NCBI GenBank assembly: GCA_022821445.1
Contig: JAJEDQ010000048.1
Span: 1-52,749, forward strand
Direction of reading: 5' to 3'
Length of the DNA stretch: 52,749 nt
Source of the DNA: Acidimicrobiia bacterium
Lineage (GTDB): Bacteria > Actinomycetota > Acidimicrobiia > Acidimicrobiales > Bin134
Shown here: piece after piece, positions 1 through 52,749 of the stretch
Numbering within the stretch: position 1 is the first letter of the stretch
How the letters are laid out: each line of letters opens with the position of its first letter
Translations under genes and position numbers: made by a program
Notes under the pieces: generated by a model
Database searches by the model: none
Told to the model about the DNA's origin: nothing
What the model saw: the letters and a program-made list of their open reading frames with translations, nothing else

Positions 1-389
1 GATACCCGAACCCGGCCGCGGGCGCGGTGGCCGACGCCGACCACGAGACCGCGATCTGCTTATCGCCCGCCGCAACCGACAGGCCCGACGCCGGATCGGG
101 AGCCGACGCCGGGGCTGTGGGGGTGGTCTGGCCGGTGATCCACTCGGAGACGCCATCAGCGTTGAACGCGGCCACCCGCACGTCGTAGGCCGAGCCGTTC
201 ACAAGCCCGGTGATCGTGTGCGATGTCGCCAAGTCCGAGCCGTGGTCCAAATCCTCGGACCCCACAGCGGCGTCACCCCATGTTTGGGTCGTGAGCTTCC
301 ACTGCAACCGATACCCGAACCCGGCCGCGGGCGCGGTGGCCGACGCCGACCACGAGACCGCGATCTGCTTATCGCCCGCCGCAACCGAC
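1..389. repeat. 80-bp perfect direct repeat inside the FN3 gene
   Basis: Bases 1-80 and 310-389 are identical. The 309-bp offset is exactly 103 codons, one FN3 module, so the reading frame is kept. Identity at DNA level, not only protein level, implies recent duplication or ongoing gene conversion between modules. The left copy begins at the window edge, so the repeat may be longer. Confidence 0.9.
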
Positions 390-490
390 GACCCCACCTC
401 CACAACCAGCTCGAACGGCGTATCCGAAACCACGCCCAGCACCTTGACCTGGCGCAAGTGCAACCGCACCCGCATAACATCTGAACTCAT
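1..490 (-). CDS. Fibronectin type III repeat protein, N-terminal part (runs off the window)
   Basis: Reading the minus strand from the ATG at 490 gives an uninterrupted frame to the window edge. The first 35 or so residues (MSSDVMRVRLHLRQVKVLGV...) have no obvious signal peptide. They lead into FN3-like beta-sandwich repeats: conserved tryptophan in AVSWSASATAPAAGFGY, then YRLQWK, then an ITGLVNGSAYDVRVAAFNADG-type G strand. The second repeat starts about 103 codons after the first and is almost identical where visible. FN3 arrays usually sit in extracellular adhesins or carbohydrate-active enzymes. The missing signal peptide means the true start may lie elsewhere or export uses another route. 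The rest of the protein is outside the window, so the role cannot be assigned. The frame and repeats are certain; the function is not. Confidence 0.8.
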   Translation of the reverse strand, partial: MSSDVMRVRLHLRQVKVLGVVSDTPFELVVEVGSSVAAGDKQIAVSWSASATAPAAGFGYRLQWKLTTQTWGDAAVGSEDLDHGSDLATSHTITGLVNGSAYDVRVAAFNADGVSEWITGQTTPTAPASAPDPASGLSVAAGDKQIAVSWSASATAPAAGFGY

Positions 491-784
491 CGGGGCCCTC
501 TGGGATAGGCGATATAGACATCACCGATTCCAGCAGGGCCTCGACCCCCGTTCAGGGACCCTCAACCACCCCTGACCCCACAATTCCGCGCAGGCTCAGT
601 TTGTGAGGATAAAGCTGGCGAACAGCACGACGTTGAGCGCGCCCTAAAACGTCTAGTAATTGATGAATACACAAGTATCAAGACGAGAGTTCCTGAGTAT
701 CCCGGCGGACTCCACCGGTGGTTGCAGCGGATCGGCCATGATGGCCGGGGTGTTGGCGACAACCAACCGGTGGAGGTTTCCAGT
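491..784. other. Intergenic stretch with an inverted repeat before the IS30 fragment
   Basis: No credible gene was seen. The stretch includes an AT-richer patch (about 640-690), unlike the surrounding DNA. It also has an imperfect inverted repeat, 712-725 with 760-773 (CCACCGGTGGTTG against CAACCAACCGGTGG), ending 11 bases before the transposase ATG. This could be a hairpin limiting transposase expression or part of the element's end. I could not identify terminal inverted repeats or a target-site duplication. Confidence 0.4.
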
Positions 785-1018
785 ATGGCACGGCGGCTTT
801 GTTTCGAGGAGCGTATCCGGATCGAGGAGATGGAGCGGGCGGGGTGCAGCGCCGCGGAGACGGCGAGGCGGCTGGGCCGCCATCCCACCACGGTTCAGCG
901 CGAGCTGGGGCGCGGCGGGCCCGGGGCCTATTGCGCCGAGGCGGCGCAGGCGGGGGCCGACGCCCGGGGGCGCAGGCCCAAGGTGGCGAAGCTGGCCGCG
1001 GCTCGCCGTCGTGCTTGA
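785..1018 (+). pseudogene. IS30-family transposase, N-terminal fragment
   Basis: From ATG 785 the 77-residue product starts MARRLCFEERIRIEEMERAG and continues with a helix-turn-helix (SAAETARRLGRHPTTVQREL). That is the DNA-binding N-terminus typical of IS30-family transposases (HTH_38). Full-length members are about 320-400 residues and carry a DDE catalytic core; here the similarity ends near KVAKLAA and a stop follows at 1016-1018. No DDE domain is present downstream, so this is a dead remnant of a deletion or a second rearrangement. An IR lies just upstream at 712-773. The family call is good; mobility is lost unless supplied in trans. Confidence 0.7.
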
Positions 1019-1191
1019 CGTCGGCCCCAGGCAGCTCGTCGGCTGCTCCATAGCCGACCGCGCCTAGGACCACGACGCCCACCGCAGCCGAGCCGACCGC
1101 GCCCAGGGGAGCCGCCGGCATCGAGGGGGCAGGCGACCACCATGGCGGGAGCTGAGAGCGCCCATCCTGGCTCAACGAGCAGTCACAGGAC
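1019..1191. other. Junction DNA after the IS30 fragment; possible minus-strand gene remnant
   Basis: No intact gene. On the minus strand, from an ATG near 1121, a short frame encodes MPAAPLGAVGSAAVGVVVLG followed by GAVGYGAADELPG, a plausible membrane segment. After that it runs antisense into the transposase fragment. This may be the start of a membrane protein interrupted by the IS30 element, or simply a chance GC-rich frame. Low confidence either way. Confidence 0.2.
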
Positions 1192-2145
1192 GTGAGCGGG
1201 CAGACTACGGCTATGGGTGATCGACCAGTGGCGTTTGTGACCGGGGCTAGCCGGGGGATTGGGAAGGCTTGCTCGGTGCATCTGGCCCGGGCGGGCTTTG
1301 ATGTGGCGGTGTCGGCTCGCACGGTGACCGACGGCGAGCAGCGGGAGCACTCGTCCACGGTGAAGCGGTCGGACACCTCGCCGCTGCCCGGCAGCCTGTC
1401 GGCCACAGCCGCGCTGGTGGCAGAGGCCGGGGGCGATGCGCTGATCGTGGCGGCCGACTTGTTGGACTTCGACTCTTTGGAGGCCGCGGCGTCCACGGTG
1501 TTGGAGCGGTGGGGACGGGTGGACGTGGTGGTGAACAACGGGCGCTATATCGGGCCCGGCCACATGGACCGCCTGCTCGACACCCCGATTGAGCTGCTCG
1601 ATCACCACCTGAAGGCCAACTGCCTGGCCCCGCTGGTGCTCATCAAGGCGCTTTTGCCCCAGATGATCGAGCGGGGTAGCGGCACCCTGGTGAACATCAC
1701 CTCGGCCTCGGGCTACGCCGATCCCACCGAGGCGGCGGGCGGCGGGGGCTGGGGCATGGGCTATGGCATCAGCAAGGGTGCCTTTCACCGGGTGGCCGGG
1801 TTCTTGGCCGCGGAGCACGGCGCCCAGGGCATCAACACCTTCAACGTGCAGCCGGGCTACATCTCCACCGAGCGCATCGCCCAAGACATGGCCCAGTTCG
1901 GCTTCGAGGACACCGGCCAGCCCGCCGATGTGATCGGCGCAGTGGTGGCCTGGCTGGCCACCGATCCCGAGGCTGCGGAGCTGAACGGCACCAACATCGA
2001 GGCCCAGTTCTTCTGCCACGAGCGGGGTCTGCTGCCCGGTTGGGCCGGACCCGAGCCCAACACCGCCGCCATCCGCTACGACCTGAGCGGCGCCATCCTC
2101 GCCGAGAAGGAAGCGCAGCTTCTGGCCCAGAGCACCCAAGAGTGA
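1192..2145 (+). CDS. SDR family oxidoreductase
   Basis: NAD(P)-dependent short-chain dehydrogenase/reductase; substrate unknown. The Rossmann motif TGASRGIG lies near residues 18-25, and the usual NNAG motif is present as NNGRY (from N115). The active-site Tyr and Lys are in YGISK (Y191, K195). At 317 residues it is longer than classical SDRs (about 250). The excess is an insertion after the second strand (RTVTDGEQREHSSTVKRSD region) and a C-terminal tail. A GTG at 1192 gives the longest product, while an ATG at 1213 gives MGDRPVAFVTGASRG, a more usual SDR N-terminus; neither has a strong ribosome binding site. The stop overlaps the GTG of the next gene by four bases, so the two are probably co-translated. 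Confidence 0.85.
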   Translation: MSGQTTAMGDRPVAFVTGASRGIGKACSVHLARAGFDVAVSARTVTDGEQREHSSTVKRSDTSPLPGSLSATAALVAEAGGDALIVAADLLDFDSLEAAASTVLERWGRVDVVVNNGRYIGPGHMDRLLDTPIELLDHHLKANCLAPLVLIKALLPQMIERGSGTLVNITSASGYADPTEAAGGGGWGMGYGISKGAFHRVAGFLAAEHGAQGINTFNVQPGYISTERIAQDMAQFGFEDTGQPADVIGAVVAWLATDPEAAELNGTNIEAQFFCHERGLLPGWAGPEPNTAAIRYDLSGAILAEKEAQLLAQSTQE

Positions 2146-2894
2146 CCGACACCGGAGCGGCCGGCGCCGAAGCGGCCGGCCGGCTTGATCTGTGCGCGGT
2201 CATGCCGGTGTACGACGAGGAGGAGATCGTCGGCTCGGTGGCCGAGAGCTGGCTGGAGGTTCTTGACGGGCTGGGGATCCACTACGAGCTCGTCGCCATC
2301 GTGGACGGGGCCACCGACGCCAGCGAGCAGGTTCTGCGGGCGGTGGCCGAGCGCCATCGGAGGCTGGTGGTGGATGCCAAGCCCAACGGCGGCCACGGGC
2401 CCACCATTCTGCGGGGCTACCGGCGGGGAGCGGTGACCGCCGAGTGGGTGTTTCAGACCGACTCCGACGACGAGATGCCGGCGGCTTCGTTTGGCGAGCT
2501 ATGGGAGCTCCGCCACGACGTGGACGCGGTGATCGGCATTCGCTCCAACCGGAACCAGTCGGCGGGCCGGCGGGCCATCACCCGGGCGGCCCGACTCACC
2601 GCCCGGGCGGCGTTCGGCTGTCGCCTGGCCGACGTGAACTGCCCCTATCGGCTGATGCGCTCGTCTGCACTGGCCCCGCTGCTGGCCCCCATTCCCGATG
2701 ACACCTTCGCCCCCAACGTGGTGCTGTCGGGCATGCTGGCCCGATCCGGGGCCCGCCTGGCCGAGGTGCCGGTGCCCCACCACGACCGCACCACCGGCGC
2801 GGTGTCGATCCTCGGCTGGAAGGCGCTGCGGGCCGCTATCCGCTCCTTCGGCCAAACGGTGCGCCTCAGCCGCGCTCGGGTCCCGAAAATCTGA
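2142..2894 (+). CDS. Glycosyltransferase family 2 (dolichyl-phosphate sugar synthase-like)
   Basis: A 250-residue GT-A fold enzyme likely moving a sugar from a nucleotide donor to a lipid phosphate or similar acceptor. Visible motifs are the N-terminal strand AVMPVYDEEE, the nucleotide-binding VDGATDAS, NGGHGPTILRGYRRG, and a DxD-type metal site in QTDSDDEM. This pattern resembles DPM1/DPG-synthase-like GT2 proteins. There are no membrane spans, so it should act at the cytoplasmic face. The GTG start overlaps the SDR stop (GTGA), which fixes the start better than the in-frame ATG inside the SDR gene. Donor and acceptor cannot be told from sequence. Confidence 0.8.
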   Translation: MTDTGAAGAEAAGRLDLCAVMPVYDEEEIVGSVAESWLEVLDGLGIHYELVAIVDGATDASEQVLRAVAERHRRLVVDAKPNGGHGPTILRGYRRGAVTAEWVFQTDSDDEMPAASFGELWELRHDVDAVIGIRSNRNQSAGRRAITRAARLTARAAFGCRLADVNCPYRLMRSSALAPLLAPIPDDTFAPNVVLSGMLARSGARLAEVPVPHHDRTTGAVSILGWKALRAAIRSFGQTVRLSRARVPKI

Positions 2895-2919
2895 CTGTAA
2901 GCTGCCGATTTCCGCTCAA

Positions 2920-2947
2920 CTGTCACCCAGGACGGGTACCGTCTAAT
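2920..2947 (+). promoter_or_regulatory. Candidate promoter for parC-parE
   Basis: CTGTCA (2920-2925) and TCTAAT (2942-2947) are separated by 16 bases, matching the -35/-10 consensus at 4/6 and 5/6 positions. Transcription would begin near 2954, which favours the ATG at 2998 over the in-frame TTG at 2947. Based on consensus only. Confidence 0.35.
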
Positions 2948-2997
2948 TGGGCCTCGCCCACTCAAACTTCCCCCTACGAAAACCCGTTAAGGCAATC

Positions 2998-5418
2998 ATG
3001 CCCCAGCGATCAAAGACCCTGTTCGACGCCGAAATAAGCAACCCCGACACCGATGTCGACTTTGCCCGCGAGATCGTGCCCGTCCCGGTGGACGAGGAGA
3101 TGTCGGAGTCGTTTCTGGCCTACTCCTTGTCGGTCATCACCTCCCGAGCCATCCCCGATGCCCGCGACGGGCTGAAGCCGGTACAGCGCCGCATCCTCTA
3201 CTCCATGCTCAACATGGGAATCCGCCCCGACGGGCCCCACCGCAAGAGCGCGCGGGTGGTGGGCGACACCATGGGCAAGTACCACCCTCATGGCGATGCC
3301 GCCATCTACGACGCCCTCGTGCGGCTGGCCCAGGAGTTCTCCCGGCCCATCGCCCTGATCGACCCCCACGGCAACTTCGGCACCCTCGACGACCCCCCGG
3401 CCGCCCCCCGCTACACCGAGTGCCGCCTGGCCGACGCGGCCATGGAGATGCTGGCCGAGATCGACGAGGACACCGTGGACCACCGGCCCACCTACGACGG
3501 CGACAGCACCGAGCCCGAGTGCCTGCCCGGCCGGCTGCCCAACCTGCTGGTGAACGGCACCACCGGTATCGCGGTGGGCATGGCCACCAACATGGCCCCC
3601 CACAACCTGCGGGAGGTGGCCGAGGCCATCAGGCTGGTGATGGCCAAGCGCCGGCCCAAGCCCACCATCGACCAGTTGCTCGATGTGCTGCCCGGTCCCG
3701 ACTTCCCCTCCGGGGGGATGGCCATCGACTCCGAGGAGGGCGGGCTGCGCCAGATCTGCGAGAGCGGGCGGGGCTCGATCCGCGTCCAGGCCAAGATGGC
3801 GCCGGTGAAGCTCACCCGCAGCCGCAAGGGCATCGAGGTAACCGAGCTCCCCTACATGGTCGGGCCCGAGAAGGCGGTGAAGCGCATCAACGACCTGATC
3901 GTCGACGGCAAGCTGCCCGGCATCCACGGTGCCCGCAACCTCTCCGACCGCCACCACGGCCTGCGCATCCTCATCGAGTGCGAGCCCCATGTGGAGCCCG
4001 AGAAGCTGTACTACGACCTGTTCCGGCTCACCCCGCTGGAGGAGACCTTCGCGGTGAACAACGTGGTGCTGGTGAACGGGGTGCCCACCACCGTGGGCCT
4101 CTACGACCTGTGCCGCCACTACATCGACCACCGCCTGAACGTGGTGGTGCGGCGCACCCGGTACCGCCTGGGCCGGGCCCGCGACCGCCACCACATCCTG
4201 GAGGGGCTGATCACCGCGCTGGACAACATCGACGAGGTGGTGGCCATCATCCGGGGGTCCGACGACGCCGCCGAGGCCCGACAGCGCCTGCAAGACGCCT
4301 TGGATCTGACCGAGGTCCAGGCCGCCCACATCCTGGACATGCAGTTGCGGCGGCTCACCGCGCTGGAGAAGCAGAAGATCATCGACGAGCGCGACGAGCT
4401 GATCGCCCTGATCGACGAGTTGGAGAAGCTGCTGGGCTCTGATCAGCGCCAGCGCACCGTGGTGCTGAAGGAACTGGACGAGTTGGTGGAGCAGTTCGGG
4501 CAGGATCGCCGAACCGAGATCGTGGCCCACCAAGACGCCCCGGTGTACGAGGCCACTCCGGTAGAGGAGCTGACCCCCAAAGCCGAGGGGCCGTGTGTGG
4601 TCACCCTGTCCAGCACCGGCATTGTGGGCCGGGCATCGGTCGGGGGGCGGCGGCGATCGCAGTTCGGGCGCCACGACTTGTTGACCGCATCGGTGGAGGC
4701 CGACCTCGGCGACACCGTGCTGGCCGTGACCTCGGCCGGTCGGGTGATCGCCTCGTCGGTTTCAGCCATTCCCGAGGTGTCGGGCCGCAGCCGGGGCGCG
4801 GGAGCTTCCGAGGTGTTCGGAACCATTCGCAGCGAGGCGGTGCTCACCCTGGTGCTGCCCGGCAGTGATCCGCTGGTGCTGGTCACCGCGGGCGGCACGG
4901 TGAAGCGTGTAGACCTGTCCGACGCCGACAAGGGCCGAGCCGCCAAGCAGGTCATCAAGCTGAAGCCCAACGACAAGGTGGAGGCCGCGTTCTGCGCGCC
5001 GGACACCGCCGAGATGGTGTTGGTGAGCGCGCAGGGCCGGGCGCTGCGGGCCCCGGTCGAATCAGTCTCCGTCCAAGGGCGGGGGGCATCGGGGGTCAGG
5101 GGCATGAAGCTCAAGAACGGCGATCGGATCATCGCCGCCGCCAGCGCGGTGGGCGACGAGGCCGTGATCATGGTGGGCGCAAACGGCTCGGTGGACATCA
5201 CCCCGGTAACCGACATCCCGGCCACCGGGCGCGACGGAGTGGGCACCCAGCTTGGCGGAGGGGAGCCGCTGGCGATGGCCGTTATCGCCCCGGCCGCCGA
5301 TCTTCTGGCCGAAGTGGACGACAACGGCAAGCTGGCCAAGGCCCCGGTGCCATTCCCCTTGGAGAACGGTGACGCCGACCACGCGGTGGTCTTGAGCGTG
5401 GGGATGCCCCGATGGTGA
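2998..5418 (+). CDS. parC: DNA topoisomerase IV subunit A
   Basis: Breakage-reunion subunit of a type IIA topoisomerase, acting with ParE just downstream to decatenate and relax DNA. From the ATG at 2998 (AAGG at 2989-2992, five bases upstream) it has 806 residues. The active-site tyrosine is Y139 in [10 protein letters not shown]. The winged-helix/tower core is followed by a six-blade-type C-terminal domain. No GyrA box (QRRGGKG type) is visible, and the start of the C-terminal domain ([13 protein letters not shown]) resembles actinobacterial ParC, hence parC rather than gyrA. The quinolone site equivalent to E. coli GyrA Ser83 is alanine (A101 in [10 protein letters not shown]), as in mycobacterial GyrA. 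An in-frame TTG at 2947 is a less likely start. It overlaps parE by seven bases. Confidence 0.92.
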
Positions 5419-7496
5419 CCAAGACCACCCGCTCCGGGGGCAAGAAGGCCGACTTGTTCACCCCTCCCAATGGGGGGAACGGCAACGGCGGCTACGAAGC
5501 CTCCGACATCGTCACCCTCGAGGGGTTGGAAGCCGTCCGCAAGAGGCCCGGCATGTACATCGGGGGCACCGGAAGCGATGGCCTCATGCACCTGGTGTGG
5601 GAGCTCATCGACAACGGGGTGGACGAGGCCGGAGCCGGCTTCGCCACCCGCATCGATGTGACCCTCCACGCCGACGGATCAATCGAGGTCGCCGACAACG
5701 GCCGGGGCATCCCGATCGACCCCCATCCCACCAAGAAGGTGTCGGCTCTTGAGGTGGTGCTCACCGAGCTGCACTCCGGCGGCAAGTTCGGCGGCGGGGT
5801 GTACGGCGCCTCCGGCGGGCTGCACGGGGTGGGTGCCTCGGTGGTCAACGCCCTGTCCACCCGGCTCCGGGCCGAGGTGGACCGCGACGGCGCGACCCGG
5901 CAGCTTTGGTTCGTCAAACAGAAGGCCGGCCAGTTCGACGGCGACAAGTTCGTCAAGGGCCACAAGCTCCGCCGGGTTCGCTCCACCCGCAAAACCGGCA
6001 CCCGCATCCGGTTCTGGCCCGATCGGGACATGTTCGATCCCGACGCCGCGGTGGACTTCGAAACCATCCGCCAGCGGGCCCAACAGGCCTGCTTCCTGGT
6101 GCCCGGACTGCGAATCAGGCTGGAGGACAAGCGCCGGAGCCACGACAACGAACCCGTCGACCTGATCTCCCACGGGGGGCTGGGCGATCTGGTGGGCCAC
6201 CTGTCCGACTCGGAGACCGTCACCGAGGTCATCTCCATTCCCGGAGAGGGCGAATTCGAGGAGAAAGTCCCTGTGGACGGGGCCATGACCGTGGTCACCC
6301 GGCAGTGCCAGGTGGACATCGCCATGCGCTGGGTGAAGGGCTACGACACCAAGGTGGTCACGTTCGTCAACACCATCCCCACCCCCCACGGCGGCACCCA
6401 CCTGACCGGCTTCGAACGGGCCTTGACCCGGGCAGTCAACGACAGGCTGCTGGCCGACTCCAAGAAGCTGGCCCGCCTGGCCAAGCAGGGCAACGACCGG
6501 GCCCAGCGCGAAGACGTGCAGGAGGGTTTGGTGGCCGCGGTCAAAGTCACCCTGCCCGAGCCGCAGTTCCGGGGCCAGACCAAGCAGGAGCTGGGCACGC
6601 CTCCGGTGCAGTCCATCGTCTACAACGTGCTCAAAGACGGGTTGGAAAGCTGGTTCCAAACCGGCCCCAAGAGCCACGTTACCGCCCTGCAATCAAAGAT
6701 CGCCGATGCGGTGATGAGCCGGGTGTCGGCCCGCCAGACCCTGGAGAACAAGCGGCGGGCCGCATCTCTGGGCTCCACCGGGATGCCCGACAAGCTGGCC
6801 GACTGCCGGGTCCACGGCCCGGAATCCGAGCTCATCCTGGTGGAGGGCGACTCGGCTGCCGGCCCGGCCAAGGCGGGACGCAACGCGGAGAACATGGCCA
6901 TCCTGCCCTTGCGGGGCAAGGTGGTGAACGCGGCCAAGTCGTCGGTGAAGCAGGTGCTGGACAACGCCGAGGCCCAAGCCCTGTTCACCGCAATGGGGGC
7001 GGGCTCGGGCGATGACTTCGACATCGACAAAGCCCGATACGGCCGCATCGTGATCCTGTGCGACGCCGATGTGGACGGCAGCCACATCCGCTGCCTGCTG
7101 CTCACCCTCATCCACCGCTTCATGCGCCCGATGTTGGAGGAAAAAAGGGTGTACGCCGCCCAACCCCCGCTGTACACCGCCAAGGTGGGCGACCAGACCC
7201 ATCGGGCGTGGTCCGATGCCGAACGGGATGAGATCACCGCCGAGCTGGCCAAGGGCAACCGAAAGGCGGAGAACATCCGGTGGTCCCGGTTCAAGGGGCT
7301 GGGAGAGATGGACACCGACGAGCTGGCCGAGTGCGCCCTGGATCCCGAAACCCGCACGCTGCGACTGCTCACCCTCGACGACGTGAAGAAGGCCGAGGAG
7401 ATGTTCGAGACCCTGATGGGATCGGATGTGAGCCGCCGCAAGGACTTCCTAATCGCCCACAGCGAACTGGTTGACCGCGACGCCCTCGATTACTGA
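5412..7496 (+). CDS. parE: DNA topoisomerase IV subunit B
   Basis: ATPase subunit partnering ParC. The 694 residues run in the standard order. First comes a GHKL ATPase domain (GLEAVRKRPGMYIG, then ELIDNGVDEA with the Mg/ATP residues, DNGRGIPID, and the GGLHGVGASVVNAL lid). A transducer domain follows, then TOPRIM with EGDSAAG (E478) and DADVDGSH (D551 onward), and the C-terminal HRFMRP...YAAQPPLY segment. It starts seven bases inside parC, so it is translationally coupled to it. Length and motifs are intact. As with its partner, the gyrB/parE choice rests on the parC assignment and the A-then-B gene order. Confidence 0.92.
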   Translation: MVTKTTRSGGKKADLFTPPNGGNGNGGYEASDIVTLEGLEAVRKRPGMYIGGTGSDGLMHLVWELIDNGVDEAGAGFATRIDVTLHADGSIEVADNGRGIPIDPHPTKKVSALEVVLTELHSGGKFGGGVYGASGGLHGVGASVVNALSTRLRAEVDRDGATRQLWFVKQKAGQFDGDKFVKGHKLRRVRSTRKTGTRIRFWPDRDMFDPDAAVDFETIRQRAQQACFLVPGLRIRLEDKRRSHDNEPVDLISHGGLGDLVGHLSDSETVTEVISIPGEGEFEEKVPVDGAMTVVTRQCQVDIAMRWVKGYDTKVVTFVNTIPTPHGGTHLTGFERALTRAVNDRLLADSKKLARLAKQGNDRAQREDVQEGLVAAVKVTLPEPQFRGQTKQELGTPPVQSIVYNVLKDGLESWFQTGPKSHVTALQSKIADAVMSRVSARQTLENKRRAASLGSTGMPDKLADCRVHGPESELILVEGDSAAGPAKAGRNAENMAILPLRGKVVNAAKSSVKQVLDNAEAQALFTAMGAGSGDDFDIDKARYGRIVILCDADVDGSHIRCLLLTLIHRFMRPMLEEKRVYAAQPPLYTAKVGDQTHRAWSDAERDEITAELAKGNRKAENIRWSRFKGLGEMDTDELAECALDPETRTLRLLTLDDVKKAEEMFETLMGSDVSRRKDFLIAHSELVDRDALDY

Positions 7497-7525
7497 CGGC
7501 CTAGAGAGAAATCAGGTAAACAGAC

Positions 7526-8446
7526 ATGACCATGACCGATCCCGTCGAACAGGCCGAACCCGCCGCAGAGCCCGCCAGCGACAAACTCATGGAGATCCAG
7601 GAGCGCTACGTCCCCAAGCACCTGTCCCCCTCCAGTGCGTCGTCTTACCGGGAGTGCGCTCGGCGCTGGAAGTTCCGCTACGTCGACCGCCTGCCCGATC
7701 CGCCCGGCGAGCCCGCGGTCACCGGCACTTTTGCCCACATGGTGCTGGAGAAGCTGATGCAAGAGCCGGTGGAGAACCGCACGGTAGACCGGGCCAAGGA
7801 ACTGGCCCGCGAGCTGTGGCCCAAATTGGAGAACAGCCGGGATTACCAGGGACTGGATCTGGACGACGAAGCCAGCCTGAAATTTCGATGGAACGGCTGG
7901 AAGGCCATCGAGGGGCTGTGGGATCTGGAAGACCCCCGCGAGGTGACGGTCGCCTCAACCGAGCAGGACGTGAGAGTGGAGATCAACGGGGTGCCGTTCC
8001 GGGGCATCATCGACCGGGTTGATCAGACCGACGACGGTTTGGTGGTTACCGACTACAAGTCGGGCAAGGCCCCCTCCGAGCGGTTCTCCACTAACTACGC
8101 CACCCAGATGCTGCTGTACGCCGCTGCGCTCACTGAGCTGGAGGGCCGCAAACCAGCCAAGGCACAGCTTCTCTACCTAGGCCAAAAGGCGGTGGAGGTG
8201 GAAGTCACCGACGAGAACCTCACCGAGGCCGTCGACGAGCTGCGGACCACCTGGCTGGCCATCATGGAGAGTTGCATCTCGCAAGAGTTCGAAGCCTCTG
8301 CCGGCCCGCTGTGCGGCTGGTGCCCGTTCGTCGCCCAATGCCCTGAGGGCACCGCCGAGGTGCTCCACCGCGACAAGATCGGAAAGCTGCGATCCGATGC
8401 CCCCGCCCTCGAACGGATCGCCCAAGCCGAAAAGGCCGTCGACTAG
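7526..8446 (+). CDS. RecB-like PD-(D/E)XK nuclease with a probable Fe-S cluster
   Basis: A 306-residue stand-alone nuclease of the RecB/Cas4-like superfamily. Motifs: SPSSASSYRECARRWKF with Cys44; TGTFAHMVLEKL (helix with a conserved His); RGIIDRVDQTDDGLVVTDYK carrying the catalytic D...D-x-K; and CGWCPFVAQC. Cys44 plus the three C-terminal cysteines match the four ligands of the iron-sulfur cluster in AddB- and Cas4-type nucleases. It probably cuts or processes DNA ends in repair. It follows parE by 29 bases and is likely in the same transcript. The larger AddB-like protein at 10281 shares its arrangement, but no cas genes are nearby. Actual substrate and polarity are unknown. Confidence 0.85.
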   Translation: MTMTDPVEQAEPAAEPASDKLMEIQERYVPKHLSPSSASSYRECARRWKFRYVDRLPDPPGEPAVTGTFAHMVLEKLMQEPVENRTVDRAKELARELWPKLENSRDYQGLDLDDEASLKFRWNGWKAIEGLWDLEDPREVTVASTEQDVRVEINGVPFRGIIDRVDQTDDGLVVTDYKSGKAPSERFSTNYATQMLLYAAALTELEGRKPAKAQLLYLGQKAVEVEVTDENLTEAVDELRTTWLAIMESCISQEFEASAGPLCGWCPFVAQCPEGTAEVLHRDKIGKLRSDAPALERIAQAEKAVD

Positions 8447-9642
8447 ATCCGAGCCAACCGGGTTCCGGCGAGTCGGCCCATAGCCGGGCGCATGAGCGCC
8501 TCTTCCCGTTGGGTGGCCCGAGCCCAATAGTGGGCGGCCTCGCCGTCGTCACCCATGTCGAAACGGTCCCGGTCAGCTCGGTCTTGGTCGGCGAGCACCG
8601 GGCCGATGCGATCCACCATGTCCAGATAGCGCACCAGCCGGGCCACCGATTTGGCCCGTGCCGTGTCGTACCCCTCCAACGCGGGGGCGACCACCGTGCG
8701 CAGGTCGTCGAGCACGGCTTTGTAGACCGCGCTGGCCTCGGTGTCGGCCGGCTCGGGCACCTCAACGGGCTCCGGCACCACTCCGAGGATCTCGCACAAG
8801 AGCTCCGCGGTAACCCGGCGGTGGAGGGTGGAAAAGAGCATGCCCATGCCCATGTCCCCGCCGGCCGCACCGGTCACTCCCAGGCCGATGAGGTTGCGGA
8901 CCTGGCAGGCCAGCTGCCAGTAGCGCACCCGCTCGGCATCCACCGGGCCGTCGTACCAGTCGAACGCAGTGTTGATGTCTACAAACGGGGTGAGCATGGC
9001 CCGCACCGTGATCCAGGCGAGATCCTCCATGGGATCGCCCACATGGGCCAGCTCCCAATCACACATCCCGGTTACTCGACGGCCGTCGTGCAGCACATTG
9101 CCCGGCCCCAGATCACCGTGGACCAGCACCGCCCGCTCCGGCGGTTCGGGCGCGGTCTCAGCCAATTGGCGCAACCCCAGCTCGATCAGCGGATCGGGCT
9201 CAGGGCAGTGCTCCCGATAGAGCCGGGTCCACACCTCTAGATCGTCGTGGGCCAGATCGTCGGGCGGCTCAAGAGCATGAAGGGCATTGACCTGTCCCAT
9301 GAAATCCCTGGCTGGGTCGGGATCGTTCAGCGGACCCGGCGCTCCCTCTACAAAGTCCAACAGCAGCGCCCGCCCATCGGGGCTAAGACCACAGAATTCG
9401 GCCGCTCGCACCGGCTTGTCGGTCAGCCACTGATAAACCTGAGCCTCTCGAGCCAGGTCGTAGCCCACCGCGGAGAGCGCCGAGGTTCCTGCATCCATCC
9501 GCAAGAACCGCTGCCCCCCGTCATCCAGCGTCACCACCCACGCCTGGCGGGAAGCGCCCCCCGGAATGCGAACCGCATCAGCAACCGCCTGGCCGCAGCA
9601 CTCTTTCACCCACCCCAACAACTCGGGTTCCAGCCCGCTCAC
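8443..9642 (-). CDS. Aminoglycoside phosphotransferase-fold kinase (ACAD10-like)
   Basis: A 399-residue APH-family protein. The Brenner motif is HGDLGPGNVL, with catalytic Asp and metal-binding Asn, and the second metal ligand lies in CDWELAHVGDP. A helical C-terminal extension of about 130 residues goes beyond the usual APH core. Relatives of this subgroup are often found with acyl-CoA dehydrogenases and are thought to phosphorylate hydroxyacyl-CoA intermediates (ACAD10-like), which would fit the lipid catabolic genes elsewhere in the window. Antibiotic resistance is a less likely role. It is tail-to-tail with the nuclease before it, the two stop regions overlapping by four bases. Family sure, substrate inferred. 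Confidence 0.8.
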   Translation of the reverse strand: MSGLEPELLGWVKECCGQAVADAVRIPGGASRQAWVVTLDDGGQRFLRMDAGTSALSAVGYDLAREAQVYQWLTDKPVRAAEFCGLSPDGRALLLDFVEGAPGPLNDPDPARDFMGQVNALHALEPPDDLAHDDLEVWTRLYREHCPEPDPLIELGLRQLAETAPEPPERAVLVHGDLGPGNVLHDGRRVTGMCDWELAHVGDPMEDLAWITVRAMLTPFVDINTAFDWYDGPVDAERVRYWQLACQVRNLIGLGVTGAAGGDMGMGMLFSTLHRRVTAELLCEILGVVPEPVEVPEPADTEASAVYKAVLDDLRTVVAPALEGYDTARAKSVARLVRYLDMVDRIGPVLADQDRADRDRFDMGDDGEAAHYWARATQREEALMRPAMGRLAGTRLARI

Positions 9643-9687
9643 CCAACCAGGCTAAGCCTCTCCACCACGAACCGCGCAGTGGGCGGG

Positions 9688-10083
9688 CTACGTCAGCCCG
9701 ATGCCAAGCATCGTGCCCCAGATCGTCAACATGAACCCCGACATGATGAACACCATCGTCCGGGTCAGCTTGGCCATCTGAAGCGCGGTCTCGCCTCGAA
9801 GGCTCTCGAATCCGGCTTCCATTTTGTGCTCTAGGCCGTCCATCTTGTGCTCTAGTCCGTCGATACGGGTGTGAACCCGGGCGAATTCTGCGTCGACCAG
9901 GGCGAATTTGCCGTTCATCTCGGTGCGAATCCGGTCTTCGCTCGCCATGACATCGTCTTTGGTGGCGAGATGTTCCCAGCGCACAGGAGGCAGACACTCG
10001 ATCAACGTTTTCGCCTCCTCCTCACCCAGCACCTCGCTCAAACGGCTCAGCAACGCCAAACGCCTCGCTTCATCCACAAGCAT
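9688..10083 (-). CDS. Small coiled-coil protein with one C-terminal membrane segment
   Basis: 131 residues. The N-terminal part is helical and charged. WEHLATKDDV is followed by heptad-like repeats (RIDGLEHKMDGLEHKMEAG, a near-perfect seven-residue repeat of GLEHKMD/E), then a hydrophobic span TRTMVFIMSGFMLTIWGTML near the C-terminus. This is the layout of the DUF1640/CCDC90-like proteins common in actinobacteria, function unknown; some lie near toxin or phage genes. A GAGAGG element lies eight bases before the ATG at 10083. It probably forms a trimeric or dimeric stalk anchored in the membrane. I cannot assign a role. Confidence 0.65.
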   Translation of the reverse strand: MLVDEARRLALLSRLSEVLGEEEAKTLIECLPPVRWEHLATKDDVMASEDRIRTEMNGKFALVDAEFARVHTRIDGLEHKMDGLEHKMEAGFESLRGETALQMAKLTRTMVFIMSGFMLTIWGTMLGIGLT

Positions 10084-10192
10084 ATCCAGCCTCTCCTATC
10101 AAGAAACCTCAAAGGAGGACCGACACACCGCCCACACGTGGTGCTCACCACCCTACCGACACCCACGACACCCAACAACCACCATTTCGGGT

Positions 10193-10224
10193 GTTCGACG
10201 TTGATTTCCGATAAGGGTTCGACG
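10193..10224 (+). promoter_or_regulatory. Paired GTTCGACG direct repeats upstream of the addB-like gene
   Basis: GTTCGACG occurs at 10193-10200 and again at 10217-10224, 24 bases apart, about 60-90 bases before the AddB-like start. The half-site resembles part of actinobacterial LexA boxes (TCGAAC-N4-GTTCGA) but the palindrome is not complete, so SOS control is only a suggestion. It may be a binding site for another regulator or chance. Confidence 0.25.
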
Positions 10225-10280
10225 CTCGTTGAAACACCAGCCCCACGGAACTGTCGCTCAGGCTCTCTAGAGTCAGGCCT

Positions 10281-13200
10281 GTGAGCATCAAGGTGATCTG
10301 CACTCCGTATGGGGCGGCCGCCACTGAGCGGTTGGGCGAGCAGATTGCCGCGCTGAAAAATGGCTACCCGCTGGCGCCGGTCACGGTGGTGGTGCCCACC
10401 AATATCGCCGGGCTGGGGGCTCGACGGGCGTTGGGGGCCAAGGGCCGGGGGATTGCCGCGGTGGACTTCCTCAAGCTCTTCGATCTGGCCGAGCGGCTTG
10501 GCGCCCCTAAGACGGGCCGGCAAGAAGGCGGCGGGCGCTTGCCGCTTTCAGACTTGGAAATCGGAGTGGCCATGCGCAGGGTGCTGGACACCGACCCCGG
10601 CCTGTTTAGGGCCTCAGCGCATCACCCGGCCACCGAGCAGGCCTTGGTGCGGTCGTATAGGGATCTGCGTGATGTGTCCGACGGAGGACTCGACAAGCTG
10701 GCCGAGCAGAGTCCCCGATCAGCCGATGTGGTTCGCCTGTGCCGCTACGTCCGAAGCGAGTTGCGCGACAAGTGGTACGACGGGCAAGACCTGGCCGACC
10801 TCGCCGTCGAGGCCCTGGAGTCCAAGACGAGGGACGAGGTCCGCAGGGAAATCGGCCCCGTGATCGTGTATCTGCCCCAGCGAGTCACCAAATCGCAGGG
10901 TCGGATGATGTCGGCGGTGGCCGAGAAGGTTTCTGTTGTGGTGATCGCAGGACTCACCGGCGACGACCAGGCTGATGCGGCGGTAGCGACCTCCGTGCTT
11001 CGCTTGGGCGGGACGCTGGACGCCAAGTCCGCCGCTAGCCCTCCGCATGGCCAGCGAATCATCACCGTGGCCACTGCTGCCGAGGAGGCCAGGGTGGTGG
11101 TGCGAGAGGTGCTGGAGGCGGCTCGACAGGGCATTCCGCTGGCCCGCATAGCCGTGCTGTGCGGCGGCGGGCCTCCTGTCATCCGACAAGTGCAGGAGCA
11201 GTTGAAGGCCTCCGGTATCGGGTTCAGCGGCCCCAGCGGGCGCACCCTGGCCGATTCACTCGTGGGTAGGGGACTCCTGGCCCTGCTGAATCTGAAGAAC
11301 CGGGATTTTCGCCGCGACGAGGTATTCGCCCTTCTGTCGGTGGCCTTCCACACCGTCGATCCCATCTCCGACGTGTCATTACCGGAGATGGCCGATGCCC
11401 AGCCCGCGCCGGTGATGGCCTGGGAGCGGGTGTCGCGCCGAGCCGGCGTGGCCCGGGGCGCCGATCAGTGGCAGATGCGCCTTGGCCACCATGCCGATGA
11501 GCTTCGGAAGAAAGCAGCAGACCAACAGAATGATCCCGACGGCACCGGCGGCCGTGTGGAGTGGCTGAACCGCCAGGCAGCCCACGCCGACTCGCTGGCC
11601 CAGTTCATGGCTCAGCTAGAACGCGACCTCGCGCCCAGCCCCGCACCAACCACCTGGAAGAGTTGGCAGAAATGGGTCGAGGGCCTCATCGACGACTACC
11701 TGGGAGGCGACTCGCCCGACGATGACTGGCCCGAGCACGAGAGACAAGCAGCCAAGGCCATCCGGGATACCGTGGCCCGACTGGGCGGGCTCGACGACAT
11801 CGAGGGCCGGCCTCGAACCAGCGCTTTCCTGCCCACGCTGGTTTCGGCATTGAGCGCCCCCGCGGCCCGGGAGGGAACCCTGGGAAAGGGAGTGCTCGTC
11901 GGCGGGGTGGGCGACCCGCTGGGCATGGAACTCGACCGGCTGATCATCATTGGCATGGCTGAGGGAACCTTCCCCCACAGTCCCACCGACGATCCTCTGT
12001 TGCCCGACCGGGAGCGCAAGGCAGCCGGAGACGACCTTTCGCTGCTGGCCGACCAGCACCACGACCAGCACCGCAACTTTCTTGCCGCGCTGGCCGCGGC
12101 CCAGTCCACCACCCTGGTGTACGCCCGGGGCGACTTTCGGCGGGCATCAGAGCAGCACCCGTCGCGCTGGCTGCTCGACACCGCCACCGCCTTGGCCGGC
12201 CGCCGGGTGGACAGCGCCAATCTGGAAAGTCTGACTGGCGAAGAATGCGGCCATTGGTTCGAGCACCTCGCCTCCTTCTCCGGCCAAGTGGTCGCCGCTG
12301 AATTCCCGGCCAACGACCAGGAATTCCGGTTACAGGTACTGGCCCACGCTGTCGGTACCAACCACCGGGGGCTTCCCGACCACCCAGAACTTCCCATCGT
12401 CCGAGAATTTCCCGACGACCCGGCGCTGGTCCGAGGGGCCGAGTTGGCCGCGGCCCGAGCCTCCGACCAGTTCACCCGCTTCGACGGCAACCTGGGCGCC
12501 CTCGACCTTTCCGAGCTGACCGAGAGCGTGATGTCGCCCACCAGCCTGGAGGCGTGGGCCGACTGCCCGATGCGCTACCTCTTCAAACACATCTTGGGAG
12601 TGCAGACCGCAGAGCAGCCCGAGGAGTTGGTGGCCATTTCCGCCCTAGAGAAGGGCTCGCTGGTTCACAAGGCTCTGGACAAATTCATGAGGGAGCAACT
12701 GGAAAGCGGCCAAGTGCCGCCTCCCGGCCAACCCTGGAGCGCCCAGCAGCACGGCCGCCTGCTGGAGATCGGAGAGCAGGTGTGCTCCGAGGCTGAGTCC
12801 AAGGGATTGACCGGCACCCCGGTGTACTGGCACCACGACCGCGGCCGAATCATGGCCGACTTGGACCGTTTCTTGCGAGAGGACAACGAACTCCGCCAAG
12901 AACGGCTCGTCGCTCCCGTGGCCAGCGAGTTGGCCTTCGGAATGGGCGGTAGCAAGCCCGACGACCATGAGGCCATTGATGTGGATCTGTCCGAAGGCCA
13001 GTCGGTGCGGTTCCGAGGCCAGATCGACCGGGTCGACCAGGGGGAGGGCGGCCTGCTGGTTACCGACTACAAGACCGGCAAGGCCGACCCCTACAAAGGA
13101 CTGGACGAAGGCAGCAAGAATTGGGACCCGGTCCAGCGGGGCACCCGGCTGCAACTCCCGGTGTATGCGCTGGCGGCACAAGACGGCCTGGCCGACTCCG

Positions 13201-13532
13201 ATGCGCCGGTGCGGGCCCAGTACTGGTTTGTCACCGGCGAACAGGAGTTCAAGACCTGCGGCTATTCCATAGACGAGGGCGTTATCAGCCGTTTCCGCGA
13301 CGCGCTGAGCGTCATCACCGAGGGCATCGGCGCCGGTGTGTTCTGCGACCGCCCCCAGCCCGGCCAAACCGAGGGCCCGTACAGCCAATACTGCGACTTC
13401 TGCAACGCCGACCGTCTCGGCACCGAGGACCGACGTCGGAAATGGGAGCGCATGCAGCACCAGGCTGAGCTGGCCGCCTACCGAGACCTGGCCGAGCCCC
13501 TCGAGGACGATTCCAGCGGAGAGGGGGGTTGA
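10281..13532 (+). CDS. AddB-like subunit of a helicase-nuclease (inactive ATP site, nuclease domain present)
   Basis: 1083 residues. The N-terminal half is related to UvrD/AddB-type helicases, but the expected Walker A is only YGAAATER, so it is probably not an ATPase. The C-terminal nuclease domain has SPTSLEAWADCPMRYLFKH (cysteine near residue 760), RGQIDRVDQ, the catalytic VTDYKTGKA (about residue 928), and YCDFCNADR (about 1037). AddB proteins use four cysteines for an Fe-S cluster; only three are clear here because the expected last one (C-x5 after CDFC) is missing. The GTG start lies about 60 bases after paired GTTCGACG repeats. It overlaps or abuts the AddA-like gene and should form a double-strand-break end-processing complex with it. 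Many actinobacteria use AdnAB; this pair looks closer to AddAB. Confidence 0.8.
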   Translation: MSIKVICTPYGAAATERLGEQIAALKNGYPLAPVTVVVPTNIAGLGARRALGAKGRGIAAVDFLKLFDLAERLGAPKTGRQEGGGRLPLSDLEIGVAMRRVLDTDPGLFRASAHHPATEQALVRSYRDLRDVSDGGLDKLAEQSPRSADVVRLCRYVRSELRDKWYDGQDLADLAVEALESKTRDEVRREIGPVIVYLPQRVTKSQGRMMSAVAEKVSVVVIAGLTGDDQADAAVATSVLRLGGTLDAKSAASPPHGQRIITVATAAEEARVVVREVLEAARQGIPLARIAVLCGGGPPVIRQVQEQLKASGIGFSGPSGRTLADSLVGRGLLALLNLKNRDFRRDEVFALLSVAFHTVDPISDVSLPEMADAQPAPVMAWERVSRRAGVARGADQWQMRLGHHADELRKKAADQQNDPDGTGGRVEWLNRQAAHADSLAQFMAQLERDLAPSPAPTTWKSWQKWVEGLIDDYLGGDSPDDDWPEHERQAAKAIRDTVARLGGLDDIEGRPRTSAFLPTLVSALSAPAAREGTLGKGVLVGGVGDPLGMELDRLIIIGMAEGTFPHSPTDDPLLPDRERKAAGDDLSLLADQHHDQHRNFLAALAAAQSTTLVYARGDFRRASEQHPSRWLLDTATALAGRRVDSANLESLTGEECGHWFEHLASFSGQVVAAEFPANDQEFRLQVLAHAVGTNHRGLPDHPELPIVREFPDDPALVRGAELAAARASDQFTRFDGNLGALDLSELTESVMSPTSLEAWADCPMRYLFKHILGVQTAEQPEELVAISALEKGSLVHKALDKFMREQLESGQVPPPGQPWSAQQHGRLLEIGEQVCSEAESKGLTGTPVYWHHDRGRIMADLDRFLREDNELRQERLVAPVASELAFGMGGSKPDDHEAIDVDLSEGQSVRFRGQIDRVDQGEGGLLVTDYKTGKADPYKGLDEGSKNWDPVQRGTRLQLPVYALAAQDGLADSDAPVRAQYWFVTGEQEFKTCGYSIDEGVISRFRDALSVITEGIGAGVFCDRPQPGQTEGPYSQYCDFCNADRLGTEDRRRKWERMQHQAELAAYRDLAEPLEDDSSGEGG

Positions 13533-13534
13533 CG

Positions 13535-16500
13535 ATGGCCGCGTCTGACCAAACCCGAACCGCGCAAGATCAGGCCGACCGAGACACCATCTCCGCCGAT
13601 TTGGGCTCGACCCTGTTTGTGGAGGCCGGTGCCGGATCGGGCAAGACCACCGCGTTGGTCGAGCGGGTGCTGGCCCTGCTCGATCACGGCGTGGCCATGG
13701 AGAACGTCGCGGCCATCACCTTCACCGAGAAAGCCGCCGACGAGCTGAAGAACCGGCTGCGCCAGAGGCTCTCCCAGGCAGGCAACCACCCAGACGCGCT
13801 CGACCAGCTCGACGGCGCGGCCATCACCACCCTGCACGGATTCGCACTCCGCATCCTCTCCCAACACGCCATCGAAGCCGGGTTGCCGCCCCGGCTGGAG
13901 GTGAGCCCATTCGACACATTCGAGGATCGATGGGTGGAGTCGCGCGCCCAACTACTGCACAGCCCCGAGCAGCGACACCCGCTGGTGCTGGCCCGAATCC
14001 TGGGAATCACCATCAACCATCTGCGCGACTTGGCCCAAGCGCTGGACAACAACTGGGATCTGGTCGGCGAACGTATGGGGAGCCTTCCGCCTCCAACCGG
14101 GCCGGTCGAGTTGCCCGACCTCAGCAAATTCGCCGACCGGTTCCAAGCCGTGGCCGACTTGGCCGGCTATTGCCTGAGCCCCGACGACAAGATGCTGCCC
14201 CGGCTCGAAGCGGTCGGTCGGCGTGCCGAGCTCCTGCGCCGGTCCGAGGGCGACGGCGAGCAAATCCTCGCGCTGCTGGTGCAGCCCGGGTTGAAGTTCA
14301 CCAAAGCAGGCCGAATGGGCAACTGGCCCGAGGGCGACGACGATGGCCCCTCGCTGTCGGAGGTGGCCGAACAGCTACGCGATCTGGGCGAGGCCATCAC
14401 CGAGGCCAAACAGGACATCGCCGATGCGGTCATCGGGCGATTGGCCTTGGTGTTGGGAGCGCTCATTCTGGAATCCGCCGAAGACCGCCGGAAACGGGGG
14501 GTGCTGGAGTTCCACGACCTGTTGGTGCTGGCCCGAAACCTGCTGCGACACCCTGAGCACGGCCCGGGAGTGCGAGCCGCCCTGGCCGAGCGCTACCAGC
14601 GATTGCTGCTCGACGAGTTCCAGGACACCGACCCCATTCAGATCGACTTGGCCAAACTCATCGCCACCCCTCCCGAGCACAACGAGCAATGGCCCGGACT
14701 CCAAGACCGGCCCGGACGGTTGTTCTATGTGGGCGACCCCAAGCAGTCGATCTACCGGTTTCGACGAGCCGACATTGCGGTGTTCTCCGAGGCCGGACGC
14801 GGACCGACCGTGGCCCGCAAGTCGCTCACCCGGAACTTCCGCACGGTCAAGCCCATCATCGATTGGATCAACGACCTGTTCGACGGGTTCATGGAACCGC
14901 CCGACACCGGAGAGCAACATGTCCAGCCCCTCTATCAGCCGTTAGACCCTGTCCGCGGCGAACCGTCGACGGGGGCTCCCGTTGCCATATTGGACACCGA
15001 GCATCCCCGGGGAACTCGCACCGGTGAGCTTCGCGAAGCCGAGGCCGAAGATGTCGCCCAGGCCATCTTGACCGCCATCGGCCAAGAGTGGTCGGTAGGA
15101 GCTGGGCGCGACCAGAACGATCACGATCTCTGGCGGTCGGCCCGGCTGGAGGACATCTGCATCTTGCTGCCCACCCGCACGTCGCTGTCCCAACTCGAGC
15201 CCGCGTTGAATCGCCACGGCATCCCCTACCGGATCGAGGCCGGCTCGCTGATCTGGGCCAGCCAAGCCATCCGGAATGTGATGGCCGTCGTCCGGTGTGC
15301 GGCCGACCCCACCGACGAGGTGGCCCTGCTCAACGCGCTGCGCTCCCCGGCATTCGGCTGCGGCGACGATGACCTCTTCACCTTCAAGGTGCAGCACGGA
15401 GGCCGCTGGAACTACTTGGCAAAGCCGCCCCCGTCGCTGCGCGCCGATCACCCGGTGGCCGAGGCGATGGACTGGCTGGCCGACCTACACAACCAGGTGC
15501 GGTGGTTGAGCCCAAGCGGGGTCATCGAGCACATCGTGGCTCACCGGCGGCTGATGGAGTCGGGCTGCTTCGGCAACCAGCGTCCCCGCGACGTATGGCG
15601 CAGCCTCCAGGTGGTGACCGACCAGGCCCGCCAGTTCGAAGAGTCCTCCGGTGGCGGGCTGCGGGAGTTCATTGCCTGGGTAGACCGCAAGGTGAGCGAG
15701 CGCGCGAGGGAGTCCGACGTGATCTTGTCGGAGACCGACGACAACGCGGTTCGAATCACCACTGTCCACGCCGCCAAGGGCCGGGAATTCCCCATAGTGA
15801 TCTTGTCGGGCACCTACGGCCGGCCCCGTGGTATGACCGCCAACCTGGTGTGGCCCGCCTCGGGTGGCTTCGGAGTTCGATTCACCAATTCCCTTCTGAC
15901 CAAGACCTTCGCCGAGCACCGGGAACGCGAAGAGCAGATGGAGGAGGCTGAGCGGGTGCGCCTCCTCTATGTGGCCCTCACTCGGGCCAGAGACCACCTG
16001 GTGGTGTCGGCTCATCGCATGGAGCGACCCGAGAACAGCACCGCCAAGCTGGCGATGGCCGACATGGTGGTTCAAAACACCGACGACCTTCCCGCCTTCG
16101 AGTGGCAGCCAGGCGCCTTGCCCGCCGAGACAACGGCCGGCTCGCCGGCGATGTCGTACACCGACTGGGCAGCCGAACGAGAGTCCAGCTTGATCGCAGC
16201 GCAGAGGCCGCTGGCGATCAGCGGCTCGGCCATCGCACAAATCGCGTCTGGCGCTACCCTCGATTCAGCCAGTCCCGACCCCAAGGACATCCCCGACGAC
16301 CACGACGGCGACGACAGGCAAGGCCTGCGGCGCAAGGGACGGGGCGGCAAGCAGATCGGTAGGGCCGTCCATGGCGTGCTGCAAACCGTAAACCTGGAAA
16401 CCTACGCGGAGAGCCTAGATGGGATCGTCCACATCCAGGCCAAGGCCGAGGGCGTCCTGCAAGAAAAAAGCACCGTACGCGCCCTGGCCAAATCGGCCTT

Positions 16501-16876
16501 GGAATCCGACACCGTGCGAGAAGCTGCCGCCCACAAATATTGGAAAGAGCTGTTTGTGGCTGCCCCCCTGGAGGGCACCGTGGTGGAGGGCTACATCGAT
16601 CTGCTCTACCGCACCGACGAGGGACTCGTAGTGGTGGACTACAAGACTGACGGCATCCACGAAAATGACGTCTTCCAAGACAAGATCGACCGCTACAAGC
16701 TCCAAGTGGCCGCCTATTCCCTGGTGGTGGAACAGGCGGTGGAAGATGCAGTTGCGCGCTGCGTGCTGGTGTTCGCCCGCGACGGTCAAACGGCGATGGA
16801 GGTCACCTTCGCCGGCGACGAACTCGCTTCCGCCCAGCAGTGGGTTCTCCGAAAGCTGGTCGACGCCGCGGCCTAG
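13535..16876 (+). CDS. AddA-like UvrD-family helicase-nuclease
   Basis: About 1113 residues; motor subunit pairing with the AddB-like protein for DNA end resection and recombination. Superfamily 1 motifs in order: Walker A EAGAGSGKTT (about residues 29-38), AITFTEKAADELKNRL, Walker B LLLDEFQDTDPIQ (D360), GDPKQSIYRFRRAD, LTRNFRT, TVHAAKGREFPIVIL (about 743), and LLYVALTRARDHL. A RecB-type nuclease domain ends the protein (HGVLQ, EGYIDLLY, VVVDYKTDG near 1034). The ATG at 13535 has a GGAGAGGGGGG element a few bases upstream. An in-frame TTG at 13529 overlapping the upstream TGA is the alternative. All catalytic motifs are intact, in contrast to its partner. Confidence 0.87.
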   Translation: MAASDQTRTAQDQADRDTISADLGSTLFVEAGAGSGKTTALVERVLALLDHGVAMENVAAITFTEKAADELKNRLRQRLSQAGNHPDALDQLDGAAITTLHGFALRILSQHAIEAGLPPRLEVSPFDTFEDRWVESRAQLLHSPEQRHPLVLARILGITINHLRDLAQALDNNWDLVGERMGSLPPPTGPVELPDLSKFADRFQAVADLAGYCLSPDDKMLPRLEAVGRRAELLRRSEGDGEQILALLVQPGLKFTKAGRMGNWPEGDDDGPSLSEVAEQLRDLGEAITEAKQDIADAVIGRLALVLGALILESAEDRRKRGVLEFHDLLVLARNLLRHPEHGPGVRAALAERYQRLLLDEFQDTDPIQIDLAKLIATPPEHNEQWPGLQDRPGRLFYVGDPKQSIYRFRRADIAVFSEAGRGPTVARKSLTRNFRTVKPIIDWINDLFDGFMEPPDTGEQHVQPLYQPLDPVRGEPSTGAPVAILDTEHPRGTRTGELREAEAEDVAQAILTAIGQEWSVGAGRDQNDHDLWRSARLEDICILLPTRTSLSQLEPALNRHGIPYRIEAGSLIWASQAIRNVMAVVRCAADPTDEVALLNALRSPAFGCGDDDLFTFKVQHGGRWNYLAKPPPSLRADHPVAEAMDWLADLHNQVRWLSPSGVIEHIVAHRRLMESGCFGNQRPRDVWRSLQVVTDQARQFEESSGGGLREFIAWVDRKVSERARESDVILSETDDNAVRITTVHAAKGREFPIVILSGTYGRPRGMTANLVWPASGGFGVRFTNSLLTKTFAEHREREEQMEEAERVRLLYVALTRARDHLVVSAHRMERPENSTAKLAMADMVVQNTDDLPAFEWQPGALPAETTAGSPAMSYTDWAAERESSLIAAQRPLAISGSAIAQIASGATLDSASPDPKDIPDDHDGDDRQGLRRKGRGGKQIGRAVHGVLQTVNLETYAESLDGIVHIQAKAEGVLQEKSTVRALAKSALESDTVREAAAHKYWKELFVAAPLEGTVVEGYIDLLYRTDEGLVVVDYKTDGIHENDVFQDKIDRYKLQVAAYSLVVEQAVEDAVARCVLVFARDGQTAMEVTFAGDELASAQQWVLRKLVDAAA

Positions 16877-16888
16877 GGTAAGAGAGCA

Positions 16889-17692
16889 ATGTTCACGTTG
16901 GTGGTGATGGCTGCGGGGTTGGGATCGCGATTCGGTGGAACCAAGCAGCTTGCCCGGGTGGGTCCCAACGGCGAGGCATTCTTGGATTTCGCCATCGCCG
17001 ACGCCCGGGCTGCGGGCGCTAATCGGGTGGTGCTCATCGTGCGAAGCGACATCGAGGCCGATGTCCGCCAGCACTTTGCGGCTCGCGGCGGGCTGCCCTC
17101 AGACCTCGATGTGGCCTACGTGCGCCAAGACGAGCACGGCCCGTTTCGGCCCAAACCGTGGGGCACCGCCCACGCCGTGCTGTCGGCCGCCGAGGCGGTT
17201 TCCGGGCCGTTCATGGTGTGCAATGCCGACGACTATTACGGCCCCACCGCATACGCCGCCCTGGCCCGCGCCATTCACAGGATGGCCGACGACGAGGCCT
17301 GGCTGTGCGGCTACCGCCTCGATCACACCCTTCCCGGTGAGGGCACGGTGACCCGAGGCGTCTGCCAAGTGGACGACGACCGCCTCACCGGGATTGTGGA
17401 GCAGGAGGGAATCTCCCGCGCCGACCACACCTTCCCCGAAGACACCCTCGTCTCCATGAACCTGTGGGCCTTCTCCCCTGCGTTCCTGGACGCCCTAGAA
17501 GTTGGATTCACCCGTTTCCTCGACCAGCAAGGCGACAACCCCACCTCCGAATACCTCCTCCCCCACGCCGTCGCCGCAGAGATGACGAAAGATGCACTCA
17601 CCGTCAAGGTGGCAACCACCGAGGAAACCTGGATCGGCGTGACCAATCCAGACGACCTGGAAGTGGCAAGAGCGGCCCTCAAATCCCGCTAG
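16889..17692 (+). CDS. Sugar-nucleotidyltransferase-like NTP transferase
   Basis: 267 residues with the N-terminal signature VVMAAGLGSRFGGTKQL of NTP_transferase (GlmU/RmlA-type) enzymes. Further motifs are the conserved WGTAHAVLSA and the metal-binding CNADDYYGP. It likely activates a sugar phosphate or related compound with NTP. The C-terminal part (NMWAFSP-like NLWAFSPAFLDAL, SEYLLPHAV, TEETWIGVTNPDDL) matches stand-alone actinobacterial members of unknown substrate. It starts 12 bases after the helicase gene and ends with TAG, four bases before the fpg ATG, so it probably belongs to the same transcript. Whether it feeds the glycosyltransferase at 2142 is speculation. Confidence 0.8.
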   Translation: MFTLVVMAAGLGSRFGGTKQLARVGPNGEAFLDFAIADARAAGANRVVLIVRSDIEADVRQHFAARGGLPSDLDVAYVRQDEHGPFRPKPWGTAHAVLSAAEAVSGPFMVCNADDYYGPTAYAALARAIHRMADDEAWLCGYRLDHTLPGEGTVTRGVCQVDDDRLTGIVEQEGISRADHTFPEDTLVSMNLWAFSPAFLDALEVGFTRFLDQQGDNPTSEYLLPHAVAAEMTKDALTVKVATTEETWIGVTNPDDLEVARAALKSR

Positions 17693-17696
17693 AGAA

Positions 17697-18497
17697 ATGC
17701 CCGAGCTGCCCGAAGTCTAGACGATCCGCCGCCAACTAGCACCCCGGCTGGATGGCCGCCGCATCCAGGATGCGCACTCCCACGAATCTGAGAAATTCAC
17801 CCCGGCCAAAGACGCAATCGGCACCGCGGTCCAAGCGCTGAGCCGCAAGGGCAAGTACCTGATCACCGGCCTGGACGACGGCCGAGAGCTCATTATCCAT
17901 CTGGGCATGACCGGCTCTTTGACCATCACCCCCGATGCCCCCGACGACCCCTACATCCGGGCTTGGTGGCAACTCGACGGAAACGAATTTCTGGCCTACC
18001 GGGACATCCGCCGTTTCGGCCGCATCCGCTGCGTTTCCGCCGGCCAATACGACACCATCCCCACGCTGGCCTTCCAGGGCCCCGACGCCCTCAGCGCCGA
18101 CTTCACCTCGGAGGGCTTCTACCTAGCCCTTCGCAAGAGTCGCCGCCGAATCCCCACCCAACTCCTCAGCCAAAAGCCAGTTGCCGGCGTAGGAAACATC
18201 TATAGCACCGAGGCCCTGTGGATGGCCGGCGTCCACCCGGCCAAGCGCCAGATCAGCCGAGAAGCCGCCACCAGCCTCCACGCTGCTCTCCTGGAAGTGC
18301 TCAAGGCCGGGCTGGCCAACGGCGGCACCACGCTTCGGGACTACCGCAACGCTGACGGCGGCGAGGGAAGCCACCAGAATGCGCTGGCCTGCTACGGCCG
18401 CTCGGGTCAACCCTGTCTTCGGTGCCAAACCCCGCTCCAGCACCGCCTCTACGACGCCCGCACCCTCACTTTCTGCCCTCAATGCCAGCCGCGCTAG
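17697..18497 (+). pseudogene. mutM: Formamidopyrimidine-DNA glycosylase interrupted by TAG at codon 8
   Basis: The frame from ATG 17697 reads MPELPEV, TAG (17718-17720), TIRRQLAPRLDGRR and then an intact Fpg/MutM C-terminus to 18497, 266 codons in all. Every known key feature is present: the catalytic N-terminal proline and adjacent glutamate, K in LSRKGKYL, HLGMTGS, DIRRFGR, GVGNIYSTEAL, and the zinc finger CLRC...CPQC. Only the eighth codon, normally glutamate (MPELPEVET), is a stop. One G-to-T change explains it. The next in-frame ATG (17907) would drop the catalytic proline, so no shorter functional product is likely. TAG ends genes elsewhere here (for example 17690-17692), so reassignment is unlikely. 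It is either a very young pseudogene or an assembly error. Confidence 0.85.
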
Positions 18498-18525
18498 CGT
18501 CAACCTCGGCCAGGGAGGGACGCAG

Positions 18526-19935
18526 ATGAGCGAAGTGATGACCGACGAGCAGAAGGAAGCGTTCGTAGCCAAGCTGCGCAAAGAGGTGGGAAGCACCGGA
18601 ACCCCGACCACAGCCCGAGACCCGGTCAACCAGCCCATGATCCGCCACTGGTGCGATTCCATGGAAGACGCCAACCCCCTCTACGTCGATCCCGATGCGG
18701 CGAGCCAGGGCCCCCACAGCGAGATCGTGGCCCCTCCCGCCATGCTCAACGCCTGGACCATGGTGGGCAACGTCCCCCGAGTCAACGATCCCCAAGACCC
18801 GGCCTCCGGCGTATACGCCAAGCTGGACGAAGCCGGCTACGTCGGCGTGGTGGCCACCAACTCCGAGCACGTTTACCACCGCTACCTCAAGCTCGGCGAC
18901 CACCTAACCGGCACCGTCAAGCTGGTGGACGTGTCGGAAGAGAAGCAGACCGCCCTGGGCATCGGCCACTTCGTCACCACCGAGACCGAGTACCTGAACC
19001 AGCACGGCGACCACGTCGGCTCCATGTTCTTCCGCATCCTCAAGTTCCGGCCCGGCACCGGCCGCACCGCCAGCACCGGGGGCGACAGTGACTCCGGCGC
19101 CGAGCGCCCGCCGCGCCCCCGCCCCAGCCGCAACCAGGACACCGACTTCTTCTGGCAGGGCAGCCGGGTCGGGGAGCTGCGCATCCAAAAGTGCCTCAAC
19201 TGCGGGTACCTCCAGCACCCGCCCGGCACCCGCTGCCCCGCCTGCGGGTCCACCGACATGGGCTACGTCACAGCCTCCGGCAAGGGCGCGCTGTACTCCT
19301 ACGTCGTGTCCCACCACCCCCGGGTCCCGTCATTCGACTACCCCCTCAACATCGGGCTGGTGGAGCTGGAAGAGGGCGTCCGGCTCGTCACCAACATCAC
19401 CGACTGCGACGCCGATCAGCTCAAGGTGGGCATGCCGCTTCAGGCCTGGCACATGCAGACCCACGAGGACGTGAGCATTCCGGTATTCCGGCCCGCCCGC
19501 GCCCCACGCAATCCATCCACGCTGACCCCTGATGAGGTGAGCGTGGGCGACGAACTGCCGCTGTGCCCGATTCCCCTCACCCCCACCCTGATCGTTTCCA
19601 CTGCCATCGCCTCACGCGACTACCAAGACGTCCACCACGACCGGGACATGGCCCTCAAGAAGGGCTCCGAGGACATCTTCATGAACATCCTGACCTCCAG
19701 CGGCCTCTCGGCCCGCTACATCAGCGATTGGGCCGGCCCCGATGCCGTGTTCAAGAACCTGAAGATCCGCCTGGGCGCTCCCAACTACCCCTACGACTGC
19801 ATGACCATGTCGGGATCGGTCACCGCCAAGCGGGAGTCCGATGGCGAAGACATCGTCGAAGTGTCGTTTCGAGGACAGAACAGCCGGGGACCGCATGTGA
19901 CCGGAACCGTCGAACTGGCCTTGGCCCGCAAGTAG
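18526..19935 (+). CDS. Fused MaoC-like / DUF35 / MaoC dehydratase (ChsH2-ChsH1 type)
   Basis: 469 residues in three domains. The N-terminal hotdog domain (about 20-170) lacks the catalytic His (EDANPLYVD). A DUF35 domain follows with rubredoxin-like CLNC...CPAC (about 205-330). The C-terminal MaoC domain (about 345-469) has the catalytic pair D365 and H370 in SRDYQDVHHDRD. The C-terminal part closely matches mycobacterial ChsH1 (D29/H34) and the first two domains match ChsH2. In Mycobacterium these two are separate proteins that hydrate the 2-enoyl-CoA of a shortened steroid side chain. Here they are one chain, with the Ltp2-like aldolase next door. GGGAGGGA (18513-18520) supports the ATG at 18526. 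The exact substrate (steroid or other branched acyl-CoA) is inferred. Confidence 0.87.
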   Translation: MSEVMTDEQKEAFVAKLRKEVGSTGTPTTARDPVNQPMIRHWCDSMEDANPLYVDPDAASQGPHSEIVAPPAMLNAWTMVGNVPRVNDPQDPASGVYAKLDEAGYVGVVATNSEHVYHRYLKLGDHLTGTVKLVDVSEEKQTALGIGHFVTTETEYLNQHGDHVGSMFFRILKFRPGTGRTASTGGDSDSGAERPPRPRPSRNQDTDFFWQGSRVGELRIQKCLNCGYLQHPPGTRCPACGSTDMGYVTASGKGALYSYVVSHHPRVPSFDYPLNIGLVELEEGVRLVTNITDCDADQLKVGMPLQAWHMQTHEDVSIPVFRPARAPRNPSTLTPDEVSVGDELPLCPIPLTPTLIVSTAIASRDYQDVHHDRDMALKKGSEDIFMNILTSSGLSARYISDWAGPDAVFKNLKIRLGAPNYPYDCMTMSGSVTAKRESDGEDIVEVSFRGQNSRGPHVTGTVELALARK

Positions 19936-19944
19936 GAGAGCACC

Positions 19945-21123
19945 GTGAGCCTGAACTACGCCTACCACAGCGCCATCGCCGGGATCGGCGCCACCCCGTT
20001 CACCAAAGACTCGGGCCGAACCCCGATGGACCAGGCAGTGGAAGCCTGCCTGGCCGCCTGCGAGGACGCCGGCCTTCCCCCCGAGAAAGTCAACGGCATG
20101 GTGACCTACTCGGCCGAGCAGAATCCCGAGATCGAGGTGGCCCGCAATCTGGGGATCGACGAGCTGACCCATTTCTCCATGGTCCACCATGGGGGCGGGG
20201 CGGCCTGCGGGGTGGTCGCGGTGGCCTGCCAGGCCATCTACTCCGGCGCCGCCGACTACGTGCTGTGCTATCGGGCCTTCAACGAGCGCTCCTGGCACCG
20301 CTTCGGGGCCGGGGTGCAAGACCGGCCCGCCGGCGCCGAGGCGTCTGAGGTCAGCTTCTCGTGGAGCTCGCCGTTCGGGTTGGTCACGCCGGCCTCCTGG
20401 GTGGCCATGTTCGCCACCCGCTACATGCACGAGTATGGGGCCACCACTGAGGACTTCGGTCGAGTGTCGGTGGTCGACCGGGATTTCGCGGCCACCAATC
20501 CCTACGCCCATTTCTTCCAACGGCCCATCACCCTGGAAGACCACCAGAACAGCCGCTGGATCGTGGAGCCGCTGCGCCTGCTGGACTGCTGCCAGGAGAC
20601 CGACGGCGCCCAGGCTCTGCTGGTGACCACTGCGGAGCGGGCCAAAGACCTGAAGCAGAAGCCAGCAGTCATCGCCTCGGCCGCCCAGGGAGTGGCCGAA
20701 GACCAGCACATGATGAGGAGCTACTACCGGGAGACCATCACGGGCATCCCCGAGATGGGATTGTGCGCCCGCCAGCTCTACGAGACGAGCGGCCTGTCGG
20801 CCGACGACATCCAGACCGCCATCATCTACGACCACTTCACCCCGCTGGTGCTCCCCCAACTCGAGGAGTTCGGCTTCTGCGAAAGGGGCGAGGCCAAGGA
20901 CTTCATCCGCGATGGCCACCTCGGTCGGGATGGCCGCCTGCCCATAAACACCAACGGGGGCCAGCTTGGTGAGGCCTACATCCACGGCCTCAACGGCATT
21001 GCCGAAGGCGTGCGCCAGATTCGCGGCACTTCGGTCAACCAGATCGACAACGTGGATAATGTGCTGGCTACCGCAGGAACCGCGGTCCCCACCAGCGCGC
21101 TCCTCCTCTCCCAGCCTCGCTGA
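19945..21123 (+). CDS. Ltp2-like thiolase-fold aldolase
   Basis: 392 residues of the SCPx/thiolase lipid-transfer family. It lacks the thiolase catalytic cysteines but keeps two tyrosines, Y295 (IIYDHFTP) and Y345 (GEAYIHGLNG). They are spaced exactly as Tyr294/Tyr344 reported as essential in Ltp2 of Thermomonospora curvata (recalled, not looked up). Ltp2 works with the DUF35 domain of ChsH2 to split the beta-hydroxyacyl-CoA by retro-aldol cleavage, releasing propionyl-CoA from the steroid side chain. The GTG start follows an AGGAG and lies nine bases after the dehydratase gene, so the two are surely co-expressed and likely form one complex. No steroid ring-degrading genes lie in this window. 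Confidence 0.87.
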   Translation: MSLNYAYHSAIAGIGATPFTKDSGRTPMDQAVEACLAACEDAGLPPEKVNGMVTYSAEQNPEIEVARNLGIDELTHFSMVHHGGGAACGVVAVACQAIYSGAADYVLCYRAFNERSWHRFGAGVQDRPAGAEASEVSFSWSSPFGLVTPASWVAMFATRYMHEYGATTEDFGRVSVVDRDFAATNPYAHFFQRPITLEDHQNSRWIVEPLRLLDCCQETDGAQALLVTTAERAKDLKQKPAVIASAAQGVAEDQHMMRSYYRETITGIPEMGLCARQLYETSGLSADDIQTAIIYDHFTPLVLPQLEEFGFCERGEAKDFIRDGHLGRDGRLPINTNGGQLGEAYIHGLNGIAEGVRQIRGTSVNQIDNVDNVLATAGTAVPTSALLLSQPR

Positions 21124-21200
21124 CTCCCCGAACCGCCGAGCTTTCGGCGTGGCGTGCAATTCGATTGGCTTCTCCCTGCCCCTCAGCCCATTGGAATGTG

Positions 21201-21206
21201 TATGAT
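21201..21206 (+). promoter_or_regulatory. Candidate -10 element for the signalling operon
   Basis: The 132-base gap before the STAS gene holds TATGAT (5/6 to consensus), 50 bases before the ATG at 21257. There is no convincing -35 at the right distance (TTGGAA is only five bases upstream). The gap begins with a GCCGAGCTTTCGGCG-type hairpin after the aldolase gene. Weak evidence. Confidence 0.3.
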
Positions 21207-21256
21207 CCCGGCTGACAGAATGATCCAAGACAGGACCCAACGAGAGAGGCCCAACT

Positions 21257-21586
21257 ATGGAATTCAGCCACGACCGCTCCGGCGACACACTGGTCGTCAA
21301 TGCTTCAGGCCGGGTAGACGGATCCAACGCGTCGGATTTTCTGGAGTCCCTGCAAGGAATGTTCGATCCTGGCGACCAGCGGATCATCCTGGACCTCGGT
21401 GGCCTTGAGTACATCAGCAGCGCGGGCCTCCGGGTGCTCCTGATGGCTGCCCAGAACCTCGACAAGCAGAACAAGTCATTCAGCATCTGCTCATTGACCG
21501 AAGCGGTAGGCGACGTGTTCCGCATCAGCGGCTTCGATCAGATCATCAACGTTTTTCCATCGGTAGAAGACGCCAAACAGGGGTAA
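21257..21586 (+). CDS. STAS-domain anti-sigma factor antagonist
   Basis: 109 residues, a complete single STAS domain (SpoIIAA/RsbV/BtrV type). The phosphorylatable serine is in EYISSAGLRVLL, probably S55. Such proteins bind an RsbW-type kinase when unphosphorylated and release its other partner. It is phosphorylated by an RsbW-like kinase (candidate at 22788) and dephosphorylated by a PP2C phosphatase (candidate at 21591), both in this operon. GAGAG lies just before the ATG. Output sigma factor or effector is not in the window. Confidence 0.88.
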   Translation: MEFSHDRSGDTLVVNASGRVDGSNASDFLESLQGMFDPGDQRIILDLGGLEYISSAGLRVLLMAAQNLDKQNKSFSICSLTEAVGDVFRISGFDQIINVFPSVEDAKQG

Positions 21587-21590
21587 ACCC

Positions 21591-22742
21591 TTGACCGACA
21601 CCTACAAGATCCTGGTGGTCGACGACGAACCGGATCTTGAGCCCCTGATCCTTCAGCGGATGCGGCGGCAAATCCGCTCCAACGAATACGAGTTCGTATT
21701 CGCCCGAGACGGATTGGATGCGTTGGAAAAGCTCAACGCCGACTCCACCATCGACATGGTCCTGTCCGATATCAACATGCCCAAGATGGACGGCCTGACC
21801 CTGCTCCAGCAGCTCCCCGACGTCGATCCCAATCTCCGGGCGGTAATCGTCTCCGCCTACGGCGACATGGACAACATCCGCACCGCCATGAACCGGGGAG
21901 CATTCGACTTCGTAACCAAGCCCATCGACTTCGACGATCTGAAGATCACCATTAGTCGCACACTGGAGCATTTGGCCGAATGGCGGGAGGCCCTCTCGTC
22001 GCGCGACCAGCTCGTGGCCCTTCAGAACGAGCTCAGCATCGCCAGCCAACTCCAGCAGTCCATTCTGCCCAATATTCCCCCGGTGACTGAGGGGTGCGAG
22101 GTCTCGGCCAATATGGAGCCGGCCCGCAACGTGGGAGGCGACTTCTACGACTATTTCAAGCTCGACAACCACGTCGGCCTCGTGGTGGCCGACGTGTCCG
22201 ACAAGGGCATTCCCGCCTCGATGTTCATGATGTCCAGCCGGACCGCGCTAAAAGGAGCAGCCATCGGCGTTCGCGAGCCGAAAATGGTGCTGACCGAAGT
22301 CAACAACCAGCTCCAGCAAGACAACCCGACTTTCATGTTCGTCACGCTGATTTACGCCTTGTTCGACCCGGACACCGGACTGCTCACCTACTCCATCGCC
22401 GGCCACGACCCCCCGCTGTTGGTGAGCGCCAGCGGCACGGTCACCGAGTTGCCGCTCACCAAGGGAATCGCGGTGGGCATCGCCGCCGATGTCGTCTACA
22501 CCCAGGAGTCGGTCACCTTGAACCCGGGCGACACCGTGGTGTTGTACACCGACGGCGTGACCGAGGCTATGAACGCAGACAACCAGCAGTTCGGAATGGG
22601 TCGATTGGCGGAGGTGTTCGAGGGCAACCCGCCCGAAAGCGCAACAGCGGCCAACGAGGCAGTCTTCGAGTACGTGCGGAATTTTGCCGGCGATGCCCCC
22701 CAGTCCGATGACATCACCTGCCTCTCCCTGAGGCGCCCTTGA
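21591..22742 (+). CDS. Response regulator with PP2C (SpoIIE/RsbU-type) phosphatase output
   Basis: 383 residues. The receiver domain spans residues 1-125: acidic pair DD at 11-12, phospho-acceptor D60 in SDINMP, and lysine in FVTKPIDF. A helical linker (QLVALQNELSIASQLQQSILP) follows, then a SpoIIE-type PP2C domain. Its metal-binding motifs are all present: GGDFYD, VADVSDKG, AGHDPPLL, LYTDGVTEA and SDDITCL. It should dephosphorylate the STAS protein encoded four bases upstream when its receiver is phosphorylated, probably by the kinase at 24511. The TTG start directly follows the STAS stop. RR-PP2C proteins such as HsbR and RsbU-like regulators act the same way. Confidence 0.9.
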   Translation: MTDTYKILVVDDEPDLEPLILQRMRRQIRSNEYEFVFARDGLDALEKLNADSTIDMVLSDINMPKMDGLTLLQQLPDVDPNLRAVIVSAYGDMDNIRTAMNRGAFDFVTKPIDFDDLKITISRTLEHLAEWREALSSRDQLVALQNELSIASQLQQSILPNIPPVTEGCEVSANMEPARNVGGDFYDYFKLDNHVGLVVADVSDKGIPASMFMMSSRTALKGAAIGVREPKMVLTEVNNQLQQDNPTFMFVTLIYALFDPDTGLLTYSIAGHDPPLLVSASGTVTELPLTKGIAVGIAADVVYTQESVTLNPGDTVVLYTDGVTEAMNADNQQFGMGRLAEVFEGNPPESATAANEAVFEYVRNFAGDAPQSDDITCLSLRRP

Positions 22743-22786
22743 TGTCTGCCGCCACGCGTTCGCAGCCCGCCACGAGGGGCCGCTGA
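22742..22786 (+). CDS. Possible 14-codon coupling minigene
   Basis: ATG at 22742 overlaps the TGA of the phosphatase gene (TGATG). The frame MSAATRSQPATRGR ends at TGA 22784-22786, one base before the ATG of the RsbW-like gene. It could pass terminating ribosomes on to the next gene. The RsbW-like gene also has its own GAGGGG (22774-22779), so this may be chance. Confidence 0.2.
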   Translation: MSAATRSQPATRGR

Positions 22787-22787
22787 A

Positions 22788-23216
22788 ATGCAGCGATCGT
22801 TCCACCTATCCCACCCTCCGGAACAGGGCCACCCCTCTGATGTCCTGCCGCTGATCGAGGACATGCTGAATGAGATGGCCGAAGCCGAGGAGTGGCCGAT
22901 AACGCTGACAATGCGCGCCAACCTGATCTTGGAAGAGTTGGTGCTCAACACGCTCACCCACGGTGACACGAGTGGGCTTACCGAGATCGACCTCGAGTTG
23001 GAGTCGGTGGACCACGCCCTCACAATCCGCCTCACCGATGACGGATTGGCCTTCAATCCGCTCACCGACGCCCCTGCGCCCGATGTGACGCTGCCTCTTG
23101 CCGATCGCCCAATCGGGGGATTGGGGGTCTACCTGGTGAAGACCATGGGCGAAGAGCTTGAATACCGCCGGGAGAACGACCGCAACCACCTCAAGCTCGT
23201 CGTCAATCCCGAGTAG
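22788..23216 (+). CDS. RsbW-like GHKL ATPase (anti-sigma kinase type)
   Basis: 142 residues of the HATPase_c_2 family. The N-box is EELVLNTLTHG (E...N), the G1 box LTDDGLAFNP, and the G2 lid GGLGVYLVKTMGEELEYRR. That matches serine kinases that bind sigma factors and phosphorylate STAS proteins. It follows the STAS and phosphatase genes, completing the three-part partner-switching module. GAGGGG lies eight bases upstream. Its stop overlaps the substrate-binding protein's GTG by one base (TAGTG). Whether its partner is a sigma factor or another protein, such as a cyclase, cannot be told here. Confidence 0.85.
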   Translation: MQRSFHLSHPPEQGHPSDVLPLIEDMLNEMAEAEEWPITLTMRANLILEELVLNTLTHGDTSGLTEIDLELESVDHALTIRLTDDGLAFNPLTDAPAPDVTLPLADRPIGGLGVYLVKTMGEELEYRRENDRNHLKLVVNPE

Positions 23217-24514
23217 TGAGGATTTCGGCACTGAGGAATGCTCGTCGATGGCGGCTAGTCGGTCTTGCACTGGCCGCTTTCGCCCTCGTGTTGTCGGGGT
23301 GCGGATCCAACGGCTCTGACCCCGCGACTTCTGATGCGACCCCCACGGTCGATGCCGGAAGCACACCGGGCACCCCGGACACTCCATCTGGCACTGGCGC
23401 GCCTGGTGTGTTCAATGACCGGGTGGTGTTCGGGCAATCGGCGGCATTCAGCGGCCCTGCCCAAGAGCTGGGCATCAACATGAGTCTTGGAATCCGGGCG
23501 GCCTTTGAAGAGGCCAACCGCAATGGGGGCGTACACGGGCGTAGGTTGGAACTCACCACCCGAGACGACGCCTACGAGCCCGAGGCTGCCATCACGAACA
23601 CCCAGGCTCTGATCGAAGAAGAACGGGTATTCGCTCTGATCGGCGCAGTGGGGACACCGACATCGCGCTCGGCCACTCCGGTGGCGGCCGACGCGGGAAT
23701 ACCCTACGTGGCGCCGTTCACCGGCGCCGGATTCCTCCGAAACGACGACTGGGACAACATCGTCAACCTTCGGGCCTCCTACGCGCAGGAAACCGAGGAG
23801 ATGGTCGAGCGGTTGACGACAGATTTGGGCATCACCCGCATAGCGGTGATGTTCCAAGACGACTCTTTCGGAAGAGCCGGATATAACGGGGCGCTGGCCG
23901 CGTTGGAACGCCGGGGGATGGAGCTCGTGGCCACCGGCGTGTACCCCCGCAACACCACCGCGGTGAAGTCGGGGCTGCTCGACTTGCGGCTCGGCGACCC
24001 CGAGGCCGTGATCGTGATCGGCGCCTATCAGCCCGTGGCAGCCTTGATTTCCTGGTCTCGCCATATCGGCTTCGACCCCATTTTCATGACGGTCTCCTTT
24101 GTGGGCAGCAACGCATTGGCCTCCGAGCTGGGGTCTGGGGGCGAGGGGGTATACGTCACCCAAGTTGTCCCCTTCCCCCACGATGAGTCCATTCCAGTGG
24201 TTGCGTCCTACACCGAAGCCCTGGCCGCCCTGGATCCCGAAACCGAACCGGGGTTCGTCTCTTTGGAGGGCTACATCGCGGGTCGGATGGCCATTGCCGG
24301 ACTGGAGGCCTGCGGCTTTGGTCTCACCCGCGACTGCTTCTTGGAGAACATCTTGGGGGCAGGCGCCTTCGACATCGACGAGTTCTCGGTGGACTTCGGC
24401 CCAGAAGCCGACCGGGCGGTGGACAACCAGGGTTCCGACGCCGTTTTCCTGACTGTGATCGACGCCGACGGCGCCTACCAGCCCGAGGCGGCTATGGGAG
24501 ACATCAGCCCGTGA
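23216..24514 (+). CDS. Lipoprotein, branched-chain amino acid/amide-type substrate-binding protein
   Basis: 432 residues, GTG start. A positively charged N-terminus and hydrophobic stretch end in the lipobox LVLSGC, giving a lipid-anchored Cys29. A low-complexity Thr/Pro/Gly linker to about residue 63 follows, then a Peripla_BP_6 (LivJ/UrtA-like) domain: FGQSAAFSGPAQELGINMSLGIRAAF, AFALIGAVGTPTS, YVAPFTGAGFLR, MFQDDSFGRAGYNGAL. No permease or ATPase genes accompany it. It sits instead between the RsbW-like gene and the sensor kinase, overlapping the latter by four bases (GTGA). The likely job is ligand sensing that is relayed to the kinase, as in TorT-TorS. The ligand is unknown. Confidence 0.85.
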   Translation: MRISALRNARRWRLVGLALAAFALVLSGCGSNGSDPATSDATPTVDAGSTPGTPDTPSGTGAPGVFNDRVVFGQSAAFSGPAQELGINMSLGIRAAFEEANRNGGVHGRRLELTTRDDAYEPEAAITNTQALIEEERVFALIGAVGTPTSRSATPVAADAGIPYVAPFTGAGFLRNDDWDNIVNLRASYAQETEEMVERLTTDLGITRIAVMFQDDSFGRAGYNGALAALERRGMELVATGVYPRNTTAVKSGLLDLRLGDPEAVIVIGAYQPVAALISWSRHIGFDPIFMTVSFVGSNALASELGSGGEGVYVTQVVPFPHDESIPVVASYTEALAALDPETEPGFVSLEGYIAGRMAIAGLEACGFGLTRDCFLENILGAGAFDIDEFSVDFGPEADRAVDNQGSDAVFLTVIDADGAYQPEAAMGDISP

Positions 24515-26757
24515 CCGAGGTGACCAACGCTCGAGAACCTGCCCCCGGCGACTCCGCCACCCAGGCGCAGCGGCCTGCCGTCCACCGCAGGATCTCCAGC
24601 CAGCTCTACGCCGGGATCTTTGGGGCGGTGGCATTGACCATCGTGGCCAGCATCGTGAGCTGGATATCGTTCAGCAACGTCGACCGCAGCCAGAAGCGGG
24701 TAAGCGAAGAGAGTGTGCCAGAACTGGTGGGGGCATTCGGCCTCGCCGAGTTCAGCAATGCGCTGGTGGCCGCCGCACCCCGCCTCACCACCGCGCCGCC
24801 CGACCAGTTCTCGGAAATCTCGGCAGAAGTGTCCGACGCCCAAGCGCAGTTCAAAGACCGCTTGGAGGTCTTGCAGCGCCAAAACCCCGACAACATCCAC
24901 GTTCAGGGGATTTCCGAAGCCGCCGACGCTCTGGAGAGGAACATCACCACAATCACAGCCGACATGCCCCACTTCTACAGCTTGAGCAGGCAGATCGAAG
25001 GCCTCCAGGCCCAGATTCCCACCCTTCACGACGAGGTAAAGGGCATAGTTATCCCTGCTATCGACGACCAGCTCTTCTTCCAGGTAACGGGATACCGCAA
25101 CTTCGACTCCGAACCCACAGATGCCATGACCCGCACCTCCGGCGATGAACTGCTCCTCTACCGCCACCTCAACGAGTTGCAGGCCGATGTCGCCCAAGCT
25201 TCCGAGCTGATGGGCAGCGCCCTGATCGCCTCTGAAGCCGACTTTGTCGAACCGCTGATAGAGAGCTTCGAGTCCGCTGAAGACCGCATCCTGATCAGCC
25301 TTTCGGCCATTGCCGAGTCTGAGACAGTCTCCAGACTGGGATCGGCAGTCGGCAGCCTGCTGGCCTTGGGCCGCGGCGACAACAGCGCTTTCCAGGTTGC
25401 CGTCGACCGACTGGAGATAACCGAGCGCCAAGACTTGCTGCTAGCGGAGAACCAGGAGATAGCCGTCGACCTGCTCGACGAAGTCAACGCCATCGTCCAG
25501 GCAGCCCAGAGCGGGGCCGCCGACGCCACCGAGAACTCGGCGCAGACCATCAACACTGCCCGGATCCTCCTCGTCATCATCAGCGCCATCGGCGTCGCCG
25601 GTGCCGGCCTGATCAGCTGGCTGTTCGTCGGACGGGTGCTGCTCCGCCGCATCGGGAGGCTCTCCGGTCGCATGCGGACATTGGCCAAGGGCGAACTGGA
25701 GGAGGAGATAGAGATAAGCGGCCGCGACGAGATCGCCGAGATGGCATCGGCGTTGGAAGTGTTCCGCCGCCACGCTCTGGAGATCCAACGGCTGAACCTG
25801 GTGGAGCAGCTTGCCCAGGAGCTGAGCGAGCGGAACGATGAGCTGCAAGAAGTGCTGGCCGAACTCAGCCAGGCCCAGGATCAGATCGTGGCCCGGGAGA
25901 AGCTGGCCGCCTTAGGCGAGGTCACCGCCGGCGTGGCCCATGAAATCCGCAACCCGCTCAATTTCATCAACAACTTCTCGGCAGCTTCGGTTGAGCTGCT
26001 GGAAGAGATGGCCGAGATCTATGAGGAATTGACCGACGACCTCTCTGATGAGGATAAAGGCCTGATCGAGGAGATCAACCAAGACCTGAACGACAACCTC
26101 GACCGCATCCAATCGCATGGAAAGCGCGCCAATAGGATCGTTCAAGACATGCTGCTGATGGGACGAGGCGGCGGCGAGACCCAGATGACCGACATCAACG
26201 ACCTCATCCACGAGCATTCCCTGCTGGCCTTTCACAGCGCTCGGGCCCAAGATCCCGACTTCATTGTCACTCTAGAAGAGGAGTTCGACCCGGACATGGG
26301 GCAGTTGGAGGTAGTTCCCCAGGATTTGGGGAGAGTGTTCTTGAATTTTGTGGCCAACGCGGGCTATGCCACCAACAAGAAGCAAAAGGAATTGGCGGAG
26401 GCGGGCACGGTGGGGGGCTACAGCCCCACCATCTTGTTGAAGAGCCGCCGAACCGATGAGAGCGCCATACTCAGCGTCCGAGACAACGGCAGCGGCATTC
26501 CACCAGATGTGGCGGCCAAGATCTTCGACCCGTTCTTCACCACCAAGCCCACCAATGAGGGCACGGGGCTTGGCTTGGCGCTGTCTGCCGACATCGTCCG
26601 CGAGCACGGCGGCAGCATCACTGTCAATACCGAGCCGGGCGAGTTCACCGAGATGGTGGTTGAGCTGCCGCTGACCCGAGCCAAGGACACGCTCCCCATC
26701 GAAGGCGACGGAGACGAAGACGACGAAGGCAACGGCCAAGGCGACGACGATGCTTAG
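24511..26757 (+). CDS. Membrane sensor histidine kinase with large extracytoplasmic helical domain
   Basis: 748 residues. TM1 is about 33-53. A mostly helical extracytoplasmic domain (about 55-350, TorS-like in size and character) follows. TM2 is about 352-376, then HAMP, a coiled coil, HisKA with phospho-acceptor H477 (AGVAHEIRNPLNF), and HATPase (NFVANAGYAT, VRDNGSGIPP, DPFFTTKPTNEGTGLGLALS). The product ends in a very acidic tail (EGDGDEDDEGNGQGDDDA). GTG start overlaps the binding-protein stop. Its natural target is the receiver-phosphatase four genes upstream. The whole would run: ligand, binding protein, kinase, phosphatase, STAS switch. Confidence 0.9.
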   Translation: MTEVTNAREPAPGDSATQAQRPAVHRRISSQLYAGIFGAVALTIVASIVSWISFSNVDRSQKRVSEESVPELVGAFGLAEFSNALVAAAPRLTTAPPDQFSEISAEVSDAQAQFKDRLEVLQRQNPDNIHVQGISEAADALERNITTITADMPHFYSLSRQIEGLQAQIPTLHDEVKGIVIPAIDDQLFFQVTGYRNFDSEPTDAMTRTSGDELLLYRHLNELQADVAQASELMGSALIASEADFVEPLIESFESAEDRILISLSAIAESETVSRLGSAVGSLLALGRGDNSAFQVAVDRLEITERQDLLLAENQEIAVDLLDEVNAIVQAAQSGAADATENSAQTINTARILLVIISAIGVAGAGLISWLFVGRVLLRRIGRLSGRMRTLAKGELEEEIEISGRDEIAEMASALEVFRRHALEIQRLNLVEQLAQELSERNDELQEVLAELSQAQDQIVAREKLAALGEVTAGVAHEIRNPLNFINNFSAASVELLEEMAEIYEELTDDLSDEDKGLIEEINQDLNDNLDRIQSHGKRANRIVQDMLLMGRGGGETQMTDINDLIHEHSLLAFHSARAQDPDFIVTLEEEFDPDMGQLEVVPQDLGRVFLNFVANAGYATNKKQKELAEAGTVGGYSPTILLKSRRTDESAILSVRDNGSGIPPDVAAKIFDPFFTTKPTNEGTGLGLALSADIVREHGGSITVNTEPGEFTEMVVELPLTRAKDTLPIEGDGDEDDEGNGQGDDDA

Positions 26758-26767
26758 CCGGTCAACC

Positions 26768-27331
26768 TCATCGGGCTGGCTTGAGCAGCATCCCGCCAAC
26801 CGCGGCTGACGCCCCTCCGGCATAAGCCAGGAACAAGCCCAAGCCAACCTCGGCGCCTGACGCATCCAGGTCGTCATCGAGGGCCAGCCCCTCTGCCAGG
26901 CAGAACCCCATGACAACCAGTCCTGCGACCACAGCCGTAAGCCACATTTGCCGGCTTCTCCCGAGCAACGCCGCCACCAGCAGCGCCCACACCATCACCG
27001 CTGCCACTGGAATCAGCAGCCAGGAGTCAGCCACCCCTCCCGGACCCACCAGCCATGGAAGCTCGCCGTCAACCACTCCCCGCCTGTTCGAACCGGCATC
27101 GGCCCAGGGAAGCAGCAGCCCGGCGATCAGCAGGGCCACTGCGGCGCCCATGAGGGCAAGTCCTGCCCTCTGAAAGCTCGAAGAGGCCCGATTGCCGTTC
27201 CCAGCTCCCGGGATTCGAACCGGATCACCCATCGGTTCGGCCCAAGACTCACCATCCCAATATCGAAAACCGCGTTGGCCCTGCTCGGCGTACCAACCCG
27301 GCGGCGCCCGGCGTATCGATGGGTCGCTCAT
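26768..27331 (-). CDS. DUF2510 membrane protein
   Basis: 187 residues. The N-terminus carries a DUF2510 motif, PPGWYAEQGQRGFRYWDGESW (a short WW-like actinobacterial domain). About four hydrophobic spans follow from residue 54 on (AGLALMGAAVALLIAGLLLP, WLLIPVAAVMVWALLVAALL, a third beginning at WLTAVVAGLVVMGFCLAEGL, and a last GLFLAYAGGASAAVGGMLL). Function unknown; DUF2510 proteins are typical of actinobacteria, which supports the host assignment. It ends 10 bases from the kinase stop (convergent) and is divergent from selD, with only 54 bases between the starts. Confidence 0.8.
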   Translation of the reverse strand: MSDPSIRRAPPGWYAEQGQRGFRYWDGESWAEPMGDPVRIPGAGNGNRASSSFQRAGLALMGAAVALLIAGLLLPWADAGSNRRGVVDGELPWLVGPGGVADSWLLIPVAAVMVWALLVAALLGRSRQMWLTAVVAGLVVMGFCLAEGLALDDDLDASGAEVGLGLFLAYAGGASAAVGGMLLKPAR

Positions 27332-27385
27332 ACGGTTGCAAAGCTAACCCACTTCAACCAGCGACGGCCCGGTAGCGTCGGAGAC

Positions 27386-28447
27386 GTGAACCCGAAGACA
27401 GGGAGGCTCACGGCCTACTCCCACGGCGCCGGTTGAGCCGGCAAGCTCGGACCGTCCGAGTTGGCGCAGGTCGTGCGCACACTGCCAACCCCGACCCATG
27501 AGGACTTGATCGTGGGCACAGAGACCGGTGATGACGCCGCAGTGTGGCGCATCGGGGAAGGCCGCGCCCTGATCTCGACCGCCGATTTCTTCGCGCCGGT
27601 GGTGGACGACCCTCACACTTGGGGGCGCATCGCAGCCACAAACGCGGCCTCGGATGTCTACGCCATGGGCGGCGCCCCCCGCTTCGGACTGAACCTGGTG
27701 GCATGGCCCCATGGGGATCTTCCGCTGGAGGTTCTCACCGAAGTGCTGGCGGGCGGGGCCGCGGCGGCCGCCGACGGCGGCTGGGCAGTGGTCGGAGGCC
27801 ACACGGTGGACGGACCCGAGCCGATGTACGGCCAAGCCGTCACCGGGGAGGCCGATGAGGAGAGCTTGCTGACCAACGCCGGCGCCCAGCCGGGACAGTC
27901 GCTGGTGCTGACCAAGCCCCTGGGCACCGGACTCTTGGCCACCGCGGTCAAGCGCTCTGGGCCCGAGGCGATCGAGCCCGGAGGGTGGCTGGCGGAAACC
28001 TACGCCGCGGGAGTGGCCGAGATGACCCGACTGAACGACGATGCCGCCTCGACTGCCCTCGAGGCCAAGGCCACGGCGGCCACCGACATCACCGGCTTCG
28101 GCTTGCTCGGCCACCTCCAGAAACTGGCCGCGGCCAGCGGTGTTGGTGCGGCGATCCGAGCAGAAGAGGTGCCGCTGCTCCCCGGTGTCTGGGAGATGCT
28201 GGATCAAGGGTTTGCCCCCGGTGGAACGGCTCGCAACCTTGACTACGTGCGTCCGTGGGTGCGAGGATCAGACGACCAGCGGACTTTGACCATGCTGGCC
28301 GACGCCCAGACCTCCGGCGGCCTGCTGTTTTGCTGTCCACCGGCCGCGGCCGCCGAAGCGGTGGCCCGACTGACAGCCGCAGGCCACGCTGCCGCCGTGA
28401 TCGGTGAGGTCTCCGCAAGCGATCCCGGAGCAGTCGTGGTGGGATGA
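27386..28447 (+). CDS. selD: Selenide, water dikinase, a selenoprotein with Sec17 (in-frame UGA)
   Basis: Makes selenophosphate from selenide and ATP for selenocysteine synthesis. From GTG 27386 the product starts MNPKTGRLTAYSHGAG, then TGA (27434-27436), then AGKLGPSELAQ. Aligned with E. coli SelD the TGA falls exactly on catalytic Cys17 and the lysine on K20, so it is read as selenocysteine. Downstream motifs are all there: TGDDAAVW, STADFF, TNAASDVYAMGG, VGGHTVDGPEP, TDITGFGLLGHL. Length 353 residues against 347 in E. coli. A SECIS-like hairpin follows the UGA. Oddly, the second N-terminal cysteine (Cys19) is Gly here. An internal start (TTG 27461) would lose the active site. The host therefore should encode selA, selB and selC elsewhere. 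Confidence 0.92.
27444..27462 (+). promoter_or_regulatory. SECIS-like hairpin downstream of the selD UGA
   Basis: Bases 27444-27451 pair with 27455-27462 (AGCTCGGA with TCCGAGTT, one G-U) around a loop CCG, giving an 8-bp stem. The loop starts 15 bases after the UGA, in the range used by bacterial SECIS elements that SelB binds, and the loop has a G. If the closing A-U opens, the loop is ACCGT. Structure drawn by eye. Confidence 0.6.
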
Positions 28448-28457
28448 CTGGCCAGTA

Positions 28458-28485
28458 AGCCCTAGCCAACGGTTGCTGTCGGGCT
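28458..28485. terminator. Possible bidirectional terminator hairpin
   Basis: Between the convergent selD and phosphatase stops, AGCCC-T-AGC (28458-28466) can pair with GCT-GTC-GGGCT (28475-28485). This leaves an eight-base loop and an asymmetric bulge. No T-run follows. Weak. Confidence 0.25.
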
Positions 28486-29146
28486 ACTCGGCCGGGTCGG
28501 TGCGGGGTGGCAGTCCGTCAAGATGGGCGGCGTCGTTGTATCGCACCAGCCGCCACACGCCGGGCTCGTCGGTGGTCACAAACTCGGTGATGGAAGTGTT
28601 GAGAGTCCAGAGGACGAACTGCGTATTCATCCCCAGGCCCATGAACAGCCGCATGGCGATGTCGATGACTCCGCCATGGCACACCACCATCATGGTGGTA
28701 CCGGGATAGCCCTCAACCAGCTCATAGAGCGCTTGGCCGGTGCGGTAGGAGAATGTGGCCAGGCTCTCCCCGCCGGGCGCCAAGGGCAAGTGGGGGTGGA
28801 AATCGCCGGTCCACTCAAATAGGGCGCCGAACTCCTGATAGCCCACGCCGTCGGCCTCACCGGGACGGCGTTCCACCAGGTCGGGATGGGTATGCACCTT
28901 CAGGTCGCCCAGCGAGGGAGACAGCAGATCGGCCGTCTCGATCGCCCGGGGCAGCGTGCTCGCCCACAGTGCATCCACCTTGGGCTCATAGCCCTGCATG
29001 TACCGCTCTCCGAGGGCTTCGGCCTGACGGCGACCCAGCGGCGACAAACCCGTGCAGGCCAGATCGCCGCCGATGATCTGCTTGACGGTTACCTCCGATT
29101 CGCCGTGGCGGATCAACAACAAGCGGGTTCGTTCACCGGAACTCAT
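28484..29146 (-). CDS. Histidine phosphatase family protein
   Basis: From ATG 29146, 220 residues of the phosphoglycerate mutase-like superfamily. The catalytic LLLIRHGESE holds the phospho-histidine. Other motifs are LSPLGRRQAEALGERY, ASTLPRAIETADLL (with the conserved Arg) and the second catalytic His in VVCHGGVIDIAM. It removes phosphate from an unknown small molecule or protein. A longer start at 29218 is possible but would run into the start of the divergent PlsY-like gene. The shorter one puts the catalytic motif near the N-terminus, as usual. Confidence 0.85.
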   Translation of the reverse strand: MSSGERTRLLLIRHGESEVTVKQIIGGDLACTGLSPLGRRQAEALGERYMQGYEPKVDALWASTLPRAIETADLLSPSLGDLKVHTHPDLVERRPGEADGVGYQEFGALFEWTGDFHPHLPLAPGGESLATFSYRTGQALYELVEGYPGTTMMVVCHGGVIDIAMRLFMGLGMNTQFVLWTLNTSITEFVTTDEPGVWRLVRYNDAAHLDGLPPRTDPAE

Positions 29147-29250
29147 CTCGGCCCCATATTGCCACGCCCGACTACATCTTCGGGCTTCCAGAGAGGCTTC
29201 TTGCACAACCTGTGGCAAAGCAGCCCTGGCATGGGGCAGAATCTCTAACG

Positions 29251-29877
29251 ATGATGTGGGGGACGCTGGTGCTCATCGTGGCCTTTGCGGCCGGTGCGGT
29301 TCCCTTCTCCTACATGATTGCCCAATCGCTGGCCAGGACGGATCTGCGCGAAGTGGGCACCGGCACGGTGTCGGGCACCGGCCTCTACCGAGTCACTGGA
29401 TTCATCCCCTTGGTAGTGGGTGGGCTGCTCGACGTGGGAAAGGGTGCTTTAGGGCCGTTCTTGGCCGGAGACCGCTGGCTCCTGATGGCATTCGCGGGAG
29501 CTGTGTCGGTTATCGGCCACAACTGGTCGATGTTCCTCAATGGTGCAGGTGGCCGAGGGCTCTCACAGGCATTGGGGGCATTCGCGGTAATCGCCTGGCC
29601 CGCGGCCCTGTTCTTGCTCGGCGGGCTAGCCCTGGGCCGCATCTTGCGCCATACCGGGCTGGTGGTGTTCATCGCCATGCCCGCTCTGCCCCCATTCATG
29701 CTCCTAGTGGCCGACGGCCAAGCCGCCATCGCCACCACCGTGATCATCATCCCTATATTGATTAAGCGCGTTCTGGGAAATAAGCCGCTGCCAGCCCCCA
29801 ATCGCCTTAAGGCCGCCGCCCACCGACTGGTTTTCGACAACGACAGCTGGGTCGGCGCTACCCCCAGCAACCCTTGA
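29251..29877 (+). CDS. PlsY-like membrane acyltransferase, divergent
   Basis: 208 residues, about five membrane spans. The layout of PlsY (acyl-phosphate:glycerol-3-phosphate acyltransferase) is recognisable: motif 1 REVGTGTVSGTGLYRVTG, motif 2 DVGKGALGPFLAG, motif 3 GHNWSMFLNGAGGRGLSQALG. But several core residues differ from the canonical SGNxGATNxxR and GHxxPxFxxFxGGKG forms (Asn to Thr/Gly, GGKG to GGRG). It may be a paralogue with another acceptor, or inactive. An in-frame GTG at 29212 would add 13 residues. There is no good ribosome binding site for either. Confidence 0.7.
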   Translation: MMWGTLVLIVAFAAGAVPFSYMIAQSLARTDLREVGTGTVSGTGLYRVTGFIPLVVGGLLDVGKGALGPFLAGDRWLLMAFAGAVSVIGHNWSMFLNGAGGRGLSQALGAFAVIAWPAALFLLGGLALGRILRHTGLVVFIAMPALPPFMLLVADGQAAIATTVIIIPILIKRVLGNKPLPAPNRLKAAAHRLVFDNDSWVGATPSNP

Positions 29878-29914
29878 TTCTTGTAGTCCTCGCCGGTCTA
29901 CTGACCCGAGAACC

Positions 29915-31177
29915 TTGAGCCTTCGCACCCAAGTCGGCTTTCGTCGTCTTCTCGTCGGACAGGGTGCGTCCGCGCTCGGCGACTGGATGGGCACCTTCGC
30001 CCTCATGGCGCTGGTAGACCATTTGAGCGATTCTGCCGCCGCGGTGGGCGGCATTCTCGCCTTCCGGCTCATTCCCGCGGCCCTGGGGGGCACGTTGGCC
30101 GCCAAGCTGGTGAACCGGTGGGATCGGCGGCGGACCATGATCACCATGGATCTGCTGCGCGCCGGGATGATCGCGGTGGTCCCCTTCGTGCAAGAGCTAT
30201 GGTGGGTGTACTTGTGGGCGTTCGCCCTGGAGGCCCCCAGCGTGGTGTTCCTGGCCTCTCGAGACTCCTCCGTCCCCGATCTGGTGGACGAGTCCGACCT
30301 GCCGCTGGCCAACGCCGCCATGATGGGATCGTCATACGGCAACATCCCGATTGGCGCGGGCCTGTTCGCCGCGTTCGCCGCGCTTCCGCTCGACGATGGC
30401 TGGTTGGGATCGCACCCCTACGCCCTCGTCTTTTGGATCGACGCGCTCACTTTCGGTGTTTCCGCCTTCTTCATCGCCCGAGCCCTCGGCGGACTTCAGA
30501 GTCGGGAACCCTCCCCTCAGGCACTCCCGGACCGCGCCGCTATCTCTGACAGCGAAATATCCATTTCCCCCAGTCGGCTGCGCGATGCCTGGTCGGTGCC
30601 GCTGGTGCGCCGGGTATTACCCGCCACCGCTGCCGCCGCCGTTGGGCTGGGAGCCCTGTTCTCGCTGGGCATCAAGCTGGTGCAAGAGGAGTTGGAGGCG
30701 TCCGACATCGAATACGGCGTGCTCATCGTGTTGTTCGGCGCTGGAGCAGGTATTGGCCTCGCGCTCACCCATAGGTCTCGTCATGTGGATTTGCTGGTGC
30801 TTACCCGAAGGGGAGCGCTGACTATGGGGGCGTTGGTGGCGCTCATGAGCCAGAGCCCGACGGTGTGGCTGACCTTCCTCGGCGCCGCCGGGTTCGGGGC
30901 AGGGGCCACCGTGGCCCTGACGTCGGGGATGAGCGCGCTCCAAGCCCGGATCCCCATGGAGGAAGAACGGGTGCTGGCCTTCTCAGCCTTCCACGTGGTT
31001 ATCCGCATCGGATTGGGCGTGGCCGCACTGGGGGCGGGGGCCATCGGCGACGGGCTGAACGAAGACGGCCTACCCGGCACCCGGTCGGTGCTGCTGGCAT
31101 CGGGCCTGCTGGTGCTGGCCTCGGCCGCCACCGTCCGGCCGATTCTCGACGTCGATGTCGAAAAGGCCCGCGAGTGA
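29915..31177 (+). CDS. Major facilitator superfamily transporter (MFS_3 type)
   Basis: 420 residues, about 12 hydrophobic segments. It opens with FRRLLVGQGASALGDWMGTFALMAL, typical of the MFS_3/enterobactin-exporter-like subgroup. A loop motif RWDRRRTMITMDLLRAGM lies between TM2 and TM3. The central cytoplasmic loop is around 190-220. Probably exports a small molecule by proton antiport; substrate unknown. TTG start at 29915 has no strong ribosome binding site. The last codons overlap the DegV gene (GTGA). Confidence 0.8.
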   Translation: MSLRTQVGFRRLLVGQGASALGDWMGTFALMALVDHLSDSAAAVGGILAFRLIPAALGGTLAAKLVNRWDRRRTMITMDLLRAGMIAVVPFVQELWWVYLWAFALEAPSVVFLASRDSSVPDLVDESDLPLANAAMMGSSYGNIPIGAGLFAAFAALPLDDGWLGSHPYALVFWIDALTFGVSAFFIARALGGLQSREPSPQALPDRAAISDSEISISPSRLRDAWSVPLVRRVLPATAAAAVGLGALFSLGIKLVQEELEASDIEYGVLIVLFGAGAGIGLALTHRSRHVDLLVLTRRGALTMGALVALMSQSPTVWLTFLGAAGFGAGATVALTSGMSALQARIPMEEERVLAFSAFHVVIRIGLGVAALGAGAIGDGLNEDGLPGTRSVLLASGLLVLASAATVRPILDVDVEKARE

Positions 31178-31998
31178 CCGTCGGCGTCATCACTGACAGC
31201 ACCGCGGCGCTACCCGAGGAGGTGCGGGCGGCCTGGAACATCGCAGTGGTCCCGCTCATGATCACCGTGGATGGCCGAACGGTGGCCGACGGCGAGCTCG
31301 ACACCTCGGAGATCCTGGCCGCCAAGACCCACTCGTCTTCGGGCCCACCTCCGGGCGCCTTCGTTCAGGCCATCGCCGGTCAAGACCAGGGAGACGGTGT
31401 CGTGGTCGTGACCGTGACCTCTACCCTGAGCATCACCCATCAATCAGCCGTGCTGGCCGCCAAGAGCGCGGCCGGGCCGGTGGCGGTGGTAGACAGCCGA
31501 ACCGCAGCCGGCGGTCAGGGACTGGTGACGGTGGCCGCGGCCCGGGCCGCCCGGGCCGACGCGACGCTCGACGAGGTGGTGGCCAGGGCTGAGGCTGTGG
31601 CCAAGCAGGTGAAGCTGGTGGGTGCTCTGGCCAACCTCGACCAGCTGATCCGCAGCGGCCGCGTGCCGGGTTTGGCGGGGCGGGCCGGCAATCTCATCGG
31701 ACTGCGCCCCATGTTCGACATTCACGACGCTGTTATCCGCCGCCTTCGTCCGGCGCTCAGCGATGAAGCGGCCCACCAGCGCCTCTTGAACCTCTGGCGA
31801 CGCACTCGTCCCACAGACGACGACGCCCAACTGCACCTGGTCAGCCTCCACGCCGAGAGCCCCGAGAGGGCCGTGGGGCTGTTGGAAGATGTCACCGCCG
31901 AGGTGCAGCCCGCCGACTCGTTCATCAGCCAATTCGGCCAAGCAATGATGATCAACTCCGGCACCGGCGTGCGTGGCTTGGCCTGGTATTGGGACTAG
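31174..31998 (+). CDS. DegV family protein (fatty acid-binding, FakB-like)
   Basis: 274 residues. DegV/FakB proteins bind a fatty acid and present it to the kinase FakA. The signature TVGVITDSTAALPEEV opens the protein. The fatty-acid carboxylate-contacting TSTLSITHQSA and a second conserved block NLDQLIRSGRVPGLAGRAGNLIGLRPMF are present. The GTG start lies within the MFS stop (GTGA), so the two are coupled. FakA is not in the window. Family firm, ligand inferred. Confidence 0.88.
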   Translation: MTVGVITDSTAALPEEVRAAWNIAVVPLMITVDGRTVADGELDTSEILAAKTHSSSGPPPGAFVQAIAGQDQGDGVVVVTVTSTLSITHQSAVLAAKSAAGPVAVVDSRTAAGGQGLVTVAAARAARADATLDEVVARAEAVAKQVKLVGALANLDQLIRSGRVPGLAGRAGNLIGLRPMFDIHDAVIRRLRPALSDEAAHQRLLNLWRRTRPTDDDAQLHLVSLHAESPERAVGLLEDVTAEVQPADSFISQFGQAMMINSGTGVRGLAWYWD

Positions 31999-32010
31999 CT
32001 GCCAGTCGGA

Positions 32011-32952
32011 TCACTCTCTGGCGTAAACCTCGGCCGCACCCTCTCCGGCGGGGGTGCGGGTGAGGATCTCCGCCTCGTCGTCGTGGCAGAGCAGGGTGTG
32101 TTCGAACTGGGCGCTGCGTCGCTGGTCGGCGGTGACTGCGGTCCACTCGTCGTCCCACAGGTAGAGGTCAGGGGAACCCAGTGTGAGCATCGGCTCGATG
32201 GTGAACGTCATTCCGGTTTCCAGCGGTGTGTTGTGATTGCGTTCGTAGTAGTGGGGGATCTGCAATCCGGAGTGGAACTCGGTGCCCACCCCGTGGCCGA
32301 TGAACTCCCGCACCACCCCTAGCCGGTGGAGCCGAGCATGGGATTCGATGGCCTTCCCGATGGCGCTCACCGGCGCTCCGTTTCTCACCGCTCCGATGCC
32401 CTGGTACATGGCGGCCCGGGTCTCCCTCACCAGCAGACGAGAGTGGTCGTCCACCTCGCCGACCTCGAACGTCACCGACGTGTCGCCGTGGACTCCGTCG
32501 AGGAACACGGTGACGTCGATGTTGACGATGTCGCCGTCGGCCAGCGCCCGGCTGTCGGGGATGCCGTGGCAGATGACCTCGTTGATCGACGTACACACCG
32601 ACTTGGGATAGCCCCGGTAGTTGAGCGGGCTGGGATAGGCCCCCCGGCGCACGATCTCGTCGTGGACTTCGGCGTCGACGCTGTCGGTGGTGACTCCCGG
32701 GGCCACCAGCCGACCGGCAAACAGCAGCACCTCAGCGGCCATCTGCCCCGCCCGGCGCATGGCCTCGATCTCGTCGGCGTTCCGCACTGCTGATGATGTC
32801 GCGGGCCCCGGCTCCCCAGTACGGGCATACGGAGGTCGCTCGATCTCCCGAGGCACCCGCCGCCGCGGCCCGACCAGCCCCGGCCGCACCGGAGGATCCG
32901 AGATCGGCACCCGCTCCAACGTCGCGACCCGCGACCGCTTGCGCTTCGCCAT
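32011..32952 (-). CDS. map: Methionine aminopeptidase type I
   Basis: Removes the initiator methionine. 313 residues. A basic, proline-rich N-terminal extension (about 50 residues, from MAKRKRSRVATLERVP) precedes the pita-bread core. Such extensions are known in actinobacterial MetAP1c enzymes. Metal ligands are in place: NIDVTVFLDGVHGDTS (two Asp), GHGVGTEFH (His), TIEPML (Glu), and a last Glu in FEHTLL. The conserved CTSINEVICHGIPD has the substrate-side His. The first 44 bp reappear, 41 matching, in the scar at 42954-42997, so this gene marks one edge of the accessory island. Confidence 0.93.
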   Translation of the reverse strand: MAKRKRSRVATLERVPISDPPVRPGLVGPRRRVPREIERPPYARTGEPGPATSSAVRNADEIEAMRRAGQMAAEVLLFAGRLVAPGVTTDSVDAEVHDEIVRRGAYPSPLNYRGYPKSVCTSINEVICHGIPDSRALADGDIVNIDVTVFLDGVHGDTSVTFEVGEVDDHSRLLVRETRAAMYQGIGAVRNGAPVSAIGKAIESHARLHRLGVVREFIGHGVGTEFHSGLQIPHYYERNHNTPLETGMTFTIEPMLTLGSPDLYLWDDEWTAVTADQRRSAQFEHTLLCHDDEAEILTRTPAGEGAAEVYARE

Positions 32953-32989
32953 CTCTAGCGGTGTGGCATCACGCCGTGAAATGCACGGT

Positions 32990-33460
32990 TCACAGCAGTT
33001 CCTTGCCGGCTATGCGGCGCTCTAGCCCCCATTTGCCGCTGCCCAGAATCCCTATGACCCATGCACACAAGAAGTGCAACATAACCACCTCTCCGCCATG
33101 GTGGAGGGTGTCGAAGCCATGGTCAGGATGCCAGTAGTGGGGCCACAGCCCTCGTTCCAAATGAATCGCGAAATAGGCCGCTGCGGTCACACACATCATG
33201 GCCCCCGCCGCCAGCCGGGTAAACAGGCCTACGCCAATCATGATCGCGGCGATCAACTCGACCCAGCCAGCGATATCCACTAGGGGGTCTAGGTCTTGCT
33301 CAGCGGGAAAATCCCACAGCAGGAATGTCTTCTGGATGCCGTGCATGGCAGTCAAGATGGCAAAACCCACACGAAAGATCAGATACAGCTCCCCGAAGTG
33401 AGCGCCGAAAAACTGGCCCAGGTACCCGTCTTGGGGGTGTCCCTTTCCGAACTTGAACAT
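32990..33460 (-). CDS. DoxX family membrane protein
   Basis: From ATG 33460, which has AGGTG upstream, 156 residues with four hydrophobic segments: LIFRVGFAILTAMHGIQKTF, then WVELIAAIMIGVGLFTRLAA, MMCVTAAAYFAIHL, and VVMLHFLCAWVIGIL. DoxX proteins are small quinone- or redox-linked membrane proteins of loosely defined role. A longer start at 33475 would add five residues. First gene of the accessory island on the map side. Confidence 0.75.
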   Translation of the reverse strand: MFKFGKGHPQDGYLGQFFGAHFGELYLIFRVGFAILTAMHGIQKTFLLWDFPAEQDLDPLVDIAGWVELIAAIMIGVGLFTRLAAGAMMCVTAAAYFAIHLERGLWPHYWHPDHGFDTLHHGGEVVMLHFLCAWVIGILGSGKWGLERRIAGKELL

Positions 33461-33548
33461 CCTGCACCTACTCAATCAGACTCGCATCTGGGCACTACAA
33501 CTCTGCTCCATGATTGGCTCCAACCGGCAATAATGATATCCGTTAGCA

Positions 33549-34331
33549 TTACCTGCCGGTGAATGTGGCTCGACCAGGGCCATTGTCCAGGAAACTCGCA
33601 ACCCCGATTTGGGCATCATCGGTGTCGAAACAGGCGGCGAACGCCTCGATCTCCACTTCCAGCGCATCATCCAACGGCAAGGCGAATCCCTCCAGAATGG
33701 CCTTCTTGGCAAGGGTGATGGCGGCTGGCCCCTCTGAATAGCGGGCTGCCAGCTTCACCGCCTCGTCGTACACCTCGTCATCGGGGAAAACGGCTGAAGC
33801 CAGCCCTATTGACACGGCCTCCTCGGCCCACACATTGCGTCCGCTGTAGATCAGCTCCTTGGCCTTGGTGATGCCCACCAGACGACTCAGCCTCTGGGTG
33901 CCGCCTCCACCGGGAATGATCCCCAAGTTGATCTCGGGCTGACCCAAAGCCGCCCCCTCGCCGACCAGGCGGAACTCGGCGGCCATAGCCAGCTCACAAC
34001 CCCCGCCCAGCGCATACCCATTGATGGCGCATATCGTGATCTGGGGTAGCAGCTCCACAGCTCGAAACGCAGCATTGAACCTTTGGGCCAGGTCTCGCCC
34101 CTCGTCTACGCCCATGCCGGTGAACTCGCTGATGTCTGCGCCAGCGGCGAACATCCTCGGCCCGCCCCAGATCACCACTGCCCTTATGTCGGTCATCACC
34201 GACAGCTCGCTTACTGCCTGATGCAGCTCTGCCAACACCTGCGCATTCAGCGCATTTGCCTTCGGGCGGTCCAATCGCAGAGTTGCCACCCCAGGGGTGC
34301 CACCGGTTTCGATTCTGACAAATTCGCCCAT
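33549..34331 (-). CDS. Enoyl-CoA hydratase (crotonase)
   Basis: 260 residues. Hydrates 2-enoyl-CoA in beta-oxidation-type reactions. Both catalytic glutamates of rat mitochondrial enoyl-CoA hydratase are present, in GGGCELAMAAEF and GQPEINLGIIPGGGGTQRL. The oxyanion-hole residues are in FAAGADISEF. It could serve the neighbouring biosynthetic cluster or general catabolism. Contrast with the crotonase at 46145, which lacks these glutamates. Confidence 0.88.
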   Translation of the reverse strand: MGEFVRIETGGTPGVATLRLDRPKANALNAQVLAELHQAVSELSVMTDIRAVVIWGGPRMFAAGADISEFTGMGVDEGRDLAQRFNAAFRAVELLPQITICAINGYALGGGCELAMAAEFRLVGEGAALGQPEINLGIIPGGGGTQRLSRLVGITKAKELIYSGRNVWAEEAVSIGLASAVFPDDEVYDEAVKLAARYSEGPAAITLAKKAILEGFALPLDDALEVEIEAFAACFDTDDAQIGVASFLDNGPGRATFTGR

Positions 34332-34392
34332 GGCTACGCTCCCAGCTTCTCCCGCCAGCCAACCGTATTCCGGACGCGCTCTTCCTGCTCAG

Positions 34393-35424
34393 TCATGGTC
34401 CCATCAGGCCTTGTTGCTCTAGGAACTGAACCGTCAGATCGGCGCACTCCTCCGGGGCCTCGAGCTGGAGAAAATGTGTCCTCTCGGGAAGGAAGTCGTA
34501 GTCGAACTCGCCCAGGGTGCGCAGGTCCAAACTGGGCAGGAACGAGTGCCGAACCGTGGGATCGGCGCCAATGGCCTTCAAGGGCACGTCACAGCTGTCC
34601 AGCATGTGAGTCGTGTGCATTGCAAAACCGAAGTACCACTCATAGAGCTGGGCTTCGTGCTCGGGGGGGCAGCGAAGCTCGTATCCACCGCCTTTCGCTT
34701 CCCGGAGCGTGGTCTCGGCCAAAAGCGAAAGCGTCTGGGGCGATATGAGGGAATAGGCCGGTGCCTGGCCGAGCATCTCAGCAAGTTCTTGGCGCGACTT
34801 GAAGTGACTCTGTCGACGTCGGGCCCGCCTCGCTTGGCGCTGGCACACCTCGTCCAAGTATCTGCCCCCTTCTCCGGTCAGTTCGAAGGCCGGATCGAAC
34901 AACACCAAGCTGGCAAAATCCGGCTGTTGCTGCTGGTGCAGCAGCGCAATGATGGTGGACACTGAGTGGAACACGCCATGGCATGGCTTTGGCCCCAAAT
35001 TGGATGAGATGGCATCGAGGACCGCCCGGCTGTCGCTGATCAGAGTCGGGATGTTGTAGGTGTCGATGGGACTGACAGCATTCCAACCATGGCTCCGCAG
35101 ATCGAAGATGCAAATGTCGAAACGGTCGGCCAGGCGCGACCAGTACGGGTAGTAAAGGTCGGCAGCAAGCCCGCAGCCGTGGGTCAGCACCAGCCGCGGA
35201 CCGCTCGGATCGCCGTGCCTCCGTACAGCGATGGCTGTCCCGTCGGCCATGACTGCTTCCACTATCTCTTTGGGAGCCGGAACTCTCCACGGATCCACCG
35301 CTGCACTATATCCACCCGCCATTTGAGGGTTGCGTACCCAGAGGTCGCCCCATTTCTCCATTTCCGAAGCCCCGGCTGGCAATAGGTTCCCGTCGGCGGT
35401 TCGCCTATTCTCTTTCTGACTCAA
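34393..35424 (-). CDS. Alpha/beta hydrolase
   Basis: 343 residues from TTG 35424. A nearer ATG at 35361 (MEKWGDLW...) would give 322 and leave 82 bases, rather than 19, before the divergent leader ORF. Core motifs: LTHGCGLAADLYYPYWSRLA (oxyanion HG), DLRSHGWN, nucleophile elbow VFHSVST with the serine in H-S-V-S rather than G-x-S-x-G, the acid near LVLFDPAFEL or later, and a late His (ERTHFLQ). In a cluster with ketosynthase and ACP genes it could be a thioesterase or tailoring hydrolase. Alternatively it may be a simple esterase. Confidence 0.75.
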   Translation of the reverse strand: MSQKENRRTADGNLLPAGASEMEKWGDLWVRNPQMAGGYSAAVDPWRVPAPKEIVEAVMADGTAIAVRRHGDPSGPRLVLTHGCGLAADLYYPYWSRLADRFDICIFDLRSHGWNAVSPIDTYNIPTLISDSRAVLDAISSNLGPKPCHGVFHSVSTIIALLHQQQQPDFASLVLFDPAFELTGEGGRYLDEVCQRQARRARRRQSHFKSRQELAEMLGQAPAYSLISPQTLSLLAETTLREAKGGGYELRCPPEHEAQLYEWYFGFAMHTTHMLDSCDVPLKAIGADPTVRHSFLPSLDLRTLGEFDYDFLPERTHFLQLEAPEECADLTVQFLEQQGLMGP

Positions 35425-35443
35425 TCAACACAAGGAGTTATCT

Positions 35444-35470
35444 ATGTCGATGATTGTCGAGGGCCTATGA
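35444..35470 (+). CDS. Eight-codon leader ORF coupled to the acyltransferase gene
   Basis: ATG 35444 encodes MSMIVEGL and stops at TGA 35468-35470, which overlaps the acyltransferase ATG at 35467 (ATGA). It has the best ribosome binding site of the region, AAGGAG (35432-35437), six bases upstream. The acyltransferase ATG itself has none. So ribosomes are probably loaded here and reinitiate, making the leader a translational coupler, perhaps also a regulatory peptide. Confidence 0.5.
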   Translation: MSMIVEGL

Positions 35471-36390
35471 GCGCGGACACCCCTCCGGCTGGGGAAGCAG
35501 CAGTCGGGACCAGTGCCAAAGAAGTCGTGATGTTCCCTGGCGGTGGAATCGACATGAACAACATGCGAGACACCCCCTTGCTGGATACCAGCTACCTGAG
35601 GCGCATTAGCAGCTTTCTGGGAATCGACCTCGCAGACCGACTCGCAAAGGGCGAAGTGGGATCCGAACCTGGTCCATATCAGACAAGCGTCGCAGCCCTG
35701 ACCTATGCCTTCACCCGCCAGCGATACGAAGGGGCTCGTCCGATGGCCGTGATCGGACAGTCGAGCGGGGTATGGGCTGCGGCGGCGCTGAAGGGCGCCA
35801 TCCGGATCGAGGATGCGTGCAAATTGCTGATGATCCGCGGACAGCTGATCGCCGAGGCCAGCGCCCGCCACGGCGAGGGGCGGATGCTCTCAGTGGTTGG
35901 ACCGGAGCCTTCTGAGACTGCCGCCGCGGTGGAGGAGATGGACGGATGCTGGGTGTCTGGCGTGATGACTAGGAGTTCGGTAACTCTGGGATGTCGCCTG
36001 GAGGTGCGTGAAGATGTGGAAAGCACCCTCTCCAAGGAGTTGCAGGCCAATGTGGTGCGTCTGCCCATTGACTTCGCCAGCCACTGCCCTCTCATGGCCG
36101 GTGTGGCCGACGAACTCAAGAAGGCCATGAGCGACCTTGAGATATTGGAAGATGGAGACGCCGATGCCATCGACCTTTACGACTGTTTCACCGACGATCC
36201 CGGCCCCGTCGACCTCGATTCACTTTGGGATCGGCTGGCCCGAAATGTCGAGGAACCCTTCGACCTGCTGTCCACCGTGAGATCCTTCGACGAGGACGCG
36301 TTGTTTGTCGAGTCGTTGCCCAACGCGGGCATCTTCAACATGATCCGCTACTGCGGCATCTCCCGGAAACGGATCATCAAGGCCGAATGA
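35467..36390 (+). CDS. FabD-like malonyl/acyl transferase
   Basis: 307 residues of the acyltransferase (AT) family that loads acyl units from CoA onto ACP. Nucleophile S99 sits in VIGQSSGVWAAA (GxSxG as GQSSG). The carboxylate-binding Arg is in MIRGQLIAEAS, suggesting a malonyl-type unit. The catalytic His is in ASHCPLMAG. The N-terminal FPGQG motif is FPGGG here. Partners: ACP (40156) and ketosynthase (39777). It heads a + strand pair with the next SDR, overlapping it by ATGA, and is translationally coupled to a leader ORF. Codon use is less GC-biased than the flanking housekeeping genes. Confidence 0.82.
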   Translation: MSADTPPAGEAAVGTSAKEVVMFPGGGIDMNNMRDTPLLDTSYLRRISSFLGIDLADRLAKGEVGSEPGPYQTSVAALTYAFTRQRYEGARPMAVIGQSSGVWAAAALKGAIRIEDACKLLMIRGQLIAEASARHGEGRMLSVVGPEPSETAAAVEEMDGCWVSGVMTRSSVTLGCRLEVREDVESTLSKELQANVVRLPIDFASHCPLMAGVADELKKAMSDLEILEDGDADAIDLYDCFTDDPGPVDLDSLWDRLARNVEEPFDLLSTVRSFDEDALFVESLPNAGIFNMIRYCGISRKRIIKAE

Positions 36391-37139
36391 AAGCCCTGCC
36401 CCCAGAGCAGGCGCCGGCGGTGGTGGCTAGCGGATCAGGCGGTATCGGCGCCGCCATCGTTAGGTCACTGGTCACCGCTGGCCACCCGGTGGCGTTCGGT
36501 TGCCGGCCGGGCGAGACGGTCTGCGCCGAACTTGAGGCGGAACTAGCCGATCCCGGGTACCTGGCTGCGGCATTCGAGTTGGATGTGCTTGATTCGAATT
36601 CCCTGAGCAGCTTCAGCGCGATGAGCACGGCGCGATTCGGGTCGCCGCTCTGCGTGGTAGTCAACCCTTCGGCCCATTTTGCGGCACCGGTGCAAAACAT
36701 GACCCAACAAGATTGGAGCAGCGTTGTCGATGCAAGCCTCTCGGAGGCATTCCGGCTGATCCAGCACTTTCTACCCGAGATGCAGACGAGCAACTACGGG
36801 CGGGTGGTTGTGGTGGGATCTGCGGCCTCGGTGGTGGGCTACCCGGAACAGGCGGCCTACTGCACATTCGCTGCTGGAATGGAGGGGTTGGTTCGGTCTT
36901 TGGCCGTGGAGCTCGCCCCCCATGATGTGCTGGTGAACGCGGTGGCGCCGGGTTACATCGAAGACGGTGGCGATGGTCTCGCCGGCCAGACCGACAGCAA
37001 GCACATACGGGCCAACACTGCGCTGCGCCGAGCAGGCCAAGCGAGCGAGGTTGCCGAAGTGGTCCGCTTCTTGTGCGGTCCCGGGCCTAGTGCCATGACG
37101 GGATGCGTGCTGCGAGTGGACGGAGGCCTCACTGCTTGA
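36387..37139 (+). CDS. SDR family protein lacking the catalytic lysine (FabG-like, probably degenerate)
   Basis: 250 residues, FabG-like. Rossmann motif SGSGGIGAAI. The catalytic region reads AAYCTFAAGMEGLV: the Tyr is there but YxxxK is YCTFA, so the lysine is missing. NNAG is NPSA. A reductase without the lysine should be inactive or strongly altered, so it may act as a dehydratase-like, structural or partner subunit for the intact SDR encoded opposite it. C-terminal GCVLRVDGGL is normal. Overlaps the AT gene by ATGA and the convergent SDR by 11 bases. Confidence 0.75.
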   Translation: MKALPPEQAPAVVASGSGGIGAAIVRSLVTAGHPVAFGCRPGETVCAELEAELADPGYLAAAFELDVLDSNSLSSFSAMSTARFGSPLCVVVNPSAHFAAPVQNMTQQDWSSVVDASLSEAFRLIQHFLPEMQTSNYGRVVVVGSAASVVGYPEQAAYCTFAAGMEGLVRSLAVELAPHDVLVNAVAPGYIEDGGDGLAGQTDSKHIRANTALRRAGQASEVAEVVRFLCGPGPSAMTGCVLRVDGGLTA

Positions 37140-37863
37140 GGACTGCTGCGGCTTCCCCGCAATCCACGTTCACGATGGTGCCGGTCACATAAGAACTCTG
37201 CGGGCCGGCCAGCCAGCAAATGACAGCGGCCGCCTCTTCCGGGTCGGCCATTCGGCCCAATGGGTTGCGCTCTATCAGGGATTGCCGCCAGCTTTCAGCG
37301 AGCACATCTGTCATGGGCGACTTGACCACGCCGGGCGCCACGATGTTGGCCCGTATGTTGCGGCGGCCCACCTCGCGTGCCAGGGAACGGACTGCTGAGT
37401 TCATCGCCCCTTTGGTCGCCGCGTAGGCCACCTGTCCTGGATCACCGAGTTCCCCCCGCACCGAGCTAACCCACACGATCGAGCCTCGTCGCCGAACCAC
37501 CATCGAGGGCAAAAGCGCCCGAGTCACTGCCAAAGGTCCCAGGAAGTTGATGGAGAGCATCCGCTCTACGGACTCCATCTCGTATTCGGCCAAGAGGGCT
37601 ACCTCGTGAATCCCCGAGGCGGCCACCAGAGCGTCACAGTCCCAGCCAGCGCCATCCAGCCATTTCTCGATCACCCCACCGGCATCGGGGGAGGTGATAT
37701 CAACCCGCAGTTCTTCAACGCCGATGCTCGAAAGCTCCTCCGACAGGCCGCGGCGGCTCACGCCGAGCACGTTCCAGTCCGGTGCCAACTCCCGGCAAAC
37801 CGCCGCTCCTATCGCACCGGTCGCCCCCAGCACAACACATGCCGATTTGGATGTCTCGGTCAT
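37129..37863 (-). CDS. SDR family ketoreductase (FabG-like), intact active site
   Basis: 244 residues. Cofactor motif GATGAIGAAV; NAG-equivalent SGIHE; catalytic Ser in VSSVRG and Tyr/Lys in YAATKGAMNS. C-terminus TGTIVNVDCG is standard. Likely reduces the beta-keto group on the ACP-bound chain made by the ketosynthase. It is the last gene of the minus-strand biosynthetic run (LLM, haloperoxidase-like, ACP, KS, short KS-like, SDR). The 3' end overlaps the opposite SDR by 11 bases. Confidence 0.82.
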   Translation of the reverse strand: MTETSKSACVVLGATGAIGAAVCRELAPDWNVLGVSRRGLSEELSSIGVEELRVDITSPDAGGVIEKWLDGAGWDCDALVAASGIHEVALLAEYEMESVERMLSINFLGPLAVTRALLPSMVVRRRGSIVWVSSVRGELGDPGQVAYAATKGAMNSAVRSLAREVGRRNIRANIVAPGVVKSPMTDVLAESWRQSLIERNPLGRMADPEEAAAVICWLAGPQSSYVTGTIVNVDCGEAAAVLKQ

Positions 37864-37891
37864 GACTCGGGCCTATCAGCTCGGTGGCAAA

Positions 37892-38572
37892 TCAGCCTGA
37901 TTGGTTGCCGACCGGCAGCTCGATGGCCAGTCCCGCGCCTCCCAGTTCCGAGTGAAGGCTCTCCATCTCCAACAGCAACCCGGTTTGCGGCCGAGACGCC
38001 ACCTCTAGCGCATCGCCCTCTTCGCCTCCGGCAACGATGCGCACACCCACCGCACCGACGGTCTCCGGCGGCAACTCGAATCCACCCCCAGCGCGGGCGA
38101 ACACCGCGAATCCAACGTCAACGGCGCCAACGGACACGTCTCGCACCGCGGCGCTTACCGCACTGTGATCGGAGTGAGCGTGATTGGTGTATTGGCAATG
38201 CCGCCAGCACTCGATCCCCTCCTTGCTGGCGAGGTATAGCCCGATGTTGTAAAGCTTGTTCAGCGGCAACAGCGGGTTGAGCCCTTCTGACAGCTTGGTC
38301 AATGCGGCCACTAAGTCGTCCTCATCGGCGAGTTCGTCGGCAAAGTCGATGTCCAATTGCAACGTGTCCTTGGCCCCGGCGAAGTAGAGCCCGCAGCCGA
38401 GCCCCTCCAATTCGCCATCGTTGCCCAGAAGCTGCTTGAAGCAGGCCAGGGTCAAGACTTCGAAATCGGCAACGCAACGGCGGTCGTGGCGAAACGGGAC
38501 CAACTCCCGATAGTCCAACTCATAGGGCACTCCGAATCCAACCTTGGCCGAAGCCGTTACCAGCGCTCTCAT
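37892..38572 (-). CDS. Short KS-like protein (chain-length-factor-like, no active-site Cys)
   Basis: 226 residues; the ATG overlaps the ketosynthase stop (ATGA). The fold appears to be the N-terminal half of a ketosynthase. GLYFAGAKDTLQLD, FNPxxP-like GLNPLLPLNKLYNIG, CQYTNHAHSDHSAVSAAVRD, and VGAVDVGFAVFA line up with the KS segments ending in the Cys loop, but histidine/aspartate replace the cysteine. About half the length of a true KS or CLF (400). This recalls the short KS-like factors (PF13723 type) of aryl polyene and related type II clusters. It would be the KS's partner setting chain length. Function inferred from context; moderate certainty. Confidence 0.6.
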   Translation of the reverse strand: MRALVTASAKVGFGVPYELDYRELVPFRHDRRCVADFEVLTLACFKQLLGNDGELEGLGCGLYFAGAKDTLQLDIDFADELADEDDLVAALTKLSEGLNPLLPLNKLYNIGLYLASKEGIECWRHCQYTNHAHSDHSAVSAAVRDVSVGAVDVGFAVFARAGGGFELPPETVGAVGVRIVAGGEEGDALEVASRPQTGLLLEMESLHSELGGAGLAIELPVGNQSG

Positions 38573-39777
38573 GGCTGCCTCAGGAATAGCGAGGCGTTCG
38601 ATCCGGCCAGCCCGAAGGAGTTTGTGAGCATTCCCCGGCAAGGGCTATGACGGGCGCTGCCGGCGATGTAGTCGTCGAGGCCGCAACGGGGATCAACCTC
38701 ATTGAGGTTGGCCGTTGGGGGCAAGGTGGATGTGTGTACGGCCATCGCACCGAATGCCGCCTCAAGGGCACCGGCGCCCCCAAGGAGGTGCCCGGTGACC
38801 CCCTTTGTCGAGCTAGCGGGTGGTGCGGCATCGCCGAACACTCTCCTGACCCCTTCGCTTTCCGACAAGTCGTTGTCTTCCGTGGATGTTCCGTGCATGT
38901 TTATGTAGTCAACGTCGTCCACGCCGGCGCCCCCGCTGTCGAGAGCCCGCTGCATGGCGAGGGCCTGTATCTCACCGCCGACCGAGCCGGCAGTGAGGTG
39001 AGCTGTCGAGACCGCCGTGCCCCACCCGGCCAACTCGGCGATCGGCTCTACCCCCCGGGCCTCAGCGCTCGCTTCCGACTCGACCACCATGACAGCCGCC
39101 CCCTCGGCGATCACAAATCCGGCCCGGGTTACATCGAACGGCCTCGATGCGGTCTCCGGGGTGGCATTGTGCCTTGTCAACACCCCCATTCGGGAGTGGA
39201 TGGCAACGATGACCTCGTTGATATTGGCATCGACCCCGCCGGTGACCACGATGTCGGCAAGGCCCGAACGCACCATCTCGCCAGCCTCCAATACCGCTAC
39301 GCCGCCGGCCGAACAAGCCGTGGTCACCCCGGAGTAACGGTCGCCGAAATCTGACCCTATGCCCTCGTGGGCGCCTTCCTGGGGACGCCGGTAGTAGTTG
39401 GACAAGTCGCAGCCCTCGATGGTCTCACCCCGCCGGGCGGCGGCGAACTCGTCGAGCTTCCATGCGAACCCGTGGCTGGCCACCACAGCCCTGGCCCGAT
39501 GGTCGCCGAGAAGGCGTCCCCGTTCGAGGCCGGCGCGTTGGAGTGCTTCGGCCTCGGCGAACCGGTAGAAGTCCAAAAGGCGCAGCGGAGACGACTCGAA
39601 GCCGTCCCCATCGCGGGCCGGCACCTGTCCTGCCACCTTGCAGTCGTCATCGCCGACATCGACAATCTCCAGCCTGGCGGTGCCCGAGCGGCCCTGCACC
39701 GCTGCTTCCCAGCAGTTGTCGATCCCCCATCCGACCGGACACACCGTGCCGATGCCAGTGACTAGCGCTCTAGGCAT
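38569..39777 (-). CDS. Beta-ketoacyl-ACP synthase II-like ketosynthase
   Basis: 402 residues, FabF-type. The catalytic triad is complete: C155 (TTACSAGG), H295 (MHGTSTEDND), H330 (TKGVTGHLLGGAG), with K325. The C-terminal NSFGLAGSNASLF replaces the usual FGGHN by AGSN. Condenses malonyl-ACP units with the growing chain. It overlaps the upstream ACP gene by eight bases and the downstream KS-like gene by four, so ACP-KS-CLF are tightly coupled as in type II PKS or aryl polyene systems rather than primary fatty acid synthesis. Confidence 0.87.
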   Translation of the reverse strand: MPRALVTGIGTVCPVGWGIDNCWEAAVQGRSGTARLEIVDVGDDDCKVAGQVPARDGDGFESSPLRLLDFYRFAEAEALQRAGLERGRLLGDHRARAVVASHGFAWKLDEFAAARRGETIEGCDLSNYYRRPQEGAHEGIGSDFGDRYSGVTTACSAGGVAVLEAGEMVRSGLADIVVTGGVDANINEVIVAIHSRMGVLTRHNATPETASRPFDVTRAGFVIAEGAAVMVVESEASAEARGVEPIAELAGWGTAVSTAHLTAGSVGGEIQALAMQRALDSGGAGVDDVDYINMHGTSTEDNDLSESEGVRRVFGDAAPPASSTKGVTGHLLGGAGALEAAFGAMAVHTSTLPPTANLNEVDPRCGLDDYIAGSARHSPCRGMLTNSFGLAGSNASLFLRQP

Positions 39778-40156
39778 TCTCGGAGAGCGCTCTCTGCAAC
39801 ATGCGGGTCAAGTCGCTGACCATTAGCACCACGAAGACATTTTCGACTTTGGCGCTCACCTCGATCCGCCCATCGTCCAACTCGGGTATGAAGTCGTTCA
39901 GCACGGCCAAGCCCTCCTTGGTCACGCCCCGATTCTCATCGAGCCAGCGGATACCAGCTTCCTCGAAGTGCTTTTGCAACTGGGCTACGGCCAAGTCCAC
40001 TCCGAACTGCTTGCGAATCTGATAGTTCATATCAAGAATATCGAGTGAGTCCGCGTCGAGGTCGTCGTACAACAGCGCCCCATCGCTCACTTCGTCCACC
40101 TCGATGTCGAGGGACTCGGCCACGATTTCGCGGACTTTGGCGGCATAGTCTTCCAA
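39770..40156 (-). CDS. Acyl carrier protein with C-terminal extension
   Basis: 128 residues. N-terminal ACP domain with the phosphopantetheine serine S37 in DLDADSLDILDM. ACPs are about 80 residues; here 45 more residues follow (from GVTKEGLAVLND) and end in EVSAKVENVFVVLMVSDLTR, of unknown role. This resembles ACPs of type II secondary metabolism that carry an extra helix. It is the carrier for the KS encoded immediately downstream and would be loaded by the AT at 35467. Confidence 0.87.
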   Translation of the reverse strand: MEDYAAKVREIVAESLDIEVDEVSDGALLYDDLDADSLDILDMNYQIRKQFGVDLAVAQLQKHFEEAGIRWLDENRGVTKEGLAVLNDFIPELDDGRIEVSAKVENVFVVLMVSDLTRMLQRALSENA

Positions 40157-40197
40157 TGGAATCTCCTTTGCAGATCAGACGGCTGGCCCAGCGGGGC

Positions 40198-41907
40198 CTA
40201 CCGGTCGGTCCAATGAGGCTCGTCGAGCATGGTATCGCGCTCCAGGGGCTCAGCCGGACCCCTCAACGGGGCGGTGCCGTCCATGAGGGTTGCCCAGTAG
40301 TCGTAGGCGAGGTCGCCGATCTCGTTGCCCAGGGGCACTGAAACCTCGACGGCGGGCCAGAAATGCACGCCCCCCCAAACTCGGCTGGCCGCGCACAACT
40401 CCTCGTACTCGCTCCACGTCTCGAAGTTGAGCTCGATGTCGCTCGCCGGCGTTATACCGGGTTCGATGGGGTTCGATCCCGCGGGCCGAATACCGACATA
40501 CCCTCCTGTCTCGTCCTCTACCCCTGCGTAGCGGCGCAGAGACTGCGCGTAGGCCCCGCAGAAAGCTGTAGTGGCCGACGGGTACTCGGGATGGTCGGCA
40601 GTGTTTGCGAAGGTTCTCCAAGCGCTGGCTGGAATATCAACGGTGCCCTGTCCCGGGCCACCCCAACCCGATACCGTCTCGTCGCCGAAAAGGTGGCGGA
40701 TGGCGGTGATGGGCCGCACCGCGTCCAAGCGCTGCTTCTCCTGCCAAACGACAACTCCGACATCGTGGGATGCCATCTCCACCAGGAAAGAGACCTGGAT
40801 GAAATCCACTATATCGACAAGGTGTTTGACCTCGGGGAGGATCTGCGAGCCTCGCAGTTTGTTGTCGTAGAACATGACGATTGTCTTCTTGTAATCGTCG
40901 AGGCCGGCAACCTCGGCCAATACCTCTTCGGCCTGGGCCCGGTATGCGTCGGCATTGGCGTGGTCGCTGTCGACAGGCGGCTCAACTCGGTAATCCCGGG
41001 GGTTGAAGCCCGAGAATGGCTCCACGTTCGCCCACTGAGGGGTAACGAACTGCTGTGCCCGGAAAACTCCATCGGTGAACGGAACGATGAGAGGCTGCCA
41101 GCGGGAGGGATCCCTCAGCTCGTGTGGCGTGTTGGTCGGCGCATAGCCGGTGGTGTCCAGCCACTCGACACCGTTCACATCGCCAAATTGGTTGAACCCG
41201 TCATGTCGTCGGGCATCCAGGGTGCAGCGAGCCGCCAGATTTCCTATTGCAGCCGCGGTGGCATCGGTGCGCTCGCTGCTGTCGCAGGGCCAGTCCAGGC
41301 CAGTGTCGTCGTCGGGATCAAGCCCATAGTCGGTCAGAATGGCACGCCATTCGTCGGTTCGGTGGGGGGCAAATTCCAGCATCAAGCGGTAAATGGCGTA
41401 CATCACCGCAGTGTTGGGAAGCAGGTTGTCGTCTGACTCCTGCACCGGGCGCCGAGCAATTCGGGAGTAGATGCCCACTGCTGTCTCGTCATAGGGCGCC
41501 ACCGCGTCGAATGCCGCGCTGTACATCTGCACGGTGTAGCGGAACACCACAGAGGCGTCGTTGAGCGCCGGGGACACCTCGGTGCTGGCCCACGGACCGA
41601 GTCTTGGAATCAAGATTCCGTGCATGGCGTTGCCATTCACCAGATCGAACTCGCCTCTAACCGCCTCGAGCGCCAGCCTTCCGGGATCAGATTCCGGGTC
41701 TGGCGCCGAAGCACCTGAATCAGACGAATCGCCAGATTCCGGGGCTTCCGGTGGCAAGTCGGCAGTTGGGGCCGGCGTACTGGCATCAGGCGCCTGATCT
41801 GGTTCTCCGTCATCAGAGCAGCCCGCCGCGAATACCGCCAGGACACAGAAAACGGCTATCCAGAGCTTCGCCCTTGCCGTTGTAGACGAACCCAATGTTC
41901 CCTTCAT
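40198..41907 (-). CDS. Lipoprotein of the vanadium haloperoxidase/PAP2 family, altered SGH motif
   Basis: 569 residues. Lipobox FAAGC with Cys30, then an acidic Pro/Ser/Asp linker to about residue 73. The rest is all-helical. Vanadate-binding signatures are mostly there: KQRLDAVRP (K and R, near residue 390) and RVWGGVHFWPA (R...H, near 510). The middle motif PSGH reads HPEYPSATTAF (about 440), so the catalytic His is Thr. Vanadium haloperoxidases oxidise halides and halogenate organic compounds; this one may act on the cluster product outside the membrane, or be a phosphatase-like or inactive relative. GAAAG lies just before the ATG at 41907. Confidence 0.78.
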   Translation of the reverse strand: MKGTLGSSTTARAKLWIAVFCVLAVFAAGCSDDGEPDQAPDASTPAPTADLPPEAPESGDSSDSGASAPDPESDPGRLALEAVRGEFDLVNGNAMHGILIPRLGPWASTEVSPALNDASVVFRYTVQMYSAAFDAVAPYDETAVGIYSRIARRPVQESDDNLLPNTAVMYAIYRLMLEFAPHRTDEWRAILTDYGLDPDDDTGLDWPCDSSERTDATAAAIGNLAARCTLDARRHDGFNQFGDVNGVEWLDTTGYAPTNTPHELRDPSRWQPLIVPFTDGVFRAQQFVTPQWANVEPFSGFNPRDYRVEPPVDSDHANADAYRAQAEEVLAEVAGLDDYKKTIVMFYDNKLRGSQILPEVKHLVDIVDFIQVSFLVEMASHDVGVVVWQEKQRLDAVRPITAIRHLFGDETVSGWGGPGQGTVDIPASAWRTFANTADHPEYPSATTAFCGAYAQSLRRYAGVEDETGGYVGIRPAGSNPIEPGITPASDIELNFETWSEYEELCAASRVWGGVHFWPAVEVSVPLGNEIGDLAYDYWATLMDGTAPLRGPAEPLERDTMLDEPHWTDR

Positions 41908-41930
41908 ATCTTTCTTTCCTTTTCCGCCAT

Positions 41931-42845
41931 TTATCCCACCAAAGAGGCCAAGAGTTCCCAGGTGCGCTCCCTCTCTTCGGATGTGCCGGTGGGAGCAACC
42001 AAGATACTGGTCGCGCCGGCCTCCAAGAAAGCCGCGAGCTGATCAGCCACACTGGCTTCGCTTCCGATTATGCACATCTCTCCCGCGCTCGAGAGGCCCT
42101 CACGATCGAGGAGTGTCTTGTACGACGAGGCCTGCTCTTCCTTGCCGAGCAGGTCGGTCGCTCTTGCTCTGGCGCCGTCGATGTCATCGGTCACGCACAC
42201 GGGCAGCCCCACAACTACCTCTGGGGCGCTGCGGCCTGCCGCGGCGGCGGCTTCGTTGATGGTAGGCGCCGTGAATTCCCTGATCGTTCTCAGCCCCGCC
42301 ATCCAAGTGATGGTGCCCGAGGCGACTGTCCCCGCCAACTCCAGCATTCGAGGACCGAGCGCGGCGACCATCACCGGACACGCAGGGCCTTCGATGTCCA
42401 ATTCGCCCCGCATGATGATCCTTTTGCCCTTAACGTAGGCCTGACGCTCCTCCAACAGGAGCAGCAGGATCTCCAGGTACTCAGCCATGTAGTTCACGGG
42501 CCGGTCGAAGCTCTCGCCCCACACGCGCTCCACGAAGAAGCGGTGGGACGCTCCCAGTCCAAGGGTGAGGTTTCCGCCCAGTGCCTTGTTGGCGGTAAGG
42601 GCCTGCTGGGCCATCGCAACGGGATGGCGCGTATAGATCGGAATCACCGCCACGCCCAGGCGCATGTCAATCCCAGATCCAGCCGCCGTCAATGCCGTCA
42701 AAGCGTCCAAACCGGTCGCCTGTGGAAGCCAATAGCCGCCGAATCCCTCTCGGCTAGCCCGTTGAATCTGGGATCGAATCGTGTCAATCGACGTTTCGGC
42801 CGCCGCGCCCCGACTCAGATCAAGCCCGAATATTGAAATGTCCAT
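41931..42845 (-). CDS. LLM class F420-dependent oxidoreductase-like protein
   Basis: 304 residues of the luciferase-like (bacterial luciferase/F420) TIM-barrel family. FGGYWLPQATGLDALTALTA, DMRLGVAVIPIYTRHPVAMAQQALTAN, GLGASHRFFVE and PVMVAALGPRMLELAG are the recurring blocks of actinobacterial F420 members. It likely does a redox step using F420 (or FMN). First gene of the minus-strand biosynthetic run. Its ATG lies 53 bases from the map/maoC scar, so it forms the outer edge of the cluster. Confidence 0.83.
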   Translation of the reverse strand: MDISIFGLDLSRGAAAETSIDTIRSQIQRASREGFGGYWLPQATGLDALTALTAAGSGIDMRLGVAVIPIYTRHPVAMAQQALTANKALGGNLTLGLGASHRFFVERVWGESFDRPVNYMAEYLEILLLLLEERQAYVKGKRIIMRGELDIEGPACPVMVAALGPRMLELAGTVASGTITWMAGLRTIREFTAPTINEAAAAAGRSAPEVVVGLPVCVTDDIDGARARATDLLGKEEQASSYKTLLDREGLSSAGEMCIIGSEASVADQLAAFLEAGATSILVAPTGTSEERERTWELLASLVG

Positions 42846-42897
42846 CCGTCCGTCAACGCCCTAATGAAGGTGATCAACAGCGGTCACCATAGCGTCT

Positions 42898-42997
42898 TCA
42901 GCGCATGTAGCGGGTGAGGCTCTCCACCACGCACGCTGGTTTGGGGCTGCCCTACCCGCTCCAACGTCGCAGTCCGCGACCGCTTGCGCTTCGCCAT
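42898..42997 (-). pseudogene. 100-bp chimeric scar: maoC 3' end joined to map 5' end
   Basis: Bases 42898-42953 match 45677-45732, the last 56 bp of the maoC gene region (55/56). Bases 42954-42997 match 32909-32952, the first 44 bp of map (41/44). The two join without spacer. On the minus strand it reads MAKRKRSRTATLERV and then goes out of the maoC frame. Similarity continues beyond the map ATG (CTCTAGGTGG against CTCTAGCGGTGTGG). Both parents lie on the same strand at the island's two ends, so this is a recombination footprint. Confidence 0.88.
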
Positions 42998-43066
42998 CGC
43001 CCGCTAACTCTAGGTGGCTTCACCTCAGCTTCATGTTGGCGACAGTGCTATGGATAGCGTGAGCTT

Positions 43067-44083
43067 GTGGTCTCTGTGAAGAGTCTCGGCTTAGGGAAGG
43101 CGCTGGAAAGACGGCTCGAAAACGCGGGGTTCGAAACGGTGGAAGAGCTTGCCTCTTGGAACCGGAGGGAGCTGGGGTCGATTCCTGGTATTGGGCCGAA
43201 GAGCATCGACCGGCTCGAGGAGGCCCTTGGGGAGGTTGGGCTAAGGCTCGCAGACGACCCTTTGTCTCCTTACGAGTGCGTTCGGGAGGGGAGGGCTGCA
43301 TGGGATGTGCGGCTTTGTTCGTTTCACCTTTGCGAGCGGTGTGTTGAAGAGTGGACGGAGGGGGCGTTTCGGGGGGAACCGCCTTTGTTCGATGCGACGG
43401 TCCTGTCGGGCAGTTGCCAGAACTGCACTCAGGTCGCCAGCGACCTCCATCTAGTCCAATGGCTTCTGTGCGGAAATTGCGAGCGTGTCGCCCAGTCGAT
43501 AGGGCGGAGCATCGCCGCTGAAAAGTATGTGGCAGCCCGGTTTGAGGAGGCGTTCGGACAATCGCTGCTTGAGCTAGAGCAGTTGGACCAGCCTGTCTTG
43601 CGAGCCCACGACGCTCAGGTGTTGGAACGAAAGACGCCCTCTATCGACTTCATGATTCACGAAGACGGTAGTCCTATCGCTGGCATCGAACTCAAGACTG
43701 GCCGCAGTCATCTTGGGGGATGGGCTCCGGTGGGCGCGAGGATGGCGACGTTCCAGTTGGATCACGGTGACTGTGATGACATAAGGGCAGTAGCGGACAT
43801 GGAGCAGATCGTGGTCTATCTGTTCCACGCACAGGTGATCGACCGGGCCGAGCCGCCCACTACTCGCTATGAGGGAGTTGGTCTGTGGTGGATAGATCCG
43901 TTCAGCTTCAGCGAGAGCTACCAGACCAGCCGGACCCGGCCCCGTGAAACCAAGATCGCCGCCCACTTCTCAACTGATCGGTTTCGACCCTTCGAGGAAC
44001 TCGAGGAACACTGGCAATCGGGCGAAATGGTTAGCGTGCGGCAGCGGTTTGAAGAACGCGGTCTCCCTCCCCTGTACCGCTGA
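43067..44083 (+). CDS. Helix-hairpin-helix / zinc-ribbon / PD-(D/E)XK nuclease, likely restriction endonuclease
   Basis: 338 residues, GTG start (an in-frame GTG at 43076 is possible). An N-terminal helix-hairpin-helix like that of RNA polymerase alpha CTD (SLGLGKALERRLENAGF, LGSIPGIGPKSIDRLEEAL) comes first. A cysteine-rich middle follows with CSFHLCERC, CQNC and CGNC, likely zinc-binding. Then a nuclease core SIDFMIHEDGSPIAGIELKTG with D194, E208 and K210. It converges with the adenine methylase at 44031 and overlaps it by 53 bases, the usual layout of a type II restriction-modification pair. I do not recognise a named endonuclease family with this N-terminal layout. GC is lower than neighbours. 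Confidence 0.72.
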   Translation: MVSVKSLGLGKALERRLENAGFETVEELASWNRRELGSIPGIGPKSIDRLEEALGEVGLRLADDPLSPYECVREGRAAWDVRLCSFHLCERCVEEWTEGAFRGEPPLFDATVLSGSCQNCTQVASDLHLVQWLLCGNCERVAQSIGRSIAAEKYVAARFEEAFGQSLLELEQLDQPVLRAHDAQVLERKTPSIDFMIHEDGSPIAGIELKTGRSHLGGWAPVGARMATFQLDHGDCDDIRAVADMEQIVVYLFHAQVIDRAEPPTTRYEGVGLWWIDPFSFSESYQTSRTRPRETKIAAHFSTDRFRPFEELEEHWQSGEMVSVRQRFEERGLPPLYR

Positions 44084-45587
44084 TCCCACAGGTTGAAGCG
44101 AATTCGCGAAGCCACTGTTCACAAGCCTCGTGAGGGCATGGAGCGGAGCCGAACTGCTCAAGCGTGGCGCGGTCAGGGAACCGGAGGCGTCGCAAGTCTG
44201 CCGCGTTGACCTGGGTATGGCCACTGAATGAACGGAAGTAGACGTCAACCAACTGGTGATTGAGGAAGGCCGCAAGGCCTATTGCGAGCCGACGGTCAAG
44301 GGATGCCCTCTGGCTGTGGAGATAGTTGACGTGGTTCTCTATCCCAAATCTCGAACATTCTGGAAGTGCTTCATCCAGCAGCGGGCCGGCAACGATCCGG
44401 CGAGGCTCTTCCTTGCTGCTGAACCTCTTGACCAGTACGTAATTGCCCCTCGGGGTCAATAGGGATGCGGTGGCCTTCACGTCTTCGATGGCAACCGGCT
44501 TGTTTCTTGAACCAGGCCAACTAACTCCATCCATTTCCACTGCCGACGGATGGAACAGGGGAACTGATCCTGGTGTGAGCTGAGCCCGCAGCCAGCGGCG
44601 AACTCGGAAGTCCACCACCGGGCCGGTCGATGCCTCAACGCCGATAGCGGCAAGCGTGACCGGGAGTTCGTGCATGAGGGCAGCCGCATTGGCTGCGACT
44701 TCGGTCTCTGCCAAATGGATGAATACGTCGTGATCTCCTGGAAAAACAACTTCCTCTGATGGAACGGCTCTCTCAATGACTGTTCCTTCAGGATCACCCA
44801 CCTGTACTCGGATCGTCTGTGGTTGTGCTGGTCCCCTCACTAAATGCGTGACGGCGTTCTCTTGAAGTACTGCCTGATCTGAGAAAGCGCAGGTCCGGCT
44901 CTCAAACACCCGGATCGAAGACAGGGTGTTCTGGCTCAGGAGGGCCTTTCGGAAGCGCTTGAAGTAGGGGCCGTTGCAGAAGCTCCTTGGAGTGATAGCA
45001 ACCATTTCACCGCCAACCTGGAGAAGCGAGGATGCAGCGAGCATGAACGCGGCATAGAGGTTCGGCACCGGTGCTCCAAGTCGCTCCGCCAGAGTCCGTT
45101 CGTTCGACGACGAAGAGAGCTTCGCGTAAGGCGGGTTGAGAATCGCATGCGTCGCTTTCGGCCTCCGAGCCGATAACCCGCATGACCACTCAGCCGCCCT
45201 GTGAAGGAAGTCTTCATTTTGGACTTCGAACTCGAAGGGAATCCCCACCTCCTCGTATTGCTCAGCGACAAGGGCGAGTGATTGCTTCGTTTGTGTGGCC
45301 AAATCAGGGTCGACCTCCCAAGCCAACACCCGCATCGATGACGGGGAGTTGGCCGCTGCCAGCGCACTGATCGCAGCAACAGCCCCGAGGGTGCCTGCTC
45401 CCGAACCGGCATCAATCAACTCAACCTCGCCACGCCACCCTGAGAACATCTCGGCCAGCAGCCGGGCAACCGGAACGGGGGTGAGGACCTGACCGAGGTC
45501 CTTACGGCTTGCCGGATCGATTTCAGCGGCAGCTGAACGCCGGATGGCCTCCAAGTCGTCCCAAATCGTTGCGATACCAGTCAACAT
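44031..45587 (-). CDS. N6-adenine DNA methyltransferase
   Basis: From ATG 45587, 518 residues. An opening GQVLTPVPVARLLAEMF is typical of Eco57I/type I-like N6-adenine methylases (KLGQFFTP motif). SAM-binding motif I is ELIDAGSGAGTLGA; catalytic NPPY is at N151 (ILNPPYAKLSSSSN). The C-terminal 250 residues (target recognition) have no recognisable motifs. It would protect host DNA from the nuclease facing it. Upstream in-frame codons up to 46076 are antisense to maoC and not likely coding. By one-line hand counts GC is about 53-60% here against about 73% in the cation transporter gene, suggesting transfer. Confidence 0.85.
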   Translation of the reverse strand: MLTGIATIWDDLEAIRRSAAAEIDPASRKDLGQVLTPVPVARLLAEMFSGWRGEVELIDAGSGAGTLGAVAAISALAAANSPSSMRVLAWEVDPDLATQTKQSLALVAEQYEEVGIPFEFEVQNEDFLHRAAEWSCGLSARRPKATHAILNPPYAKLSSSSNERTLAERLGAPVPNLYAAFMLAASSLLQVGGEMVAITPRSFCNGPYFKRFRKALLSQNTLSSIRVFESRTCAFSDQAVLQENAVTHLVRGPAQPQTIRVQVGDPEGTVIERAVPSEEVVFPGDHDVFIHLAETEVAANAAALMHELPVTLAAIGVEASTGPVVDFRVRRWLRAQLTPGSVPLFHPSAVEMDGVSWPGSRNKPVAIEDVKATASLLTPRGNYVLVKRFSSKEEPRRIVAGPLLDEALPECSRFGIENHVNYLHSQRASLDRRLAIGLAAFLNHQLVDVYFRSFSGHTQVNAADLRRLRFPDRATLEQFGSAPCPHEACEQWLREFASTCGISGTGEGDRVLQTAAAR

Positions 45588-45676
45588 TACGAGCAAGCTA
45601 CCCAGCACCAGTGACAATTCGATGCGCGGCAAAGCCGCTGAGTTCCGGCAAATCAGAACGGGCGACGGCTCTTGGC

Positions 45677-46135
45677 TCAGCGCATGTAGCGGGTGAGGCT
45701 CTCCACCACGCAGGCTGGTTTGGGGCTGCCCTCGACTTCCACGGTGATGGTGATCACGGCCTGCACTCCGCTGTTGATCTCGTCTGCTGAGCTGAGCTCG
45801 GCGCCCACCCGGATGCGCGATCCCACCGGAACAGGGGAGGGGAACCGCACCTTGTTGACGCCGTAGTTGATGCCCATGGAGATCTGCTCCACGGTGATCA
45901 GGCTGGGCAGGAACATGTTGGTTATCGACAGCGTGAGGTAGCCGTGGGCGATGGTGGCGCCATACGGGCTCTCCGCGGCGGCTCGCTCGGGATCGATGTG
46001 GATCCACTGGTGGTCGCCGGTGGCGTCGGCGAACTGGTTCACCCGCTCCTGGGTGATCTCCATCCAGTCGCTCCATCCCAAGTGCTGGCCGACCGCGGCC
46101 GGCAGGTCATCGACAGTGGCAAAAACGGTTCCCAT
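45677..46135 (-). CDS. MaoC-like (R)-hydratase
   Basis: 152 residues, single hotdog MaoC domain. The hydratase motif is ADATGDHQWIHIDPERA (catalytic D and H), followed by SPYGATIAHGYLTLSI. Hydrates or dehydrates (R)-3-hydroxyacyl-CoA. It ends with ESLTRYMR; these last 56 bp have a 55/56 copy at 42898-42953. It sits nine bases before the crotonase gene at 46145, both on the minus strand. Marks the right edge of the accessory island. Confidence 0.88.
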   Translation of the reverse strand: MGTVFATVDDLPAAVGQHLGWSDWMEITQERVNQFADATGDHQWIHIDPERAAAESPYGATIAHGYLTLSITNMFLPSLITVEQISMGINYGVNKVRFPSPVPVGSRIRVGAELSSADEINSGVQAVITITVEVEGSPKPACVVESLTRYMR

Positions 46136-46144
46136 TGCGGCAAG

Positions 46145-46918
46145 TTAGCTCCCTTGGCGGCCCGACCACGATGGGGAGCGCTTGGTCAGAAAGGCATCGA
46201 TGCCCTCTTGGGCATCGGCGGTGGAGGCGTTGGCCGCCATCACCTCGCGGGTGAGGTCGTAGGCCTCGGGCTCGCCGCAGTCGAGCTGGCGGTAGAAGGC
46301 CTGCTTGCCGATGGCGATGGTTGCGTCGCTGAAACGGGTGATCTGAGCGGCCAGCTTGTCGACCTCAGCCCGAAGTTGTTCAGGGGGCACTACCCGATTC
46401 ACCAAGCCCCACTCCGCGGCAGTGCCCGCGTCGATGGGCTCGCCGGTGAGCAGCATCTCCATGGACCGTTTGCGTCCCACCGCCCGGGAGATGGGCACCA
46501 TCGGGGTGGAGCAGAACAGGCCGATACGCACGCCGGGGGTGGCGAAGGTGGACTCAGTGGAGGCCACGGCCAGGTCGCAGGCCGCCACCAGCTGGCACCC
46601 GGCGGCCGTGGCCACCCCGTCCACCTCGGCGATCACCGGCTGGGGCACGGCGTGGACCGCGTCCATAAGCTCGGTGCAGGCTTCGAACAGGTGGTCGTAG
46701 AACTCGGGATCCCGACCCACCATCTCCGACAGGTCGTGACCAGCGGAGAACGCGGGTCCCTCAGCGGCGACCACAATCGCCCCAACGTCGGTATTCTCCC
46801 CCAGCTCGCGCAGTGCTTCGGTGAGGCGCTGCATCAGCTCCAGGCTCAGCGCATTGCGCCGCTGCGGGTTGGCCAGGGTGATCCGGGCTACAGGCCCGTC
46901 GATCCCAATGCTGAACAT
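46145..46918 (-). CDS. ECHDC3-like crotonase without the hydratase glutamates
   Basis: From ATG 46918, 257 residues. Crotonase fold: ARITLANPQRRNALSLELM, FSAGHDLSEM. The first catalytic glutamate position reads TAAGCQLVAACDLAVAS (Gln), and the second region FATPGVRIGLFCSTP lacks it too. This pattern is that of the ECHDC3 subgroup, whose role is unsettled. It is unlikely to be a normal enoyl-CoA hydratase. Upstream in-frame codons are antisense to the cation transporter. It is followed nine bases later by MaoC, which could do the hydration. Confidence 0.83.
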   Translation of the reverse strand: MFSIGIDGPVARITLANPQRRNALSLELMQRLTEALRELGENTDVGAIVVAAEGPAFSAGHDLSEMVGRDPEFYDHLFEACTELMDAVHAVPQPVIAEVDGVATAAGCQLVAACDLAVASTESTFATPGVRIGLFCSTPMVPISRAVGRKRSMEMLLTGEPIDAGTAAEWGLVNRVVPPEQLRAEVDKLAAQITRFSDATIAIGKQAFYRQLDCGEPEAYDLTREVMAANASTADAQEGIDAFLTKRSPSWSGRQGS

Positions 46919-46960
46919 GCAACTGAGACTACCCGCCTGCGGTGTGCTACCCATTGGGGC

Positions 46961-47863
46961 ATGGCCGCAGGAGGTGGGACCAAAGCAGTATTGGCTGCGC
47001 TCTTCGCCAACCTGGCCATCGCCATCGCCAAATTCGCGGGCTTCGCCGTCACCCGGTCGGCCTCCATGCTGGCCGAGGGGGTCCACTCCTGCGCCGACAC
47101 CGGCAACCAGGCGCTGCTGTTGTTGGGCGGTCGATTGTCCAAGCGGGATCCCACCCCCCGACATCCTTTCGGCTACGGGCGAGAGCGGTACTTCTGGTCG
47201 TTCGTGGTGTCCATCATCCTGTTCACCCTGGGCGCGCTGTTCGCCATCAACGAGGGCATCGAGAAGGTGCGCCACCCCCACGAACTGGAGTCGCTCTGGG
47301 TGGCCATCGGCATTCTGATCTTCGGCATCGTGGTCGAGTCGCTTTCGTTCCGCACCGCCATCGTGGAATCCAACAAGGTGCGGGGCAAGCTCTCCTGGGG
47401 CACGTTCATTCGCCGCTCCCGCACTCCCGAGCTGCCCGTGGTACTGCTGGAAGACCTCGGGGCCATGTTCGGCCTTGTGTTCGCGCTCATCGCCGTGGTG
47501 CTGGCCGAGGTCACCGGCGAACCCCGCTGGGACGGCGTGGGCACCCTGGTGATCGGCGTGCTCTTGGGGATCATCGCCATTGTGCTGGCCATCGAGATGA
47601 AGAGCCTGCTCATCGGCGAGAGCGCCACCGAAGAAGACCGGGCCCGTCTGCGGGCCGCATTGGACGATTCGCCCGAAATCGACCGGGTGGTCGACCTCCG
47701 CACTCAGCACCTCGGCCCCGAGGAGCTGCTGGTGGCCGCCGAAGTGGACTTCGCCGATGACTTGTCGGCCGACCAGATGCCCACGGCCATCGCGGCGGTA
47801 GAGGAGCGCCTGCGCGCCGCTGTCCCCGCCGCAACCCACGTCTACTTGGAGCCCTCCAGCTAG
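46961..47863 (+). CDS. Cation diffusion facilitator
   Basis: 300 residues with about six membrane spans and a C-terminal cytoplasmic domain (from about 220). Metal site: MLAEGVHSCADTGNQ (H/D) in TM2 and VVLLEDLGAMFGL in TM5. HPFGYGRERYFWSFVV is the classic loop between. It exports Zn, Fe, Mn or similar divalent cations by proton exchange. It starts 42 bases from the divergent ECHDC3-like gene and ends back-to-back with the DUF35 gene (no gap). Confidence 0.9.
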   Translation: MAAGGGTKAVLAALFANLAIAIAKFAGFAVTRSASMLAEGVHSCADTGNQALLLLGGRLSKRDPTPRHPFGYGRERYFWSFVVSIILFTLGALFAINEGIEKVRHPHELESLWVAIGILIFGIVVESLSFRTAIVESNKVRGKLSWGTFIRRSRTPELPVVLLEDLGAMFGLVFALIAVVLAEVTGEPRWDGVGTLVIGVLLGIIAIVLAIEMKSLLIGESATEEDRARLRAALDDSPEIDRVVDLRTQHLGPEELLVAAEVDFADDLSADQMPTAIAAVEERLRAAVPAATHVYLEPSS

Positions 47864-48286
47864 CTAGTCGGCCGGCTCGAAGTAGGGCAGGGTTATCTCG
47901 TCGCTCAATTCCACGAACGTAGTCTGCACCCGCATTCCGACGTGGACGGCGTCGACCGGGCAGTTGATGATGTTGGCCAACAGCCAGAAGCCTTCGTCAA
48001 GGGTGACGATGACCGCCACGTAGGGCACGGTGAATGCGGGGGTTTGGGGCCGCCACACGGTGGTACAGGAGTACACCTCGCCGAGGCCGGTGCTGACCTC
48101 CCATTCGAGGTTCTCCGAGAAGCAGGCCGAGCAGGCCGGGGCCGGGTCCATGGTGATGGCACCGCAGTCTTGGCACCGCTGAAAGCGCAGCTCGCCGATC
48201 TGGCAGCCGTCCCAGTAGGGCTGGGAGTAAATCGTGGGCACGGGCAGGGGGATGCCGGGCGACTGGGGTTGCAGAATCTCGCTCAT
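47864..48286 (-). CDS. DUF35 (ChsH2 C-domain-like) OB-fold protein
   Basis: 140 residues: an N-terminal zinc ribbon (CQDCGAITMDPAPACSAC) and an OB-fold. This is the stand-alone form of the domain that partners thiolase-like aldolases such as Ltp2. The thiolase-like gene just upstream on the same strand (48351) would be its partner, giving a second, simpler version of the 18526-21123 pair. The ATG overlaps the stop of a 23-codon minigene. Confidence 0.85.
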   Translation of the reverse strand: MSEILQPQSPGIPLPVPTIYSQPYWDGCQIGELRFQRCQDCGAITMDPAPACSACFSENLEWEVSTGLGEVYSCTTVWRPQTPAFTVPYVAVIVTLDEGFWLLANIINCPVDAVHVGMRVQTTFVELSDEITLPYFEPAD

Positions 48287-48354
48287 TTGTCCTGGCTCTC
48301 TTCCCGCTCCAGGCCTGGTCTGCCGAAGGACAGTGGAAACAGAATCTCGCTCAT
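48283..48354 (-). CDS. 23-codon minigene between the thiolase and DUF35 genes
   Basis: From ATG 48354 the frame reads MSEILFPLSFGRPG and ends EREESQDK at TGA 48283-48285. Its ATG overlaps the thiolase stop (ATGA) and its TGA overlaps the DUF35 ATG (ATGA). The first five codons, MSEIL, are the same as those of DUF35, and the 16-base ACAGAATCTCGCTCAT context is almost repeated (48269-48286 and 48339-48354). So it seems a partial duplication of the DUF35 start that now links the two genes. Confidence 0.45.
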   Translation of the reverse strand: MSEILFPLSFGRPGLEREESQDK

Positions 48355-49517
48355 GGCGTCTGCGTTCCCAGCAGCATCACGTCGGTGAACAGCGCACCGG
48401 CACCGCCGTTGGAGCACATGGCCACCTGGGCATCGGGCACTTGGGACGTCGCGCAGGTGCCCCGCAGCTGCTCCACCCCCCGGATGACCCGCTGGAGCTG
48501 CTGCACCGCGGCCCCGCCGTGGCTGAACGACATCGTCCCCCCGTCGGTGGTCACCGGGAACTGCCCGCCGGGGCCGATGCGGCCGTCCATGATGAAGTCG
48601 CCGCCCTCGCCCTCCTCGCAGAAACCGTAGGCCTCGAACTGGCGGATGATCTCGAACGAGAACGGGTCGTAGAACTCGCACACGTCCACATCGGTGGGGC
48701 CGAGCTCGCCCATGGCGAATGACTTCTGCGCCGCCCACCGGCCGGTGTAGCCGTTGTTGCGGCCGCTGGGGCCGGCCAGATCCCACGCCGGCGGGTGCTG
48801 GTAGGAGGGACCGAAGCTGTCGCACGCCCCGCCCAGGATGTACACCGGCTTGTTGGGCAGGTCTTGGGCCCGCTCCCGGGTGGTGAGGATCAGCGCGCAC
48901 GCCCCCTCGGAGGTCATGGCGCAATCCAGCAGATGGAAGGGGTCGGACACCATGCGCGACGCCAAGATGTCGTCGGGGGTGAACGGCCCCCGGCCGTGGT
49001 ACACCGCATCGGGGTGGGCGTGGCCGTTGTTGCGGATGGTGGCCGCCACCGTGGCCAACTGCTCTGGCGTGGTGCCGTGCATGTGCATGTGGCGCTGGGC
49101 AATGAGGGCGAACTCGGCCGCGGTGAACATGCCGTAGGCCACCACGAACTCGTTGGCCGGCCGGGTCCACGGGGCGGTGGAAGCCCGCTCGGTGTAGATG
49201 CCCGCCGATCCGTGGGCCACCAGCACGGTGTGACACTGGCCGGTGGCGATGGCCGAGGCCGCGTCCAAGATGATGGGGATGGACGGAGCCATGTGGCTCC
49301 GCCAGGCTGGGCCGTTGCGCATGTAGTAGGTGAGCGGCCCGCTGAACGGGCCGGCGGCGACGCCGTCGATGTCCCACGGGGTGAGGCCAGTATCGGCCAG
49401 CACCCGGTGGACGGCTTGAAAGGTAATGGTGGTGGAATCGTGCCCTGCGAGGACACGGGCTTGTTCAGAGTTGGCGATGCCGACGATGGCGACGTCGTGG
49501 AAGGGGTGCTTGGCCAC
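48351..49517 (-). CDS. Thiolase-like lipid-transfer protein/aldolase
   Basis: About 388 residues from GTG 49517 (a TTG at 49574 would add 19). SCPx/Ltp-family thiolase fold: AIVGIANSEQARVLAGHDS, AIATGQCHTVLVAHGSAGIY, LLDCAMTSEGACALILTT, and a tyrosine in EFYDPFSFEII in the place of the Ltp2 catalytic YDHF. GTTSQVP and SNGGAGALF close the protein. No thiolase active-site cysteine was found at the usual place. With DUF35 (47864) it should form a retro-aldolase or related complex on acyl-CoA. Divergent from the CoA transferase. Confidence 0.83.
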   Translation of the reverse strand: MAKHPFHDVAIVGIANSEQARVLAGHDSTTITFQAVHRVLADTGLTPWDIDGVAAGPFSGPLTYYMRNGPAWRSHMAPSIPIILDAASAIATGQCHTVLVAHGSAGIYTERASTAPWTRPANEFVVAYGMFTAAEFALIAQRHMHMHGTTPEQLATVAATIRNNGHAHPDAVYHGRGPFTPDDILASRMVSDPFHLLDCAMTSEGACALILTTRERAQDLPNKPVYILGGACDSFGPSYQHPPAWDLAGPSGRNNGYTGRWAAQKSFAMGELGPTDVDVCEFYDPFSFEIIRQFEAYGFCEEGEGGDFIMDGRIGPGGQFPVTTDGGTMSFSHGGAAVQQLQRVIRGVEQLRGTCATSQVPDAQVAMCSNGGAGALFTDVMLLGTQTP

Positions 49518-49580
49518 GGCCTCAATGTCTAGTCGCGGCGGGGATGGGTTGCGACTTGGGGAAATGGTAAGCAAGGGAAC

Positions 49581-50798
49581 ATGAAGCCGTTGGAGGGTGT
49601 TCGGGTTGTTGACTTGACTCGGGTGGTTTCGGGGCCGGTTTGCACTTGGTTCTTGGCTTCATTGGGAGCGGAGGTGATTCGGGTGGATCCGCCGGGGGGG
49701 GATGTGACCTGGCGTATTCCGCCGTGGGTGGGGCGCGATGGCGAGCAGTCGGAAGCCATGGGGCCCAACGACATTGGGCTCAGCTACCTGCGCAAAGGGC
49801 GGGGGAAGCGCAGCGTGGTGCTGGACTTGGGACGACCGGAGGGGGTTGACGCATTCCGGCGTCTGGTGACCAATGTCGATGTGTTGGTGGACAACTTCCG
49901 GCCCGGGGTTATGGCCTCGCTGGGGCTCGGTTATGAGACGCTTTCCGAGCTCAACCCCCGGCTGATCCATGCTTCTATCACCGGGTTCGGCCCCGACGGG
50001 CCCGACGCCGATCTGGCCTCTATGGACCTCATCATCCAGGGGCGCTCAGGGCTGATGGCGAAGTCGGGCTTTCCCGACGGGCCGCCCACAAAGGCCGGTG
50101 CCACGATTGGCGACCAGTTCCCCGCGGCCCTCTGCGCCCTCGGAGTAGTGGCTGCTTTGCGCCAGCGGGACATAGACGGCCAAGGGCAATACATCGACGT
50201 GGCCATGCTCGACGGCCTGGTCACCATGCTGTGGGACGAACCGCTGGATCTCTACCGCGAGCGGGGCCTGCCCGATCGCATGGGCAACGGCGACCCAAGG
50301 GGCATCTTGGACACCTTCGAGGCCCAAGACGGCTGGGTGACCCTGGTGATCACCTCCGACGCCCAATTCAAGCGGCTAACTGAGGATATGGGCCGGCCCG
50401 ACCTGTGGGAGCTGGGCCCGAATGTGCCAGTTCGAGCAGACAACCGGGCCGAGATCTGCGGTGAGGTGGCCGCCTGGATGGCGCAGCAGACCACTGAGGA
50501 TCTGGTGGCCCGACTGCACAAAATCCGCGTCCCCGCCGGAGCGGTGGCTTCCGCCTACGCCGCCGCCGAAGACCCCCAAATCCAACACCGCCAAGCCCTT
50601 ATCCCCCTCCAACACCCCCACGCAACCAACCCCACCAACCGCCTAGGCCCGGCGTTCCCCATAAAGTTCTCCCGCTCCAACACCGACCAGCGCCCCGCCG
50701 AAACCCTAGGAACCAGCACAAATTCAGTCCTACAAGAAATCGCCGGCCTTACAGAAGAGGAAATAACCCGCCTCCACGCGGCCGGAGTCCTCGGATAG
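49581..50798 (+). CDS. CaiB/BaiF family CoA transferase
   Basis: 405 residues, class III CoA transferase. LEGVRVVDLTRVVSGPVCTWFLASLGAEVIRV opens it; LVDNFRPGVMASLGLGYETL, then SITGFGPDGPDADL, and GQYIDVAMLDGLVTMLWDE, the last holding the aspartate that forms the acyl-enzyme anhydride. Moves CoA between acids, as in carnitine, bile acid or oxalate metabolism. Fits the acyl-CoA gene set around it. Divergent from the thiolase-like gene; followed by the 145-nt palindrome. Confidence 0.9.
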   Translation: MKPLEGVRVVDLTRVVSGPVCTWFLASLGAEVIRVDPPGGDVTWRIPPWVGRDGEQSEAMGPNDIGLSYLRKGRGKRSVVLDLGRPEGVDAFRRLVTNVDVLVDNFRPGVMASLGLGYETLSELNPRLIHASITGFGPDGPDADLASMDLIIQGRSGLMAKSGFPDGPPTKAGATIGDQFPAALCALGVVAALRQRDIDGQGQYIDVAMLDGLVTMLWDEPLDLYRERGLPDRMGNGDPRGILDTFEAQDGWVTLVITSDAQFKRLTEDMGRPDLWELGPNVPVRADNRAEICGEVAAWMAQQTTEDLVARLHKIRVPAGAVASAYAAAEDPQIQHRQALIPLQHPHATNPTNRLGPAFPIKFSRSNTDQRPAETLGTSTNSVLQEIAGLTEEEITRLHAAGVLG

Positions 50799-50942
50799 GC
50801 GGGGCGGCGGGCCGCAAAATGGGTCGTGGTGGGGGGTGGCCCGGCTCAGGGCGCCCGCCGCCCGCAGCCCTGCGAGGACGGCGGGCTGGGCCGGGACAGG
50901 ACCCGCCACCACGACCCCGCCAAGACAGCCCGCCGCCCCGCC
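50798..50942. repeat. 145-nt near-palindrome (long hairpin) between genes
   Basis: Outer arms 50798-50812 and 50928-50942 are perfectly complementary over 15 bp (GGCGGGGCGGCGGGC). Inner arms 50821-50837 and 50901-50917 match 16/17, and most of the core (GGCCCGGCTCAGGGCGCCCG with its partner) also pairs. So one hairpin spans almost the whole intergenic gap between the CoA transferase and the reductase. Much longer than a rho-independent terminator and without a T-run. It may be a REP/MITE-like element or an RNA stabilising structure. Confidence 0.8.
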
Positions 50943-50981
50943 GGATGGAGCAAACACCAAAGGGTCTGAAAGAGTGGCGGG

Positions 50982-51971
50982 ATGTTCAGGGCCCTTCTCC
51001 TTAGCCAAGACGACGACGGCAACCGCTCCCACTCGATAACCGAACTCGACGACGCCGAACTGCCTGACCGCCCGGTGATTGTGGACGTGGATTACTCCAC
51101 TCTCAACTACAAGGACGGCCTGGCCGTGGTGAACGGCGCCCCGATCGTGCGCACTTGGCCCATGATCCCCGGCATCGACTTGGCCGGCACAGTGGCCCGC
51201 AGCGACGACCCGGCATGGTCGCCGGGCGACAAGGTGCTCGTGAACGGCTGGGACGTGGGCGAGTCGCATTGGGGCGGCATGGCCGCCAAAGCGGCCATGG
51301 ACGGCGGCTGGCTCACCCCCCTTCCCGACGCCTACAGCACACACCAGGCTATGGCCGTGGGCACGGCGGGATACACCGCCATGCTCTGCGTGCTGGCCCT
51401 CGAAGAGCACGACATCACCCCCGACTCCGGTCCGGTGGTGGTCACCGGCGCCGCCGGCGGAGTGGGCAGCGTGGCCGTCGCCGTGCTGGCCCAGCTCGGG
51501 TATGAGGTGGTGGCCTCCAGCGGTCGCACCGACTCCGAGGGCGACTACTTGCGCGGGCTCGGAGCGGCAGAGATGATCCACCGAGACGAGCTCTCCGGCC
51601 CGGCCCGCCCTCTGGGCAAGGCCCGATTCGCCGGAGGGGTCGACACAGTGGGCAGCCACACCCTGGCCAACATCGTCTCCCAGACCCAGCCCCACGGATG
51701 CGTGGCCGCCTGCGGCCTCGCTCAGGGCATGGACTTCCCCAGCTCCGTGGCCCCGTTCATCCTCCGGGCCGTGACCCTGGCTGGCATCAACTGCGTCTAC
51801 GAGCCCGCCGAACGCCGAGCCCAAGCCTGGAACCGCCTCGCCCGCGACCTAGACACCGCCAAGCTCGACGCCATGACCGACACCATCGGCTTGTCTGATA
51901 TCCCTGCTGCTGCCGCCGCCATCCTCGCCGGAGAAATCCGCGGCAGGGTGGTCATCGACGTGAGCCGCTAA
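50982..51971 (+). CDS. acuI: AcuI-like NADPH-dependent acryloyl-CoA reductase (MDR family)
   Basis: 329 residues of the medium-chain dehydrogenase/reductase superfamily, zinc-free YhdH/AcuI subgroup. STLNYKDGLAVVNGAPIVRTWPMIPGIDLAGTV is diagnostic; the Rossmann motif is VTGAAGGVGSVAVAVLAQLG. AcuI reduces acryloyl-CoA to propionyl-CoA, for example in DMSP or 3-hydroxypropionate metabolism. That the substrate is acryloyl-CoA here is by family resemblance. It follows the 145-nt palindrome by about 40 bases and ends 25 bases before the amidohydrolase. Confidence 0.85.
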   Translation: MFRALLLSQDDDGNRSHSITELDDAELPDRPVIVDVDYSTLNYKDGLAVVNGAPIVRTWPMIPGIDLAGTVARSDDPAWSPGDKVLVNGWDVGESHWGGMAAKAAMDGGWLTPLPDAYSTHQAMAVGTAGYTAMLCVLALEEHDITPDSGPVVVTGAAGGVGSVAVAVLAQLGYEVVASSGRTDSEGDYLRGLGAAEMIHRDELSGPARPLGKARFAGGVDTVGSHTLANIVSQTQPHGCVAACGLAQGMDFPSSVAPFILRAVTLAGINCVYEPAERRAQAWNRLARDLDTAKLDAMTDTIGLSDIPAAAAAILAGEIRGRVVIDVSR

Positions 51972-51996
51972 ATTCTGGGCCAACGGGGGTAGACCG

Positions 51997-52749
51997 ATGG
52001 AACATCACATCGTCATCAGCGCCGACACCCACTGTGGCGCCGATTTGAGGGATTACCGGCCTTACTTGGAATCGCGCTTTCACAACGAGTTTGACGAGTG
52101 GGCCGACTACATGGACGGGCACAACGAGCGGCGCAAGGAGATGTTCGCCGACATGGAGCGCTCACCCATGGAGGTGGGGGTTGACGGCGACCCCGAGGTG
52201 TGGGGTTTCCGCAATTGGTCGTCTGACCAGCGACTGGCCGAGCAGGAGGCCGACGGTTTCATTGCCGAGGTGCTGTTCCCCAACACCCAGCCCCCGTTCG
52301 CCCCACCGGCGGCCACCGCGTTCGAGGCGCCGCCCTATAGCGACAACTTCGAGCATCGCTGGGCTGGGCTTCGGGCCCACAACCGGTGGGTGGCCGACTT
52401 TGTGAGCCAGGCGCCCGAGCGCCGGGCCGGAATCGCCCAAGTTTTTCTGGGCGATGTGGAGGGGTCGGTCAAGGAGATCGAGTGGGCCGCCGAGCACGGG
52501 TTGAAGGGTGGCGTTCTCATCCCCGGTGCTCCGCCCGACTCACCGTTCGAACCTCTGTATTCTCAGACCTACGAGTCCATCTGGGCGGCCACCGCGGCGG
52601 CCGGTCTGCCGCTGAACCACCATGCCGGTGGCGGGTCGCCCAACTACGGCAACCACTTCCCGTCGTCGTTGGCCATGTTCATCCTCGAGGCCACCTGGTG
52701 GACCCAGCGGGCGCTCTGGCACCTCATGTTCTCGGGGGTGTTCGAGCGC
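51997..52749 (+). CDS. Amidohydrolase family protein (N-terminal part)
   Basis: 251 codons to the window edge with no stop. Start ATG 51997, GGGGG a few bases before it. ISADTHCGADLRDY is the metal-binding N-terminus of amidohydrolase_2 (PF04909) proteins, with DxH rather than HxH. It continues AEVLFPNTQPPFAPP, LRAHNRWVADFVSQAPERRAGIAQVFL, ..., LPLNHHAGGGSPNYG. Members are metal-dependent hydrolases or decarboxylases (ACMSD-like). The end of the gene is outside. Substrate unknown. Confidence 0.85.
   Translation, partial: MEHHIVISADTHCGADLRDYRPYLESRFHNEFDEWADYMDGHNERRKEMFADMERSPMEVGVDGDPEVWGFRNWSSDQRLAEQEADGFIAEVLFPNTQPPFAPPAATAFEAPPYSDNFEHRWAGLRAHNRWVADFVSQAPERRAGIAQVFLGDVEGSVKEIEWAAEHGLKGGVLIPGAPPDSPFEPLYSQTYESIWAATAAAGLPLNHHAGGGSPNYGNHFPSSLAMFILEATWWTQRALWHLMFSGVFER

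Follow-up and report, generated by a model that had tools for sequence, protein, structure and literature searches.

A probably horizontally acquired gene island for a type II FAS/PKS-like pathway in a few Acidimicrobiia

Background

A compact run of genes for an acyl carrier protein (ACP), a ketosynthase (KS) and accompanying enzymes, with a haloperoxidase-family gene among them, raises two questions: what could these genes make together, and how did they come to stand where they are? The genes lie in a window (the whole stretch of DNA analysed) of 52,749 nucleotides from a marine Acidimicrobiia bacterium (GCA_022821445.1, contig JAJEDQ010000048.1). They probably belong to an island of about 9.9 kb (32954-42897) that was gained by horizontal transfer. 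The island would encode a compact type II FAS/PKS-like pathway, iterative and reducing, and it occurs in few Acidimicrobiia, apparently sponge symbionts. A preliminary description of this DNA had proposed a dedicated type II FAS/PKS-like gene set, and a conserved cluster of this kind is indeed present. Its bounds were drawn too short, because the genes extend on the left to 32990 and those for an enoyl-CoA hydratase and a DoxX protein were missed. Nor was the set recognised as an island of probable horizontal origin, the site of which is empty in close relatives.

Extent of the island and its insertion site

The flanks of the window align with three close relatives (G383, G320 and G252) until 32953, and the alignment resumes from 45674-45676. 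In all three the MAP and MaoC genes are separated by 40 bases, so that the site is empty, and none of them has a gene for the short partner of the KS. At 42898-43012 the window also repeats pieces of both flanks, fused to each other at 42953/42954.

32954..42897, no strand: island of 11 genes and 9,944 bases, delimited by flank alignment, duplicated flank pieces and GC
42898..42953, no strand: copy of the 3' end of the MaoC gene, 98.2% over 56 bases to 45677-45732
42954..43012, no strand: copy of the 5' end of the MAP gene plus spacer, 93.3% over 45 bases to 32909-32953

The second of these copies matches the empty site of G383 with 98.3% over 59 bases. The fused copies suggest that the island arrived in circular form, or in some other head-to-tail arrangement, next to an insertion that already occupied this site. 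The GC content of the island is 0.618 and that of the flanks 0.645 and 0.667; all 11 island genes have a GC3 of 0.71-0.78, below the 0.81-0.87 of four flanking genes. No integrase or transposase was recognised by Pfam matches among the 11 genes, one of which is without a family match. In another genome (G322), an IS481-type transposase sits at the same insertion site.

Gene content and distribution

32990..33475, minus: DoxX-family membrane protein (PF07681, E 2.2e-8; 4 of 7 loci)
33549..34331, minus: enoyl-CoA hydratase (crotonase), proposed dehydratase (PF00378, E 1.5e-56; 6 of 7 loci)
34393..35424, minus: alpha/beta hydrolase, proposed release thioesterase (PF12697, E 1.6e-9; 6 of 7 loci)
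35467..36390, plus: FabD-like acyltransferase (AT) with Ser99, Arg124 and His206 (PF00698, E 1.5e-11; 6 of 7 loci)
36387..37139, plus: SDR without the catalytic Tyr-x3-Lys, pseudo-enzyme (PF13561, E 1.2e-40)
37129..37863, minus: intact ketoreductase-type SDR (PF13561, E 1.7e-40; Tyr-x3-Lys in 7 of 7)
37892..38572, minus: short KS partner, 226 residues, orphan family (4-base overlap with the KS in 7 of 7)
38569..39777, minus: FabF-like KS with C155, H295, K325 and H330 (PF02801, E 3e-24; PF00109, E 4.6e-21)
39770..40156, minus: ACP with Ser37 and a long conserved C-terminal part (PF00550, E 6.9e-8 over residues 7-62 of 128)
40198..41907, minus: exported vanadium-haloperoxidase-family protein (PF22778 VCPO_2nd, E 4.4e-41; PF21167)
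41931..42845, minus: F420-type LLM oxidoreductase (NCBIfam TIGR03564, 292.9 bits, cut-off 234.25; 6 of 7 loci)

The genes for the ACP, KS, ketoreductase, AT, lysine-less SDR, hydrolase, LLM and haloperoxidase-family proteins all lie about where the preliminary description had placed them, and its residue-level readings of the KS and of both SDRs hold across the orthologues. The Cys-His-His triad of the KS (C155, H295, H330) is invariant in the alignment of seven cluster KSs, as is K325. The ketoreductase-type SDR is intact throughout, and among the seven orthologues of the plus-strand SDR the catalytic Lys is found in none and the Tyr in one. Ser37 of the ACP and Ser99, Arg124 and His206 of the AT are invariant in the four sequences aligned in each case, the hydrolase Ser and His are conserved in complete alignment rows, and the crotonase keeps both of what we take to be its catalytic Glu residues.

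The cluster is present in seven further genomes, whose names suggest that they are sponge MAGs, and its neighbourhood is conserved there, a point the preliminary description had left to a comparison of relatives. A core of ACP, KS, short partner, ketoreductase, second SDR and haloperoxidase occurs in 7/7 loci. The minus-strand overlaps noted earlier, 8 bases between ACP and KS and 4 bases between KS and short partner, are identical in all seven loci in which these genes are complete (window included). Absences at single loci concern the enoyl-CoA hydratase (L050), AT and hydrolase (L054) and the LLM gene (L055). Some neighbouring genes were excluded from the set because they are not shared generally. 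These are the ABC transporter genes next to the L050 cluster (as read in L046), the AAA/DUF4143 genes of L051 and L055, and the carboxyltransferase and additional LLM gene of L054 and L055. A PPTase gene adjoins the cluster in G075.

Occurrence is patchy, with the cluster in 7 of 22 genomes of its own family. It was found in only two families, both of one order. Other phyla were covered by a single scan of genome contigs, with two short patterns that reach close relatives only (7 of 77 pattern stretches were confirmed). The trees of RpoB and of the cluster conflict at supported nodes, the RpoB bootstrap not yet being settled when the tree was taken, and mis-binning could add to the conflict because the other carrier genomes are MAGs. 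The empty site in three close relatives, the fused flank copies and this conflict together indicate that the island was horizontally acquired. Vertical descent with many losses and no transfer is highly improbable. With the cluster limited to two families of one order the number of losses required would not be absurd, but the supported tree conflict argues against this history, as do the empty site, the duplicated flank pieces and a GC3 under that of the neighbouring genes.

The ketosynthase and its short partner

KS, ketoreductase, AT and ACP of the island belong to the same superfamilies as those of primary type II FAS. The genome encodes its primary FAS separately, in a FabD-FabH-FabG-ACP-FabF locus at C64; the island is thus distinct and not the primary FAS, a possibility that the preliminary description had raised against itself. 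The island might also be a second fatty acid synthase that makes ordinary hydroxy or unsaturated fatty acids for membrane or storage lipids; this would accord with FAS-superfamily AT, ketoreductase and ACP and with FabF being the NCBIfam family that the KS matches best. However, the KS reaches only 281.7 bits against a fabF cut-off of 493.75. In the KS tree, taken without named reference KSs of the aryl polyene, ladderane, Sup or Swf type, the cluster KSs form one clade (support 100) whose stem is very long (2.1 changes per column), and the island KS is placed far from the primary FAS KS. The 11 genes furthermore include neither a FAS-type hot-dog dehydratase nor an enoyl reductase, and patchy presence, mobility and the existing primary FAS also speak against an ordinary lipid role, which we therefore regard as unlikely.

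The preliminary description called the short partner half-length and KS-like. A partner of 226 residues is present, but the label KS-like is suggestive only, because at E 0.01 the protein matches nothing in Pfam or NCBIfam, nor is it matched by the half-KS family PF13723, for which a search of its own genome gave one weak match elsewhere. Regarded as a CLF, i.e. a KS paralogue without the Cys, the partner gives no significant hhalign match to shallow profiles from the cluster KSs and a small FabF set (E 0.44 and worse). Against a deeper KS profile E is 0.027 or 0.081, depending on the column rule, with 5 of 200 shuffles equally high; the alignment is co-linear (30-156 on 61-179) and the reversed profile gives 0.64. 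AlphaFold2 models from 4 and 8 sequences are unusable (mean pLDDT 35.2 and 34.0). Foldseek with the poor 8-sequence model gave 123 matches up to E 10, of which none reached 0.001; among the best 50 of these 123, ranks 1, 2, 3, 5 and 24 are KS domains, the top three at a non-significant E of 0.32. Searched against PDB sequences, the partner profile yielded five matches at E up to 10, none of them a KS and the best an unrelated hyaluronidase chain (E 0.0068). Within 396 genomes of the phylum, 14 have a partner match at E up to 0.1: two are true (window and G075) and 12 weak (E 0.0014-0.087), and the seven weak ones inspected resemble SDRs, other unrelated proteins or shadow ORFs. A plasmid search found no relatives of the partner.

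The partner could instead be unrelated to KSs, a new accessory protein that serves, for instance, the KS or the long ACP as an adaptor, with the KS acting as a FabF-like homodimer. The missing family match, the shallow-profile comparison and the poor models would all fit, and we give this reading an appreciable chance, although one well below even. Against it stand the deeper-profile match with its register, the KS domains heading the Foldseek ranking, and the precedent, described in a passage of PMC8358021, of a half-KS-size CLF with one thiolase fold in aryl polyene clusters.

The exported haloperoxidase-family protein

The closest PDB matches of the haloperoxidase-family protein include 9ptr (E 7.2e-131) and NapH1 (3w35, E 3e-100), and it matches the bacterial vanadium-dependent haloperoxidases NapH1, NapH3, 9ptr and 9l8x over the whole length (E 5.4e-91 or better for all four). 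The motifs K-x6-RP, PSAT-T and SRVWGGVH are kept in all seven orthologues and agree with what we take to be the vanadate-pocket definitions (K-x6-RP, PS-G/A, SR-x3-G-x-H), and these pocket motifs are shared with those enzymes. At the acid-base position after the PSG-type motif, presumably the site of the acid-base His of the fungal enzyme, all seven have Thr, whereas 9ptr and 9l8x have Ser; since these two close solved relatives carry Ser, the His is not a defining feature of the bacterial branch. Another difference is the coupling of the gene to a type II FAS/PKS-like set. The preliminary description spoke of a lipoprotein. Export of a haloperoxidase-family protein stands, but a lipobox is visible by eye only in the window and L049, the other five of seven orthologues having an ordinary-looking signal sequence.

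Because this protein is exported while the remainder of the set looks cytosolic, it may act on something else. It could be a bystander of chain synthesis that makes hypohalite or detoxifies peroxide at the surface, for defence or against signals, the acyl product staying unhalogenated. This has only slightly less than an even chance in our estimation. The signal sequence, apparently missing from the other island enzymes when judged by eye, is in favour, and a passage of PMC8407142 describes NapH1 as also releasing HOBr in unspecific bromination. Conversely, the gene is present in 7/7 loci, mostly adjoining the ACP or LLM gene, and two enzymes of napyradiomycin biosynthesis, NapH1 and NapH3, are among the closest relatives with a solved structure.

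Proposed pathway

Judged from gene content, the set most likely works as a type II FAS/PKS-like line of the iterative, reducing kind, and its product would be oxidised or halogenated after export. The AT would put (probably malonyl) units onto the ACP, and the FabF-like KS together with the short partner would extend the chain. The keto group might be reduced by the intact SDR, perhaps complexed with the dead SDR. Dehydration by the crotonase would lead to a polyene, or to an unsaturated or hydroxylated acyl chain. The F420 LLM enzyme may reduce or oxidise this chain, and the hydrolase would release it. Outside the membrane, the exported haloperoxidase-family protein would oxidise or halogenate the product.

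Comparison with known systems

Of the minimal set of type II PKSs, the separate KS with its Cys-His-His triad and the discrete ACP with a phosphopantetheine Ser are both present. Aryl polyene (Ape) clusters with their ApeO-ApeC KS-CLF heterodimer likewise couple a KS to a half-length partner and have an ACP and a ketoreductase. However, their CLF belongs to PF13723, and the island differs by its haloperoxidase, LLM, AT and dead SDR genes. Ape clusters presumably also encode an aryl-starter ligase, an ammonia lyase and hot-dog dehydratases, none of which was recognised among the 11 island genes (one without a family match). The half-size CLF is the feature of aryl polyene clusters described in PMC8358021. 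The sponge-specific KS groups Sup and Swf, named in a passage of PMC9864124 (swf also in PMC3908369), are, as the island KS appears to be, lineages tied to sponge symbionts. They are type I, multi-domain or mono-modular, whereas the island encodes separate type II proteins. A description of this cluster was not recognised in the literature searched (open-licence papers).

A bolder view is that the cluster represents a sponge-symbiont-specific type II chain-synthase lineage beside Sup and Swf, combining a KS, an orphan half-KS and a dead SDR, mobile between symbiont families. Its product, a lipid or polyene, would be halogenated at the sponge-microbe interface by an exported vanadium haloperoxidase. 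As a whole we consider this doubtful.

Conclusions

Unusual and halogenated lipids abound in sponges, and their makers are mostly unassigned. With a bounded unit of 11 genes and natural pairs of genomes with and without the island, the product can be searched for by comparing such genomes or through expression of a single 10-kb fragment. For heteromeric type II synthases, an orphan partner and a dead SDR would add to present knowledge, and the history of transfer would be a case of biosynthetic capacity passing among symbionts.

Gene content and conservation of the cluster

The window represents contig C91 of a genome of 3.4 Mb in 256 contigs. ORF, Pfam, and NCBIfam analyses recovered all genes of the type II FAS/PKS-like cluster given in a preliminary description: the LLM (F420-type) oxidoreductase, the haloperoxidase-family protein, ACP, ketosynthase (KS), a short partner protein, ketoreductase (KR), and the alpha/beta hydrolase on the minus strand; the plus strand carries the FabD-like acyltransferase (AT) and a second SDR. 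The described overlaps of eight bases (ACP/KS) and four bases (KS/partner) are real, and the KS retains its triad (Cys155, His295, His330). Two genes to the left of the described region have to be added:

32990-33475, DoxX gene
33549-34331, enoyl-CoA hydratase (ECH)

Both are members of the gene set because they recur across the loci with a complete core (ECH in six, DoxX in four of seven). A scan of genome contigs located seven cluster loci (L049 to L055), which together with the window come from the same eight genomes as turned up in other searches. The core is complete in the window, L049, L050, L051, L052, L054, and L055, and L053, truncated by its contig end, was left out of the counts. 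All seven complete-core loci carry ACP, KS, partner, KR, second SDR, and haloperoxidase. The LLM gene is absent from the stretch examined of L055, ECH from that of L050, and both AT and hydrolase from that of L054, each being present in the six other loci. DoxX is present in four, the contigs of L051 and L055 stopping shortly beyond the cluster. The -8 and -4 overlaps are kept in all seven loci, while there are rearrangements among other genes. A PPTase gene adjoins the LLM gene in G075, another cluster-bearing genome, and a carboxyltransferase is found upstream in L054 and L055, both of which fit a malonyl-using, ACP-based path.

In L054 (2820-5341) and L055 (1-2179) the acyl-CoA carboxyltransferase is accompanied by another LLM-family gene, upstream of the haloperoxidase gene; the pair perhaps provides extender units, or perhaps the two are chance neighbours. 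L055 also contains a second ECH paralogue (7236-8018) between the haloperoxidase and ACP genes, which is the place of the LLM gene in other loci.

The island and its insertion site

Three genomes of the window's genus (G383, G320, and G252) lack the partner gene. In them, a methionine-aminopeptidase-like gene (MAP, as named in this analysis) and a MaoC gene are 40 bases apart. The window's MAP and MaoC genes, whose proteins are 94% and 96% identical to those of G383, are located 12.7 kb apart on one contig. The alignment to these empty-site relatives stops at base 32953 and resumes at 45674-45676, and the sequence to the right of the cluster contains:

42898-42953, copy of the 3' end of the MaoC gene (56 bases, 98.2%)
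42954-43012, directly thereafter, copy of the 5' end of the MAP gene with the empty-site spacer
43067-44083, HHH-domain protein, between the flank copies and the MaoC gene
about 44031-45650, Eco57I-type methyltransferase (PADLOC MTase_II, E 1.3e-135)

The island boundary resulting from the flank alignments (32954-42897) matches the gene set that synteny independently delimited. GC3 is 0.71-0.78 in the island genes, 0.81-0.87 in four flanking genes, and 0.63-0.68 in the HHH/methyltransferase pair. This pair is probably a restriction-modification system, although neither protein showed a recognisable nuclease domain. It spans 43067-45650 in the window and 10540-13129 in locus L132. G322, a genome without the partner gene, has the pair and an IS481-type transposase at the MAP/MaoC site, with 81% DNA identity to the window over 43095-47868. 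The gap between MAP and MaoC appears to be a hotspot for insertions. In the simplest history, the HHH/methyltransferase pair would have inserted first, and the cluster would have arrived later on a molecule joining the MaoC end to the MAP start, for example a circle, that was taken up at the MAP start.

Distribution and history

Of 395 genomes in the class, 4 encode the partner. It also occurs in 2 of 396 genomes of a phylum sample (12 further weak matches were set aside), in 7 of 22 genomes of the window's own family, all from one genus, and in 1 of 51 genomes of the family of G075. The window and the genome of L055 (Candidatus Poriferisocius aerobius, class Acidimicrobiia) belong to a common genus. 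Other cluster-bearing genomes have names such as RHO3_bin_4, CAR2_bin_19, and SB0675_bin_2. The sponges Rhopaloeides odorabile and Carteriospongia foliascens are among those sampled according to the available part of PMC8163846; we infer that the prefixes RHO and CAR denote these species and that SB0675 is also of sponge origin. Corals, too, are reported to have yielded a Poriferisocius MAG (PMC12625765, in excerpt).

RpoB is present in 18 of the 19 genomes queried and was not found in the genome of L053. The RpoB tree, whose bootstrap is unsettled and whose outgroup branch is very long, groups the window with G252, G320, and G383 (99/99), and G181 with G242 (96/100). A tree of the cluster, built on 1872 columns from six proteins, instead joins the window to G075 and G181 and forms another group of G242, L051, L054, and L055; each of its four inner branches has 100/100 support. 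G075 belongs to a different family. The natural reading is that the cluster moved between lineages, and mis-binning in the other MAGs may contribute to the conflict.

Ketosynthase and short partner

A quick tree built from 64 KSs of the phylum places all seven KSs of the cluster in a single clade (100*). The stem of this clade measures 2.1 changes per column, and the clade falls on the FabF-like side, separate from ten KSs with frames of at least 840 aa, which were taken for type I. Whether the cluster might itself constitute primary fatty acid synthesis was also checked, and an ordinary FAS locus was found elsewhere in the genome.

The partner had been described as KS-like. The short gene is there, and its kinship to KS is no more than suggestive. 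Neither Pfam nor NCBIfam has a family matching the protein (226 aa), and comparison with shallow KS profiles gave nothing significant. Against a 64-row KS profile, hhalign placed residues of about 30-156 on KS 61-179 with E 0.027 (first-row columns) or 0.081 (50% rule); 5 of 200 column-shuffled controls scored as high, the reversed KS profile gave 0.64, and three unrelated profiles 0.11, 0.22, and 0.47. AlphaFold2 models of the partner were poor, and the best three Foldseek targets of such a model are KS domains, none significant. A half-size KS partner has a precedent in kind, since aryl polyene synthases contain a chain length factor of about half the KS size with one thiolase fold (PMC8358021, as far as available).

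Tailoring and carrier proteins

The KR, described as intact, keeps both Tyr and Lys in all seven loci, and the second SDR, described as lysine-less, has the catalytic Lys in none and the Tyr in one of the seven. Both might form a heteromeric ketoreductase. Ser99, Arg124, and His206 of the AT are kept in all four aligned sequences; the Arg, given its role in FabD, favours a dicarboxylic extender. The haloperoxidase-family protein, whose nearest PDB relatives are 9ptr, 9l8x, NapH1, and NapH3, keeps the vanadate-pocket motifs and has Thr at a position occupied by Ser in two bacterial relatives and by His in the fungal enzyme. It had been called a lipoprotein: by eye, an N-terminal signal sequence is present in all seven loci, and the window and L049 also show a lipobox Cys.

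The ACP (39770-40156, 128 aa) extends past the PP-binding match by a conserved C-terminal stretch of about 65 residues, which lies outside every Pfam model. A third ACP-like domain of the genome (contig C223, G000:C223:18997-19209) is separate from the island and from primary FAS.

Relation to described systems

In the literature searched, no paper was recognised as describing the cluster, and a paper cataloguing type II PKS clusters (PMC10132072) has, in its main text, no match for Acidimicrobi, sponge, or haloperoxidase. Other sponge-specific KS groups have been reported (PMC9864124, consulted in part). The chemistry of the cluster is what we infer; the preliminary description was right overall, and its object is more interesting than claimed, being conserved, bounded, and mobile, with an apparent link to sponge symbionts.
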